A DNA stretch of 64,000 bases from Limonium bicolor (lineage: Eukaryota > Streptophyta > Magnoliopsida > Caryophyllales > Plumbaginaceae), in contig CM041783.1 of assembly GCA_023374045.1 (NCBI GenBank), positions 91,051,298 to 91,115,297 of the forward strand, given 5' to 3'. Of the stretch, positions 1 through 64,000 are shown one piece after another. The stretch's first letter is position 1, and each line of letters begins with the position of its first letter. The notes under the pieces were generated by a model, which did no database searches, was not told the origin of the DNA, and saw nothing but the letters and a program-made list of their open reading frames with translations. The position numbers were made by a program, and so were the translations under genes.

Positions 1-2094
1 CCTCTACTAACATCATCACTACTTAGGCAAGCTTCCCAAGACTTTCATTGATATATTCCCAAGTTCATACCTAAATCACCTTAAGCATTATACACTTCTC
101 CTTAAAACTTATGCACAAGTCTTACATTCCTATCATGATTTTGGTGTGTTTAATACACTCACCAATCCTCTAATTCCTCCTAGACATCCTAGGTCATTCT
201 AAACCTCAAGAACTCCTTAGTTAACTCATTTCCACCCAATTTTCTTTTCATGCTCCCTAGTAAACCCTAGGGCATATTAGCTCACCACTACCACTTAAAC
301 ACTTTGTTTTCTACTCAAATTTCGCCATAGCTTCTCTAGCATCTTATCATGCCCAAATGCATTGTTTTCCTCATTCATCCATCTCACACACATCAAGTTC
401 TTTCTCATCACATCTCACCAAAACCAACTCATTCACAACAACTCATTATATTGCAATAATCTTAAATTGCATAGCACCAAGGCTCTTAAATGACATGGCT
501 CTTAGGCCCTTAAATGACTTAAACTTAAACACTGAATTTCCCACATATAAAAGCTTTCAACCTGCAAATACACCCATCAATCTCATAGTAATTATAATGC
601 TCTTAAAATCCATCCTAAACTTATATTACTAACTCATTCCCATTGGCTCCTTAGTCACAAGTTCACAAGCTTATTTAAGTTCTTTTTCTTAGGTTACATA
701 ACCCATTACCTAATGTAAGCCCTAGGCTACATTGGTACCCATCTAAAACTCATTCCTTAAACCTTAAACCACCATTAGGTAAGTAATTTACCTTGTTTTC
801 TCAAGCTTATCTTATCTTCCTCCTTAGACCTTCTTCTTGAATGAATATCGGCCACCACTTAAACTCCCTTTGCCAATGTTCTAACCAATATTCAATGACT
901 CACATGAGTACTAAACAATACACTAACCTCAAGGAATGAAAACCTAGGTTAGAAATGTGTTCTAAGGCATAAAAGTGGATGATTACCTTTGAAGTCTCAA
1001 GGTAGACTTGGGCATTGAATGAAAGAGGACCTCCACTAGTCCTTGGTGAATAAAACAAGCTAGAACAAGGCATAAAAACATAGCCCCATGAGTAGTAAAT
1101 TTTCGGCCATGTAAGGAAGTGATGGAAACTTGGTTTTTCTTACATTTTCTTTACCTTAAGAGAATGGAGAAGCTAATGAGCCCTTCAAACTTGATTTTCC
1201 TCCATCAATGGAGTTTTCTCATGGCACCAAACTTGAGCTTTGAAAGATTTGAAAAGATAGAAAGGAGGGCCTTGACTCAACTAAGATAAATATGCAATTT
1301 GTTTTGGATTTGGAGCTTGGAGTTGCACTTGGCAAGTGAATGAAGGTGGGGAGCCATGAATGGAGCTCTCTCTCGGTTTGGAGCAGGAGAGGAGAAAGAG
1401 AAATCGTGGAAGGAAGGAGAAATGAAGAGAGGAGAGAAGAAAGGTAACTTAAGTGAAGATATTTGTTATAAAAAGGTGAATAGTCTTTGCTTTTACTTTC
1501 CTTCCCTTTTTCTTTCTTAATTTGATGAAGTCTTTAATGACTCATCCCTTAGAAACCGGCCCCCTTCATAAATAAGGCTATTCATGGTCTTTGTTGACCA
1601 ACTAATTAGCTTATATTGATTAAAACTTAAACTAGTTACTATTTGGCACTATTCACTAATTAGTGCACATATTTCTGAATTTTTTGATTTCCCATTGATT
1701 TAGACTTCCTAATGTGATACTAATTAGTACACATGTTGATTAAAGAGTAATGATGGACATCTAGCCACTCAAAACTCAATTCTAAGACAATTTCTCAAAA
1801 ATGTGCTTTAAGACTTCTTAAAGCACATTTTGTGTTTTAACTTGTTTTCAAGCTTGGTTTTCTTTGGTAATTGGTTTAAATGACCATTAGAATATTACTA
1901 AGGTCTTGTCATGATATTTGGGTACTCACCCAAGTCTCTCCAAGCTTAGAGCACACTTTTGCCCTAATTGCCCTTAAGGCACTTTTTGTGTTTTCTTTGG
2001 TTTAAATTGTCTACCAATCTTTCTAAGGCATATTCTAGTCTTACTACATCATAATTTGATGTTTACTTAGCATACTTAGGTTTGGGGTATTTCA
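1..2094 (-). mobile_element. Partial Tekay-family LTR C, minus strand
   Basis: Read on the minus strand, this stretch begins TGAAATACCCC at 2094 and follows the first ~2.1 kb of the LTR at 10738 almost collinearly, with more scattered differences than between the two LTRs of element A. It runs off the left edge, so it may be a solo LTR or the 5' LTR of a minus-strand element. It abuts plus-strand LTR sequence of element A at 2095, where A's LTR is entered 1157 bases from its start. Insertion of C into A's 5' LTR explains this; the base run attcc at 2095-2099 would be one copy of the target duplication, the other lying off the window. Confidence 0.85.
1798..1831. promoter_or_regulatory. LTR dyad in C
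   Basis: A perfect inverted repeat of two 15-base arms, aaaatgtgctttaag and its complement, separated by 4 bases. The same dyad occurs at the equivalent place in the LTRs of A, B and D. Function is unknown; it could form a DNA cruciform or, if transcribed, an RNA hairpin. Confidence 0.7.
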
Positions 2095-3659
2095 ATTCCT
2101 TAAGGTTAGTGTATTGTTTAGTACTCATATGAGTCATTGACTATTGGTTAGAACATTGGCAAAGGAAGTTTAAGTGGTGGCCGAGATTCATTCAAGAAGA
2201 AGGTCTAAGGAGGAAGTTAAGATAAGCTTGGAAAAACAAGGTAAAATGCTTACCTAATGACGGTTTAAGGTTTAAGGGATGGTATTTAAATAAATACTGA
2301 TGTGGCTTAGAGCTTACATTGTGTAATGAATTATATAACCTAGGAAAAAAAAGAATTTAAACAAGCTTGTGAACTTGTGACTAAGGAGCCAAAGGAAATA
2401 AGTTATTAAGATAAGTTTAAGGTGAATTAAGAGAACACTTATATTGCTTGGGAGCATGTTGTGTGATTTGCAGGTTGAAAGCTTTTATATGTGGGAAATT
2501 CAGTGTTAAGTTTAAGTCATTTAAGGGCCTAAGAGCCATGTCATTTAAGAGCCTTAGTGCTATGCAATTTAAGATTATGCACAATATTGAGTTTTATGAA
2601 TGAGTTGATTTGGGTGAGAAAATAAGATGAGAAAGGACTTGGTGTGTGTGAGATTATTGTGTGAGAAAAAAATGCATTTGGGCATGAGAATATACTAGAG
2701 GAGCTATGGCAAAATTTGAGTAGAAAACTAAGTGTTTAAGTGGTGGTGGTGAGTTGATATGACCTAGGATTTACTAGGAGCCATTAGAAGGAACTAGAGT
2801 GCAAATGAGTTAACTAAGGAGTTCTTGAGGTTTAGAATGACCTAGAATTGTCTATGAGGAAATTAGAGTTTAGATGGGTGTATTGAACACACCAAAGTCA
2901 TGGTATGAGGAATGGTAAGACTTGTGTAAAAATTTAGAGGAAATGGTGTACAATGTTTTAAGATGATTTAGGTATGAACTAGGGAATATAACGATGAGAA
3001 GTTTTGATGTCTTGTGTAAGTGGTGAAGATGCTAGTAGTGGATTAATAAGGTCATAGTTGGATGGTAATGAGTGGACTTGGGTGATGGAGGTGAAAATTG
3101 AAGGAGAATGTTGACAAATGTCAAGGAAAATGACTAGGAATGTAAAAGAGCGTATGATCATGAGAATGGTGAGTAAGTGAGTAAAAGGAGATGGAAATAT
3201 CCAAGGAGGGTGTAGGATAGTTAAGGTAAAGAAGAACAAGGTTAAGGTGCTAAGAAGGGGAGAAATGCATAGGTAAGTTCATGAGTTTAGGTTGATGAGT
3301 AGAAAAAGGAAAGGAAAGGAATTGTGCATGGACATGCAAGATAACCTTGGAAGGTTTGGCAAGCAAAGAGGGGATGGAATAATGTTTAGGGAGAAGTTAT
3401 ATTGATTGGGAAGGAAACACTTTGGATAGTTGGAGTTTTAGACAAAATTTACATGTTGGAAATATAAGGAAATAAGTAACAAGTGTTAGGAATCCGTGTA
3501 AGGATTGAGAAAATGGTTAAGGAGGTTTTAAAGGATGTTCTAAGGTGAGTTTAAGTGCCTATATGGTATTAAGACATAATGGGACACTTGTGGAAGAGTT
3601 GGGTATTTTTGCAAGAAAGGAGATAAGTGTTTAAGGGTGTAGAAGATGAGTATTCTGGC

Positions 3660-3878
3660 CTGTCCGAACTTCCATCCGAATTTGGAAGCTCGGACATGCC
3701 CTGTTGCGATTTAATTTTCTGAGTCTTGGCCAGTGTCCGGACTTCAGTCCGACCTTGGAAGTTCGGACACTTGAAATTTTTCTTTCGATTTCTCCTCGAC
3801 CTATGTCTGAACTTAGGGAAGTTCGGACACATGTTCGGACACACGTCTGGTTGCACCCTTTTGAGTCTCGACCTATGA
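3660..3878. repeat. Palindromic TCCGAAC repeats, A 5' LTR
   Basis: Several GC-rich units built from gtccgaact and agttcggac arms stand in an AT-rich LTR. Pairs of arms face each other, so each unit can fold as a hairpin. The same array, one unit longer, is at 13469-13721. Sequence-different but similarly built arrays occupy the matching LTR position in B, D and H. Confidence 0.75.
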
Positions 3879-5131
3879 TATAAGGTTGTTTAAGACATGT
3901 TTGGTGGGTAACAATGATAATTAAGTGGGTGAATAAGTATAAGTTATGAGGAAAAGTGATTCACTTAAGATTAAGTTTATAAGAACTTAAGAGCTGTTAG
4001 GTGGGAATCATTATGGGTTAAGTAAGTTAGATAAGTTGAATTAAGTTAAGTGATTAACAACCTAAAATTGAATGAATGTTTTAGGGCTTGAGTATGTGGA
4101 CTCCAGAAGAGAGTAAGCAACCGAACGACCAATGGTGAACGGTACAGTTCTTCTTGTGACCTGCTTGCTAACGAGGTGTCCCTCGGCTTGTGTGCTGTTT
4201 GTTCTTGTGTGCTCACTAAACAAGATAAAGCATGCAACCGGAATATTATGTTTATTGTATTGTTGTGTGATGTTTGAGAACTAACACAATATACCGTGAG
4301 AACTTACTAACCAACATTTAGTAAGGAATTGAGTGAGACTAAGGAACGCTCCCTAATATGAGTTTGATGTAAACCGAAAGAGGTTAACCAACAAACATGG
4401 TCTTGAGACTACTACTAACTGGAACTTGAGTGAGGAAACCCGGGACTGACTCCGGTCATGCATGCTAAGGAAAAGGGGTCAGTATCTATAGCAGATCCGA
4501 CTTCCGCTTAAGGACTAGTCCTCAGACTAGTAGCCTTGGGTCGGTTGGCCGGCTCGGCTACATTGGACATCCAGTCCGAGGTAGGTGTCTTTAAGATGGC
4601 ATGGGGGGATCAAGCCTACATCCCCAACAATTTAAGAATGTTGTTTATTGCCGGTAAGTGTCCTGCTGCTGGCTAGGGTTAACCAAGCCCTACAAAAATA
4701 AACAACGAACTAAGGGCTAACCTGTTCCCAATGAGAGAACGGTTGGCATACATAAGGTAAGGTTAAGATAAGTTGCAACCATTCCTCTTGAAGGATGGTT
4801 TGTATTATTAAGACTAAGATAAGCTACATCCACTCCTTTTTAAAGGATGGTTGTTTCTAAGATTAAGATAAGACTAAGATTGAGGTGAGATAAGGATGGA
4901 CTAAGATTAAGAGGAAATATAACTTAAGGAGTTAAATAATTAACTCTCTAATTAAGGGAACGCATTTAAGTCGTTCATTGTGTGTGAACTTCGATTGTTC
5001 AATTTGGTTTGTTGTTTACTGCACTTACTATTATGTTGTGCATCTAATCAACCTCCATGCTATCGACAATTAGTCGTCGTAGCCACGTTAGCTTGGGGGC
5101 CATGAGAGGATCGTACTAGCATTCGTGCTGA

Positions 5132-5144
5132 CCCCCTTTGGGGG
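5132..5144 (+). promoter_or_regulatory. Conserved LTR hairpin, A 5' LTR
   Basis: ccccc-ttt-ggggg hairpin followed by ctgttttt and then a tactacacag word. It lies about 320 bases from the LTR end and recurs in every Tekay-type LTR here, so it probably marks the transcribed R/U5 part. Confidence 0.5.
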
Positions 5145-5467
5145 CTGTTTTTACTACACAGGTAAACGTCAGGAGGCGGCCGTCGCGAGAGTAAGAAGGG
5201 GTACAAGCGTTACGGGTTAAGTGTGGCCTACGAGTTGTGCATGTACACTCGTATGGCAATTTGAGTTTAGTGGGATGTATAGGATGTGAGGGGATTGTGA
5301 GAAGGATATGTATTTGGTTAAGATTTGTATGTACTAATGTTCGGTATATTCTGTCTGTCAGACCGTGGCAAGGTCCTGGAGTGTAATGAATTCCGCTGTG
5401 ACATGTATATATATATGCTGTTAAGTTGCGAGACCATATTTGGATTGAGATGGGGTGTTACAAAAAG

Positions 5468-5479
5468 TGGTATCAGAGC
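5468..5479 (+). other. Element A primer-binding site
   Basis: tggtatcagagc, six bases after the LTR end, matches the complement of the 3' end of initiator tRNA-Met, the usual minus-strand primer of plant Ty3/gypsy chromoviruses. It fixes the LTR boundary and the plus orientation of A. Confidence 0.9.
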
Positions 5480-8400
5480 ATAGTTACGCTTTGAAGACAA
5501 GAAATACCGAACTTAGGAGAATACAGACATTGAGCTTGAGTTATGGGTTAAGGGTTGAGAGATAGAGTGAGAGGTGCGTTAGTCAGGACTTCCCGGTGTT
5601 TACCGGATATCCATAGTACCTAGGCCCGCCCTCCACATCCCTAACCTGAATATGTGGAACAAACGCCAGAGAGAAGAAAGCCTTCTCTTACTCGGGGAAA
5701 CCCGATCTGGCAGTTAGCTAACAGTAAGCAATACGAGAAACATCTTGTTGCACAACAGTTACGGAGAACTTGGAGGTTTTTAATGGAGCGCAACCGAGAA
5801 ACAGGCGCTACCTATGGAATTCTATCAATAAGGGAACGGTAATTACCGGCAACATGGGTCGACATGCTACGCAGTCGAAATAACCCGCAATACCAATGAT
5901 AAGGAAAGCACTACGGGTGCAATAGAAAGGAAAAGGGGAAGCGACATGAGTACCGGACAGTGGTCCGAAGGAGCATAACAGAAGGATGATATAAAGCTTA
6001 AGGGATAAGATTACTGGAAAGTCCAGTTAAGAACGGGAACTCCAAACCCCATACAATGAAGAAGGTTGCAAACCTGGCCGACATAATGCAGGCGTAAATA
6101 AGAACGCGTACAACTGTGTACCGGGATAGGACTACGATGTAGTGCCTAAAGGAGGAACATTACTTAGTAACCACGACAAATGTGTGGGAACGGGAGCGAG
6201 GATTAAGACACAAGAAAAATAATAAGGGATTCCCTCAGAAAGTGGAACGCCCGGATAAGTAACAGTACGGTCAATCGAACAGGAAACTGCCGGATGGGTA
6301 GTTATCCAAAATAAAAGAATATCGAAGGAGTCCCAAGGACTACCAATTACATGGAAATTAGAAGGAAGTATCACTACCAAAGTACCTTGTACCAATAGCC
6401 CATCCTGCATGGCGCACTTGCCATAGCAAGTGCTACCACGGTTAAGCGACACGGAAAGCCATCATGGCAAAATAGGAGAACGCTACAGTTGTAACACATA
6501 TTAATACCGGATTGTAAATCCATAAGAACAGGAGAATAAGACCTTGGAAAGGCCCGACGGCCTGACCATGATGAGATGAGGTGACCCACCAGTCAGCCGG
6601 GAGCGGAACTTGGACAAAATATTAAACCATATAAATATTAGCAACGGTATAACCTACTACGACAACAACTGACAGTACGGTAAGAACACCAATCCCGAAC
6701 TCCAAGGGGAGAACCTAAGAGATCGCTCGGTAATCCGAGCAAAAACACTATATAAGCAATAATATACAAGGGATGTATTGTAAGATACGATTGAGACGGT
6801 TGACGCAACGACTCCCAATGAAAACGGGATAAGACTCCCAGAGTGACCATTAAGAATACCAATAGCAAACATTCTATAATGAAGATGTTGGTGAACCCCG
6901 GAAACAGGGACAGAAAGAATAAACTTAAGCAGTAATCTATGAAGGATTAAAGATATACAATCCCGACAGAGGGAAGCTCAGAAGATTACCCACACAGAAC
7001 GGGCATAGTCGAGCTAAATAACCGATGAATGATAGCTAACACTGTTCGTCTAACTCATTAACACCCAAGTATGATTGAACATCAACGGGTGGCGTAGTCA
7101 ACGGAAGTTGAACGATGCGTTGAGATGGAAGCATAAGATGACAGGATGATATCCAACTTGGACACCGTAAGGCAAAAGCCTAATACCAACTTATTCTTAT
7201 TTGCTAAAAGATATAAGTCTAATAAGGCGACAGTATTGTCAAAGACACTAAGTAACCTCAGAACGCCTGAATAAACTTCCATAGTGGGAAGCAGGACGCA
7301 GCAACTTGCCATGAAACCCAATACTACATTTATTATGTAATCTAACGGTGGATAGTGTTCAAGGAAACAAAAACCTTTAAGAATGACCTACAAATGAGTA
7401 AGAGTACAAAGAATGAACTGAGGCATTAAGCACTAAGAGCCTTCGAGCCGAGGATGTTAACCACATCAGAGCCGAGGTACAGTAAGTTGTAAGAGAGCTT
7501 ATTTAAGCCATAAGGAACTACAATTCATAGATATGAACGGTTACCAAACCTATAACTTAGATGGTGGAAAATATTGCCAGGAAAAAGGCACCAATGAGAA
7601 TAATGGGATAGTACATTGGCAGGGGCGGAGAACGAACCATGCCTTTTAGGGTGGGGATACCTCTCCTTGTTGTGAGGCCAAGAGCGGGAATAAACCCCTC
7701 AAAAAGGGCTTTCACTTCTTAGAAATGTAGTATGCTATTGTTAGAGAATGGGAAACTGTAAACTTGAGATTGCCTTGGAACATATCAGATACACTTGAGC
7801 AATAAGGAAGGTTGTAGAGATAGACCCCATATCCAACACCCGGGATTTAAGAATCAGTATTTGTCAGGGATAAACATGGTGAGTGCACAGAGTGACACGT
7901 CAAGTGACCAACGCTCAAAGAGCTTTTGATTTCAAGAATGACTTCTTCAGTAACCGGTTAAATTACATGGTAAATAACATCATAAAGGATGAAAGAACGT
8001 GAGAGAAATTACCCTACTTACAAACCTGAGATGGATGCAGAACACCTTCATATTAAGAGATAACCATTTTATAACACAGCACGGCAACCGCCATACACCA
8101 GAATGAGAGAACTCCCAGTGTGTTTACACCGAGAAGGGATTGAATATAAAATAAAATGTTAGAGTAAATGAGTAAGTAGTTGCGCCTACAATGGGCAACA
8201 TGGTAAAGGCCAATTACCACGGTAGTAGTGGTCGTGAGTACAATATTTATATAAGTGGATTAAGTCATGGTGCGCGGTAAAGCGACCATTATGGATGAGC
8301 CGTCAAATATTGACACTGAGACAATTAGATTTATGAGTTAAGACCGATATAAGTAAGGGAATAAGATGGAAGACGAACTGTGCATTGATGCCAGTAGTCT

Positions 8401-9079
8401 GGACCTAGTTAGGTAAGATTTCACATGAAGCACATTACCCATTCCTTAAGGAACTAGAAGTGCATTCCTAGTAGATCAAATATGATAAACGAGATAAAAG
8501 GCTCTATGGAAAGAGACCTCAGTTATTAAGAGATCGAGTTAGTACGGGATACAGAAAGGAGCTAGAGCATACCATACCCAAGAACACAGTAAATGGATTT
8601 CCCTTGATTAACTTCAAGAAGAACGATAAGTGTTATTATGGAACGATGAAAGAGGAGATCGACAACAGAATACTTCATAATTAGCAATAGCTAAACGTGT
8701 GACGGACACTATGAGTTTACTAAAAACGAGACATGGGACGACTACACCCCACAGGGGCTTGCAGGCCTGACACGCTCATTTATGAGTTAGTTGGGTAAGT
8801 AGTAATGTACCAGTAAGGTACCCCATGCGTGTAGTCGAGTGGTGTAAGGAACACGGGAAGTAGTCGACTCCATACCACGAACAACGACGCAAAATCAGAC
8901 AAGAGCGGCTATTACCACAAACAGTTGAAGAGAAGAATTCAGTTGAACCAACAACACAAAGGAATCAGAGAACAAATAATTAAGGACTATGAAGTGCGAA
9001 GAGCACGGATTATTAAGCACAGACATTGGACATGTCTTAAAGTGTTAAGGATAAGACTGTAAAGTGCATTAAGCACTAA
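5480..9079 (+). mobile_element. Element A internal region, non-coding
   Basis: About 3.6 kb between primer site and the pol remnant. It is rich in purines and in short open runs such as 5654-5842, but I recognise no gag, protease or reverse transcriptase motif in any frame. By position it should once have held gag and most of pol. Either it is an extremely decayed coding region or unrelated filler as in large non-autonomous retrotransposon derivatives (LARDs). I cannot say which from sequence alone; an alignment to B's gag and RT at relaxed settings would decide. Confidence 0.6.
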
Positions 9080-9540
9080 ACAGTAGTTTCAGATTAAGAA
9101 TCATCCTAAGACCAAAGGTCAAATGAAAAGAACAATTTAGACATTCTAGGAAACACTAAAAGTATGAACATAAGATCGTCAAGGAGAATGGATAGACGAG
9201 TTACAACTCATTAAGGCCGTGTATATAAAAGATAACACGTGTCCACTGAGAGACCAATATTCCTAAACTGTAAGGAGGCAGAAGGATATACAATACTATG
9301 AACAATTACAAAGGCAGTTAAGCCTGAGATTATCAGAGTCGCGCAGCTGAAGCTAGCAGATCAGTACCTTTGAGATTAGACCAAACTAAGTTAAGAAAAT
9401 GGTATAAGTACCATAAGAATCCTCGATACATAGACTAAGTCATTTCTGATCGAATTATAAGTGAGATAAATGACATGGAAGCTAGAATGCTGGGTGAGAA
9501 TTAGACATCTTGAACTTAGGTTCAAGGATGATATAATGCT
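9080..9540 (+). pseudogene. Decayed integrase and C-terminal remnant of A
   Basis: From about 9102 the bases follow the integrase segment of element B at 29010-29110 (the HPQTDG...ERTIQTLEDML part): shared words include catcct.agac..a.ggt and gaca.tc..gga. A further stretch near 9190-9220 reads like W-I-D-E-L-Q-L-I, matching the W-D-L-LIE step of integrase, and 9395-9440 follows the LKKY...HVLEPE linker. The frame is broken repeatedly and stops are frequent, so no protein can be made. The decay is far greater than the LTR-LTR difference of the same element, which suggests this was already dead when A moved. Confidence 0.6.
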
Positions 9541-9576
9541 GATTATGTGGGCGTAATCCATTTTAAGGGGGGTAGA
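9541..9576 (+). other. Hairpin plus upstream polypurine tract, A
   Basis: Arms gattatg and cgtaatc (one G-U pair) around a tggg loop are followed two bases later by ttttaaggggggtaga. This is a second, upstream copy of the polypurine tract found at the LTR boundary (10721). Element B has the same pair of tracts, each with its own hairpin. Confidence 0.65.
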
Positions 9577-10700
9577 GCGAAAACCGCTTAGCGTATGCCT
9601 ATGTACTTAGTACATAAACTAAGGTGCGCATAACACAAAATAATTTGAGAATATGTTTTACATAAACATTTTGAGATAAAATATGGTTATTGCGCACAAA
9701 AGATGTGAATACCATACATATTAAGTACCTATCTTGTTAACTCCGGTGTGAGTACAAGTTAAGAGAATTAAGGAAGAGGATTAAGGAGACATAAGAAATA
9801 AGGAATATATGAGGTATGAGTCGATATGAAACTACATGTGAGATAAGAATAAGATAACACTATGAGATATTATTTGATATGAGTATGAGGAAGGAAATTG
9901 TAATCCTATGAGGTGTAAGATGGTGAGAGATGGTATGAGGCAGTTATAGAATTTAGTAGGAATTTAAGTCTTCGGGTAATTACTAAGAGATGAATCGGGG
10001 ATGATTGATGGACTGAGTCCACACCTTGGAGATGTATTGATTACGATGAGAAAGACTAAAAAGATAGAAAATTGGACATGGGTGAATTATTTGATGTTTG
10101 AAAATGACGTGGGAGGTGGAACTAGATTTTCTAAGGATCAAGGGAAACCGAACACAAATTAGGGTAGAAGGATAGTTCAACACTGATGTTGATCACATCA
10201 GGGTTGGATGATTCCTGAAACTCCCTACCAGTGGTCACAATTAAATCACACTATGGATAGAGGTTTTAGGATAAAACGAAATCGGAGTTGATTGTATTTT
10301 TAAATAGAGGGAACTATCCCTTACTTGACCTCATAAAAAGGATTTCCTTTTTACTGAGTCTCGCCCATGAAGTCGAGGACGCACGAGCCTTTGTCTTCGG
10401 ACCGGTGACATGGGGAGAGCAGAGTGTTTTGTATTCTGGCCCATGGTGACGAGGACGAATGAGCCATTGTCTACGGACCGGTGACATGGGAGAATACGTT
10501 GGAAACTATGTGAATGTTTTAATCATCAAAAGGAACAAAGGAAATTTTGAGTGCTATACATGCGTAAGCATGTTGTGTGATATTTAAGTATAAGCATATG
10601 GTGGATCTAATGATTCAATGAGTTTAAGTATACATAAGTATGGTCTATATGATCTATGGAATGAGGTAAGACATGTATTCTAATAAGATAAGATGCATGG
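9577..10700 (+). mobile_element. Element A 3' non-coding region
   Basis: About 1.1 kb between the two polypurine tracts, AT-rich, no recognisable gene. The matching interval in element B is only ~235 bases. It contains one direct duplication at 10363-10490 described separately. Confidence 0.6.
10363..10490. repeat. Two-copy direct repeat, 76-base period
   Basis: Copies at 10363-10414 and 10439-10490 share gcccatg, gaggacg, gagcc, ttgtct and cggaccggtgacatggg with few changes. It is GC-richer than its surroundings. No function is apparent. Confidence 0.7.
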
Positions 10701-10737
10701 GAACTTTGGGGACAAAGTTCTTTTAAGGGGGGTAGAT
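10701..10737 (+). other. Hairpin and polypurine tract of A
   Basis: gaactttg-ggga-caaagttc is a perfect 8-base-pair hairpin with a GNRA-type loop, followed without gap by ttttaaggggggtagat, the plus-strand primer site, and then the 3' LTR. The identical arrangement precedes B's 3' LTR. Confidence 0.85.
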
Positions 10738-11006
10738 TGAAATACCCCAAACCTAAGTATGCTAAGTAAACATCAAATTATGATGTAGTAAGTCTAGAAT
10801 ATGCCTTATAAAGATTGGTAGACAATTCAAACCAAGGAAAACACAAGAAAGTGCCTTAAGGGCAATTTGGGCAAAAACGTGCTCTAAGCTTGGAGTGACT
10901 TTGATTAGCACCCAAATACCATTATAAGACTTTAGTAATATGATAATGGACATTTTAAATCAATTAGCAAAGAAAACCAAGCTCAAAACAAGCTTAAACA
11001 TAAAAT

Positions 11007-11030
11007 GTGCTTTAAGACTCCTTAAAGCAC
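11007..11030. promoter_or_regulatory. LTR dyad, A 3' LTR
   Basis: gtgctttaag and cttaaagcac arms with 4 bases between them, a shortened form of the 34-base dyad of C and B. Confidence 0.65.
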
Positions 11031-13468
11031 CTTTTTGAGAAATTGTCTTAGAATTGAGTTTTGAGTGGCTAAATGCCCATGATTACATCTTAATCAACAT
11101 GTGTACTAATTAGTATCACATTAGGAAGTCTAAATCAATGGGAAATCAAAAAGTTCACAAATATGTGCACTAGTTTGTGAATAGTGCCAAATAGTGCCAA
11201 ATTAAGCTTAAGTCAACATAAGTCAATTGGTTGGTCAACAAAGACCATGTTAGCCTTATCTAATGAGGGGGCCGGTTTCTAGGGGATGATTCATTAAAGA
11301 CTTCATCAAATTAAGAAAGAAAAAGGGAAGGAAAGTAAAAGCAAAGACTATTCACCTTTTATAACAAATATCTTCACTTAAGTTACCTTTCTTCTTCTCT
11401 CTCTTCATTTGTCCTTCCTTCCACAATTTCTTCTGCTCCTCTCCTGCTCCAAAACCGAGAGAGAGCTCCATTCATGGCTCCTCACCTTCATTCACTTGCC
11501 AAGTGCAACTCCAAGTTCCAAATCCAAAACAAATTGCATATTTGTCTTAGTTAAGTCAAGGCCCTCCTTTCTATCTTTTCAAATCCTTCAAAGCTCCATT
11601 TTGGTGCCAAGAGGAAACTACATTGATGGAGGAAAATCAAGTTTGAAGAGCCCATTTGGTTCTCCATTCATTCAAGGTAAGGAAAATGTAAGAAAAACCA
11701 TGTTTCCACCACTTCTTCTACATGGCCAAAAATTTACTACTCATGGGGCTTTGTTTTTATGCCTTGTTCTAGCTTGTTTTATTCACCAAGGACTAGTGGA
11801 GGTTCTCTTTCATTCAATGCCCAAGTCTACCTTGAGACTTTAAAGGTAATCATCCACTTTTATACCTTAGAACACATTTTTAACCTAGGTTTTCATCCCT
11901 TAAGGTTAGTGTATTGTTTAGTACTCATAAGAGTCATTGACTATTGGTTAGAACATTGGCAAAGGAAGTTTAAGTGGTGGCCGAGATTCATTCTAGAAGA
12001 AGGTCTAAGGAGGAAGTTAAGATAAGCTTGGAAAAACAAGGTAAAATGCTTACCTAATGGCGGTTTAAGGTTTAAGGGATGGTATTTAAATAAGTACTGA
12101 TGTGGCTTAGAGCTTACATTGTGTAATGAATTATATAACTAGGAAAAAAAGAATTTAAACAAGCTTGTGAACTTGTGACTAAGGAGCCAAAGGAAATAAG
12201 TTAGTAAGATAAGTTTAAGGTGAATTAAGAGAACACTTATATTGCTTGGGAGCATTGTTGCGTGTATTTGCAGGTTGAAAGCTTTTATATGTGGGAAATT
12301 AAGTGTTTAAGTTTAAGTCATTTAAGGGCCTAAGAGCCATGTCATTTAAGAGCCTTAGTGCTATGCAATTTAAGATTATTGCACAATATTGAGTTTATTA
12401 TGAATGAGTTGATTTGGGTGAGAAAATAAGATGAGAAAGGACTTGGTGTGTGTGAGATTCTTGTGTGAGAAAAACAATGTATTTGGGCATGAGAATATAC
12501 AAGAGGAGCTATGGCAAAATTTGAGTAGAAAACTAAGTGTTTAAGTGGTGGTGGTGAGTTGATATGACCTAGGATTTACTAGGAGCCATTAGAAGTAACT
12601 AGAGTGCAAATGAGTTAACTAAGGAGTTCTTGAGGTTTAAAATGACCTAGAATTGTCTATGAGGAAATTAGAGTTTAGATGGGTGTATTGAACACACCAA
12701 AGTCATGGTATGAGGAATGGTAAGACTTGTGTAAAAATTTGGAGGAAATGGTGTACAATGTTTTAAGATGATTTAGGTACGAACTAGGGAATATAACGAT
12801 GAGAAGTTTTGATGTCTTGTGTAAGTGGTGAAGATGCTAGTAGTGGATTAATAAGGTCATAGTTGGATGGTAATGAGTGGACTTGGGTGATGGAGGTGAA
12901 AATTGAAGGCGGATGTTGACAAATGTCAAGGAAAATGACTAGGAATGTAAAAGAGCGTATGATCATGAGAATGGTGAGTAAGTGAGTAAAAGGAGATGGA
13001 AATATCCAAGGAGGGTGTAGGATAGTTAAGGTAAAGAAGAACAAGGTTAAGGTGCTAAGAAGATGGGGAGAAATGCATAGGTAAGTTCATGAGTTTAGGT
13101 TGATGAGTAGAAAAAGGAAATGAAAGGAATTGTGCATGGACATGCAAGATAACCTTGGAAGGTTTGGCAAGCAAAGAGGGGATGCAATAATGTTAAGGGA
13201 GAAGTTATATTGATTGGGAAGGAAACACTTTGGATAGTTGGAGTTTTAGACAAAATTTACATGTTGGAAATATAAGGAAATAAGTAACAAGTGTTAGGAA
13301 TCCTTGTAAGGATTGAGAAAATGGTTAAGAAGGTTTTAAAGGATGTTCTAAGGTGAGTTTAAGTGCCTATATGGTATTAAGACATAATGGGACACTTGTG
13401 GAAGAGTTGGGTATTTTTGCAAGAAAGGAGATAAGTGTTTAAGGGTGTAGAAGATGAGTATTCTGGCC

Positions 13469-13721
13469 TGTCCGAACTTCCGTCCGAATTTGGAAGCTCG
13501 GACATGCCCTGTTGCGATTTAATTTTCTGAGTCTCGGCCAGTGTCCGGACTTCAGTCCGACCTTGGAAGTTCGGACACTTGAAATTTTTCTTTCGATTTC
13601 TCCTCGACCAATGTCCGAACTTAGGGAAGTTCGGACATATGTTCGGACACTCGTCTGGTTGCACCCTTTTGAGTCTCGACCTATGTCCGAACTTGGGAAG
13701 CTCGGACACAAGTTCGGACGC
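13469..13721. repeat. Palindromic TCCGAAC repeats, A 3' LTR
   Basis: About four to five units with facing arms of the type gtccgaactt / aagttcggac, separated by AT-rich spacers. One unit and its spacer are absent from the 5' LTR copy. Located ~2.7 kb into the LTR. Confidence 0.75.
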
Positions 13722-15030
13722 GGTGTTGTTTTGACCAAAAACTTTGTTTAAGGATAGGAAATGATATGTAATGATGATATAAGGTTGTTTAAGACATGTT
13801 TGGTGGGTAACAATGATAATTAAGTGGGTGAATAAGTATAAGTTATGAGGAGAAGTGATTCACTTAAGATTAAGTTTATAAGAACTTAAGAGGTGTTAGG
13901 TGGGAATCATTATGGGTTAAGTAAGTTAGATAAGTTGAATTAAGTTAAGTGATTAACAACATAAAACTGAATGAATGTTTTAGGGCTTGAGTATGTGGAC
14001 TCCGGAAGAGAGTAAGCAACCGAACAACCAACGGTGAACGGTACAGTTCTTCTTGTGACCTGCTTGCTAACGAGGTGTCCCTCGGCTTGTGTGCTGTTTG
14101 TTCTTGTGTGCTCACTAAACAAGATAAAGCATGCAACCGGAATATTATGTTTATTGTATTGTTGTGTGATGTTTGAGAACTAACACAATATACCGTGAGA
14201 ACTTACTAACCAACGTTTAGTAAGGAATTGAGTGAGACTAAGGAACGCTCCCTAATATGAGTTTGATGTAAACCGAAAGAGGTTAACCAACAAACATGGT
14301 CTTGAGACTACTACTAACTGGAACTTGAGTGAGGAAACCCGGGACTGACTCCGGTCATGCATGCTAAGGAAAAGGGGTCGGTATCTATAGCAGATCCGAC
14401 TTCCGCTTAAGGACTAGTCCTCAGACTAGTAGCCTTGGGTCGGTTGGCCGGCTCGGCTACATTGGACATCCAGTCCAAGGTAGGTGGCTTTAAGATGGCA
14501 TGGGGGGATCAAGCCTACATCCCCAACAATTTAAGAATGTTGTTTATTGCCGGTAAGTGTCCTGCTGCTGGCTAGGGTTAACCAAGCCCTACAAAAATAA
14601 ACAACGAACTAAGGGCTAACCTGTTCCCAATGAGAGAACGGTTGGCATACATAAGGTAAGGTTAAGATAAGTTGCAACCATTCCTCTTGAAGGATGGTTT
14701 GTATTACTAAGACTAAGGTAAGCTACATCCACTCCTTTTTAAAGGATGGTTGTTTCTAAGATTAAGATAAGACTAAGATTGAGGTGAGATAAGGATGGAC
14801 TAAGATTAAGAGGAAATATAACTTAAGGAGTTAAATAATTAACTCTCTAATTAAGGGAACACATTTAAGTCGTTCATTGTGTGTGAACTTCGATTGTTCA
14901 ATTTGGTTTGTTGTTTACTGCACTTACTATTATGTTATGCATCTAATCAACCTCCATGCTATCGACAATTAGTCATCGTAGCCACGTTAGCTTGGGGGCC
15001 ATGAGAGGATCGTACCAGCATTCGTGCTGA

Positions 15031-15043
15031 CCCCCTTTGGGGG
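15031..15043 (+). promoter_or_regulatory. Conserved LTR hairpin, A 3' LTR
   Basis: Second copy of the ccccc-ttt-ggggg hairpin with following ctgttttt run. Confidence 0.5.
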
Positions 15044-15400
15044 CTGTTTTTACTACACAGGTGAACGTCAGGAGGCGGCCGTTGCGAGAGTAAGAAGGGG
15101 TACAAGCGTTACGGGTTAAGTGTGGCCTACGAGTTGTGCATGTACACTCGTATGGCAATTTGAGTTTAGTGGGATGTATAGGATGTGAGGGGATTGTGAG
15201 AAGGATATGTATTTGGTTAAGATTTGTATGTACTAATGTTCGGTATATTCTGTCAGTCAGACCGTGGCAAGGTCCTGGAGTGTAATGAATTCCGCTGTGA
15301 CATGTATATATATATGTTGTTAAGTTGTGAGACCACATTTGGATTGAGATGGGGTGTTACATTACCAAAGAAAACCAAGCTTGAAAACAAGTCAAAACAC

Positions 15401-15434
15401 AAAATGTGCTTTAAGGAGTCTTAAAGCACATTTT
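15401..15434. promoter_or_regulatory. 34-base LTR dyad, B 5' LTR
   Basis: Perfect inverted repeat: 15-base arms aaaatgtgctttaag and cttaaagcacatttt with gagt between. The same 34 bases recur at 30358-30391 in the 3' LTR and with small changes at 19705-19738 in solo LTR D. Confidence 0.75.
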
Positions 15435-17478
15435 TGAAAAATTGTCTTGTAAATGGGTTTTGAGTGGCTAAGTGGCCATCATTACCCTTTAATCAACATG
15501 TGTACTACTTAGTATCACATTAGGAATTCTAAATCAATGGGAAATCAAAAATTTCACAGTTATGTGCCTTGTTTAGTGAATAGTAACCAAATAGTGCTGG
15601 TTTAAGTCATTAGTCAAAGTAAGTCAACTAAATGGTCAACAAAGACCACAAAATACCTCATTGAATCAAGGGGGCCGATTTTTAAGTGTGACTCACCACA
15701 CTTATCTAGTTAAGTAAAGAAGAAAGCAAAAGTAAGTAAATTTACTATTCACCTTTTAACATAAATATCTTACCTTAGTAGACCTCTCTCCTCGCCTCTT
15801 CATTCTCCTCTCTCACCACCGATTCCCCTTGCTTTCTCCCTTCTCCATTGACGTGAAGAACAGCCCCCATGTAAGTTCCATCTTCCTTTGATTACTACTT
15901 ACTCATTTTAGCTCCAAAACCAAAACAAATTACATATTCTTCTTAGTTAGCTCAAGCTCTTCCTTTCTATCTTTCCAAAACTTCAAGAGCTCCATTTTGG
16001 TGCCAAGGCAAACCACCATTAGAGGAGGAAACTCAAGTTTGGAGGGTTCATTGGCTTCTCCATTCTCTTAAGGTAAAGAATATGTAAGAAAATCTAGGTT
16101 TCCATCATTTTTCTCCATAACCGAAAATCTATACTCATGGGGCTCCATTTTTATGCCTTGTTCTAGCTTGTTTCCTATTCTCCAAGGGCAAGAGGAGGTC
16201 CTTCTTGATTCATATCCAAGCTTGTCTTGAGAAACCAAGGTAAAACAATCAATTTAATACCTTAAAACACATTTTTAACCTAGGTTTTATTCCTTAAGGT
16301 TAGTGTGTTGTTTAGTACTCATTGGAGTCATTGAATGTTGGTTAGAACATTGGCAAGGAGAACTTGATTGGTGACCGAGATTGAGCAAGGAAAAACCTAA
16401 GGAAGAAAGTTTGTGAAGCTTGAAAAAGAACAAGGTAAATGTCTTACCTTAAGGTGTTTAATGCATTAAGGGATGGAATTTAGATATGTGATGAGTTTGG
16501 TGTAGAGTTTACATTGGGAAAGAGTTATAAAAACCCAGGAGAAACAATGACTATACTTGTGAACTTGTGATTAAGGAGCAAATGAGAAAAAGGAGATAGT
16601 TTAAGGATGTCAAGGTGAATTATAAGAACATTTAAATTGCAATGGGAGCCTTGTTGTGTGTATTTGCAGGTCAAAGGCTATATATATTAAGGAAATTCAG
16701 TGTTTAAGATTTATGCATTTAAGGGCCTAAGTGCCAAGCAATTTAAGTTTATGCACTATATTGTGATGTAGTGTAATTTTGGTGTATGATGTGTGTTAAG
16801 GAGGTTTAATGAGAGTTTGAATGTTGATAGCTATTTGATGGTGAAGAACTAAATGCTTTGGTGTAATAATATACTAGAGAACCCATGGCAAAATTTAGTG
16901 AAGAACCTAAGTGTTTAAGGTGTGTGAGGAGATTTTATGACTAAGGAAACACTAAGAAACTTTAGGAGTAGTTTTGATGAAAAAAGGGCGAGTTTAAGGT
17001 GTTTTATGAGTTAGAATGACTTAGGCACCATCATGGAGGATTTAGGGATCAAATGAATGTCTTGGGATATACTTGTGTAGTTAGGACTTAGGCAAATATT
17101 GGTAAACAAGTAGGAAGGAAAATAATGTGTTGGTAGAAGGAGGCATAAACTTGTGTAGGAACCTTAAGTAGTTGCATAAAGGAATTTTAGATGGTGAAAG
17201 ATGCTTGGGAGATGATGTTATAGTGGTGAGGAAGCATTTGGCATAGTGGTTATAATAGGTATGAACCACCACTTAGAAAACTTAGTGAAAAACATTACAA
17301 GTGTTGGCATTATTATAAGGAAAATGCATAATGACTAAGGTGGATATTGGTGAGTGATTTAATGAGTTTAGTGGAGGACTTAAGGAGTGTTTGAAGTGCC
17401 CAAATGAGGATAGAACATACTAGGATATATGAGGTGAAGTTTGAATTCGAATGGGAATTTAGAAACAAAGTTCTGGAG

Positions 17479-17866
17479 ACGACCAACCTTAGGGACCGGA
17501 CCTGTAAGGTCGGTCGAGCTCAGTTTACACTACCGGAAAGATTTTCGGGAATGGACTGACCATGGGGACCGGACTTGCAAGGTCGGTCGGGCTTGTATTT
17601 TGTGTACGAATTGAGTCTCTGGAATGGACCGACCTTGGGACCAAACTTACAAGGTCGGTCATGCCTAGAATTTTGTACGGGAATTGGTCTCTGGAATCGA
17701 CCAAACTTGGGACCGACCTTGGCAAGGTCGGTCGGGCTTAAATTTCCCACGGGGAAAACTCTCGGGAATGGACCGACCTTGGGGACCGGACTTGCAAGGT
17801 CGGTCGGGGTAAAATTTTCAAATGGTAATATGTCCTGGAATGGACCGTCGGTAAGGTCGGTCGAGC
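17479..17866. repeat. Palindromic ACCGAC/GTCGGT array, B 5' LTR
   Basis: About six units of ~65 bases, each with a gaccgacctt arm facing an aaggtcggtc arm. The core RCCGAC equals the plant dehydration-responsive/C-repeat element bound by DREB/CBF proteins. A second copy of the array is in the 3' LTR. Whether these sites work as enhancers cannot be told here. Confidence 0.75.
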
Positions 17867-20800
17867 CAAAAAAAAAAGAAATTTTAAATTCTAAAGATGT
17901 TAACTGATAATAAGGTATGCCATTGGTAGGGTAATAATGATTAGGAACCTAAGAACCTAAGGAATTAAGTTAAGTTAAGTATAAACCTTAAGTTTAAAGT
18001 TAAGTTTATAAGGTTAAGTGGTACAGACTTAAGAGGGTATTGAATGAGAATCTTTAGGGACTAAGTGAGTTAAGTAAGGTGCAAATAACTAATGGCCTAA
18101 AGATGAATGAATGTTTTAGGTTTGTGAATTGGGACCCTGGAGAAGGTTAAACAAACAACAAACGACGGTGAACGGTATAGTCTTTCTTGTGACATGCTTG
18201 CTAACGAGGTGTCCCTCGGCTTGTGTGCTACCTGTTTGTTTGATATGACTAAGACAAGATAAAGCATGCAACCGGATATTAATGTTCTCGTTGTGTATGT
18301 GTTTTCTTTACACTAACCCACAAGGCTTAAGGATAGCTACTAACTAAGCTTGATACTTATTGAGTTAAGGAGAGGATTTGTACATTGGTGATTGTTGGTT
18401 AATACCCGTCAAGGTTTAACTAACACATGATATTTAAGACTTTCACTAACCGTAACTTGGGGTGGGAGTGAGGAATCCGGAATGGTACCGGCACATGTGT
18501 ATTGGGGGAGGTCGGTATCTGAATCAGATCCGACTTCCAGATAAGACTTGTCGTTGGACTTGTCGCCTAGGGTCGACAAACTGACCCAACCACCCGGACT
18601 ACTGTTTGAGGTGGGAGGCACATTAAGGATGGCGTGGGGGGATCTAGCCTACATCCCCAACAAATTAAGAAAGGTTGCTTATCGCTGGTAAGTGCACTGC
18701 TGCCGGCAAGGGTTAACCAAGCTCTACAAAAATAAGCAACCAATTAAGGGCTAACCAGTCTAATAGTAGAACGGTTGGCAACTATAAGATTAAGGAGAAT
18801 GTGGATATAAGGAGTTAAGAACTAACTTACTTGTTAAGGGAACGCCTGAGTCGTTCATTTGTATGTGAGCTACTTATGCTCATTGTGGTTTGTTGTTTTA
18901 ATGCATTTCATATTATGATTGTGATGCTAATCAACTTCCATGCTATCGAAAATTAGTCGTCGTAGCCCCGTTAGCTTGGGGGCCATGAGAGGGTCGTACC
19001 AGCATTCGTGCTGACCCCCTTTGGGGGCTGTTTTTACACTTGCAGGTAAGCGGCCCATGAAGTCACACCACGAGAGTAGGAGCGGGTAGCCCTAGGTGGG
19101 ACTTTATTTTGAGTACGGGTAGCGCCTATGCACCCATCTGTTGATAGTTGAACTTGAGAAATATTATGTGGTTTTGGAGATACTTAAACTTGGTTGGTGT
19201 ATGTATTTTGGATTTACGGTTGTAAATATTTAAGAAACGGTATTTCTTGTTGATTAGACCGTGGCAAGGTCCTTGAAATACCCCAAACCTTGATATGTGG
19301 TTTAAATATCAAACTATGGTATGTAAAGGCTAAAAAGTGCCTTAGAAACATCAGTGAACAATTTAGACCATAGTAAATGCAATAAAGCATTAAGACACAG
19401 TTTGAGCAAAAACATGCTCTAAGCTATGAGTGAACTTGGTTAGGACCCAAAGAGCCTACCAAGACTTAATAATATTCAATTATGATTTAATAAGGCTAAA
19501 TAAGTCCTTAGGAAACCTTGGTGGGCAGTTAAACCAAATAAAACACAAGAAAATACCTTAAAGTCAATATGAGCAAAAATGTGCTCTAAGCTTGGGATAA
19601 ATTTGTATACGACCGAATGGTCATACCTATACCTTATTTATATGTTAATGAACATATTAAATCAATTACTAAAGAAAACCAAGCTTGAAAACAAGTTAAA
19701 ACACAAAATGTGCTTTAAGGAGTCTTAAAGTACGTTTTTGAAAAATTGTCTTGTAAATGAGTTTCGAGTGGCTAAATGTCCATCATTACTCTTAAATATA
19801 CATGTGTACTATATAGTATCACATTTGGAAGTCTATATCAATGGGAAATCAAAAATTTCACTTCTATGTGCCTTGTTTTGTGAATAGTGATTTTTATAAG
19901 CTAGTTTGTAACATATAATGTTATAAGTAATTAAATTGACCAACAAAGACTATAATACCCTTATGTAGTAAAGGGGGCCGGTTTTCTTAAGTGTGGTGAC
20001 TCACCACTCACTTGTTAACTTGTTAAAGAAATAAAGATGACTAATATAGTTACTATTTGCTTTATAAACACAAATATCTTCTAAAAAGCAAACTTATCTC
20101 ATTTCTCTCATTCCTTCTCCATTTCACACGGTTCGAACTTCTTCTTCCCCTCTTCTTCTTGTTCTCTCTCGGTAATACAGAACCACCACCATGGAAGTCC
20201 ACCTTTGAACTCTTGTAAAACCTAGCTCACTTAACCAAATCAAAAACAAACACCACCATTCTCTTCCTCTCATCAAGCTCTTCATTCCTATCTTCTCAAA
20301 ATTTCAAGATCACCATTTCGGTGCCATGGAGTTCCACCATTGATGGAGCTTGAGCTTGTCTTTCCACATATTATTGATCTCCTTTGCTCCTAGGTAAGGA
20401 ATCTCAAAGAAAATCAAGTTTCCTCCATGGTTTGTGTGCCGAAAATATTCATTGATGGAGCTCCTTGTGCTTTGTTCTAGCTCCATTTGAATCTTTCAAG
20501 GACTAGGTGGAGTCCTCTCTTCATAGATATTCAAACACCCTTCAAAGATAAAGGTAAAACAACTACATTAATGTTTTGAAATAATGTAAACCTAGGGTTT
20601 ACAATGAGATGGAGCTTAAAGCTTGAATACTCATTATGTTGTTTGTATAATGTTTAGTAGTTGGCAAGGAACCAAATGCCTTACCGGTTTTGTAAGGAAA
20701 CAAGAAAGAAATTTGGGAGGAAAAAGAGGTAAATATGCTATCTTAATGTGGTTTAAATGCCTTAGGAAAATGAGCTTGATTTGCTTAATAAAATACCTAA

Positions 20801-21665
20801 GGAGCCAATGGTGAATGAGCTAGTAAAATGCTCTCAAGGAGTTTATTAAGGGCATATGTATTGGGTGTATTTGCAGGTCAAAGGCATTACTTATGTGGGA
20901 AATTCAGTGTTTAAGGTTTATGCAATTTAAGGGCCTAAGAGCCATGTTTTTAAGGGCCTAAGTGCCAAGCAATTTAAGTTATGCACTATATTGTGAGTAG
21001 TGCTTAATGTGTGAAGTTTGTGTGTAAAATGTTCTTGATGGATTTTAGGTGTTCTTGAATGAAATAAGGTAAAACCTAAGTGTTTGGATGTGAGTATAAC
21101 AAGAGAAGCTATGGCCAAATTTGGGAAATGTGTAAGAAGTTCTAAGTGTTTTAATGAGTTTTGGTGAACTAGGAAGTGTTAAGGTGAATAAATGTTTACT
21201 TGAGAAGAAAACATGTGTTAAGGTGATTTAGAGTGATGCAAGGATTTTGGTGTTATCTTGGAAGTTCTAGGAATTCAAGTGTGTTTTGAGGATGTATTTA
21301 GGTCTTGGAGGAGTTTGATTAAGGTTTAGGTAATGTTGATATCCAAGGAATAAGTGATGATTAGGTAAGATGTGAAAAAGGAGGTTTTTAGTAAAAAAGA
21401 AGTTGAGAGAAGATGTTAAGTGTAGAGGAAACACCTTGGTGTAGTGGTCATTATTGGTGAACTACCACTTATAAACCTTAAGGAGAAAATCCCAAGTGCT
21501 AGGAACTTTGTAAGAAGTTTGTGAATGATAAAATGGTTTTGGTGAGTGATTTAAAGAGTTTAGCACATGGATAAAGGTGTGTTTGAAGTGCCCAAATGAG
21601 GTTAGGGTATATATATGGGGTGAAGTTTGGAGTTGAATGTAAAAAGGAAAACAAAGATCTGGGGC

Positions 21666-21850
21666 AGACCGGACTTGCGACCGGACTTGCAAGTTCGGTC
21701 GGGCCCAGTTTACCCTGCGGGAATTAGTTTCGGAATGGACCGGACATAGGACCGGACTTACAAGGTCATCGGAGTAGAAAATTTGTGACGGAAATGTGTT
21801 CTGGAATCGACCGGACTTGGGTAAGTCCGGTCGGCAAGTCCGGTCGGACC
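21666..21850. repeat. Palindromic ACCGGAC array, D
   Basis: Units of gaccggactt and aagtccggtc type with facing arms, at the LTR position where B has ACCGAC and A has TCCGAAC units. Confidence 0.65.
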
Positions 21851-23347
21851 AAAAACATGGTTTAAGGTTTTGGAATGATATGTAGTGATGGGGATTGATT
21901 AGTAATGATGTTATAAAGTTGTTAAGGACTTGTTAGGTGAGTTTTAATGCCAATTAAGTGGGTTAAAAGTTGTATTTAAAACGTGAGAGTAAAACAAGTT
22001 AAAAATGTTAAGTTATGTAACTAAGTTAACGGGGAGAAGTTATAAGCATTAGACATTAAATAATCATGTTACCCCGATATTAATAAAAGTACATGTAATG
22101 TTGTCAGTTGTTCGAGAATTGCTCGAGGAACATAAGTGGACGTGGTAAAGTGGACTCCGGTGACAGGTATGGTTTTCTTGCAACCTGTGTCCTACCGGAT
22201 TACACCGGCTTGTATGCCAATGTGTTTTTCTGTATGTTTGCCACGTTGTAAGTTAAAACATGTAATGAGTTTACAACAATTCCTATATGTGACGTGTCTA
22301 GTTCCGATACCATTTAACCTCGGAAGTGTTAACCTTAGTTAACTGAGTCTAGGATCACATGAGAGTTTGGTATTCGGATTAAATGACCCGAACCATGGGA
22401 CGTTCTAACCACGGCTATGCGTGTGTTAATTGTGTGATATGTGTATGTGAATGTAGGGATCTCCCTTGTGTGTTTAACCCAGTTGTAATACTGTATGGTG
22501 TGTAGATGTGATAGACTCCATAGTGGGGTTCTAACTAATATCTAAAAGTAAGTATGTACTACAGTGGTGAGGAATCCGGTTTGGCCGGTCGCGCGTTGTT
22601 TTGGGAGTGGGTATCCTTCTTAGCCTTACCCTTCTCTTTGTTATGGTTGTTTCCCTCACGGGTTATGATCTCCCATTAGCTTATTCCAAAGCTTAGCTAT
22701 TCTGACTTATGATCGGTTTAGGGGGAACATGTGTTTGTGTGGGTGTTCGGGCCTCCAAACCCGAACCGCCTTAACTTAAGTTAATCGTCCGACTATTAGG
22801 ACGGTAATGAGTGTTGTTGCTATTGTATAACGAGCTTATCATGAGACTGGCAACATTCTCTAGGCTCACCAGTGTATAAACAATGTTTGGGTCGGTTCCT
22901 AAGAGAACCATTCCCGTTATGTTATTGTATTTTGTGTGATGCAATATCTATTGCGGTATTATGTTGTGCACGTGGAAACATGCAAAGTGTTGTTAGGTGT
23001 TGTAGTGTATGTTATATGTTGTATAATGTGGAGTGTGTGGATCATGGATATGATTCCCAGTTTGTGATAAGAGGCGTTTAAGGATAACCCGATTTAAGGG
23101 TAAGTGTCTCTGTTAAGGAAGTTCCATTAGAGGAGGAACACTCTAGGGATATTGAATACCTTGAGTGACTTATTAAGTAAGGATGTATTATCCGTTTGTT
23201 GAGCCCATTGAGGTGAAATGTTAAGTGTTTGTGTTTACTGTTACATGCATGATTTAAATATAATCAACCGCATGCTAAGACGACAATTAGTTGTGCGTGG
23301 CCCGGTAGCATGTGGGCTGTGGGATTACCATACCAGCAAGGTGCTGA

Positions 23348-23360
23348 GCCCCTTGGGGGC
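23348..23360 (+). promoter_or_regulatory. Conserved LTR hairpin, D
   Basis: gcccc-ttg-ggggc, the D version of the hairpin found in A, B and H, followed by a pyrimidine run and ttcag. Confidence 0.45.
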
Positions 23361-23745
23361 CACCCTTTCTCTTCTTTTCCTATTTCAGGTACAGAGAGCT
23401 GGAAGCCGTTCGAGAGTAGGACGGGGTAGACATTGTACATGGGTAAACATTTAAGTGTATATATACAGTAGGTGTAGTAAGACCGAAATTGTTGTCGGCA
23501 CCAGTTTATTAATACTCGGTATAGTTGGAAGGTGTATGTTGTTGTTGTTAATGGAAAGGGATAGTAATGTGTAGTCGCTCGGGAATTTAGCCCATCAAAC
23601 CGGTACAATGTATGTGTATTAGCCTTGTTAGCCACGTGGGTGGCTAACGGCGTGTAACACCAATGAGTTAAGTAATGTGATGAGGTTGTTTTTCCGCTGC
23701 AGTTTATTGTAAGTGTGTTAATGTTGGATGGGGTGTTACAGTCTT

Positions 23746-23829
23746 GGTGTTAGATTATTTCCGCTGCGGTGTTTATGTATTATTTGTTAAGTTGCGATAA
23801 CCACGATTGGCTTAGGACGGGGTGTTACA
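23746..23829 (+). mobile_element. Element B 5' LTR, right end
   Basis: The last 84 bases of B's 5' LTR, matching 34201-34284, ending ggtgttaca next to the primer site. It completes the LTR after the D insertion. Confidence 0.92.
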
Positions 23830-23834
23830 AAAAG

Positions 23835-23846
23835 TGGTATCAGAGC
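23835..23846 (+). other. Element B primer-binding site
   Basis: tggtatcagagc five bases after the LTR end, complement of the initiator tRNA-Met 3' end, as in element A. Confidence 0.92.
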
Positions 23847-24051
23847 GTAGTTACACTCTGATCAAGAAATACCGGACATAAGTAACCACCGAGTTAGGTT
23901 ATGAGTTAAGATATAAGTAATGGGTTAAGGGTATGAGAAGTTAGTGTGAGTAGAGTCAGATGACCACTATTAAGTGTGGATCGTCTTTACCGTCTACTGA
24001 CGTTATAAATTCGTTAGCCGAACAGTGGTGGATACGAATCTAATGTGAGTT

Positions 24052-24697
24052 ATGCTTATTCAGATGTTAGGAAGGAGAGGCCAAGGCCGTGGTAGAGGCG
24101 ACGAGACTGAGATATCGGGAGGGCAGACGATCGCAGAAATCGTAGCTGCCGCTTTAGGGCACATGGGCTATCAGCCTGGTGTGGGTGCACCACCTCCACC
24201 GCCACAACCCCGGGAACCAAATTGGGTGAAGAGCTTATCGGACCTTCGACCCGTATCATTTCAAGAGGAGACTGACCCCGACCAAGCTTGAGGCGTACAT
24301 CTTTGAGCTAGAGACCGCCTTCGAGACCCTTGACGTCCCTGCTGGGATCAAGGTGCGCCTAGCTGTGTTCTACCTGAAGGGGGCAGCAGGCGATTGGTGG
24401 AAGCTGGTGAGGGCCGAGCATGTGGCCAATCCAGACTTCGGCTGGGACCAGTACACAACACTGCTACGAGCAAAGTACTATCCCGCCCATGTCCAGACGA
24501 AGAAGCGCTTGCAGTTGGATGCGCTTAAGCAGACGGACAAGATGACGGTAGACGAGTATTACTCGGAGTTTACCGCCTTGCTTCGTCTTCTACCGGGTCT
24601 TAGGTATTCAGACCAGATACTGGTGGACCGCTTCTATGGCGGGCTTAGCCATCGACTCTGCTACGGCATGGGGCCGACGAGCTATACTACCTTGCAG
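24052..24697 (+). pseudogene. B gag, exon-like part 1
   Basis: Gag is the structural protein that packages the element's RNA. The first ATG gives an N-terminus with the basic run RRGQGRGRGD and a proline-rich stretch (GAPPPPPQPRE). A one-step frame change near 24240 leads into the retrotransposon gag domain, where KLEAYIFELE, RLAVFYLKGAAGDWW, and the helix ending DRFYGGLSHRLCY are recognisable; YLKGAAGDWW matches the gag-family signature in which W-W follows a small acidic patch. The domain is interrupted at 24698 by an AT-rich segment that looks like an intron. The frame change shows that this copy is defective. Confidence 0.85.
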
Positions 24698-24779
24698 GTA
24701 ATAAGAATAAGTAAGATATAATTAAGTGAATGAGATTTAGTTTGTGAGAAATAAGAGGAACTAATACTTTGGAAAGCAG
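24698..24779 (+). other. Candidate intron 1 in B gag (82 bases)
   Basis: Starts gtaataag after cttgcag and ends ggaaagcag. It is AT-rich, contains stops in the gag frame, has a ctaat branch-like word at 24761, and its length is not a multiple of three. Removing it joins ...TTLQ to ECYHAAAKVE in phase 0 with no stop. This fits a spliceosomal intron; no RNA evidence is available here. Confidence 0.6.
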
Positions 24780-25032
24780 GAGTGCTATCATGCCGCTGCT
24801 AAGGTTGAGATAACCGTCCAGCTGAGGGACGAGGACAATGCTAAGAGGAAGAGTTCCGGTAAGAGCACGGAGAACCAAGGGCAAGGAGGGTACAAGAAAC
24901 AGAAGTACCAGCCTCAAGCCCAGAAAAATCAGAACCAAAAAGGGAAGGAGGAAAAGGAGAAGGCTCTAGATGAGCCACTGAAGCTGACTTATGCTTCTGC
25001 TGCTAAGCCCCTGTGCTCCAGGGCGCCAAAGG
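24780..25032 (+). pseudogene. B gag, exon-like part 2
   Basis: An open stretch of ~84 codons in one frame, reading ECYHAAAKVEITVQLRDED and then a basic, glutamine-rich linker with KKQKYQPQAQ and a KGKEEKEK patch. Composition and position fit the low-complexity linker between the gag domain and the zinc knuckle. It ends at CSRAPKG, where the second intron-like segment begins. Confidence 0.75.
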
Positions 25033-25108
25033 GTAAGGAAATACATTTTGAGTAAATAAGAATGATTGACAACATTGAGACACAATCACTGATGCAATGC
25101 GTAATCAG
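25033..25108 (+). other. Candidate intron 2 in B gag (76 bases)
   Basis: gtaaggaa donor and gtaatcag acceptor; AT-rich, with an in-frame stop after 24 bases and a length not divisible by three. Removal gives a phase-1 junction that restores the frame from SRAPKG into TETGKETGGGYQRHYYCQRC. Confidence 0.6.
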
Positions 25109-25446
25109 GTACTGAGACTGGAAAGGAAACCGGTGGTGGCTACCAACGACACTACTATTGCCAGAGGTGCAAGGGGGACCACCCGGAGTTGACTGTAGGG
25201 GGAATAAGGTGGAGTGTAATTTCTGTGGTGTACTCGGGCACCGGGCATATGAGTGCTACGGGAACCCGGAGAGTAAGAACTACAGACCCAGTTTCAAGGT
25301 TAAGACTAAGGCCGATCAGGGAGCTGGACCTGACAAACATAAGGGGGCACAACAAGCGGCGAACAGAATCCACGGATAGCCAGAAGTCGGACCCACACTA
25401 CACATGGTGGACCGGGACGATGGGCCTGAACCCTCATCAAGGCCAG
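25109..25446 (+). pseudogene. B gag, exon-like part 3 with zinc knuckle
   Basis: Reads HYYCQRCKGDHP, then after a one-base frame change VDCRGNKVECNFCGVLGHRAYECYG. CNFCGVLGHRAYEC is a CX2CX4HX4C zinc knuckle, the nucleic-acid-binding motif at the end of gag; the preceding CQRC...H...C is a second metal-binding-like cluster known in chromovirus gags. A TAG at 25377-25379 interrupts a frame that otherwise continues through HMVDRDDGPEPSSRP to 25446, where a ccag/gtaccg donor-like word begins the interval holding the AlkB frame. Confidence 0.8.
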
Positions 25447-26457
25447 GTACCGCTATAACCACTTAGTAATAAAATTTCCTGCTTACCGCATTACATGCAT
25501 GCTTAGTGAATAAATAAGATAAGACTAGAATTTAAGGGAGATATGACCTATTACCACCTTTGGAAACTTCAACATTTGCTATCCATGCCTTCAAAACCTA
25601 ACCCGGATACACCGACATGAAACCCGAGACTTTCCAACCGGACAAGGTCAGGTCATCCGCCCAGGTATGATATTATTAAGGGGATACCTGACACCAGAAG
25701 CGCAAATAGCCATCATCAGGAAATGCAGTCAACTAGGAATGGGACCGGGAGGTTTTTATACACCGAAGTACCCAGGGGGAGCAAGAATGAAGCTTAAGAT
25801 GATGAGCTTAGGCAAGGATTGGAATCCGTATGCCAAGACCTACCAAACCACGAGGATACAAGATGGAGTCTCACCACTGGGAATACCCGAAGAGTTCCAT
25901 CCGGTAAATATACAAGTCATGGAAGTCGCTCAGCAGTTGGAAGCTAAACCGATTCCAGACATACAAGTGGACATCTGTATTGTAAACTTCTATGGGAAAG
26001 ACGGGCGACTTGGACTACATCAGGACAAGGACGAGACAACGGAGTCTCGCGAATGAGGGATACCCATAGTGTCTTGGTCCATTGGAGATGATGCAAAATT
26101 TTTATACGGCGAGCAGAAGCGTGCGGACCGTGCTAATAAGTTAATACTTAAGTCAGGGGATGTATTAGTTATGGGAGGAGAATTAAGGATGTTATACCAT
26201 GGGATTAAGAGAATCAAGCTGATTATAGCACCGTCAGTAGTAATCAATGCGACGCATATGAGACCAGGGAGATTAAACCTAACTTTTAGACAATATTAGC
26301 TATGTAACGTTTTGGGTATGAGATAAGGAATGAAATGTAAGGAAGAAGCACATGTTGTAAAAAGGATGGTTATTAATAAAATAATAGTTTTGTTCATATC
26401 AATTGTTACGACTCTTGTTATACCATCATTACTCATGAAGCTTGTGAATACAATTAG
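25447..26457 (+). other. Candidate intron 3 enclosing the AlkB frame
   Basis: Donor-like ag/gtaccg at 25447 and acceptor-like caattag/gtc ending at 26457. Both sides are AT-rich, with taataaaa and aataaataagataag words like those in candidate introns 1 and 2. Joining the sides in phase 1, as in intron 2, continues the gag frame into the protease frame (LTEAQADASGTILTGTFPINGIEA) without a stop. The chance of frame agreement alone is about one in three, so the claim needs RNA data. The AlkB frame would be expressed only from unspliced or differently spliced RNA. Confidence 0.4.
25547..26299 (+). pseudogene. AlkB-like 2OG-Fe(II) dioxygenase (ALKBH1 type)
   Basis: AlkB enzymes remove methyl groups from DNA or RNA bases using Fe(II) and 2-oxoglutarate. 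One frame is open from 25547, except for a single TGA at 26054-26056, to a TAG at 26297. Visible in order: FNICYP; RPGMILLRGYLT with an ATG at 25667; LGMGPGGFYTP and LKMMSLGKDWNP, both characteristic of the ALKBH1 group; VNFYGKDGRLGLHQDKDE with the HxD iron ligands; then VSWSIGDDAKFLYG, LKSGDVLVMGG, the distal iron His in YHGI (26198-26200), and RLNLTFRQY with the RxxxxxR 2OG pair (26270 and 26288). Length (~250 codons) covers a whole domain. It lies between gag and protease, inside a retrotransposon, is AT-richer than the neighbouring pol, and lacks an upstream ATG for its first 40 codons. Family assignment is strong; activity of this copy is excluded by the stop unless read through. Confidence 0.88.
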
Positions 26458-26850
26458 GTCATGGACTCGGTACGGAAGGTGCGCTTTGCATACTTACAGA
26501 GGCACAGGCCGACGCCAGCGGTACTATCCTCACCGGCACCTTTCCAATTAATGGGATTGAGGCATTAGTTCTCTTTGACTCAGGGCCTCGCATACCTTTG
26601 TCTCGCATCTTCCGCGAGAAGGTTGGGGCTAGACGCTGATGAGCTACCCAACTTCACGTACGCTCCCGTCTAAGAGAAGGTTCGTTGCACTCGCTACTAC
26701 CGAGAAGCCATTGTCAGAATTAAGGGGGAAAGACTTTCCAGTCAGTTTATTGAGTTTAGGGAGTTGGGATTTGATGTTATCTTCGGGGATGAACTGGTTG
26801 AGCGCACAAGGGTCGTATCCTCTGCGCCGCGCATAGACTGCTGCTCAGGT
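26458..26850 (+). pseudogene. B aspartic protease, decayed
   Basis: The retroelement protease cleaves the gag-pol polyprotein. TGTFPINGIEALVLFDSG matches the start of the chromovirus protease, with the catalytic DSG (usually DSGAT) at about 26577; the following residues are scrambled (PRIPLSR in place of ATHSFIS). After frame changes, pieces such as SGMNWLSAQG near 26785 correspond to the family's ILGMDWLS. Several frame shifts make it non-functional. Confidence 0.75.
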
Positions 26851-26979
26851 CCATCTGGGTAACAATATCATACCAACAGAGTCCTAGAGAGCCTTCGACA
26901 AGATCATCACCGCTATGGCATGTTAAGGAGTTGAGGAGAAGGAAGAAGTGTACCTCTGCTATGTACAGGACATAGAGAG

Positions 26980-27606
26980 AGACCCCGAGTTCGACCCTGA
27001 CTTACAGTAGTGTCGGAGTTCCCTAACCTATTTCCACGGGAAACTGCCCGCATGCCCCACTCAGAGGTAGAGTTCACCATCGAGCTGCTACCTGTACCGG
27101 ACCGATAACCAAGGCACCATACCGTATGGCTCCGGCAAAATATTGATTAAAGGAACAATTGAAGGACTTGTTAGACAAGGGTTTCTAAGACCCCTGTATC
27201 ACCATGGGAGCGCCATCCTCTTCGTGAAAAAAGGATGGTAGTCTCCACCTCTGCATCGACTATAGAGAGTTGAATGGTAGTGACTGTAGAATATACCAAC
27301 TACCCCACATTGACGATCTGTTCGATCAGTTGAAGGGCAGCTGTGTTTTCCAAGATTGACCTCAGATCGGGTATCATCAGATAGCCATCAAGGAGGCAGA
27401 TATTGGAGACGGCATTCCGACACGATACGGCCACGATATTTTATAGTGTGCCGTTCGGTTGTCGAACTCACTGGTGAAGTTTATGGACCTGATGAACCGC
27501 TTGTTCCGAGAGCACTGGACAAGTTGGTTGTGTGTTTATTGATGATATTTTGATATACTCGAATTGAAGACTGAGCATGGGAACCGCTGAGGAGGTTCAG
27601 AGATAC
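26980..27606 (+). pseudogene. B reverse transcriptase, decayed
   Basis: The polymerase that copies element RNA. From ~27008 the frame reads VSEFPNLFPRET...VEFTIELLPVP, the region before the palm; then YRMAPAKY, a piece of [56 protein letters not shown] and finally, after another frame change, FIDDILIYS around 27535-27560, which holds the catalytic DD pair. These follow the Ty3/gypsy RT order exactly, but at least four frame shifts and several stops separate the pieces. Confidence 0.85.
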
Positions 27607-28428
27607 TGAGGGAGACAACTATATGCTAAGTTCTCCAAATGTGAGTTTTGGCTTGACCAGGTCTCTTTCCTAGGTCATGTCATCTCAGATGCTGGGATCT
27701 TAGTGGATCCAGCAAAGATTGATGTCGTGCGTACTTGGCTGAGACCAAAGACGGTTACCGACATTCGGAGCTTCCTTGGCTTGGCAGGTTACTACCGGCG
27801 GTTTGTTAAAGATTTCAGCAAGGTCGCAAAGCCGATGACCAGTCTGATGAAGAAAGATGCACCGTTCTTGTGGACGGTTGACTGTGAGAGATCATTCCAG
27901 AGTTTGAAAGACTCACTGACCACTACACCGAAACTGACCATTCTAGACGGTACGGAGGGCTTTGAGGTTTACTGTGATGCATCCGGCAGAGGGCTGGGTT
28001 GCGTCCTCATGCAACATGGCAAGGTGGTGGCATATGCCTCACGCCAGTTGAAGAAACATGAGGAGAACTACCCCACACATGATTTAGAGATGGGAGCTGT
28101 AGTCTTCGCTTTGAAGATATGTCGCCATTACTTATACAGGGTCAGTGTGACGATCTACACCGATCATAAGAGCTTGAAGTATATATTCACTCAGAAGGAG
28201 TTGAATCTCAGACAAAGGAGATGGTTAGAATTTCTGAAAGACTATGACATTGACCTCCAATATAAAGAGGGGAAGGCCAATGTTGTAGCGGACGCCCTGA
28301 GTCGTCGAGCACACTCACTCCATTCACTAATCTCTTTCTCCAGCTTGGTTGATGAGGTGCGAGAGGCTCAGAGGACAGATGAGGTATATGAGAGAGGTCA
28401 GACAGAAGCTGGCAGATGGTACCTTTGA
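27607..28428 (+). pseudogene. B RT connection and RNase H
   Basis: A single open frame of ~270 codons, the best-kept part of pol with the integrase. It begins [20 protein letters not shown] (end of RT), continues [27 protein letters not shown], and enters RNase H with [48 protein letters not shown] and ADALSRR. The catalytic Asp of YCDAS, Glu of DLEM and Asp of TDHKS are present. RNase H removes the RNA strand after copying. The frame is lost after [15 protein letters not shown], where a shift leads into the integrase frame. Motif wording is that of the Tekay/Del chromoviruses. Confidence 0.9.
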
Positions 28429-29783
28429 GAGTCAGAAAATATGACTCCGGACTTCACAACGATCTGATCAGACTTAAGGGCCGGTTATGCATACCACGGT
28501 CAACGGATCTAAAAGACTGTATACTTAGGGAGGGAATCACATTGTCTTCAGTTTCCATCCATCCGGGAGCCTCTAAGATGTATAAAGACATGAAAAGATA
28601 CTTCTGGTGGCGGGGATGGATGAACAGATGTTACGAGTTCATCTTGAGGTGTCTCACTTGCCAGAAGGTGAAATTTGAGCACCGACGACCGGGCGGAATG
28701 GTACAGTCGATGCCAGTTCCGGAGTGGAAGTTCCATGATATCTCGATGGACTTTGTAGTTGGACTCCCACCTGCTAGGGGAGGTCTCAACATGAATGGGT
28801 GGGGTGGATCACCTTACCAAAGTAGCCGATTCACGATGAAGGATACTTGGAAGGTGACCAAATTAGCTGAGTTGTTTGAGAGAGAAATCATGAGACATCA
28901 CGGGATACCGAAGACCATAGTGTCAGATAGAGATACCAGATTCCTTTCGAGGTATTGGAGAGCTACTAGAGAAGCGTTGGGTACAGAACTGAAGCTAAGT
29001 ACCGCGTTCCATCCTCAGACGGATGGTAAGACTGAGCGTACGATTCAGACACTCGAGGACATGCTGAGGGCATGCGCCTTAGACTTCCAGGGCAGTTGGG
29101 TTGACAAATTGCATCTGATCGAGTTTTCATACAACAACCGCTATCACGCTTCGATCAAGATGGCACCCTTTCAAGCGTTGTACGGTAGACCATGTCGTAC
29201 ACCGCTCTGCTGGGATGAGTCGAGTGAGACGGTCATTATAGGACCAGAGTACTTAGAGCAAGTTAAGGCTGAAGTTCAGCAAATCAGGGAGAACATGAAA
29301 GCTGCTCAAGATAGGCAGAAGTCGTATACTGATGTTCGACGACGACACCTGGAGTTCGCAGTGGATGACCAGGTATTTCTGCGAGTTTCACCGATGAAGG
29401 GTGTATTCAGATTTGGGCAGAAGGGTAAATTGAGCCCGAAGTTTGTTGGTCCTTATGAGATTACGGAGCGGGTGGGCCCGGTTGCTTACAGGTTGAATTT
29501 ACCTGCTGAACTGGGTAAAGTGCATGATGTTTTTCATGTTTCACAGCTAAAGAAATACATGCACAACCCCTCCCATGTGTTAGAACCTGAGAGGTTGACA
29601 TTAGAACCAAATATGAGATCCGTGGAGACTCCTCAGAGAATCTTGGATAGTAAGACTAGGGACACTCGCCATAAGTCAGTGCGACTGGTGAAGGTTCTCT
29701 GGTCTAAACAGGATGTCGAAGAGGCCACGTGGGAATTAGAGGATAAGATAAGGGCGAAGTACCCTTTTTTGTTTACCGACTAG
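28416..29783 (+). pseudogene. B integrase with chromodomain
   Basis: Open for 455 codons. Integrase joins the element DNA to the host. The N-terminal zinc-binding part reads SIHPGASKMYKDMKRYFWWRG...CLTCQKVK (the HHCC motif, first His apparently lost). The core has DISMDFVVGLP, IVSDRDTRF and the Glu following HPQTDGKTERTIQTLEDML, giving the DDE set. A ~20-residue part (GWGGSPYQSSRFT) is out of frame relative to the family's VVVDRLTK segment and is framed by two compensating shifts. The tail holds GPYEITERVGPVAYRLNLP, VFHVSQLKKY and, at residues ~408-455, VRLVKVLWSKQDVEEATWELEDKI, a chromodomain that steers insertion to heterochromatin. Ends with TAG at 29781. Confidence 0.9.
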
Positions 29784-29795
29784 ATCGTCTGTATA

Positions 29796-29830
29796 GGGTA
29801 CGAGGCGTACCCCTTTTTAAGGGGGGTAGA
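29796..29830 (+). other. Hairpin plus upstream polypurine tract, B
   Basis: gggtacg-agg-cgtaccc, a perfect 7-base-pair hairpin 12 bases after the pol stop, is followed one base later by tttttaaggggggtaga. The tract duplicates the one at 30086. Element A has the same arrangement with different hairpin arms. Confidence 0.7.
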
Positions 29831-30065
29831 GCTTCCTCGCTTTTGAGTTAGGAAACGAACATGTTTGTCGTTTGTTTGGTTATATAAAATGTGGTTTGTG
29901 TAAGTTGTGTAAGTTATTACACCTTGGTGGTAAGTTTGAGATATGTATAATACTTATGCATTGTATTTGTAGTAGACCTTTGAATCTTGAGATGTGTGAA
30001 TGAGAATATAAGATGTGGTGTTAAGAATGAGAAACTGAGTACCATGAATGATTAAGTATACGTGT
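29831..30065 (+). mobile_element. Element B 3' non-coding region
   Basis: About 235 bases between the two polypurine tracts, rich in gtttgt and tgtg words. No gene or clear repeat. Confidence 0.6.
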
Positions 30066-30102
30066 GAACTTTGGGGACAAAGTTCTTTTAAGGGGGGTAG
30101 AT
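30066..30102 (+). other. Hairpin and polypurine tract of B
   Basis: gaactttg-ggga-caaagttc hairpin followed directly by ttttaaggggggtagat and the LTR, identical to element A at 10701. Confidence 0.87.
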
Positions 30103-31563
30103 TGAAATACCCCAAACTTAGAGATGGTGTTTAAGTGATGAACTAAGATATAAGGAGGCTAAATAATGCCTTAGAAACGTTAAGAAACATTTTTAATCAA
30201 AGGAAACACCAAAAGAGCAGTTTAAGCAAAAACGTGCTCTAAGCTTGGAGAGACTTGGGTGGGCACCCAAATATCATTCTAAGACCTTAGTAATATCCTA
30301 ATGGTCTTTTTAAACCTATTACCAAAGAAAACCAAGCTTGAAAACAAGTTAAAACACAAAATGTGCTTTAAGGAGTCTTAAAGCACATTTTTGAAAAATT
30401 GTCTTGTAAATGGGTTTTGAGTGGCTAAGTGGCCATCATTACCCTTTAATCAGCATGTGTACTACTTAGTATCACATTAGGAAGTCTAAATCAATGGGAA
30501 ATAAAAAATTTCACAGTTATGTGCCTTGTTTAGTGAATAGTAACCAAATAGTGCTGGTTTAAGACATTAGTCAAAGTAAGTCAACTAAATGGTCAACAAA
30601 GACCACAAAATACCTCATTTGATCAAGGGGGCCGATTTTTAAGTGTGACTCACCACACTTATCTAGTTAAGTAAAGAAGAAAGCAAAAGTAAGTAAATTT
30701 ACTATTCACCTTTTAACATAAATATCTTACCTTAGTAGACCTCTCTCCTCCCCTCTTCATTCTCCTCTCTCACCACCGATTACCCTTGCTTTCTCCCTTC
30801 TCCATTGACGTGAAGAACAGCCCCCATGTAAGTTCCATCTTCCTTTGATTACTACTTACTCATTTTAGCTCCAAAACCAAAACAAATTACATATTCTTCT
30901 TAGTTAGCTCAAGCTCTTCCTTTCTATCTTTCCAAAACTTCAAGAGCTCCATTTTGGTGCCAAGGAAAACCGCCATAAGAGGAGGAAACTCAAGTTTGGA
31001 GGGTTCATTGGCTTCTCCATTCTCTTAAGGTAAAGAATATGTAAGAAAATCTAGGTTTCCATCATTTTTCTCCATAACCGAAAATCTATACTCAAGGGGC
31101 TCCATTTTTATGCCTTTTTCTAGCTTGTTTCCTATTATCCAAGGGCAAGAGGAGGTCCTTCTTGATTCATATCCAAGCTTGTCTTGAGAAACCAAGGTAA
31201 AACAATCAATTTAATACCTTAAAACACATTTTTAACCTAGGTTTTATTCCTTAAGGTTAGTGTTGTTTAGTACTCATTGGAGTCATTGAATGTTGGTTAG
31301 AACATTGGCAAGGAGAACTTGATTGGTGACCGAGATTGAGCAAGGAAAAACCTAAGGAAGAAAGTTTGTGAAGCTTAAAAAAGAACAAGGTAAATGTCTT
31401 ACCTTAAGGTGTTTAATGCATTAAGGGATGGAATTTAGATATGTGATGAGTTTGGTGTAGAGTTTACATTGGGAAAGAGTTATAAAAACCTAGGAGAAAC
31501 AATGACTATACTTGTGAACTTGTGATTAAGGAGCAAATGAGAAAAAGGAGATAGTTTAAGGAT

Positions 31564-31595
31564 GTCTACTAAGGTAAGATATTTATGTTAAAAGG
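31564..31595 (-). other. Templated inverted insertion in B 3' LTR
   Basis: These 32 bases are the exact reverse complement of 30709-30740 in the same LTR. They replace about 60 bases still present in the 5' LTR (16610-16675). The ends coincide with short shared words (gtc and aaagg), as expected of a strand switch during copying. Confidence 0.85.
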
Positions 31596-32395
31596 CTATA
31601 TATATTGAGGAAATTCAGTGTTTAAGATTTATGCATTTAAGGGCCTAAGTGCCAAGCAATTTAAGTTTATGCACTATATTGTGATGTAGTGTAATTTTGG
31701 TGTATGATGTGTGTTAAGGAGGTTTAATGAGAGTTTGAATGTTGATAGCTATTTGATGGTGAAGAACTAAATGCTTTGGTGTAATAATAAACTAGAGAAC
31801 CCATGGCAAAATTTAGTGAAGAACCTAAGTGTTTAAGGTGTGTGAGGAGATTTTATGACTAAGGAAGCACTAAGAAACTTTAGGAGTAGTTTTGATGAAA
31901 AAGGGGTGAGTTTAAGGTGTTTTATGAGTTAGAATGACTTAGGCACCATCATGGAGGATTTAGGGATCAAATGAATGCCTTGGGATATACTTGTGTAGTT
32001 AGGACTTAGGCAAATATTGGTAAACAAGTAGGAAGGAAAATAATGTGTTGGTAGAAGGAGGCATAAACTTGTGTAGGAACCTTAAGTAGTTGCATAAAGG
32101 AATTTAAGATGGTGAAAGATGCTTGGGAGATGATGTTATAGTGGTGAGGAAGCATTTGGCATAGTGGTTATAATAGGTATGAACCACCACTTAGAAAACT
32201 TAGTGAAAAACATTACAAGTGTTGGCATTATTATAAGGAAAATGCATAATGACTAAGGTGGATATTGGTGAGTGATTTAATGAGTTTAGTGGAGGACTTA
32301 AGGAGTGTTTGAAGTGCCCAAATGAGGATAGAACATACTAGGATATATGAGATGAAGTTTGGAGTCGAATGAGAATTTAGAAACAAAGTTCTGGA

Positions 32396-32788
32396 GCCGA
32401 CCGACCTTAGACCGGACCTGTAAGGTCGGTCGAGCTCAGTTTACACTACCGGAAAGAGTTTCTGAAATGGACCGACCTTGGGGGACCGGACTTGCAAGGT
32501 TGGTCGGGCTTGTATTTTGTGTACGAAATGAGTCTTTGGAATGGACCGACCTTGGGACCGGACTTACAAGGTCGGTCATGCCTAGAATTTTGTACAGGAA
32601 TTGGTCTCTGGAATCGATCGAACTTGGGACCAACCTTGGCAAGGTCGGTCGGGCTTAAATTTCCCACAGGGAAAACTCTCGGGAATGGACCGACCTTGGG
32701 GACTGGACTTGCAAGGTCGGTCGGGGTAAAATTTTCAAGCGGTAATATGTCCTGGAATGGACCGACCTTGAGTAAGGTCGGTCGAGCC
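32396..32788. repeat. Palindromic ACCGAC/GTCGGT array, B 3' LTR
   Basis: Second copy of the array at 17479. I count about eleven RCCGAC cores over both strands. Units facing each other as gaccgacctt / aaggtcggtc. The spurious open frames across it are a by-product of the repeats. Confidence 0.75.
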
Positions 32789-34284
32789 AAAAACAAAAAA
32801 AAAAGAAATTTTAAATTCTAAAGATGTTAACTGATAATAAGGTATGCCATTGGTAGGGTAATAATGATTAGGAACCTAAGAACCTAAGGAATTAAGTTAA
32901 GTTAAGTATAAACCTTAAGTTTAAAGTTAAGTTTATAAGGTTAAGTGGTACAGACTTAAGAGGGTATTGAATGGGAATCTTTAGGGACTAAGTGAGTTAA
33001 GTAAGGTGCAAATAACTAATGGCCTAAAGATGAATGAATGTTTTAGGTTTGTGAATTGGGACCCTGGAGAAGGTTAAACAAACGACAGATGACGGTGAAC
33101 GGTACAGTCTTTCTTGTGACCTGCTTGCTAATGAGGTGTCCCTCGGCTTGTGTGCTACCTGTTTGTTTGATATGACTAAGACAAGATAAAGCATGCAACC
33201 GGATATTAATGTTCTCGTTGTGTATGTGTTTTCTTTACACTAACCCACGAGGCTTAAGGATAACTACTAACTAAGCTTGATACTTATTGAGTTAAGGAGA
33301 GGATTTGTACATTGGTGATTGTTGGTTAATACCCGTTAAGGTTTAACTAACACATGATATTTAAGACTTTCACTAACCGTAACTTGGGGTGGGAGTGAGG
33401 AATCCGGAATGGTACCGGCACATGTGTATTGGGGGAGGTCGGTATCTGAATCAGATCCGACTTCCAGATAAGACTTGTCGTTGGACTCGTCGCCTAGGGT
33501 CGACAAACTGACCCAACCACCCGGACTACTGTTTGAGGTGGGAGGCACATTAAGGATGGCGTGGGGGGATCAAGCCTACATCCCCTACAAATTAAGAAAG
33601 GTTGCTTATCGCTGGTAAGTGCACTGCTGCCGGCAAGGGTTAACCAAGCACTACAAAAATAAGCAACCGATTAAGGGCTAACCAGTCTAATAGTAGAACG
33701 GTTAGCGACTATAAGATTAAGGAGAATGTGGATATAAGGAGTTAAGAACTAACTCACTTGTTAAGGGAACGCCTGAGTCGTTCATTTGTATGTGAGCTAC
33801 TTATGCTCATTGTGGTTTGTTGTTTTATTGCATTTCATATTATGATTGTGATGCTAATCAACTTCCATGCTATCGACAATTAGTCGTCGTAGCCCCGTTA
33901 GCTTGGGGGCCACGAGAGGGTCGTACCAGCATTTGTGCTGACCCCCTTTGGGGGCTGTTTTTACACTTGCAGGTAAGCGGCCCATGAAGTCACACCACGA
34001 GAGTAGGAGCAGGTAGCCCTAGGTGGGACTTTATTTTGAGTACGGGTAGCGCCTGTGCACCCGTCTGTTGATAGTTGAACTTGAGAAATATTATGTGGTT
34101 TTGGAGATACTTAAACTCGGTTGGTGTATGTATTTTGGATTTACGGTTGTAAATATTTAAGAAACGGTATTTCTTGTTGATTAGACCGTGGCAAGGTCCT
34201 GGTGTTAGATTATTTCCGCAGCGATGTTTATGTATTATTTGTTAAGTTGCGATAACCACGATTGGCTTAGGACGAGGTGTTACA

Positions 34285-34297
34285 ATTGGGGCTCACA
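34285..34297 (+). mobile_element. Element E 5' LTR end (13 bases)
   Basis: attggggctcaca equals the last bases of E's 3' LTR (atcagggctcaca, ending 40541) and of solo LTR F. The remaining 5' LTR lies beyond element B and off the window. Confidence 0.75.
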
Positions 34298-34300
34298 GAA

Positions 34301-34317
34301 TGACGACTCTGCTAGGG
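34301..34317 (+). other. Element E primer-binding site
   Basis: tgacgactctgctaggg, three bases after the LTR end, is two changes from TGGCGACTCTGCTGGGG, the tRNA-Arg-type primer site known from Ogre/Tat elements. Confidence 0.75.
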
Positions 34318-37300
34318 AAAAACTCTTAATATTAACTCGTTTAATTTTATGAAAGAGGGCTTAACTCGAAAGTTTGTTTATTTACAGAGTTTATGTTGTT
34401 TGTTTACTTTTGCGTGCAATTTAAATTTCTACAATCTTGCATCATATGAGAGCGAGGGTTCATACATACCGATTTCACCCCAGGACCCGCCTTAGGGTCC
34501 CTGTCAGAGACTCACACCTTTTAAGGTGAAGTGAATAGGTGGCGGAAAAGAGGAGGATGTCATCTAGCCACATCCCCTTAATACCTAGGCTTTAGCCCCA
34601 AACATTTTCCTGGCAGTGCCCTTACCTAGCCCATTGTTTGGTCATTCAAAGACCCGACCATAGACGCACACCTCATGGTGATGTGAGAAAAGTGGGGAAG
34701 CCCAAAGAGAATAGCATGCAAGCCCTGTTCCTTTATGGTGACCTGGGCCGATGCCCCAAGCACCTCTCCGGATCGATCCATACCCAAATTGGATAAGCAT
34801 CAAGTGAGGACATGTTGAACTTGTGTGAGCCTTGTTTCCTTGTATGATCGGCCCAACCAAGATTAGAAATTGATACGAACTTTCCTACATCAACTCAGCC
34901 CAACCCGAATCTACGGCTTTATTGTTTGCGGCCCAAAGGCCCCGTTTGGTTTAATATGTGAGTCATTTGGGCTTCAACCCAAAAGTTTAGATTTAGGTGA
35001 TTCCTCTTTCGGCCCAATTTGAATTATCAGTTTAGTTCTAGGCCCATGAAAAGCAAATCGACTTAAAATAATCCATAAGACATCAAAATCAATCAGGCCT
35101 TTCCATTTCGGCCCAAGGCCTATTCTAGTCTAGGTGAACTTTTCATTCGGGCTCTGACCCAAAATCCTACGTTTAGGTGTCATCTCTTTTAGGCCCAATC
35201 AGAACCATTTGTTTAGGTTTCGGCCCATTCAAACAAGATAGTTTATGTAACTCATTCATTCTAGTTTCTGGCCTCAAGGCCCAACAAGAACATCAAACAA
35301 ATCTTAGACTTCAAAGTTACTCTTTGCGCCCAGTGGCCCGTTCACAGTCCAATGTGGCTTCATTCAGCCCGTTTGCTTCACTTCCAGATTAAAGGTTTTC
35401 AGGCCCACACATCTGTTCCAGTCTAGGAATCACTCTAGCCCATGCACCTCACTCTTAGTTTGGAAAAGATTTAGGCCCTAGTACCTCATACATAACCCAT
35501 AGGCATTCCTAGCTCAGGTGTTTCACGGATCCTACTCATGGTTCAGAAGGAAGACGATCACAATTATCTTAATGGCTTCCCATTGGTCGAGAGCTTGAGT
35601 CTTCAATAGTTGGCATCAGACAGTTCAACATCATTAGAAATTGTTATTTAAAGAGTTTTCTCAATTAAGTAGTTTTCTTTTCTCAATTAGTCGTTCGTTT
35701 AACTTCTATGGTAGCTAGTTTCCTTTATCATTTTTTGGTAGTTTTCATGAGATTATCATGAATAAGAGCATAGTTCCATTTTCATAATTTTGTGCATTCA
35801 TTCATCCAAACAAAAACAAAAAAGGGAAAAGAAAAAGAAAAAATGTGTCTTCTCGTAGAACATACCTGCGGGCATCATAAAATCAAATCTTTACTTTCAC
35901 AAGTTCTCCTGTGCCAGACCACCATTCCACACACATTCACCTCCTTCATCACATGTATCACACTTGTCTCCCCACTCCACCTCTCCACCATTTCATCAAA
36001 ACATAAACCAGAAAACTAAAAAAAGTGTCATTCAGTCACAACATCACCCATCACCACCTCACACATATTCACCCCTCCACAGAAAATGTCACCATCACAA
36101 GAAAAGAGGCATTCAAAAGGTTTGTTAAATAAACCCCAAAGCAATACCGGTGGTAATCTGAGTTTAAGACCGATATTTTTTTTTCTTTTGTTTAAATGCG
36201 TGAACAAGTCTCTGAGTGAAAAACTTTGTGAGAGTGTCTTGCGCGGTAAAACCAAGAGAGTGAGCGTGTCATTTTTACACGACGCTAGTGAGACTACATT
36301 CAAAAGTGAATAAAACGGTATAACTTCGATCGAAGGAGATTATTTGTAAATGTACTCTCAGACATGTGAAAAGTAACAAAGAATGGATACACAACAATTA
36401 GGGATGACGAAGCACCTAGGTTAAGCACCACATAGCCAAAAGCTTGTGAACCCTGACATTAAATCCTAGGCACCCCCGCTGAGCTTTTCATATATTTCCC
36501 CTTTTTCAATACACTTAAAAGCCCCACATAATGAGCCAGCCAATGATGAATAACTGACCCGGTGACCAAAGGAAGCAAGGAGCCCAACTTCCAGGTATCA
36601 ACTTCACAAGTTCAAAGAAGTAAGATAACCACTGACATGACGAAATGATGCGCAAACGGCCCCAAAGTGACACAGGATCCAAAGAGATCACATCAAAAAC
36701 AACTCTTAGCTTTCAAAACGGGAACCACGAGAATCCCGAAAGGAAAAAGGACACAAGGCAAATCTGAAAAGCCTGAAAGAAGTCCAAACACAATACAAAA
36801 GAAGAGAGAATGATGCAGAGGACAACTCCAAAGTCCAAAGCTTATCGGTAAAGTCACCATGAAGTGGCTAAACAACTTCAAGACAAGAAGAGGCAAATCT
36901 GAAGGAAGGAGCAAGTTGCAGCTTTGGTCACGCTTATAGCTCAACATATTCCAAACATTCCTCCATGGTGCCATTGTCATTCATCACACCCTATGGCCAC
37001 ATTATAAGCTTTATAGACATCCAACTTAGTAGTTGTGTATCCAATCAAGTGAAAGTAACAGATCAAAGGCGTAAGTCAAGCAAACATCGAATTCAATGAT
37101 CAAGACATTATGACCGAAAGGAAAGGATGAGTGCAAATGCTAGACACATCGAGTGTAGAATAGAAAGCACCATAGAAAATAAATCCGACCCTGTGAGAGT
37201 GAATTTTGTTTCACGCATTTAATCAAAGAAAATACTAGGGGCAATCGATCGTTCCGATCAATTACCACTAACTCTAAAAAGATCAGATTGCCTTAAGGAA

Positions 37301-37630
37301 AATACTGGGGGTAATTGTTGGTTCCAACAATTGCAATAACAACACCGATTGAAAGCCCAAGAGCTGAAAGCCCAAGAGCTGAAAGCCCTAGAGCATAAAT
37401 CCAAAAGTTCAAACCCTCTCATGAACTTCAAAAACCCACAACAAACGTCCTCATGCCCCTCATAAGCCCTAACCCCTCTCTACATTTATTCAGGCCCGTC
37501 CTAAGCCCAACCTCCACATCATATAACCTCTAGGCCCGTCATAAGCCCTAACCCTTGTCTACATTCATTTAGGCCCATGACAAGACCTAACACATATCCA
37601 CATCATACACTTAACTCACCTCCACATAGA
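34318..37630 (+). mobile_element. Element E leader and internal region, non-coding
   Basis: About 3.3 kb without any recognisable gag or pol. The part 34430-34620 matches, in reverse complement, 43200-43430 in element K (catcatatgagagc...gagggttcat...cacatccccttaat), so it is a conserved Tat leader. From about 34850 to 35480 ggccca words are very frequent. An A-rich patch lies at 35810-35850. Near 37236 and 37301 two polypurine-like words are each followed by a palindrome. E is therefore a non-autonomous Tat derivative or an internally replaced one. Confidence 0.6.
37236..37332 (+). repeat. Two polypurine-plus-palindrome modules in E
   Basis: aatactaggggcaatcgatc followed by gttccgatcaat, and 70 bases on, aatactgggggtaattgttg followed by gttccaacaatt. 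Both are palindromic (the second is a perfect 20-base dyad with a 2-base centre, 37313-37332). Both resemble the true tract ggggggcaatttgttat at 38779. Confidence 0.6.
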
Positions 37631-37636
37631 ACCATC

Positions 37637-37912
37637 TTTAGGTTCGTCATGAGACCTAGAACCACATTTAGGCTCGTCATAAGACCTATAACCATCCTTA
37701 GGCTCGTTATAAGACCTAGAACCATCCTTAGGCTTGTCGTAAGACCTAGAACCATCCTTAGGCTTGTCATAAGACCTAGAACCATCCTTAGGCTCGTCAT
37801 AAGACCTAGAACCATCCTAAGGCTCGTCATAAGACCTAGAACCATCTTTAGGCTCGTCATAAGACCTAGAATCACCTTTAGGCTCGTAGTAAGACCTAGC
37901 ATCATCCTTTTA
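37637..37912. repeat. 30-base tandem repeat, about 9 copies
   Basis: Unit ggctcgtcataagacctaga followed by accatcctta. Since 30 is ten codons, long fake open frames with a ten-residue repeat arise on both strands. Lies in the region before the polypurine tract, known to be hypervariable in Tat elements. A related degenerate repeat is at 53440-53860 in reverse orientation. Confidence 0.85.
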
Positions 37913-38358
37913 AGATTCATCATACAACTTACATGCTTTCATCAAACACACTACATCATAAAGCATCCATCTCATTCACATAGGCGCGTCATAAGACCTA
38001 TCTGCATTATCTAGGCGCGTCACAAGACCTGGTGACAAAAAAGTTAGCGAGGTGATGGCAATAAATCCTTCTGTGTTATGTCAACTTATTTTTGGATCAA
38101 CGAATGGTGGGCAATGACAATAAGTCCCAGGTTTTTTACCAGGAGTTATCCCTGCACACCGGTTTGGGGGGTAATGACAATAAGTCCACAATGGGTCCAG
38201 CCAGGAGCAAAGACACGGGTTTCGGTCCCCAGAAGTATCCGATCATCATTAGATATCATCATCATGTCATCTTCATTTGTATATCATTGGCATGTCATCA
38301 ACATTTGCATACAGGTTCCTGACACCTTAGAATGCTCGGCGTACTTCATTTCACTTTC

Positions 38359-38683
38359 AGGTGGTCAACGCCTTAGAATAGCTTGACATCATTTCTTCAC
38401 TTTAGGTAGTCAACACCTTAGAATAGCTTGACATCATTTCTTTCATTACAGGTAGTTAACGCCTTAGAATAGCTTGGCATCATTTCACCCTTCCAGGTAG
38501 TCGACGCCTTAGAACAGCTCGACATTACTTCATTTTTACCTTTAGGTAGTCGATGCCTTAGAATAGCTCGACATCTTTTCACTTCACTCTTAGGTAGTCG
38601 ACGCCTTAGAATAGCTCGACATCATTTTCCTTTTATGGCATAGGTAGTCAGCGCCTTAGAATAGCTCGACACAATTCATCAGT
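38359..38683. repeat. 45-51-base tandem repeat, 7 copies
   Basis: Each unit holds aggtagtcgacgccttagaa followed by tagctcgacatcat and a variable T/C-rich tail. Units differ in tail length. Confidence 0.85.
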
Positions 38684-38773
38684 TTTCAATAGCATGCAGG
38701 GTTCTTTAAGATCCAAAATTTTGGGGTTCACCCAAGCATCAACTAGACTCTTCATATCCATTACAAAGTCTAG

Positions 38774-38789
38774 TTGACGGGGGGCAATT
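38774..38789 (+). other. Element E polypurine tract
   Basis: ttgacggggggcaatt directly before the LTR start tgttataccc. Confidence 0.8.
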
Positions 38790-40541
38790 TGTTATACCCA
38801 AAATGTTGACCCCCCGGTGTAGGGCTTCCAAGGCTTTAGTGTTACAAGAGAAACATTGATCAAGTAATGAGGAATTCCGGGTTGAACGGCGCGTTCTATG
38901 GTGTTAGGGACAGCTTAGTCATCTTCAAGGGCATTTTCGTAATTTTCACGGCTCCTAAAACCTCCTATAGGATTTCTCTCTCCTCTTAAACTGGCTTAAA
39001 TCAGCTCGAAATGCTTTGAAATTTTAACCCATGATAATGGATAATATTTTGATCATAATGACTTTGGAATTTTGATTTTTTGAATTTCCAATAATTTTCT
39101 AGCAATTTCTGATTGAATCTGACAAGAAATTGAATTTAAAAATATTCCAACATCCAAAAAATTCAATTCCACCTTGGAAAATCATAAATACATTCCTTTA
39201 TGTATGGTTAAAATTTCATAGTCAAATTCCTTTTGGAATCCTTTAAGCTAAGACATCGGTAAATCTCGGTTTTTATCGGATTTTGTCTATCTTTAGTGAG
39301 GCCTACTTAAGGAACCTTAACTCTTGATCAAAGGACATCTCCAAGAACTCCCAACAATCAAAATACCTAGCCGTCGCCTCTCTCATGTTTTACGGACCCA
39401 AGCATCAAATCATATCGAAATCCCCCCGAAATCACCACATAAACACACTTTCCAACTCCCAACACTTCAACAATAATCAAACACCAGATAAACCACCACC
39501 AAAACATGAAGAATACCCACATTAACCAGTAGTAAGACGCTCGGGATGAACTCAATCCGGAACTGACTTCAACGAAGCGCTGTAAGTTCTTCGATGTGAA
39601 GAATCTCACAAACCTCAAAGGTAAAACAGGTTGAAACTTTATTCTTTAGATCCCCCCCACGAATTCATTAATCTTCTATCAAGTTTTTTGTACAATCTAA
39701 CCTTTTACAGATTCTGAATAGAATTTTGTTGAAACTTCTATCCAATAACTTGTTAGCTAAGTTTCATAATAATTTTGACTTCAAATTGAATTCCTTCAAT
39801 TACTAACATATTTAGAATCTTTTAGGCTACGTACCCATAATATTTAAGCCAAAACCACCACCAGGAATAGCCTCAACACCGCCGTCCGAGGGTGGTCCGC
39901 ACCCACGAACGCCATGTCCGGGGTCCCGGACGCCCTGTCCATAAGCACAGACGCTCTCAAATGGTGGTGGGATTTTAAATTTTTTTAAATTTATGGTTTT
40001 ACAAGACATGTCCAGGCCCATAAACGCTCTTTCTGTGGACTCGCACTTTTTAAAATTTCATTTTTGTTTAAATTCGACTTTTATTTTCACTTAGGTTAAC
40101 AAGGGTCTATGGGTTCAGGTTCGTGGCCATGGACGGAAACAAAATTCGACCTAATTCTGCTTCTAAAACCCTAGTTTAGGTAATTTCAAAAAATGTTAAA
40201 AAAAAGAAATCAAAAGTTTGCGCACTTAGGATAAAACAACTCGTAATAAGCCGTTAAATAAGCTAAGTAGAGGAAAAACAACTTCGAGGGGTAATGAAAG
40301 TAATTGAACCCTAAATAAGTCGAATACCAAGCCCCCGAACCCGAACTCTCCTTTCCTAATTTAATCTAGGTTAAAATTAGGTGGCGACTCTAATTAGGTT
40401 CTAGTGAGCTAACTTAGGACTTAGTAATTAATGTTTTATGACATAGTTATTAAGCTGAGGTTATAAGTGGACCTAGAACCTGACTAGACCCTAATTAACT
40501 CGAATCAACAAATGGTAGATGTTCAAAAATCAGGGCTCACA
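38790..40541 (+). mobile_element. Element E 3' LTR (1752 bases, Tat type)
   Basis: Starts tgttataccc after the polypurine tract, ends gggctcaca. It is closely related to minus-strand solo LTR F (58316-60320). Near its end stands ggtggcgactc, a word also seen near the end of the F LTR and of the Ogre-like LTR. GC-rich pieces with gtccg/cggac arms occur near 39884-39960. The next five bases acttg (40542-40546) would be its target duplication; the other copy is off the window. Confidence 0.88.
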
Positions 40542-40965
40542 ACTTGAGTACCACCAATTTGTCCGATGTTGGCGTACAAATGACTTGAGCTTTTTAATAT
40601 GACGTACCATTATGCGGACGCAGAGATGATCCTGGTACTTCTTTATTTCTTTGGGAAATGATTTAACAAAAAAGAAGGAAAGAGAAAGTTGGTAATGACA
40701 TAACATCCTAGAATTTGTAGTCTATTAAAATGAGCAATTTTTATGAAACTAAAGTTAACAAGTAAATACTACAAAGAGGTCAATCAAGCTGTGTGTGGGA
40801 TCTTGGGCCAAATTAAAGAGTCCAAATTTGGAATTTCTCTAGAATACGAAAGAGGCACTTGGGCCAGATAGCATTTGAACTGCGTGTGCGCACTAGGACC
40901 GTAAGGACTTGAGAATGGGGCACTTGAGCTGAAATTTGTTTTGGGCTGAAAGTGAGGTTCATAGG
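40542..40965 (-). mobile_element. Element K leader, left part
   Basis: Non-coding, with gggcc/ggcca words like the leader continuing at 42484. The bases atagg at 40961-40965 are the left target copy of solo LTR J. No gene seen. Confidence 0.5.
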
Positions 40966-41164
40966 TGATAAGTGCAAAACATATAGACTTTTTAAGGTTT
41001 AATCACCTTATTAATTGCAGCATTTTTAGTAATGTTTCTCACTTATCTTTGGTTTTTCCTATATATGTTATATTAACTAATGTATTATATGTGTTAAAAT
41101 GTAGGAAAAATGACAAACAAAGACATATATTAAGGATTAAAAAAAGATGTCACGCGTGAAGCAT

Positions 41165-41360
41165 GCATGTATGTTCCGCCTCCTCAGTACCGCCTCCTTA
41201 TTAGGCGGACAACAGAGAGGGCAACCGCCCAATACGGGGCGGACAACTCTAAATTGCATAACAATAGAGGCAACCGCCACTTAAGAGGCGGACAAGACAG
41301 AGGAGACCGCTTGATACGAGGCGGACAAAACAGAGAGGACCGCATGTTATTGAGCGGACG
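41165..41360. repeat. GGCGGACA repeats in LTR J
   Basis: About four to five degenerate ~45-50-base units with ggcggacaa...agag and accgcc arms, GC-rich in an AT-rich LTR. They lie just upstream of the two TATA-like words and could be upstream promoter repeats. The open frame across them is accidental. Confidence 0.6.
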
Positions 41361-41546
41361 CGTATAAATGTGCGCGACCTTATCTTCTTCGCCCGACTTC
41401 GTCTGCAACTCGCGCCGACTCTCTGCCCACTGCCATATCTATCTACTTCGCCTACCAGAAATCACGCGTTGTTCCTGTCCCCTGCAATCAATGAGGCTTC
41501 AATCATCGAGCTCAATTGATTGAAGCTGCTGCTCTGCTTCTTCTTC

Positions 41547-41557
41547 CTCTATAAATA
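41547..41557 (+). promoter_or_regulatory. TATA box of LTR J
   Basis: ctctataaata is a near-ideal plant TATA box. A second candidate, gtataaatg, is at 41362. Confidence 0.6.
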
Positions 41558-42483
41558 CAACACTCGTCTCACCTTCTCCAGTGTCCTTCCAGAGGTTCTG
41601 TCTGTGGTTCCTCTGGAGTTCCAATTCACACCATCATTCCATCTTCGTACCACTTCACTTTCACTCACTCGTTCATCTTCATCTCTAATCTCCCGCTTCT
41701 CCATTGTTTTTTTCATTCATTAATTTCACCTCTAGTCTCACGTATTTAAATAGAAGACCAAACTATTTAATATGTTAGGCTAGAGTTCATATGCTTTGCG
41801 AATGATTATTATGTTCTGTATTATTTATGCAATGTTTTTACTGGTTTTAATTTAATAAAGTTTGTTACGGTTAAAGGTTTTCTCGCCATCTTTTTAATAA
41901 ACCTCATGAATTTATTAAAATGCTTTACTAAGTCTGTTTTTGATTTCATCAGTTGGAAACAGATGGGTTGATTAAGCCGTAAAACTGGGGGAAACTTATT
42001 TTCATCGTTTAAGTTAGTACTCAGTTGCAAATATAATCCCTCAACACTCCTCTGCCGTTCGCAGGCTTTTGCTTGAGTTTTCATCGGACCTTGCATTACA
42101 GGTGAACGAGTTCTTATGAGTTTTCATCGGACCTTAAGAAAATAACGGATATTGCCAAACAGTTATAATTAAACCAGTAGACCTAGCATGAAAGAGCAGA
42201 TATTATAATGTGAACCAGAGTCCCGTTTAGTTTATTTGCTTACTTAGTTAATTTTATTAACTGTTTTTATTTATATGTAACAAGTCAATTAATCCCCCCT
42301 CTTTGTGACACGCTTAGGTACTATAATATGATATTAGTCCCGTGGTTCGATATCGGTCGCTTACATTTCACTATACTACTGCGAGGGATTTGTTTGCAGC
42401 CCGACGTTTATTTTGAGTTTTTAATTTCTTTTCTTTTAATTTTACACCAGTTTAACCACTCACTTTATAACGTCTGCAATAGG

Positions 42484-43595
42484 TCAGAATGATTTCTAAA
42501 CTATAGACGGGTGCTTAGGCAAGAATATCATTGGTTTGAAAGTGAGCTAATAGGCAAGGAACATGGATAGAGTATTGGGCCGTGGAATTGAAATGTGGAT
42601 TGTGAATTTTGGGTTGAAGCATTCATGCAATTTTGGAATCAGTTTTCAAATTTAAAGCAAAGCACTTAGGCCTAAGTGAATTTTATTAGACCATGAGTAA
42701 GTCTTTGGACCAAAGGGATTTGTTTGGAATTCAGATTAATTGGCTAAAAGAGATTTTAGAGCCCAAGTGAAGGATTTACTTAGCGTTCTTGATGGGTCCT
42801 TGAGCTTAACCTAAACAACAGTTTTCAAGTAGTGATCTTATTAAGTAGTTATAATTTCATTATGAATTTAGGAGAAAGGATTAAGCTGATTACAATTACT
42901 TGGGCTGGACTAATTTTCAAAGCCCAAGACAATAAACCAATAAGAGAGTAGTTTATTTCAGCCACAAATCATACGTCACCAAGTTTATTCTTTCACAAAG
43001 ATACCCATCATAGAAGTCATGAAGTTCATAGAAGAAAAACACATAGAGTTAGTATAAAAAACCATAATCTTACTAGACAATTTCATCATTCTGGTACTAG
43101 TTAATTTGAAGGTTCTTGGAGCAGGGGCCTATGTCACGACAAAGGGATGGGGTTTTGCGTGCCGTTCTCTTTGAGATCCCCCACTTTTTCCACATCATTG
43201 TGGGGTTTACGTCTATGTATGGGTGTTCATTAGACCATAGATTGGGTTTCATTAAGGATATAGTTTAGAGAAATGCTTAGAGCCGAAGCCCGGTTATTAA
43301 GGGGATGTGACTTTTTGCGTTCCACTTATTCACATCACCTGAAGGCATGAGTTTTTAAAAACGGACAATCCAAAGTGGGCCCTGGGTGGAATTGGTGTGC
43401 ATGAACCCTCGATGCTCTCATATGATGTAAGAAAATTAAAAACATTGCGCAACGAGGTAAATCAAACAAATAATAAACCCTTAATCAACAGTTTCTAGTT
43501 AAACACTCTGTGGAGGGTGATTTTTTTTTTCAGTATGAGGGGGGTCTATCTAAATGTTTCTGACTAAAAAGCCCAGATCCTAGAAATTGCCATTC
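42484..43595 (-). mobile_element. Element K leader, right part
   Basis: Read on the minus strand, it starts gaatggca just after an LTR end at 43596 and then follows element E's leader (34298-34620): the shared words include catcatatgagagc, gagggttca, cacatcccctta. The expected primer site is heavily changed (tggcaatttctagg). No coding frame is recognisable. Confidence 0.65.
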
Positions 43596-44619
43596 TGTGA
43601 AGGGTGAAAACCCATTATTCTGGCAGCCCTAAAATACCTACTTCATCGCCCGTCTTTCCTAGAAAGCTTAAGGGGAGTGTTAGTGAATGCTTCACCCGCT
43701 CTCAATGGGCTCCACGCTGACTGATGCCTCTATAAGGTAGAATTGACTAGAGTCACCACCTAGTTTGACCTATGATGAACTAGGATTGAAAGATGAGGAA
43801 TCTAAGAACCATTAATTGACTATGAGATTGTTGCCTATTGATAGAACTTATCTGGTAATTTCAGAGATTATGTGTAGGTTCGCACTGGGTTACACCCCTT
43901 AGAACTGGCAATGACCACGACTTCGGATTGGTTCCCCCAGGAAACCTCGGTCTCTAAATGTCTGGATTTCCTTCTTCCAAAACTTTTTTAGAGAAGTTCA
44001 TTTCCAAGGACCAATAGGATAGGATAGAAAGAGAGTAGAGTGTGGAGAATGGATGGGGCAAGCTTTTCTACCAAGAAAGTGCCAAGAAGAAGAATTGATG
44101 AATTTGGATGAGTATAAAGTGAAAGATTGAGAAAATTCTGATGCTGAAGAAATGATTGAGATTGGGAGTTTGATTTTGAGAATTAAAGAATTCAAGGGTA
44201 TGTGGGAGTCGGAGGGAATTTGAATGTTGAAAGACATGAATACCACCTTAGAGTTGGGAAGGGGTTTTTTCAATTGGAATGAGGTCGCACCCTAGGTGGG
44301 TTGCCTACGTACTCAACTACCTGTTGAGATTCGACCTTTCATAGTTCACGATATTTAGGATGGTTGAGTTTTTTTTGAAGTAATCAATGGTTAGGAGTGC
44401 ACGGGGTTGTTTGGAAGTGAGATGGTTGAGTGCAAAAGGGCAATTTGATTGATGTGGGGTCGCACCCTGTGTGGCTTGCCTACATACTCAATGCCCTATT
44501 AAGATCAGACCTTACATAGTTTGATGGTTTTTAGGATGGAAGTTTTGATGTTTATGGAGTTTGAAGATATTTGAGATGTTTGAGATTTAGAAGGGTTTAG
44601 AGTTTTGAGAAGTTTCGGG

Positions 44620-44830
44620 TTTGGGATGCTAGTCTGTGAGACGCTCGGGTCTGTGAGACATTTGAAACCTTAAGATGTCGAAGTCTGTGAGATGCTTGGG
44701 TTTGTGAGGTGCACGGGTCTATGAGACGCTCAGGTCCATGAGAGGCTCAGGCCAATGAGACGTTTGAAATCTTAGAAGAGTGGAGAGGCTGTGATGCTTG
44801 AGTCTGTGAGGTGCTCGGTCCTATGAGACA
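44620..44830. repeat. Degenerate gtctgtgagacgctcgg repeats
   Basis: About ten imperfect units of 20-25 bases with the core tgtgagacgct. Inside the Ogre-like LTR. Confidence 0.65.
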
Positions 44831-47800
44831 TTAGAAGTTAGAGAGGAGTCAGAATTTAGGATATGATTTAAGCTTGGAGTTTTGGAAAATGATTTGATTA
44901 TGAAGTGATTTGGGGTTTGAATGATGATTTGAGTATGTGAAGCAATTGAAGTTGGAGTAGAGATCCTGAGCTTTTCGGGTTTGAGATTCTAAAAGGTGAA
45001 GGTTTTAGGATATTTTGGGGTTTGAAATGAGATGATGATACGGTGAATTATTTGAAGATGTGATTGTCAAAGTCATCTTTCAAAATTTGTTTTATTTTGC
45101 AAAGGGTGGGTGATCCTTCGGAATCACCCATGTACCCCTCGAACGTGACACTTAGTTAGTGGTAAGTGCCGAGGCTCAAAAGATGGGGTAGATTATTTAT
45201 GTCAAAGACCAGGGTTTTAAGAGGAACAACATGCATAAGACGTCCTCGGTCAAACCTTAGTAACTTCTCTAACTCCCAGGTTTTAAAACGTTAAAAACTG
45301 AAAACATTGAAATCGAGTAAAGGGAGTTAGACGATTCTAAAATCCCGGCTGCAACTAGGAAGACAGTCACATCTCTAGCACCCCGCCTTGTAAAAATCTA
45401 GGCTGCAATTAGGGGAGGTTTGTCACCCTAATGCCCCGCCTGAAGAAATCCAAACTGTGAAAAGGGATGTGACGACTCCAGTGCCCCGCCTCGGATTGTT
45501 TTGGAAAAGCAGACAAGTGATTTCTATTCAGGATGGAAATGTCTTGAAGGGGTTAGACATTTCTTGTTCCCTGAAAACGGTTTATTTTGGATTTGAAAAC
45601 TAAGTTAGAAAACTTTTGGAGTTGTAAGGAATACTCTGTAAAGAAACACTGATTTTGAGAAATGTTTTAGGAGAAAACTTTCTATGATTTGAGAAGAGTT
45701 TTTCCTTTAAGATTCCCCAAAATAGTTTCAAAAAATCTTGATGAAAATTTGTAGAGAAGAGAATTATTTTAAATTTTAAATAAGGATTTTCAGATTTTGG
45801 AATTAATTTTGAAGTGTGAATCTTGGAATGAAACTTGATTTTGCAGGATTATTATGAGAAGTGTTTTTGGATTTTTTGAAGTTTGGAATGGGTTTACCAG
45901 TTGGAGCTTGAATTGAACTGAATTTGGATTGATGTTGGGCCGAATTGGGTTGGTTTTGGGCTTTTGGGCCGAATTAGGTTTGTTTTGGGGTTTTGGGGTG
46001 AGTTGGGCCTTGTTTGGGATTTTGGGCTAAATCGGGCTTACTTGGGCTTTTGGGCCGGATCTAAAGTGGATCTATTTTTGGAGTAATGATGAAATGGAAG
46101 TTGGGGTTGATTTTGGATTGAGGTGGAGTTCACCAATTTTGGAGGTGGGCTAATTGTTTTTGAAGTGGGTCTTGAATATTTTGAGAATTGGGCTAAATGT
46201 GGGTTGTGCCGGATGGGAATTAGGCAAGGTTCAAAGTGGGCCAGGTTGAGTGATTTGAGCCGCATTCTGATTTGGGCCAAGTTTATTATTTGGGCTAGAA
46301 TGTCATTTAGGATTCAACCAGATTGGGCCTTGTTGTTATGTTTTTTTTTGAATTCTGGAATTAGAAAAGTCTCAAGGCCTACAATGAGAGGTTTCCCTTT
46401 TTATTATATATATATATTTTATAGATGTGTGTTTTAGGGTTTAGGGTGTCACCACCAAGAGATAGGTGAATGACCAATCAATTATGGGGGACCCCTCTAT
46501 CCTAGTGGCTAGGACCTAAGGACTAATAAGTTAGGAAACTGGAATAATGATAATTGTAATGAAATAAGTATATACATACATAATGAAGAGATAAACCACG
46601 TAGTCAGACAAGCCATAATATATAGACAACGAAAATCGAGCTCTAGGGATCATGTTTGTATTTTTCTTCCTTTTATCGCCTTATGACTTACAGACCTATC
46701 AAAAATTAGATATCATCCAAACTTGAAAGTAAATCATCTATCTTCGATGTTAAGCATGCCATCAAAACAAACGAGTCGTCATTTCTCTTTTGCCAATTTT
46801 CGGTCGGACCTAAACTAATCCAAAATTTAAACGGTTATGTCAATCTACACTACCTACTGTATTAATCACTATACACTCAAAAACAATATGTTGCAGCCAA
46901 AATATGAGACACACAGGGTTAGATTAATCCTCTTCACCTTAACGACATTACTACCCGTAAGCAAAGTGTAATGTTAAAAGCTACAAACCGATCCTGTGTC
47001 ATTTTTTAGAACGCAGTAATATACACACCTACAGTGGTGAGTTCATCAGTGAAAAGTAACAATCAAAAGCAGCAAATCAGATATCATGTCTGCATATGAT
47101 TCAATTAGATAGAGAAGTAGCAGGAGTTCAGGGCTTAGTACCGGTAAGGGAACAAGTACAGATCCCAGCTAAGAAAATAGAGAAAAGAAAGGAAAAACAA
47201 AATCGAAGAGAGGTAAACCAGACACAAAATATGGGTTAGTAGACAGAAACGGTCAATATGAATAAGGAACATATAGTATTTGCAGGCATAATTCTCACAT
47301 CTGAACTTGCTCGCGGGGGACTTGGACATATGACAATTATACTGGAAATTGATAGAACATCCAAGACGAGTATATACGAAGCCATTATTGATACCTAGAG
47401 GCGATTTTGGATCTACACAGACATAAATGAATGATGAACAAAACTAGATAGATGATGAGCAACCTTTCATAGAGAAAAATCAGAGGATGGCGGTGTAAAG
47501 GACAAACTTCGAATGAACACCATTAATTAACAAATAACCTGGGTATGGGTGCAATAAAAACGCACCTACAACCTTACACAGACTCGTAAAATAGACATGA
47601 AATGTGATCTCAGAGAGGATAGTCTTTAACAAAAAGGGAGTAGAATATCGAACGTTTCATAGTCGTGGGCTTGTTATCCCATCTTGCAGTTCTCGAACCC
47701 GCAGACCCTATTTTAGGGTTCAGAATTCATTGGAATGCATACTGGGTTTGACAAAGAAAATGCAAACAGAGTGAAATTGAGATTGTTCGACTTGTTTGTG

Positions 47801-48920
47801 AACTCACGAACTTTGAAACCCATAATGGGTCTGGCCTTCGTTTAAAGCCAGTGTGCAGAATTCAAACAAAGAACACGAGTTATTGAGAGTTTGGAAGAGA
47901 CGAACGGGGGATGAGGCTAGGAACGTGGGAGTTAGTATCGACATCGGAAAGATGTTTTTGAAAAAAAACCATACCTCACTTGTTTCTTTTAGCTAGTCCT
48001 GAAGTGGCTCATTTGACAAATTTGGTGAATGAATGGAAAACAAGAAAACAACAAGCGTTGAACAGAGAAACACATAATTAAGGGGGAGATGAAAACAAAC
48101 ATGCTTTCTCTTCAGAACTAAAGCTCACTCACTTCCTCATTGAATCGAATCCAAAGGAGGGTGGGGTGAGACTGATTTTCGGACGAGGAAAATGAACGGT
48201 GAGAATGTTCTAGATTTTTAGTTCTTGGTCTCAAACCAAGAGAGTCAAACAAAATAAAAGAATAATAGGGATCGGTGTCAGCAGGGATCAAAACGTGTCC
48301 TTCACTGTAGGGTTTTTGAGAGGTTTTTGTAATAGAGATAATAAGGTTTTGGGGGTAGATGTTGGGCTAGGGTTTAATGGGGCCGGTTTTAACTTTGGGT
48401 CCAAGTTAGGATATGTTGGGTCTGGTTGTGACAGGAAAGCAGGAGAGGAGAAAAAAAAACAAAACCTGACTGTGCTTTATTCAGGTTTCAAACTTGGGTT
48501 GTTTACCAATTCTTGTCATACTTAACCCAACTACACAATTGCGGAATTCACCATGTAAGCATAGAAAATGGAAATTAAGTCTTGAAACGAGCTAAACGAA
48601 AAAGAAAACACCATTCATGCTCCTTCCAGGAATCAAACCTGAGATCGACGAGTTACCTAGTGAGTATGCTGACAAGTTACGCTGAGTGGGAATTCAGTTA
48701 TACGAGTGAAAGGAAAAATAATAGAGCTTCAATTCAAACTGGATTAATGCTCTAAAATCGTTTTAAACAAGGATTTACAAATGAATAAAAGATTTGGCAG
48801 AAATAAAATGCACTAAGCAAACTATATACTATAATATTAAGTACATAAAATAATGAAATGGTCGCTAGTATAGTGAGATAAAATGCCAGTGAATGTGGTG
48901 AAAATGGAAAACCAATTGAA

Positions 48921-49008
48921 TTTTTTTTGATAAGTGGGGTAGGTTTTGAACCAAGGACCTTTGGTTCAAGGACACCACTCCTCTACCACCAAACCACGGG
49001 GGCTTGGT
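48921..49008 (-). mobile_element. Short tRNA-derived SINE
   Basis: On the minus strand: cccccgtggtttggtggtag (A-box-like), then ggttcaaaacc (B box, 48942-48952) and an eight-base A tail. It is flanked by atggaaaaccaattgaa (48904-48920) and atggaaaacgaattgaa (49009-49025), a 17-base target duplication with one change, as made by LINE-type retrotransposition. At 88 bases it is among the shortest SINEs. Confidence 0.8.
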
Positions 49009-49313
49009 ATGGAAAACGAATTGAATATGTACAAGCGGCGAGATGTACTAAACATAAGCTGAAATTAGTAGTACAAGGTACATACATTGATAGAAATAAT
49101 AATGGAAATAAAGATGATAAAGTAATGAGTAAAAGCAAAACATACGAGTTTACAATTGCATCGAAATAGGGGTGAAGAATCAAAATCGAATACATAAAAT
49201 AATGAGAGGTAACGAAAACCGGAGTGGCTAAAAAAATGAAAGTAATAAAATAAGTGTATAAAACAGAGTATGATAAAAAGAGGTTACCATAAAGAAGGCT
49301 CGTCCTCCTTTTC

Positions 49314-52300
49314 TGTAACACCCCAACCACAAACTCCACACTTAGCCCGTAATCGCAGCAGAAAAACATAACTTACTCATTAACCAAAAAGGCGGTGTTA
49401 CACGCCGTTAGCCACCCACGTGGCTAACAAGGCTGTTACATACAATGTATCGGTCTGATTACAGAAATCCCGAGCATAATTATAACCTTCCAAAAATACT
49501 TACCCAAAAGAATCATAATATACCGAGTGTTAATGTACAAAAATCACCAAACTAATCCTACATTCACCCAAATATACGACCTTGAGTGTACAAGCACTAC
49601 TCGGGTTCAACATCCAAAAATAACAAAAGTATTCCTTTAGGCTCCATGCTATAACCACTCAGCTTCCTCGATCACTCTCCTGAAAAATAATATGTGCCCC
49701 CAAAGGGGGTCGGCAACCCTTGGCTGGCATGGTTAAAGTGCAGCCCGCTGACTACCGGGATACACACAACTATTTGTCATGATAACATGGCATTGATTTT
49801 AACATACAACATATACATTATATAACAAGAAATATTGCTTAACAATAACAACACATGCGTAGTGAGAACAAATCACATTAAGAAACAACCAACATAGTTA
49901 GTCGACATAGTAAGCCTAGAGAATGACTTCATCCTCATGTTAAGCTTGTCACATAACACATTCCGTTCTGTCAGTCGAAGAAGTAACTTAACTTAAAAGA
50001 TGAGTCGGATATGGGGATCCGAGCACACCGAACACATAATTTCCCCTTAGCCCGAGTGGAAGTCAGGTAGGTAAGCTTTGGCTAAGCTAGTGGGAGGTTG
50101 AAAACCAAGAAGGAGAACAACCCTAACACAAGGAGCGAGAGAGCCGAATCTGATGCAGATGTCGACCCCCGTACATACACGCATGACCGGAACGACCGAA
50201 TTCGTCACTCCCCGGTTAGCACTTGTTAGAAGTCCCACAATGGGAACTTAATACATTCTCTCACAAATGAGTGTTTAAGTCTAGTTAGACATACAAGGGA
50301 AGCGAGTCATAATTCGGCAACACATACAACAACCAAACATACATAGCCGTGGTTAGAACGTTCCTTAGGTCGGGAACGCTATTACCGGATACCGTTCTCT
50401 TACGTCTTCCTAGCCTTGGTTAATTAACAGTTAACATGCATTCGAGGTTACCGGTATCGGTATGCACACATCCCTTTAAAATAAAGGCTGTAAACTCGTT
50501 TCATGATTTAATCTTACAAAGTCATAAACACACAGAAAAGCAAACAACACACAAGCCGGTGTAAACCGGTAGGCAACAGACTGCAAGAAAACCATACCTT
50601 GGTCCCTGCTGTGATTGTGTTCCACCGTGGGAGAACCCTATACACATTTAGTAACGTCGGTTAATTAACTTGTTTAACTCCCGAACTACTAAGTATTTTA
50701 CATGTTGTATGACATGTTTTAATGCTTAAACTTACCCTTGATTACCCTCATTATACCCCCTAGGGTTAACTAATAAAACCACATTTAGTTTGTTTTTTTT
50801 TCTTCTTTGGTCTGACCGACCCACCAACCGACCCACCAACTGGGTCGGTCCATTCCAGCAATTCTTGGATTTGAAAATTCTACTTCGTCCGACCCACGTC
50901 CGACCCAAGTCCTCTAGGTCGGACCATGTCTGAAACTTTTCCGTCTTTTACAACTCACCTAACCGACCCAACACAATTCTGACCGACCCACAACCTTCTG
51001 GGTCGGTCCTTCCCCGAGACCTTTCCGTTCTTGATCTTTGCCCGACCGACCCATGTCCGACCCAAGTCCCCTGGGTCGGACCATTCCAGAACCATTTACG
51101 GGTGACTTACAGAGGCCGACCGACCCAACCTTGGGTCGGTCCCCTGGGTCGGCCGACACCAGAACATGCCCAAAAATTGTCAAATCTTCTCCAAACTTTT
51201 CCTCAAACCTTCTAATGTGTTCTAACATCATTTGGCACACTTATACTCTCATACAACATCCATAAAACTCATTTTCTATCTCCTTATACACTTACTCATT
51301 TCTTACCAAAATTCCTGACACTTATAATGTTTTCTCCTTAGGTTTCTAAGTGGTGTTTCATACCTATGATAAAAACTATGCCAAAAATGTTTGCTCACCA
51401 CTCTCACCCACTTACTAGTCCACAAATAATGCAACATTCCCACCTTAAGGTTCAACCATCTACTCATCTCCAACTATCTAGTTTCCAACCAATCTTTATA
51501 CTAAATTCTTCCTCTCAAAATACCTTGTAGTTCTCTAGTTTGTTCCCACCTAGAAATGCACTTAAACCATTAAATTCCAACACAAATTTTGACATGATCT
51601 CCCCATAATTATAACATGTTCCCATACATTATTTAGCCCACTAAAACACTCAAACCAACAAACTCATCCAAGGCACTAATTTACACACCAATTCCATCAT
51701 TTTAACCACAAACACCATAATGTACATAAACCTTCAAAGCTTGGCTCTTAGGCCCTTAAACAACATCAAACTAAACACTGAATTTCCTCATACTATTAGC
51801 AACACCTGCATCTACACTCAACATTTATATTGCTCAAGCATAAACACATTCATAGATCACACATTAGTTTAAGGTAAGTTAATTACCTTGAGTTTTCTTT
51901 TCAAAAACTCTTTCTCTTGACTTCTTGTTCCTCAATCGGTATCCAACGGGATTAATTGCTACACTAATGACCAAATACCATGAATGGTAATGAGCACCAT
52001 GGAATTAAATAAAGCTCTTGCAACAACCCTAAAACAAGAGGGTGTTTAAGCATGAAAATGAAGAGATTTTACCTTCTACTTCACAATGGGCTTCTTAGGA
52101 ATAAAGATGGGCAATATCCAGCACTTAGTGAGGCTTCGAATAAGCTAAAACGAAGAGCAAATACTAGAGCTCAAAACAGAGCAAAAACTGGCCAAGAAAG
52201 ATGGAGAAATTGAGGGATTTTTGAGTTGTTTCTTACCTTAAACCATCAAAGGGTTGATTAGCTTCAAGAATGGGTGTTTTCCTCTTTAAAATGAGCTACA

Positions 52301-53160
52301 CCCATGGAAGTCAAATGTGGAGTTTTAAGATTTTGAAAGGTGGAAAATGATCTCCAAAGCAAGGTGAGTATTTTGGTGTATTTTGGTTTCGATTTGGACT
52401 TGATTTGGTGAAGGAACAAGGAAGGAGAAGGATGAGGTTGGAGCTGCTCAAGAAATCGCCATGGATGAACAAGGAACAGCGAGAGAGAGCTGGAAGGGGG
52501 AAAAATCGTAAGCCAAGAAGAGAATGGGAGAGAGAGAAATGAAAAAGGTAGTTTGTACTTGCTTACCTTTATTATTTTGTCCTTTAGCTAATAGAATAAG
52601 ATAATTAAGCAAGAGAGGGGGGGCAAAAACGTGAGCTGCTTCTCACATAATGGAAAAGTCAAATTTTTTTGTAAAAGTAGAGAGGAGGTGGCGCATGGTC
52701 ATTTAGCAGATAACACCCGTAAGTTCCCGAATTGTCAGTTTTAACAGTCCGGGTCCGGTTTCCGGAATATTTTTTTTTATTCTAAAAATTCTTAGACTTT
52801 AATTAGAATATAATTATAGTTATAAAATCAACTATAATTTATACAAGTCCGATTTAACTGTTTAAAGTCACGTTTTTCGGTTTTCTCGAAAAACGTGCTT
52901 TAAAGCCTCGTTTGTGCTTTTAATCCACTATTTGGATTTGTTTCGTTCGGGAACTTCTCCCGCATGTCCTTAGTGACTAAATAAGTCCTAGGAATCCATT
53001 TAGGACCCTAGATAGTTCATATACTTACTATAATTATTTAACACACATTTTCTTTTTCGTTTTGGTTTTTATTTCTTCACCAGTGTTCTTAAGGATTTAA
53101 TTAGCCTTAAAATATCATAATTATATAATTAACTAACATATTAAGGTTTGGGGTATTTCA
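49314..53160 (-). mobile_element. Solo LTR H (3847 bases, Tekay family)
   Basis: On the minus strand it starts tgaaataccccaaacc at 53160 and ends ggggtgttaca at 49314. Flanks ttttc at 49309-49313 and 53161-53165 are a perfect target duplication. It is related to LTRs A, B and D but more diverged; its dyad (around 52868-52904, arms cacgtttttcg and cgaaaaacgtg) and its ccccctttggggg hairpin (49697-49709) keep the shape with changed bases. No gene inside. Confidence 0.93.
50812..51158. repeat. Palindromic ACCGACCCA array, H
   Basis: Units gaccgaccca and tgggtcggtc face each other, about five times, at the LTR position matching the arrays of A, B and D. Confidence 0.7.
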
Positions 53161-53165
53161 TTTTC

Positions 53166-53308
53166 ATAAGGAATATAAGATTTTTTAGATCGGGAAAAGG
53201 AAATTCCTTTGATTAAAACGGGGACGGCCCTTTTATTTCTAAAAACATGTTTATTTTTCATATTTTCATTTTAATATAAAAAACGGGTGAGAATTTTTAG
53301 TGTCTACA
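53166..53308 (-). mobile_element. Ogre-like LTR, 5' start on minus strand
   Basis: First 143 bases of the LTR continued at 49313, starting tgtagacactaaaaattc at 53308 next to a polypurine tract. Confidence 0.65.
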
Positions 53309-53326
53309 GATGGTTCCCCTTGATTC
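53309..53326 (-). other. Polypurine tract of element G
   Basis: On the minus strand gaatcaaggggaaccatc precedes the LTR start tgtagaca. It marks the downstream end of element G's internal region. Confidence 0.65.
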
Positions 53327-53439
53327 CATTCTGCAATAGAAGGCTTACAGAATTGGATTAAGGTTGACGGGGTGCCAAAAATTCTAACTAAGGTTTTAGG
53401 TGTACACCGAGATGCGGTTGCAGATGGAATAATGCATGA

Positions 53440-53860
53440 ATGCAATGGGAAAATTACATGATAACCTGATGCGCGAGGACTTATGACGAGCCTCGAATGC
53501 GATTGAAGGTATGAGGACTTATGACGAGCCTCGATTAGACCTCTTGACATCTAACCCTAGAACTTATGACGAGCCTAGAATACTAATAATATAGGATTGG
53601 TAAGGGTGCATGAGGGCTTAGAAGTGCCTCAACTGAACCTCTTGAAATCTAGTCCTAGGGCTTATGACAGGCCTAGAATGCAATTTAAAGTACTAGGACT
53701 TAGGAGTGCCTTTACTAGACCTCTTGATATCTAGCTATAGGACTTATGATGATCCAATAATACTAACAATTAGATTGGTTTAGGGTGCATGAGGACTTAT
53801 GACAAGCCTCAGCTAGATCTCTTGACATCTAGCTATAGAACTTATGATGAGCCTATAATA
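53440..53860. repeat. Degenerate cttatgacgagcct repeats
   Basis: Words gaggacttatgacgagcctcg and ctagacctcttgacatctag recur with irregular spacing. The core is the reverse complement of E's ggctcgtcataag repeat, so both elements share an ancestral repeat before the tract. Confidence 0.75.
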
Positions 53861-53875
53861 CTTTTGATTGTGTTT

Positions 53876-55372
53876 CGTACTAGTAGAGTAATTGCTGCCT
53901 AGCAGGCGGATGTGGAACGAGCTCGCACTAGTAGCGTAATAGCTGCCTAGTAGAGGAAAAGTGTTGGGACCGTACTAGTAGCGTAATAGCTACCTAGCAG
54001 GTGGAGGTGAAACGATCTCGCACTAGTAGCGTAATAGCAGGCTAGTGGAGGAAAAGTAGTGGGACCGTACTAGTAGCGTAATAGCTTCCTAGCAGGTGGA
54101 TGTGAAACGATCTCACACTAGGAGCGTTATAGCTGCCTAGTGGAGGAAAATATTGGGACCGTACTAGTAGCGTAATAGCTGCCTAGCAGGTGGATGTGAA
54201 ATGATCTCGCACTAGTAGCGTAATAGCTGCCTAGTGGAGGAAAATGTTGGGACCATACTAGTAGCGTAATAGCTGCCTAACTGGTGGATGTGAAACGATC
54301 TCGCACTAGTAGCGTAATAGCTGCCTAGTGGAGGAAAATGTTGGGACCGTACTAGTAGCGTAATAGCTGTCTAGCAGGTAGATGTGAAACGATCTCGCAC
54401 TAGTAGCGTAATAACTGCCTAGTGTAGGAAAATGTTGGGACCGTACTAGTAGCGTAATAGTTGCCTAGTAGGTGGATGTGAAGTGATCTCGCACTAGTAG
54501 CGTAATAGCTGCCTAGTGAAGGAAAATGTTGGGACGGTACTAGTAGCATAATAGCTGCCTAGTAGGTGGATGTGAAACGATCTTGTACTAGTAGCGTAAT
54601 AGCTGCCTAGTGGAGGAAAATGTTGGGACCGTACTAGTAGCGTAATAGCTTCCTAGCGGTGGATGTGAAACGATCTTGCACTAGTAGTGTAATAGCTTCC
54701 TAGTGGAGGAAAATGTTGGGACTGTACTAGTAGCGTAATAGCTGCCTAGTGGAGGAAAATGTTGGGACCGTACTAGTAGCGTAATAGCTGTCTAGCAGGT
54801 GGATGTGAAACGATCTCGCACTAGTAGCGTAATAGCTGCCTAGTGGAGGAAAATGTTGGGACCGTACAAGTAGCGTAATAGCTACCTTGTAGGTGGATGT
54901 GAAACGATCTCGCACTAGTAGCGTAATAGCTGCCTGGTGGAGGAAAATGTTGGGACCGTACTAGTAGCGTAATAGCTGCCTAGTAGATAGACGTGAAACG
55001 ATCTCACACTAGTAGTGTAATAGCTGCCTAGTGGAGGAAAATATTGGGACGGTACTAGTAGCGCAATAGCTGCCTAGCAAGTGGATATGAAACGATCTCG
55101 CACTAGTAGCGTAATAGCTGCCTAGTGGAGGAAAATGTTGGGACCGTACTAGCAGCGTAATAACTACCTAGCAGGTGGATGTGAAACGATCTCGCACTAG
55201 TAACGTAATAGCTGCCTAGTGGAGGAAAATGTTGGGACCATACTAGTAGCGTAATAGCTGCCTAGTAGGTGGATGTGAAACAATCTCACACTCGTAGTGT
55301 AATAGCTGCCTAGTGGAGGAAAATGTTGGGACCATACTAGTAGCGTAATAGCTACCTAGCAGGTGGGTGTGA
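53876..55372. repeat. Satellite-like array, 94-base period, about 16 copies
   Basis: Each unit has two similar halves, both starting actagtagcgtaatagctgc: a ~50-base half with aggtggatgtgaaacgatct and a ~44-base half with tggaggaaaatgttgggacc. One half is out of order near 54720-54770, as from unequal crossing over. Located in G before the polypurine tract, a known birthplace of satellites in Tat elements. Confidence 0.92.
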
Positions 55373-58157
55373 AAATGGTGAATGGAATAGTAAAAGAGTT
55401 TTGTGAGTGAAAGACCATCTGAGTGGAATGAGGATTATATTACAAGCTTAAGTGAAACAACGGATTGAATGTTTTGAGTGAATTTGTGATATCCATAAAA
55501 GGATTCATACATGCATGTGAAATGAGATATGATGTGGTTAACAAATGCATTAATTGAGTTGAAACTCCCTTTTTGTGGATGTAGGTTTTTTTTATTTGTG
55601 AGTTGATGGTTCCAAAGTTGCTTCAAAAACTTTGAGATGACCTTGGCATGTGTTGATGGCTCCGGATTACGTCGATGGCTTTAACATGCACTGATGGATC
55701 CGGTGTGGCCAACGATCTCGGGGTGGTTGGTGGGTTTTGATATGACAATGATTTTCTTTGTGATTGGTGAACTTGAGAATGGTTGATGGTCTTGACACGG
55801 TTGTTGAAGTTCGAGGTGACTGATCAGCTGGCTCCATTTGATGGATTTGCTGTGGGTGAATGCCTTTGCATGGTTGAAAGGTCAATCATGGTCAGATGGC
55901 TCCAGAAATATAAACGGACAAGGTATAATTTCGGTGCCCTAAGATGGTTCAGGGATGGTATCCACTTGGCTCCAGCATTGCTCTTGTATGGTTCTGAGAT
56001 GATCCGATGTATCTCAAGGGCAACCCATGATGGCTCCTGGAAAGGCTCAAAATAGTTCAAGGGTGGCCCGGGGTGGCTCCAGAATGGTTCGATGTAGCTC
56101 AAAGATGGCAATGGATGACTTCATATTGGTTTAATGTAGCTCGAACATAGCCTAGGATGGCTCCAGCTTGGCTTCTTTTGATAAAAGGTTACGTTTTTGC
56201 AGCAGCAACTAAAGTCGACTTTCAGCGAGACTATGTAGAGTTCTTACCAGTCAGATGATGAATTTCTTATGATAAATGCAGACATTAGGTGTTAGTCGTG
56301 ATGCCAAATGGATATGCAGCTTCGGTGGTAGTCGTGATGCCAAATGGATATGCAACTTTGGAGGGATGGTACGGTAAAATATAAGACACCTCCTGTTCAA
56401 TATTGAGTGATTGTTGAACTGGAATACGTGAATTACTTTCCTTTCATGGAGGGATGTGGGTCAATCTCTCGTGAATGTGGTAGTGTGTGTTGATGGTGTA
56501 ATGACGGTCATAATGCTCAGAGCAGTATTTTCCTACGAATTTCTTTTTGAGGTTCTAGACTTTCTGATCCTCACAAGTTCCTCACCTGCAATGGGATTAA
56601 CTATTTATGATTTGGTGCTTAGATAAAAAAGTCACTCGCACTCGGAAGACCTTGTGAAGTAAGGTTGCACTCATTCTCTCATGGTCCCTTTGGTATGACG
56701 GGACATGTTGATAACGAGTATGAAGCTTATGATTCATGTTTCAGATCCGATACTTTCAGTTAGCACTCATCAACTAATGAGTCAGAGGTCTTTTATTGGG
56801 TTATAGCGGGGCTAAGGGGTATGATGTATGCCACATGAGACTGGAGGATTTATTTGGGAATTGTAGAGCTTTGTGCAATAGAGGATAGATTTTGCCTTTG
56901 CCATGGGTGGAATGATTTGACGGATTTTGATAACCTTTTATTGGTTTCTACGGGACATCATTGGTCCTTTTGATTTGGATTTGTTCTTCTTGCCTCTTTG
57001 GGTATATGGTTTAAATTTGCTTCTCATTTTTGTGTTTTTGAAATTGCATTTGGCTCATCGAGCTTCTCAAGTTTTTTTTTTGCTTTGTATTTTGGCTTTC
57101 AGCTTCAGAGTTGCATTCACTCATTGATTTCTTTAACCACTTTTGGTTTTTTACGGAATATGGTAGGGGAGGGACCATGGCTCTGGCTCCTACGAGATCC
57201 TCTATTGCAAGGGCAAGTAAGTATATGTGGGGTGGCATATTGTACAAAAAAGTTTTTCATGAAAGGCTCAGTGGGGCTCACTAAGGGATTATGTGCAGGA
57301 CAGTCAGAGCTTTTTGGTTTTGTGAAGATTTTTATTCCTAAGTGCCTCGTCATTCTCATTAGTCGATGATTGTTTTCTTACTATTCTCGGATCTTTGCAT
57401 GAATCACAGTTCGTATCTTGCTATCAACATTGATCTCACTCTAAATTATGTCTGTCCATGTGCTCAAGGAAAGCACAAGTCACTTGTGGCTTTACCTCCA
57501 TTGGATCTCTCTACCTTCCCTCATCGCTCAGTAGATTGTCCAAAACACTCGATTGAAATTCAAGAGAAAATATCGCTGTTTGAACACTACTCACTTGATT
57601 TGTCGTGTTGGTTTTTGATTAGACCCATACGTGAATTGATGGGTCGAAAGTTTAGTGATCCAAGAATCCTTTCAATCAATCTCTCAAGACTTTCCCTAAA
57701 GGTGTCATTTTGATATGGATATATGCAAATGCAACTATCTATAATGCAATATGTTGTGGTAATATGGAATTACTATGTACATAATGCATGAAGTGGTGAA
57801 AATGATAAATGGAGATGGTTGATTTCGATTGAATTTATTTGTGTGTCCCATATTTTTCTGATGCGATGCATGAGTGGTAAGGCTACAGCTAGTCTCGCTT
57901 GAATCGGTTCCAGTTGATGGCCCATGAAGCTCATCCTAACTATATTGACCCTGAGAACAGTCTCAGTTGTCGAGTCCAAGGTGAGACATCCTTCTTCTTA
58001 TACTTTTTTTTGGCAAGAGGAGGAACCAATATTTCTCAAGCGATTTCAGTAAATGTAAATAAAGACAAATACTTTCTACAACTACTATTGTAGGCCAAGA
58101 AATTATGATGTTTAACTTGGTGACTTCTCAGGAAAAAATGAAAGTATCTTCCTTGGC
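55373..58157 (-). mobile_element. Element G, region between gag and array
   Basis: About 2.8 kb where pol should lie on the minus strand. I recognise no protease, RT, RNase H or integrase motif. The part 55640-56170 is a degenerate repeat with gatggctcc and ggatggctccag words. The rest has AT-rich, gene-free sequence with short unrelated open runs. Confidence 0.55.
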
Positions 58158-58310
58158 TCAGAACATATGTTGGAATCCTAGTGCAAAGGTGATTCCTTTG
58201 TCTATCACTTTCTGAACTGCATCCTTCAGTGTGGCGCACTCATTGGTGGTGTGTCCGTAGATTTTGTGATAGTCATAATATTCATGCGAGTGGGGCCCCA
58301 ACTTCTTAAT
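58158..58310 (-). pseudogene. Element G gag, C-terminal part
   Basis: The minus strand reads KKLGPHSHEYYDYHKIYGHT followed by TNECATLKDAVQKVIDKG and stops at 58158. YDYHKIYGHTTNEC corresponds to the CX2HX4HX4C-type finger at the end of Tat gags, with the first Cys replaced by Tyr. It is the end of the gag gene continuing at 60326, split by solo LTR F. Confidence 0.75.
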
Positions 58311-58315
58311 CCGTG

Positions 58316-60320
58316 TGTGAGCCTTGATTTTTAAACCCTATCCTATGTTGATTCAAGTTGGTTAGGATCTGATCGGGTTTTAGGTCCACTTATAACCTAA
58401 GATTAATAACTATGTCATATAACACTAATTATTAAATCCTAAGTTAGCTCACTGGAACCTATTATGAGTCGCCACCTAATTTTAACCTAGGGTAAATTAG
58501 GAAAGGTAGAGTTCGGGTTTGGGGGCTTGATATTCGACTTAAATAAGGGTTCAATTACTTTCATTACCCCTAGAAGTTGTTTTTCCTCTACTTAGTTTAA
58601 TTACGGCTTATTACGAGTCGTTTTAACCTAAGTGTGCACTTCTGATTTTTTTTAAATTTTTTAACAATTTTTGACAGAAAAATAAAGTGAAAATTAAAAC
58701 TACCTAATCTAGGGTTTCAGAGGTAGAACTAGGTCAAATTTTAATTATGTCCGTAGCCACAGACCTAAAGTCTGAGACCACGGACCCCAGTTAAACTACG
58801 TGACTATGAAAGTTGAATTAAGAAGAAAATGAAATTTTGAAAAGTCCGGGGCCACAGATTGGATGTCCGTGGGCCTGAACATGTACCGTTAAAATACTGC
58901 CACCGTCCGTGGCCACGGACACCCGTCCGTGGTCCCAGACCATAGGTCCGAGGTCACGGACCACCCATGGACAGTGGGTTTTCGGTAGCTCCCGACGGTG
59001 TTTTTATCTCAAATTATATGGGTGTGTAGCCTAAAAAATGTACAATATGTTAGTAATCAAAAGTGTTCAATTTAAAGTTGAATTTAACACGAAACTTAGT
59101 GCACAAGTTAATGAACAAAAACGAAAACAAACGACAATTCAGAAACCAAAAACAGTCGGTTCGAACTCAAATTTCAGCACAAGATTAGACAATTCATGGG
59201 GAGATAGGAAATTATGATTTATACCTGTTTTACCTTCGAATTATGGATGATTCTTCATGTTGGGAATCTTTCGGTGCCTCGTCAGGATTAGTTCTAGATT
59301 GAATTCGACCCGAGCTTCTGACCCCTTCTTCCTTGGGTTGTTACCATGTTTTGGTTCGGTATTTTTGGTGTTTTTGTGCTTGGAATTTCGATGGGGGAGG
59401 AAAAGGGTGTGTTTTTGGTGATTTCGGCAGTGTTTCGGGATTGATTTGAGGCTTGGATGTGTAAAACGTGGGGAGAAGGTTTGTGGCTGTGTTTTCTGAC
59501 TTTGGAAGTGTTCTCCTCTGCCCTAGTTCATTTTTTGGAAGGTCTCTTATAGTAAAAGGCTGAGCAAAAGGTAAAAGAAGATCTCTTTGTAGAAAATCTT
59601 TATGTGCACTAAGAGAATTTAATTTTTTAAAATACGTTGCGGGCTGAGAAAAATTATGAAATTTTAACTGAAAGTAAAGGATGATTTTTAGGAATTGTGA
59701 AAGTTGGAATCGGGTTATTTTGATAAATAACCGATTAGATAAAAATCTCACAATCTCGAATCTCCCATAATTCATAACTTATTATTGGAAAGTCAAAATA
59801 ATGAAATTCTAATGACATTAGTCTCTAAAAATCATCCTCTATCTTGTATTTAAATTTCATTACATTATGATTTGATTTCGGTAATTTCCAAAGGAGAGAG
59901 AAAATTGTAAAAATGATTGAATTTCTATTTTAAATTTTGGGCCAAGGTTCCAAATAAAATAATTTCAGTTTTACGACTGAATGTAGTCATGCTAACCATG
60001 TGATAATTTTATTTTAATTTTGGAAAACTTTTCATTTCTATTTTGAGGCTATTTCATGTGTTAATTATTAAAGAAATTAGCTTATAATATGAATTAAAAG
60101 CTAAATTTCCAGAATAAATATTATCAGAAAATCATAAAATACCTTTCATAATGACTATGTTTTTGGAATTGTTTGGAGATCGTGAACAAGTCACGTGAAA
60201 ATAGAAAATCACGAGAATGTCCTTGGAAAATCCCGCATTGGTGCATTTTGACCATTTTGCCCTTTGTAACACGTATGCCGTAGAGGCTAATCCGAGGGGT
60301 TAAAATTTTGGGTATAACAC
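58316..60320 (-). mobile_element. Solo LTR F (2005 bases, Tat type)
   Basis: On the minus strand it starts tgttataccc at 60320 and ends aaggctcaca at 58316. Both flanks are ccgtg (58311-58315, 60321-60325), a perfect target duplication. Same family as element E's LTR. It is inserted in the gag pseudogene of G. Repeated gtccgtgg/ccacggac arms at 58842-58974 include the perfect palindrome gtccgtggccacggac (58905-58920). Confidence 0.94.
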
Positions 60321-60325
60321 CGTGA

Positions 60326-61639
60326 TCTTGTGCTGAAAAGCTATAGATCGCCTCCATCAACTAATATTTGTAATGCTTCACTGAGTGACATTCCCAGATT
60401 TGAATGTTGTCCTTGTGAGCTTTGTTCAAGTGGATGTTCCCTCCTATTCACCATTTCTGGCTGCTTGGTCAATTTGATCTCAATGTCTTCCAAAGCAATC
60501 ACGGCTGCCATCAATCATCTGAAGTCACAAATACCCAGGTATCTCAACTGGCATTGGTACTCTTCTCTTAGGCCAGAAATCACCATTTATATTTGTTCTT
60601 CCTCATTAGATCGATCATTCATTTGCCCAGCCTTCTCCCTTCATCGTTATATAAATTCCCTCACAGGTTCGCCATGGTTTTGACGGGTGATTTCTAAATC
60701 TCTGTGTGTAACTTCATGATGAAAGCTACCATCGTATAGAGTGAGAAATTCAAAGTACAGGTCTTTGATTGACTTTCCTTTCAGATCCAGACCCATAATC
60801 CAAGAGTAAGCAGGCTCCCCTAAGTAGAATCTAATGCACGCGGCCTTCAGCTCATCAGATAGACCATGTAGATCCATGAGCGTATCATACATGTCTACGT
60901 GATGCCTTGGGTTTCTAATTCCTTCATACTTCTCCATTTCAGGCAAGCTTAGGCCTTTGGGTAGTTGAGCTCTAGCATATGCATTAGTTGGTTCCCAACC
61001 CATTGGTTTAAAGCGTCGGGCCAGCTCCATCTCTTGTATCTTTGTCCTCAACTCTTGCATCAATTCCTTCGTTAGGGCCGTCCTGAGATCTGGGTCTTTG
61101 ATGAATGTAAAGGCAATCAAGGAGTGGTTATTACCAAGAGAATGAGGGAGTTGGAAGACTTCTGGGTAGAGGTGTTGGTCAGACTTTGATAACTGAGGAA
61201 GTATTCGTTGTGGAGAGGTATGGTTTTGTGAGGACGAGGAGACACTCAAACCAGGATGTGCGCTGAGCGACGATGAGCTTTGGGGCCTTCCCACATCACA
61301 GATCATCCGCGATTGGTGACGTCCTATGTTGGCAGTTGGGGTTCTCGGAGCTGAACTACATACAGATGTAAGATGCATGCTTGGTACTGCATGGATTTGG
61401 ACAGAGAGAGTGTGCGGGTCCACCGCTTGAAACTCATAGGCATCATATGTGGAGTAAGTTGGAGACTCCTTGTATCTGCTATCCGACTCTAAATAGGCCC
61501 CAATCGTCTTTCTTTGGATACGTTCTCCTATCCTCAAGTTTTTCTCCAAGTTACCAGCAAGGTTTTGGGTCAACCTTTCGTGAGCAAATCGACCTTCGAT
61601 AGCTTGATCGCTTTAGGATGCTTGCTCCATCTTTTCCAT
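60326..61639 (-). pseudogene. Element G gag, main part (Tat type)
   Basis: A likely start ATG is at 61637-61639 (MEKMEQAS), with a stop soon after (61613-61615); the following frame is open for 308 codons to 60647. It contains a variable N-terminal half and then the gag domain: FKPMGWEPTNAYARAQLPKG, LPEMEKYEGIRNPRHHVDMY, LKAACIRFYLGEPAYSWIMGL and FLTLYDGSFHHEVT. The arrangement 'P-K-x-E-K-Y-x-G-x-x-x-P-x-x-H' before an 'F..L...A..W' helix is typical of Ogre/Tat gag. Beyond 60647 the same frame goes on with several stops (for example near 60645 and 60639) through MNDRSNEEEQ and YQCQLRYLGICDF. It is a dead gene split by LTR F. Confidence 0.85.
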
Positions 61640-64000
61640 GCCGTTGCTGGAAGTGAGCTGGTCTTCTTTTTTCAATTATTGACTACCACAAACACCTGCA
61701 CGCATAAACAATAGAATGAAGGAAAAAAGGTAATGTCAGTATGCTTTATTAGACAAAAAATTATTATGTGATGAGTGTGAATGATTGTTAGGGAAAAATA
61801 ACTTTTATTTATTTGAAAGATGTTGTGGGATTCATGAGGTATGAATGCCATGGATGCGAGCGTATGATAACTGTCATCTCATTCATTTTTTTGAGGGGAT
61901 GTATCCATAGATACCACAAATTTTACGCCATAAAGCAAAGTTTTAAGAGTGATTGATAAAACGTGAAGCGTCGGCTTATTTGTTCTTTTTCTTTAAGCAA
62001 GACGTGCATGCAAAAAGAAACTAAGTTTTTGAAAACACGTGTTTCGAAGTGGTGGATTTTCCCAATATGAATTTTTGGCGCTCGGTCATTCGTAAATAAA
62101 ATAGGGAGTGGGGAACCCTATACACATTGATCTAAATAAACTCAGAGGGGATGTATAAACCTATACATGTAATCTATTCAGAAATGGATAAGAGAGAAAA
62201 GAATCATAGGGGAAAACCTATGCAACGACCCTAAAAAGTCATTAAAGGGGGGATTTTAAGCTAAACTTCTTTTGAAATCTTCTACTTCGTCTTTGAGCTT
62301 CTGACTGACTGCTCATGCTCGGGCTCTTGACTGGCTGCCTGCTCATCTTCGAGCTCTTGACTGACTGCTCATCTTTGTGCTCTTGACTGGCTGCTCGCTC
62401 GTCTTTGGGTTCTTGTAGAGAAGTGGCACTGCTATTAAGAAACATGAGCGTACTGCTATCAAGAAACACGAGCGCACTACTATCGAGAAATATGAGCTGG
62501 TGTTCCTCTAATTCTTTACATTCTTGGACTCGACATCTGTTTGGATGTGTTCGTCTTTGTGTGTTTTGATTTGTTCCACGGGTTCGTGTTCATCTGATTT
62601 CTGACATTCCTGAACTCGAATGGTTGTTGATAGTCTTCACGTCGCTCAACTTGGGTTGGTACAACCCAGTTTTTTATTTGAATGGTTGGTGTTGGTTTCG
62701 TGTCGCTCGCTCAGTTAACTGCATGGGTAGATGCGCCTCTGGCTTCGTCTCGAACCACGTAGTCGACCTTCATGCTGCTCCACTTGCTCCGTCGAGGGAA
62801 ATAAGGGATATTTTTAAGAAAGGAAAGGTGAATGATCGAGCACAAAATCTTATGTGAAAATCCACCACTTTTGTGATTACACAAAATGACTAGAACGCTC
62901 CACGGTAATGACCGCTGCTCTTGAAGGTGGGCCGAACTTCAAAGATAGCAGGTCACAACATGGGGACTAAATCATTTATTTTGGATTACATTTATGAAAA
63001 TCAGCTTTGAAAACTATTTTCGAAAACTCTTAAGAAATAATGTTGGTGAAGAAGGTTGTTTGAAATTTGTTTGTAGAATGTAGGTTTTTTGAAATCTATT
63101 TTTAAATTTTTTTGGAAATAACATTTAAAAGATGAAGTGGCATGTTTAAAACCGTAAATGTTTATGAGTAAAATTTGGGTGGGATTCTAAATTAAACGAG
63201 CTCTTAAGAAAGCTTTAAGAGACATACAAAAGAGAATTCTGAACGTTTTAAAACTGATTGGTTTGAAAAAACGATTTGCACACATGTATAACATAAAGTA
63301 AAACGTGGCTGTGTTTGATGTGGAGCAGTAAGTGTTAATGTTAGGATAATCACTTTCCAAGACAATTATGATTCCGTCTCACTAGCGGAACCGTCGTTCC
63401 TTCACTGTTCATCTCTTGAGGTTTTTCTTTGTTTTGCCTTTGTGAGGCACGTCATAAAGAAGGCCCATCGTTGAGTGCTTAAGTTCGAAAGGTCAGGACA
63501 CCCGAGATGATAAGAAAACATACGCATCAGCCAATGATGATCTGACAACACGCTCACTTTTTGGGAAACTTGGGGAAGTACTGCATGGATTCGGGTCTCC
63601 CGTCGTCTGCACGATAAGGTGTGTCTAAAGTCCAAATTATCCACTGACTATGCTATGTCATGTATGGGTATCTGTAAATACAGGTTCCTCTATGAATTTG
63701 TAGCATGACATTGAGTTTTAAAGACACTTGTGGTGTAGAGGACACCTAGGGAACTGAGCCCATGCAATCTTCAGGGTAAGGCAAAGGGTGGTCAGACAGT
63801 CGTCATATAAAGGGGTGACAACCCATAAAACCCGTCCTAGACACTGGACCAGGCAGCTGGACACTAAAGGCTCAAAGTTCACTACATGCTCGTTTAGACT
63901 TGGAGAAAAGGAGGTATATTTCCATCATGAGTCTTTAGAACGTAGGTCCGTGACCGTCTCGCCTCGAGGGCACAACCATTCAATGAATGACCCAACTCAA
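61640..64000 (-). mobile_element. Element G leader, non-coding
   Basis: About 2.4 kb upstream of gag on the minus strand, running off the window. No gene recognised; a 30-base degenerate repeat lies at 62278-62470. I could not find a primer site or LTR end within the window, so G's 5' LTR should lie further right. Confidence 0.5.
62278..62470. repeat. About 30-base repeat, gctcttgactggctgctc
   Basis: Five to six imperfect units with gctcttgactg and gctgctc words, followed by two copies of a unit with ctatcaagaaacacgagcgc. Open frames across it are repeat by-products. Confidence 0.7.

What the first reader, a model, noticed from the sequence alone, without database searches (positions are those of the whole stretch)
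25547..26299. A Tekay-type retrotransposon carrying an ALKBH1-like demethylase domain
Seen: between the gag zinc knuckle (25220-25262) and the protease DSG (26577) a frame encodes all hallmark AlkB motifs (GPGGFY, LKMMSLGK.W, NFY...LGLHQDKDE, SGDVLVMGG, YHGI, RLNLTFR). Known: AlkB domains remove base methylation and are established in replicases of several plant RNA virus groups; gag-pol of Tekay elements normally has no such domain. Inference: an element lineage captured a host ALKBH1-like gene and may use it to strip methyl marks from its RNA or cDNA. I know of no description of such an element, but I could not search.
Basis: partly seen in the sequence, partly recalled or inferred. Interest (0 to 1): 0.93.

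Follow-up and report, generated by a model that had tools for sequence, protein, structure and literature searches.

The report
Retrotransposon with a captured AlkB exon
A very abundant plant jumping gene carries a captured DNA/RNA demethylase as an extra exon between its gag and pol genes, and evolution has kept that enzyme intact, so the element probably uses it on its own genetic material.

The parts
15361..19272 (+). left LTR, main part (interrupted upstream of 15361 and at 19273-23740 by other LTR-type sequence)
   Evidence: 98.5% (1251 bp) and 97.3% (2612 bp) identical to 30318-31566 and 31591-34200
23741..23829 (+). 3' end of the left LTR (...GGTGTTACA)
   Evidence: 96% to 34196-34285; sequence read
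23835..23846 (+). primer binding site TGGTATCAGAGC (initiator tRNA-Met type; the assignment is recalled)
   Evidence: sequence
24064..24697 (+). gag exon 1 from the probable start codon (capsid part, PF03732), ends ...TTGCAG|GTAATA
24698..24779 (+). intron 1 (82 nt, GT...AG); exactly absent in relatives L032 and L050
24780..25032 (+). gag exon 2 (ECYHAA... in relatives)
25033..25108 (+). intron 2 (predicted, GT...AG; absent in L050)
25109..25446 (+). gag exon 3 (CCHC zinc knuckle), donor CCAG|GTACCG, phase 1
25447..25562 (+). intron 3 up to the AlkB acceptor; keeping it adds six codons to gag and then a stop (TAG)
   Evidence: acceptor AG reads TG in this copy
25563..26299 (+). AlkB exon (plant ALKBH1-like 2OG/Fe(II) dioxygenase) with own stop TAG; in-frame TGA at 26054-26056 in this copy
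   Evidence: relatives:
26300..26457 (+). rest of the gag-pol intron, ending ...CAATTAG| (pol acceptor)
   Evidence: exact exon 3|pol junction in 24 of 24 checked CCAGG copies elsewhere in the genome
26458..29783 (+). pol exon: protease, reverse transcriptase, RNase H, integrase, weak chromodomain match (damaged: protease-RT match split over two frames)
30090..30102 (+). polypurine-like stretch AAGGGGGGTAGAT before the right LTR
   Evidence: sequence
30103..34284 (+). right LTR, TG...CA, 4182 bp

Best explanation
This is a highly successful, intron-bearing, chromovirus-type LTR retrotransposon lineage that captured a plant ALKBH1 gene before its present subfamilies split, and keeps it as an alternative exon. 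SHOWN by sequence: AlkB sits inside the gag-pol intron; gag exon 3 can be joined exactly to pol with AlkB removed; the AlkB codons are under purifying selection; cofactor residues are kept. PREDICTED: the same exon 3 donor can also use the AlkB acceptor, in the same phase, giving a Gag-AlkB fusion that ends at AlkB's own stop; if intron 3 is kept, a nearby stop gives plain Gag. So one donor would choose among Gag, Gag-AlkB and Gag-Pol. INFERRED: Gag-AlkB joins the virus-like particle and removes N-methyl groups from adenine (and perhaps other alkyl lesions) on the element's single-stranded RNA or cDNA, which protects it from methyl-dependent host restriction or clears blocks to reverse transcription. 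The unspliced RNA, which carries AlkB, is the genome that is copied.
Against: No exon 3|AlkB junction has been seen: that search did not complete. 2 of 18 evaluable copies are out of phase and 2 of 20 lack the acceptor AG. No RNA or protein data. The 20 copies come from the first 2.7 Mb of one contig. The 24 spliced copies need not be 24 splicing events: some are near-identical or 9.2 kb apart and may descend from one another. The L001-L008 rows were picked by AlkB score, which lowers AlkB dN; avoids this except for the motif itself. Pairwise dN/dS values are not independent, dS is often saturated, and the few AlkB pairs at dS 0.3-0.7 have a median of 0.37 (4 pairs). Substrate cannot be read from sequence. 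The window's own copy is dead.
Confidence: 0.7

Rival explanations
1. AlkB is made as a separate protein (internal start, or translation of a transcript that keeps intron 3), like ORF2 of the orchid element, and is not fused to Gag.
For: AlkB has its own stop and lies in another frame from gag and pol; the published orchid AlkB is a separate ORF (PMC9289625). No exon 3|AlkB junction was observed.
Against: The AlkB acceptor AG|GAA is kept in 18 of 20 copies and in phase with exon 3 in 16 of 18 evaluable, which a separate ORF would not need.
Confidence: 0.2
2. The enzyme acts in the nucleus on host or element chromatin (R-loops, 6mA), counteracting silencing, rather than on packaged RNA or cDNA.
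For: Rice ALKBH1 is nuclear, its loss raises 6mA at R-loops, and it hinders PRC2 binding (PMC10469495, abstract and passages).
Against: Predicted fusion to Gag favours the particle. Nothing here tests localisation.
Confidence: 0.2
3. AlkB is a neutral passenger amplified with the element, without function.
For: Many copies, including the window's, have stops or frameshifts in AlkB (8 of 20 sampled are single-match and stop-free).
Against: gag (11 of 20), PR (9 of 20) and RT (9 of 20) decay to a similar degree, and AlkB dN/dS equals that of gag and PR at dS 0.7-3.
Confidence: 0.02
4. The exon 3|pol copies are chance deletions, not products of splicing.
For: One of the five places checked (L053, a CAAGG match) was an unspliced copy that still has AlkB, matched through a small change near the acceptor.
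Against: 24 of 24 checked CCAGG places have the same exact junction in three diverged subfamilies, at GT/AG sites; L050 lacks introns 1, 2 and 3 together.
Confidence: 0.03

Closest known systems
Gypsy_Pa_2799, AlkB-bearing Ty3/gypsy of Phalaenopsis (Alvarado-Marchena et al. 2022, PMC9289625; abstract, introduction, methods and results read)
   Same: Plant Ty3/gypsy LTR retrotransposon carrying a host-derived AlkB (2-ODD, PF13532) with its cofactor residues; abundant in its host; m6A demethylase in vitro shown there.
   Different: Orchid: Ogre/Tat clade, 25 kb, PBS of tRNA-Arg type, single gag-pol ORF, AlkB at the C-terminus of a separate 565-aa ORF2, ALKBH5-like. Here: chromodomain-type element, about 10.4 kb per LTR+internal unit, Met-type PBS, gag split by introns, AlkB exon between gag and protease, ALKBH1-like.
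OsALKBH1 (PDB 5xoi, 5xeg) and plant ALKBH1C/D-annotated proteins
   Different: Annotated host proteins have a longer N-terminal part; the element clade branches apart from the 40 host-type rows tested (100/100).
Intron-bearing plant LTR elements (Ogre; EVADE short-GAG splicing; BARE), as summarised in PMC12786077 and PMC6317226 (passages read)
   Same: Splicing of the element's RNA regulates Gag and Gag-Pol output.
   Different: None of the passages read describes a captured enzyme as an alternative exon, or introns in a Tekay-type element.
AlkB domains in replicases of plant RNA viruses (recalled, not looked up)
   Same: A replicating parasite carrying its own AlkB.
   Different: There in a replicase polyprotein of RNA viruses; here at the Gag-Pol branch point of a retroelement.

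Membership tests
AlkB (2OG/Fe(II) dioxygenase, PF13532) | profile match over cut-off | tested here: met
   (both halves of the window copy); 150 of 150 scored genome candidates over cut-off
AlkB (2OG/Fe(II) dioxygenase, PF13532) | HxD...H and RxxxxxR motifs plus N and Y | tested here: met
   N 22, Y 22, H 23, D 24, H 24, R 24, R 24 of 24 copies (first H and D partly by sampling)
AlkB (2OG/Fe(II) dioxygenase, PF13532) | demethylase activity | not testable with these tools
   needs an enzyme assay
plant ALKBH1 (OsALKBH1-like) | closest relative by sequence and fold | tested here: met
plant ALKBH1 (OsALKBH1-like) | inside the host gene clade | tested here: inconclusive
   element rows form their own clade beside 40 host-type rows (unrooted; some rows are from unnamed sources); no gymnosperm, fern or moss rows were added on purpose, and no host gene of this genome
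LTR retrotransposon, Ty3/gypsy | LTRs, PBS, gag, PR-RT-RH-INT order | tested here: met
chromovirus | chromodomain after integrase | tested here: inconclusive
   PF00385 22.3 bits, cut-off 25.1, at 406-447 of the 455-aa ORF 28416-29783
Tekay clade | RT places with Tekay/Del reference elements | not tested
   no reference RT set at hand; long LTR and Met-type PBS are only compatible
Gypsy_Pa_2799 family (orchid) | ALKBH5-like AlkB | tested here: not met
   closest to OsALKBH1; no chain named ALKBH5 among the 23 sequences at E <= 1
Gypsy_Pa_2799 family (orchid) | single gag-pol ORF with AlkB in a separate ORF | tested here: not met
   AlkB between gag and PR in 19 of 20 copies (the 20th has no PR/RT match); gag split by introns
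Gypsy_Pa_2799 family (orchid) | PBS of tRNA-Arg type | tested here: not met
   TGGTATCAGAGC at 23835-23846 in the window copy (Met-type assignment recalled)

The most novel reading that the evidence does not exclude
A three-way splice switch at one donor site sets the ratio of Gag, Gag-AlkB and Gag-Pol, and delivers a captured ALKBH1-type demethylase into the virus-like particle as a Gag fusion. There it clears methyl marks or RT-blocking alkyl lesions from the element's RNA and cDNA: a retroelement with its own packaged nucleic-acid demethylase, acquired independently of the orchid case and very abundant in its host genome.
Probability: 0.4. Interest if true: 0.92.

Novelty: new variant of a known kind. 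Interest (0 to 1): 0.83.

Why it matters
It indicates that capture of AlkB by plant LTR retrotransposons happened at least twice, in different element clades and from different ALKBH paralogues. That argues base methylation is a real barrier to retrotransposition in plants. The ALKBH1-type enzyme points to single-stranded DNA or RNA rather than only mRNA m6A, and the gag-pol splice arrangement offers a testable way by which a retroelement could ration an accessory enzyme.

Tried and rejected
Rejected: one-off passenger; neutral decay; AlkB read in frame with gag-pol (frames differ, and it is skipped in spliced copies); chance deletion for the exon 3|pol copies. Led nowhere: IMG/VR scan with the element AlkB alignment (389 pattern stretches, no relative); homologues of the spliced gag piece (949 candidates, none at E <= 1e-10). 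Protein searches (the best 120 of 1189 and of 2079 hits were listed) showed, in those lists, four element-like proteins outside the window's genome, P0001-P0004, from unnamed contigs without visible context, so spread to other plants is unknown. My first phase script (all 29 copies: AlkB join in frame 13, out 7, not evaluated 9) mis-took landmarks, for example a wrong pol acceptor in subfamily D; one search replaced it with a nearer anchor (all 29 copies: in frame 24, out 2, not evaluated 3). The choice of the better anchor was made. 'Not in print' rests on listings of searches in open-licence PubMed Central papers; some listings were capped (30 of 35, 15 of 292, 12 of 159 and 10 of 65 papers shown). 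Not reached: exon 3|AlkB junction search, total count of pol starts, the host ALKBH1 gene of this genome, LTR dates of other copies, species name.

Full report
WHAT IS THERE. The window lies on the 136 Mb contig C8 of an unnamed 2.92 Gb genome; that it is a plant is inferred from its elements. Between 15361 and 34284 sits an LTR retrotransposon. Its right LTR is 30103-34284 (TG...CA). Its left LTR is cut up by other LTR-type sequence and is 97.3-98.5% identical to the right one, so the insertion is young, of the order of a million years at a commonly used plant rate (recalled). A Met-type primer binding site follows the left LTR. Gag, RNase H, integrase and a weak chromodomain match are seen by Pfam; protease and RT by tblastn. 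The AlkB stretch matches PF13532 in two halves divided by one TGA. This copy is dead: stop in AlkB, lost AlkB acceptor, and a protease-RT match split over two frames at about 40% identity.

IT IS A FAMILY. A degenerate 23-base pattern for GLHQDKDE has 16,627 exact matches in the genome and none when read backwards. If each stood for one LTR+internal unit of about 10.4 kb (spacing of tandem copies), the motif-bearing family would be near 6% of the genome; that is a rough upper estimate. Of the 20, 20 have gag, 19 a zinc-knuckle match and 19 protease/RT, in the order gag, knuckle, AlkB, protease, RT. Subfamilies A to D, named by me, come out the same from AlkB, protease and gag trees (rows with at most one stop; D has one row in gag, and C has only 79/79 support there); L046 is a further, more distant one. 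AlkB was therefore inherited with the element and captured before the split.

SELECTION. For the 20 motif-sampled copies (single-match copies only: 14 AlkB, 14 gag, 15 PR, 13 RT), median dN/dS at dS 0.7-3 is 0.127 for AlkB (73 pairs), 0.135 for gag (54), 0.134 for PR (53) and 0.022 for RT (3 pairs; 55 more are saturated). At dS 0.3-0.7 it is AlkB 0.37 (4 pairs), gag 0.08 (8), PR 0.57 (11), RT 0.05 (7); at dS 0.05-0.3 AlkB 0.17 (8), gag 0.09 (2), PR 0.24 (10), RT 0.06 (12). So AlkB is constrained like gag and PR and less than RT. Over 24 copies the cofactor residues are N 22, Y 22, H 23, D 24, H 24, R 24, R 24; the first H and the D lie in the sampling motif. Stop-free single matches: AlkB 8, gag 11, PR 9, RT 9 of 20. 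AlkB thus decays after insertion like the rest but is constrained while the lineage replicates.

HOW IT IS ARRANGED. In intact relatives gag is in three pieces in different frames. Joining CAG|GTAA...YAG|GARTGYTAYCAYGC (intron 1, 71-116 nt in 19 of 20 copies, 0 in L032), AAGG|GTAA...AG| (intron 2) and C(A/C)AG|GTA (exon 3 donor) restores one frame. The exon 3 donor is phase 1 and has two acceptors: AG|GAA at the start of the AlkB exon, just before the host-like FDIC/FNIC motif, and AG|G at the start of pol. Of the 20 sampled copies, exon 3 to AlkB is in frame in 16, out in 2, not evaluable in 2; exon 3 to pol is in frame in 15, out in 1, not evaluable in 4 (an earlier, flawed version is). If intron 3 is kept, gag ends after 3-6 further codons in 16 of 20 copies and after 10-27 in 4.

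NATURAL SPLICED COPIES. L032 lacks intron 1 exactly. A 27-base pattern for exon 3|pol has 32 matches, control 0: 27 read CCAGG and 5 CAAGG. Four CCAGG loci (L049-L052) show the exact junction and hold no AlkB motif in their 3 kb; the one CAAGG locus checked (L053) is an unspliced copy with AlkB, hence a false match. Twenty further CCAGG places are all exact junctions preceded by exon 3. So 24 of 24 checked CCAGG places are true, in subfamilies A, B and C; 3 CCAGG and 4 CAAGG places were not checked, and some copies may descend from one another. L050 also lacks introns 1 and 2 and encodes an open 782-aa stretch, cut by the locus end, with Pfam domains of gag, protease and RT; L049 seems to lack all three too but has frameshifts. 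L051 and L052 lost only the AlkB-containing intron. The simplest reading is retro-copies of spliced RNA: the cell does splice this element, and AlkB lies in an intron of the Gag-Pol message. The matching search for exon 3|AlkB did not complete, so the Gag-AlkB fusion is a prediction.

MECHANISM. Most likely one donor site yields Gag (intron kept), Gag-AlkB or Gag-Pol, and Gag-AlkB carries the enzyme into the particle, where single-stranded RNA and cDNA are present. Rice ALKBH1 is described as nuclear with 6mA demethylase activity on ssDNA in vitro, and its loss raises 6mA at R-loops (PMC10469495, abstract and passages). A review states that m6A on plant LTR element RNA leads to sequestration in stress granules and that host ALKBH9B releases ONSEN RNA (PMC12786077, passages). 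Substrate, place of action and benefit are inference.

NOVELTY. An AlkB-bearing gypsy element is in print: Phalaenopsis Gypsy_Pa_2799 (PMC9289625; abstract, introduction, methods and results read), found in a screen of 121 angiosperm genomes in which no genome other than the two Phalaenopsis species showed the domain. That element is Ogre/Tat, ALKBH5-like, with a separate ORF2. The listings of searches, partly capped, showed no description of an ALKBH1-type capture, of a Tekay-type AlkB element, or of an enzyme as an alternative gag-pol exon in open-licence papers. Passages of PMC11963269, PMC6317226, PMC7264820 and PMC12786077 did not either. Hence a new, independent variant of a known kind, with a new arrangement.

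Noticed in passing
G000:C1 around 1.43-1.46 Mb, 4.33-4.35 Mb, 7.39-7.42 Mb, 497.44-497.47 Mb: Tandem runs of AlkB elements with regular spacing of about 10.0-10.6 kb, suggesting unequal recombination between shared LTRs.
   Followed up: no
L032 (G000:C1:491649-497669, minus strand): A copy that lacks gag intron 1 exactly but keeps intron 2 and the AlkB intron: it looks like a natural copy of partly spliced RNA.
   Followed up: partly
window 19273-23740 and the boundary at 15361: Related LTR-type sequence interrupts the left LTR of the element (stretches 78-91% alike); other LTR-type sequence ending ...GTGTTACA abuts it at 15360. Target-site duplications were not worked out.
   Followed up: no
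window 2086-5462 and 11888-15361: Two stretches of about 3.4 kb, 98% alike, with an 89% inverted pair at 4-2096 / 10736-12843: nested LTR elements.
   Followed up: no
window 53875-55374 and 37594-37969: Tandem repeats of about 94 bp and of 30 bp.
   Followed up: no
P0002 (unnamed contig, 26.6 kb): An element-like AlkB, 63% identical, whose ORF runs upstream through a GPFDICYP start resembling the AlkB exon border: perhaps the same exon in another plant.
   Followed up: partly
P0121 (Artemisia annua, 478 aa): Named plant protein with an unusually high score (364 bits) against the element AlkB profile, above the other named proteins in the list.
   Followed up: no
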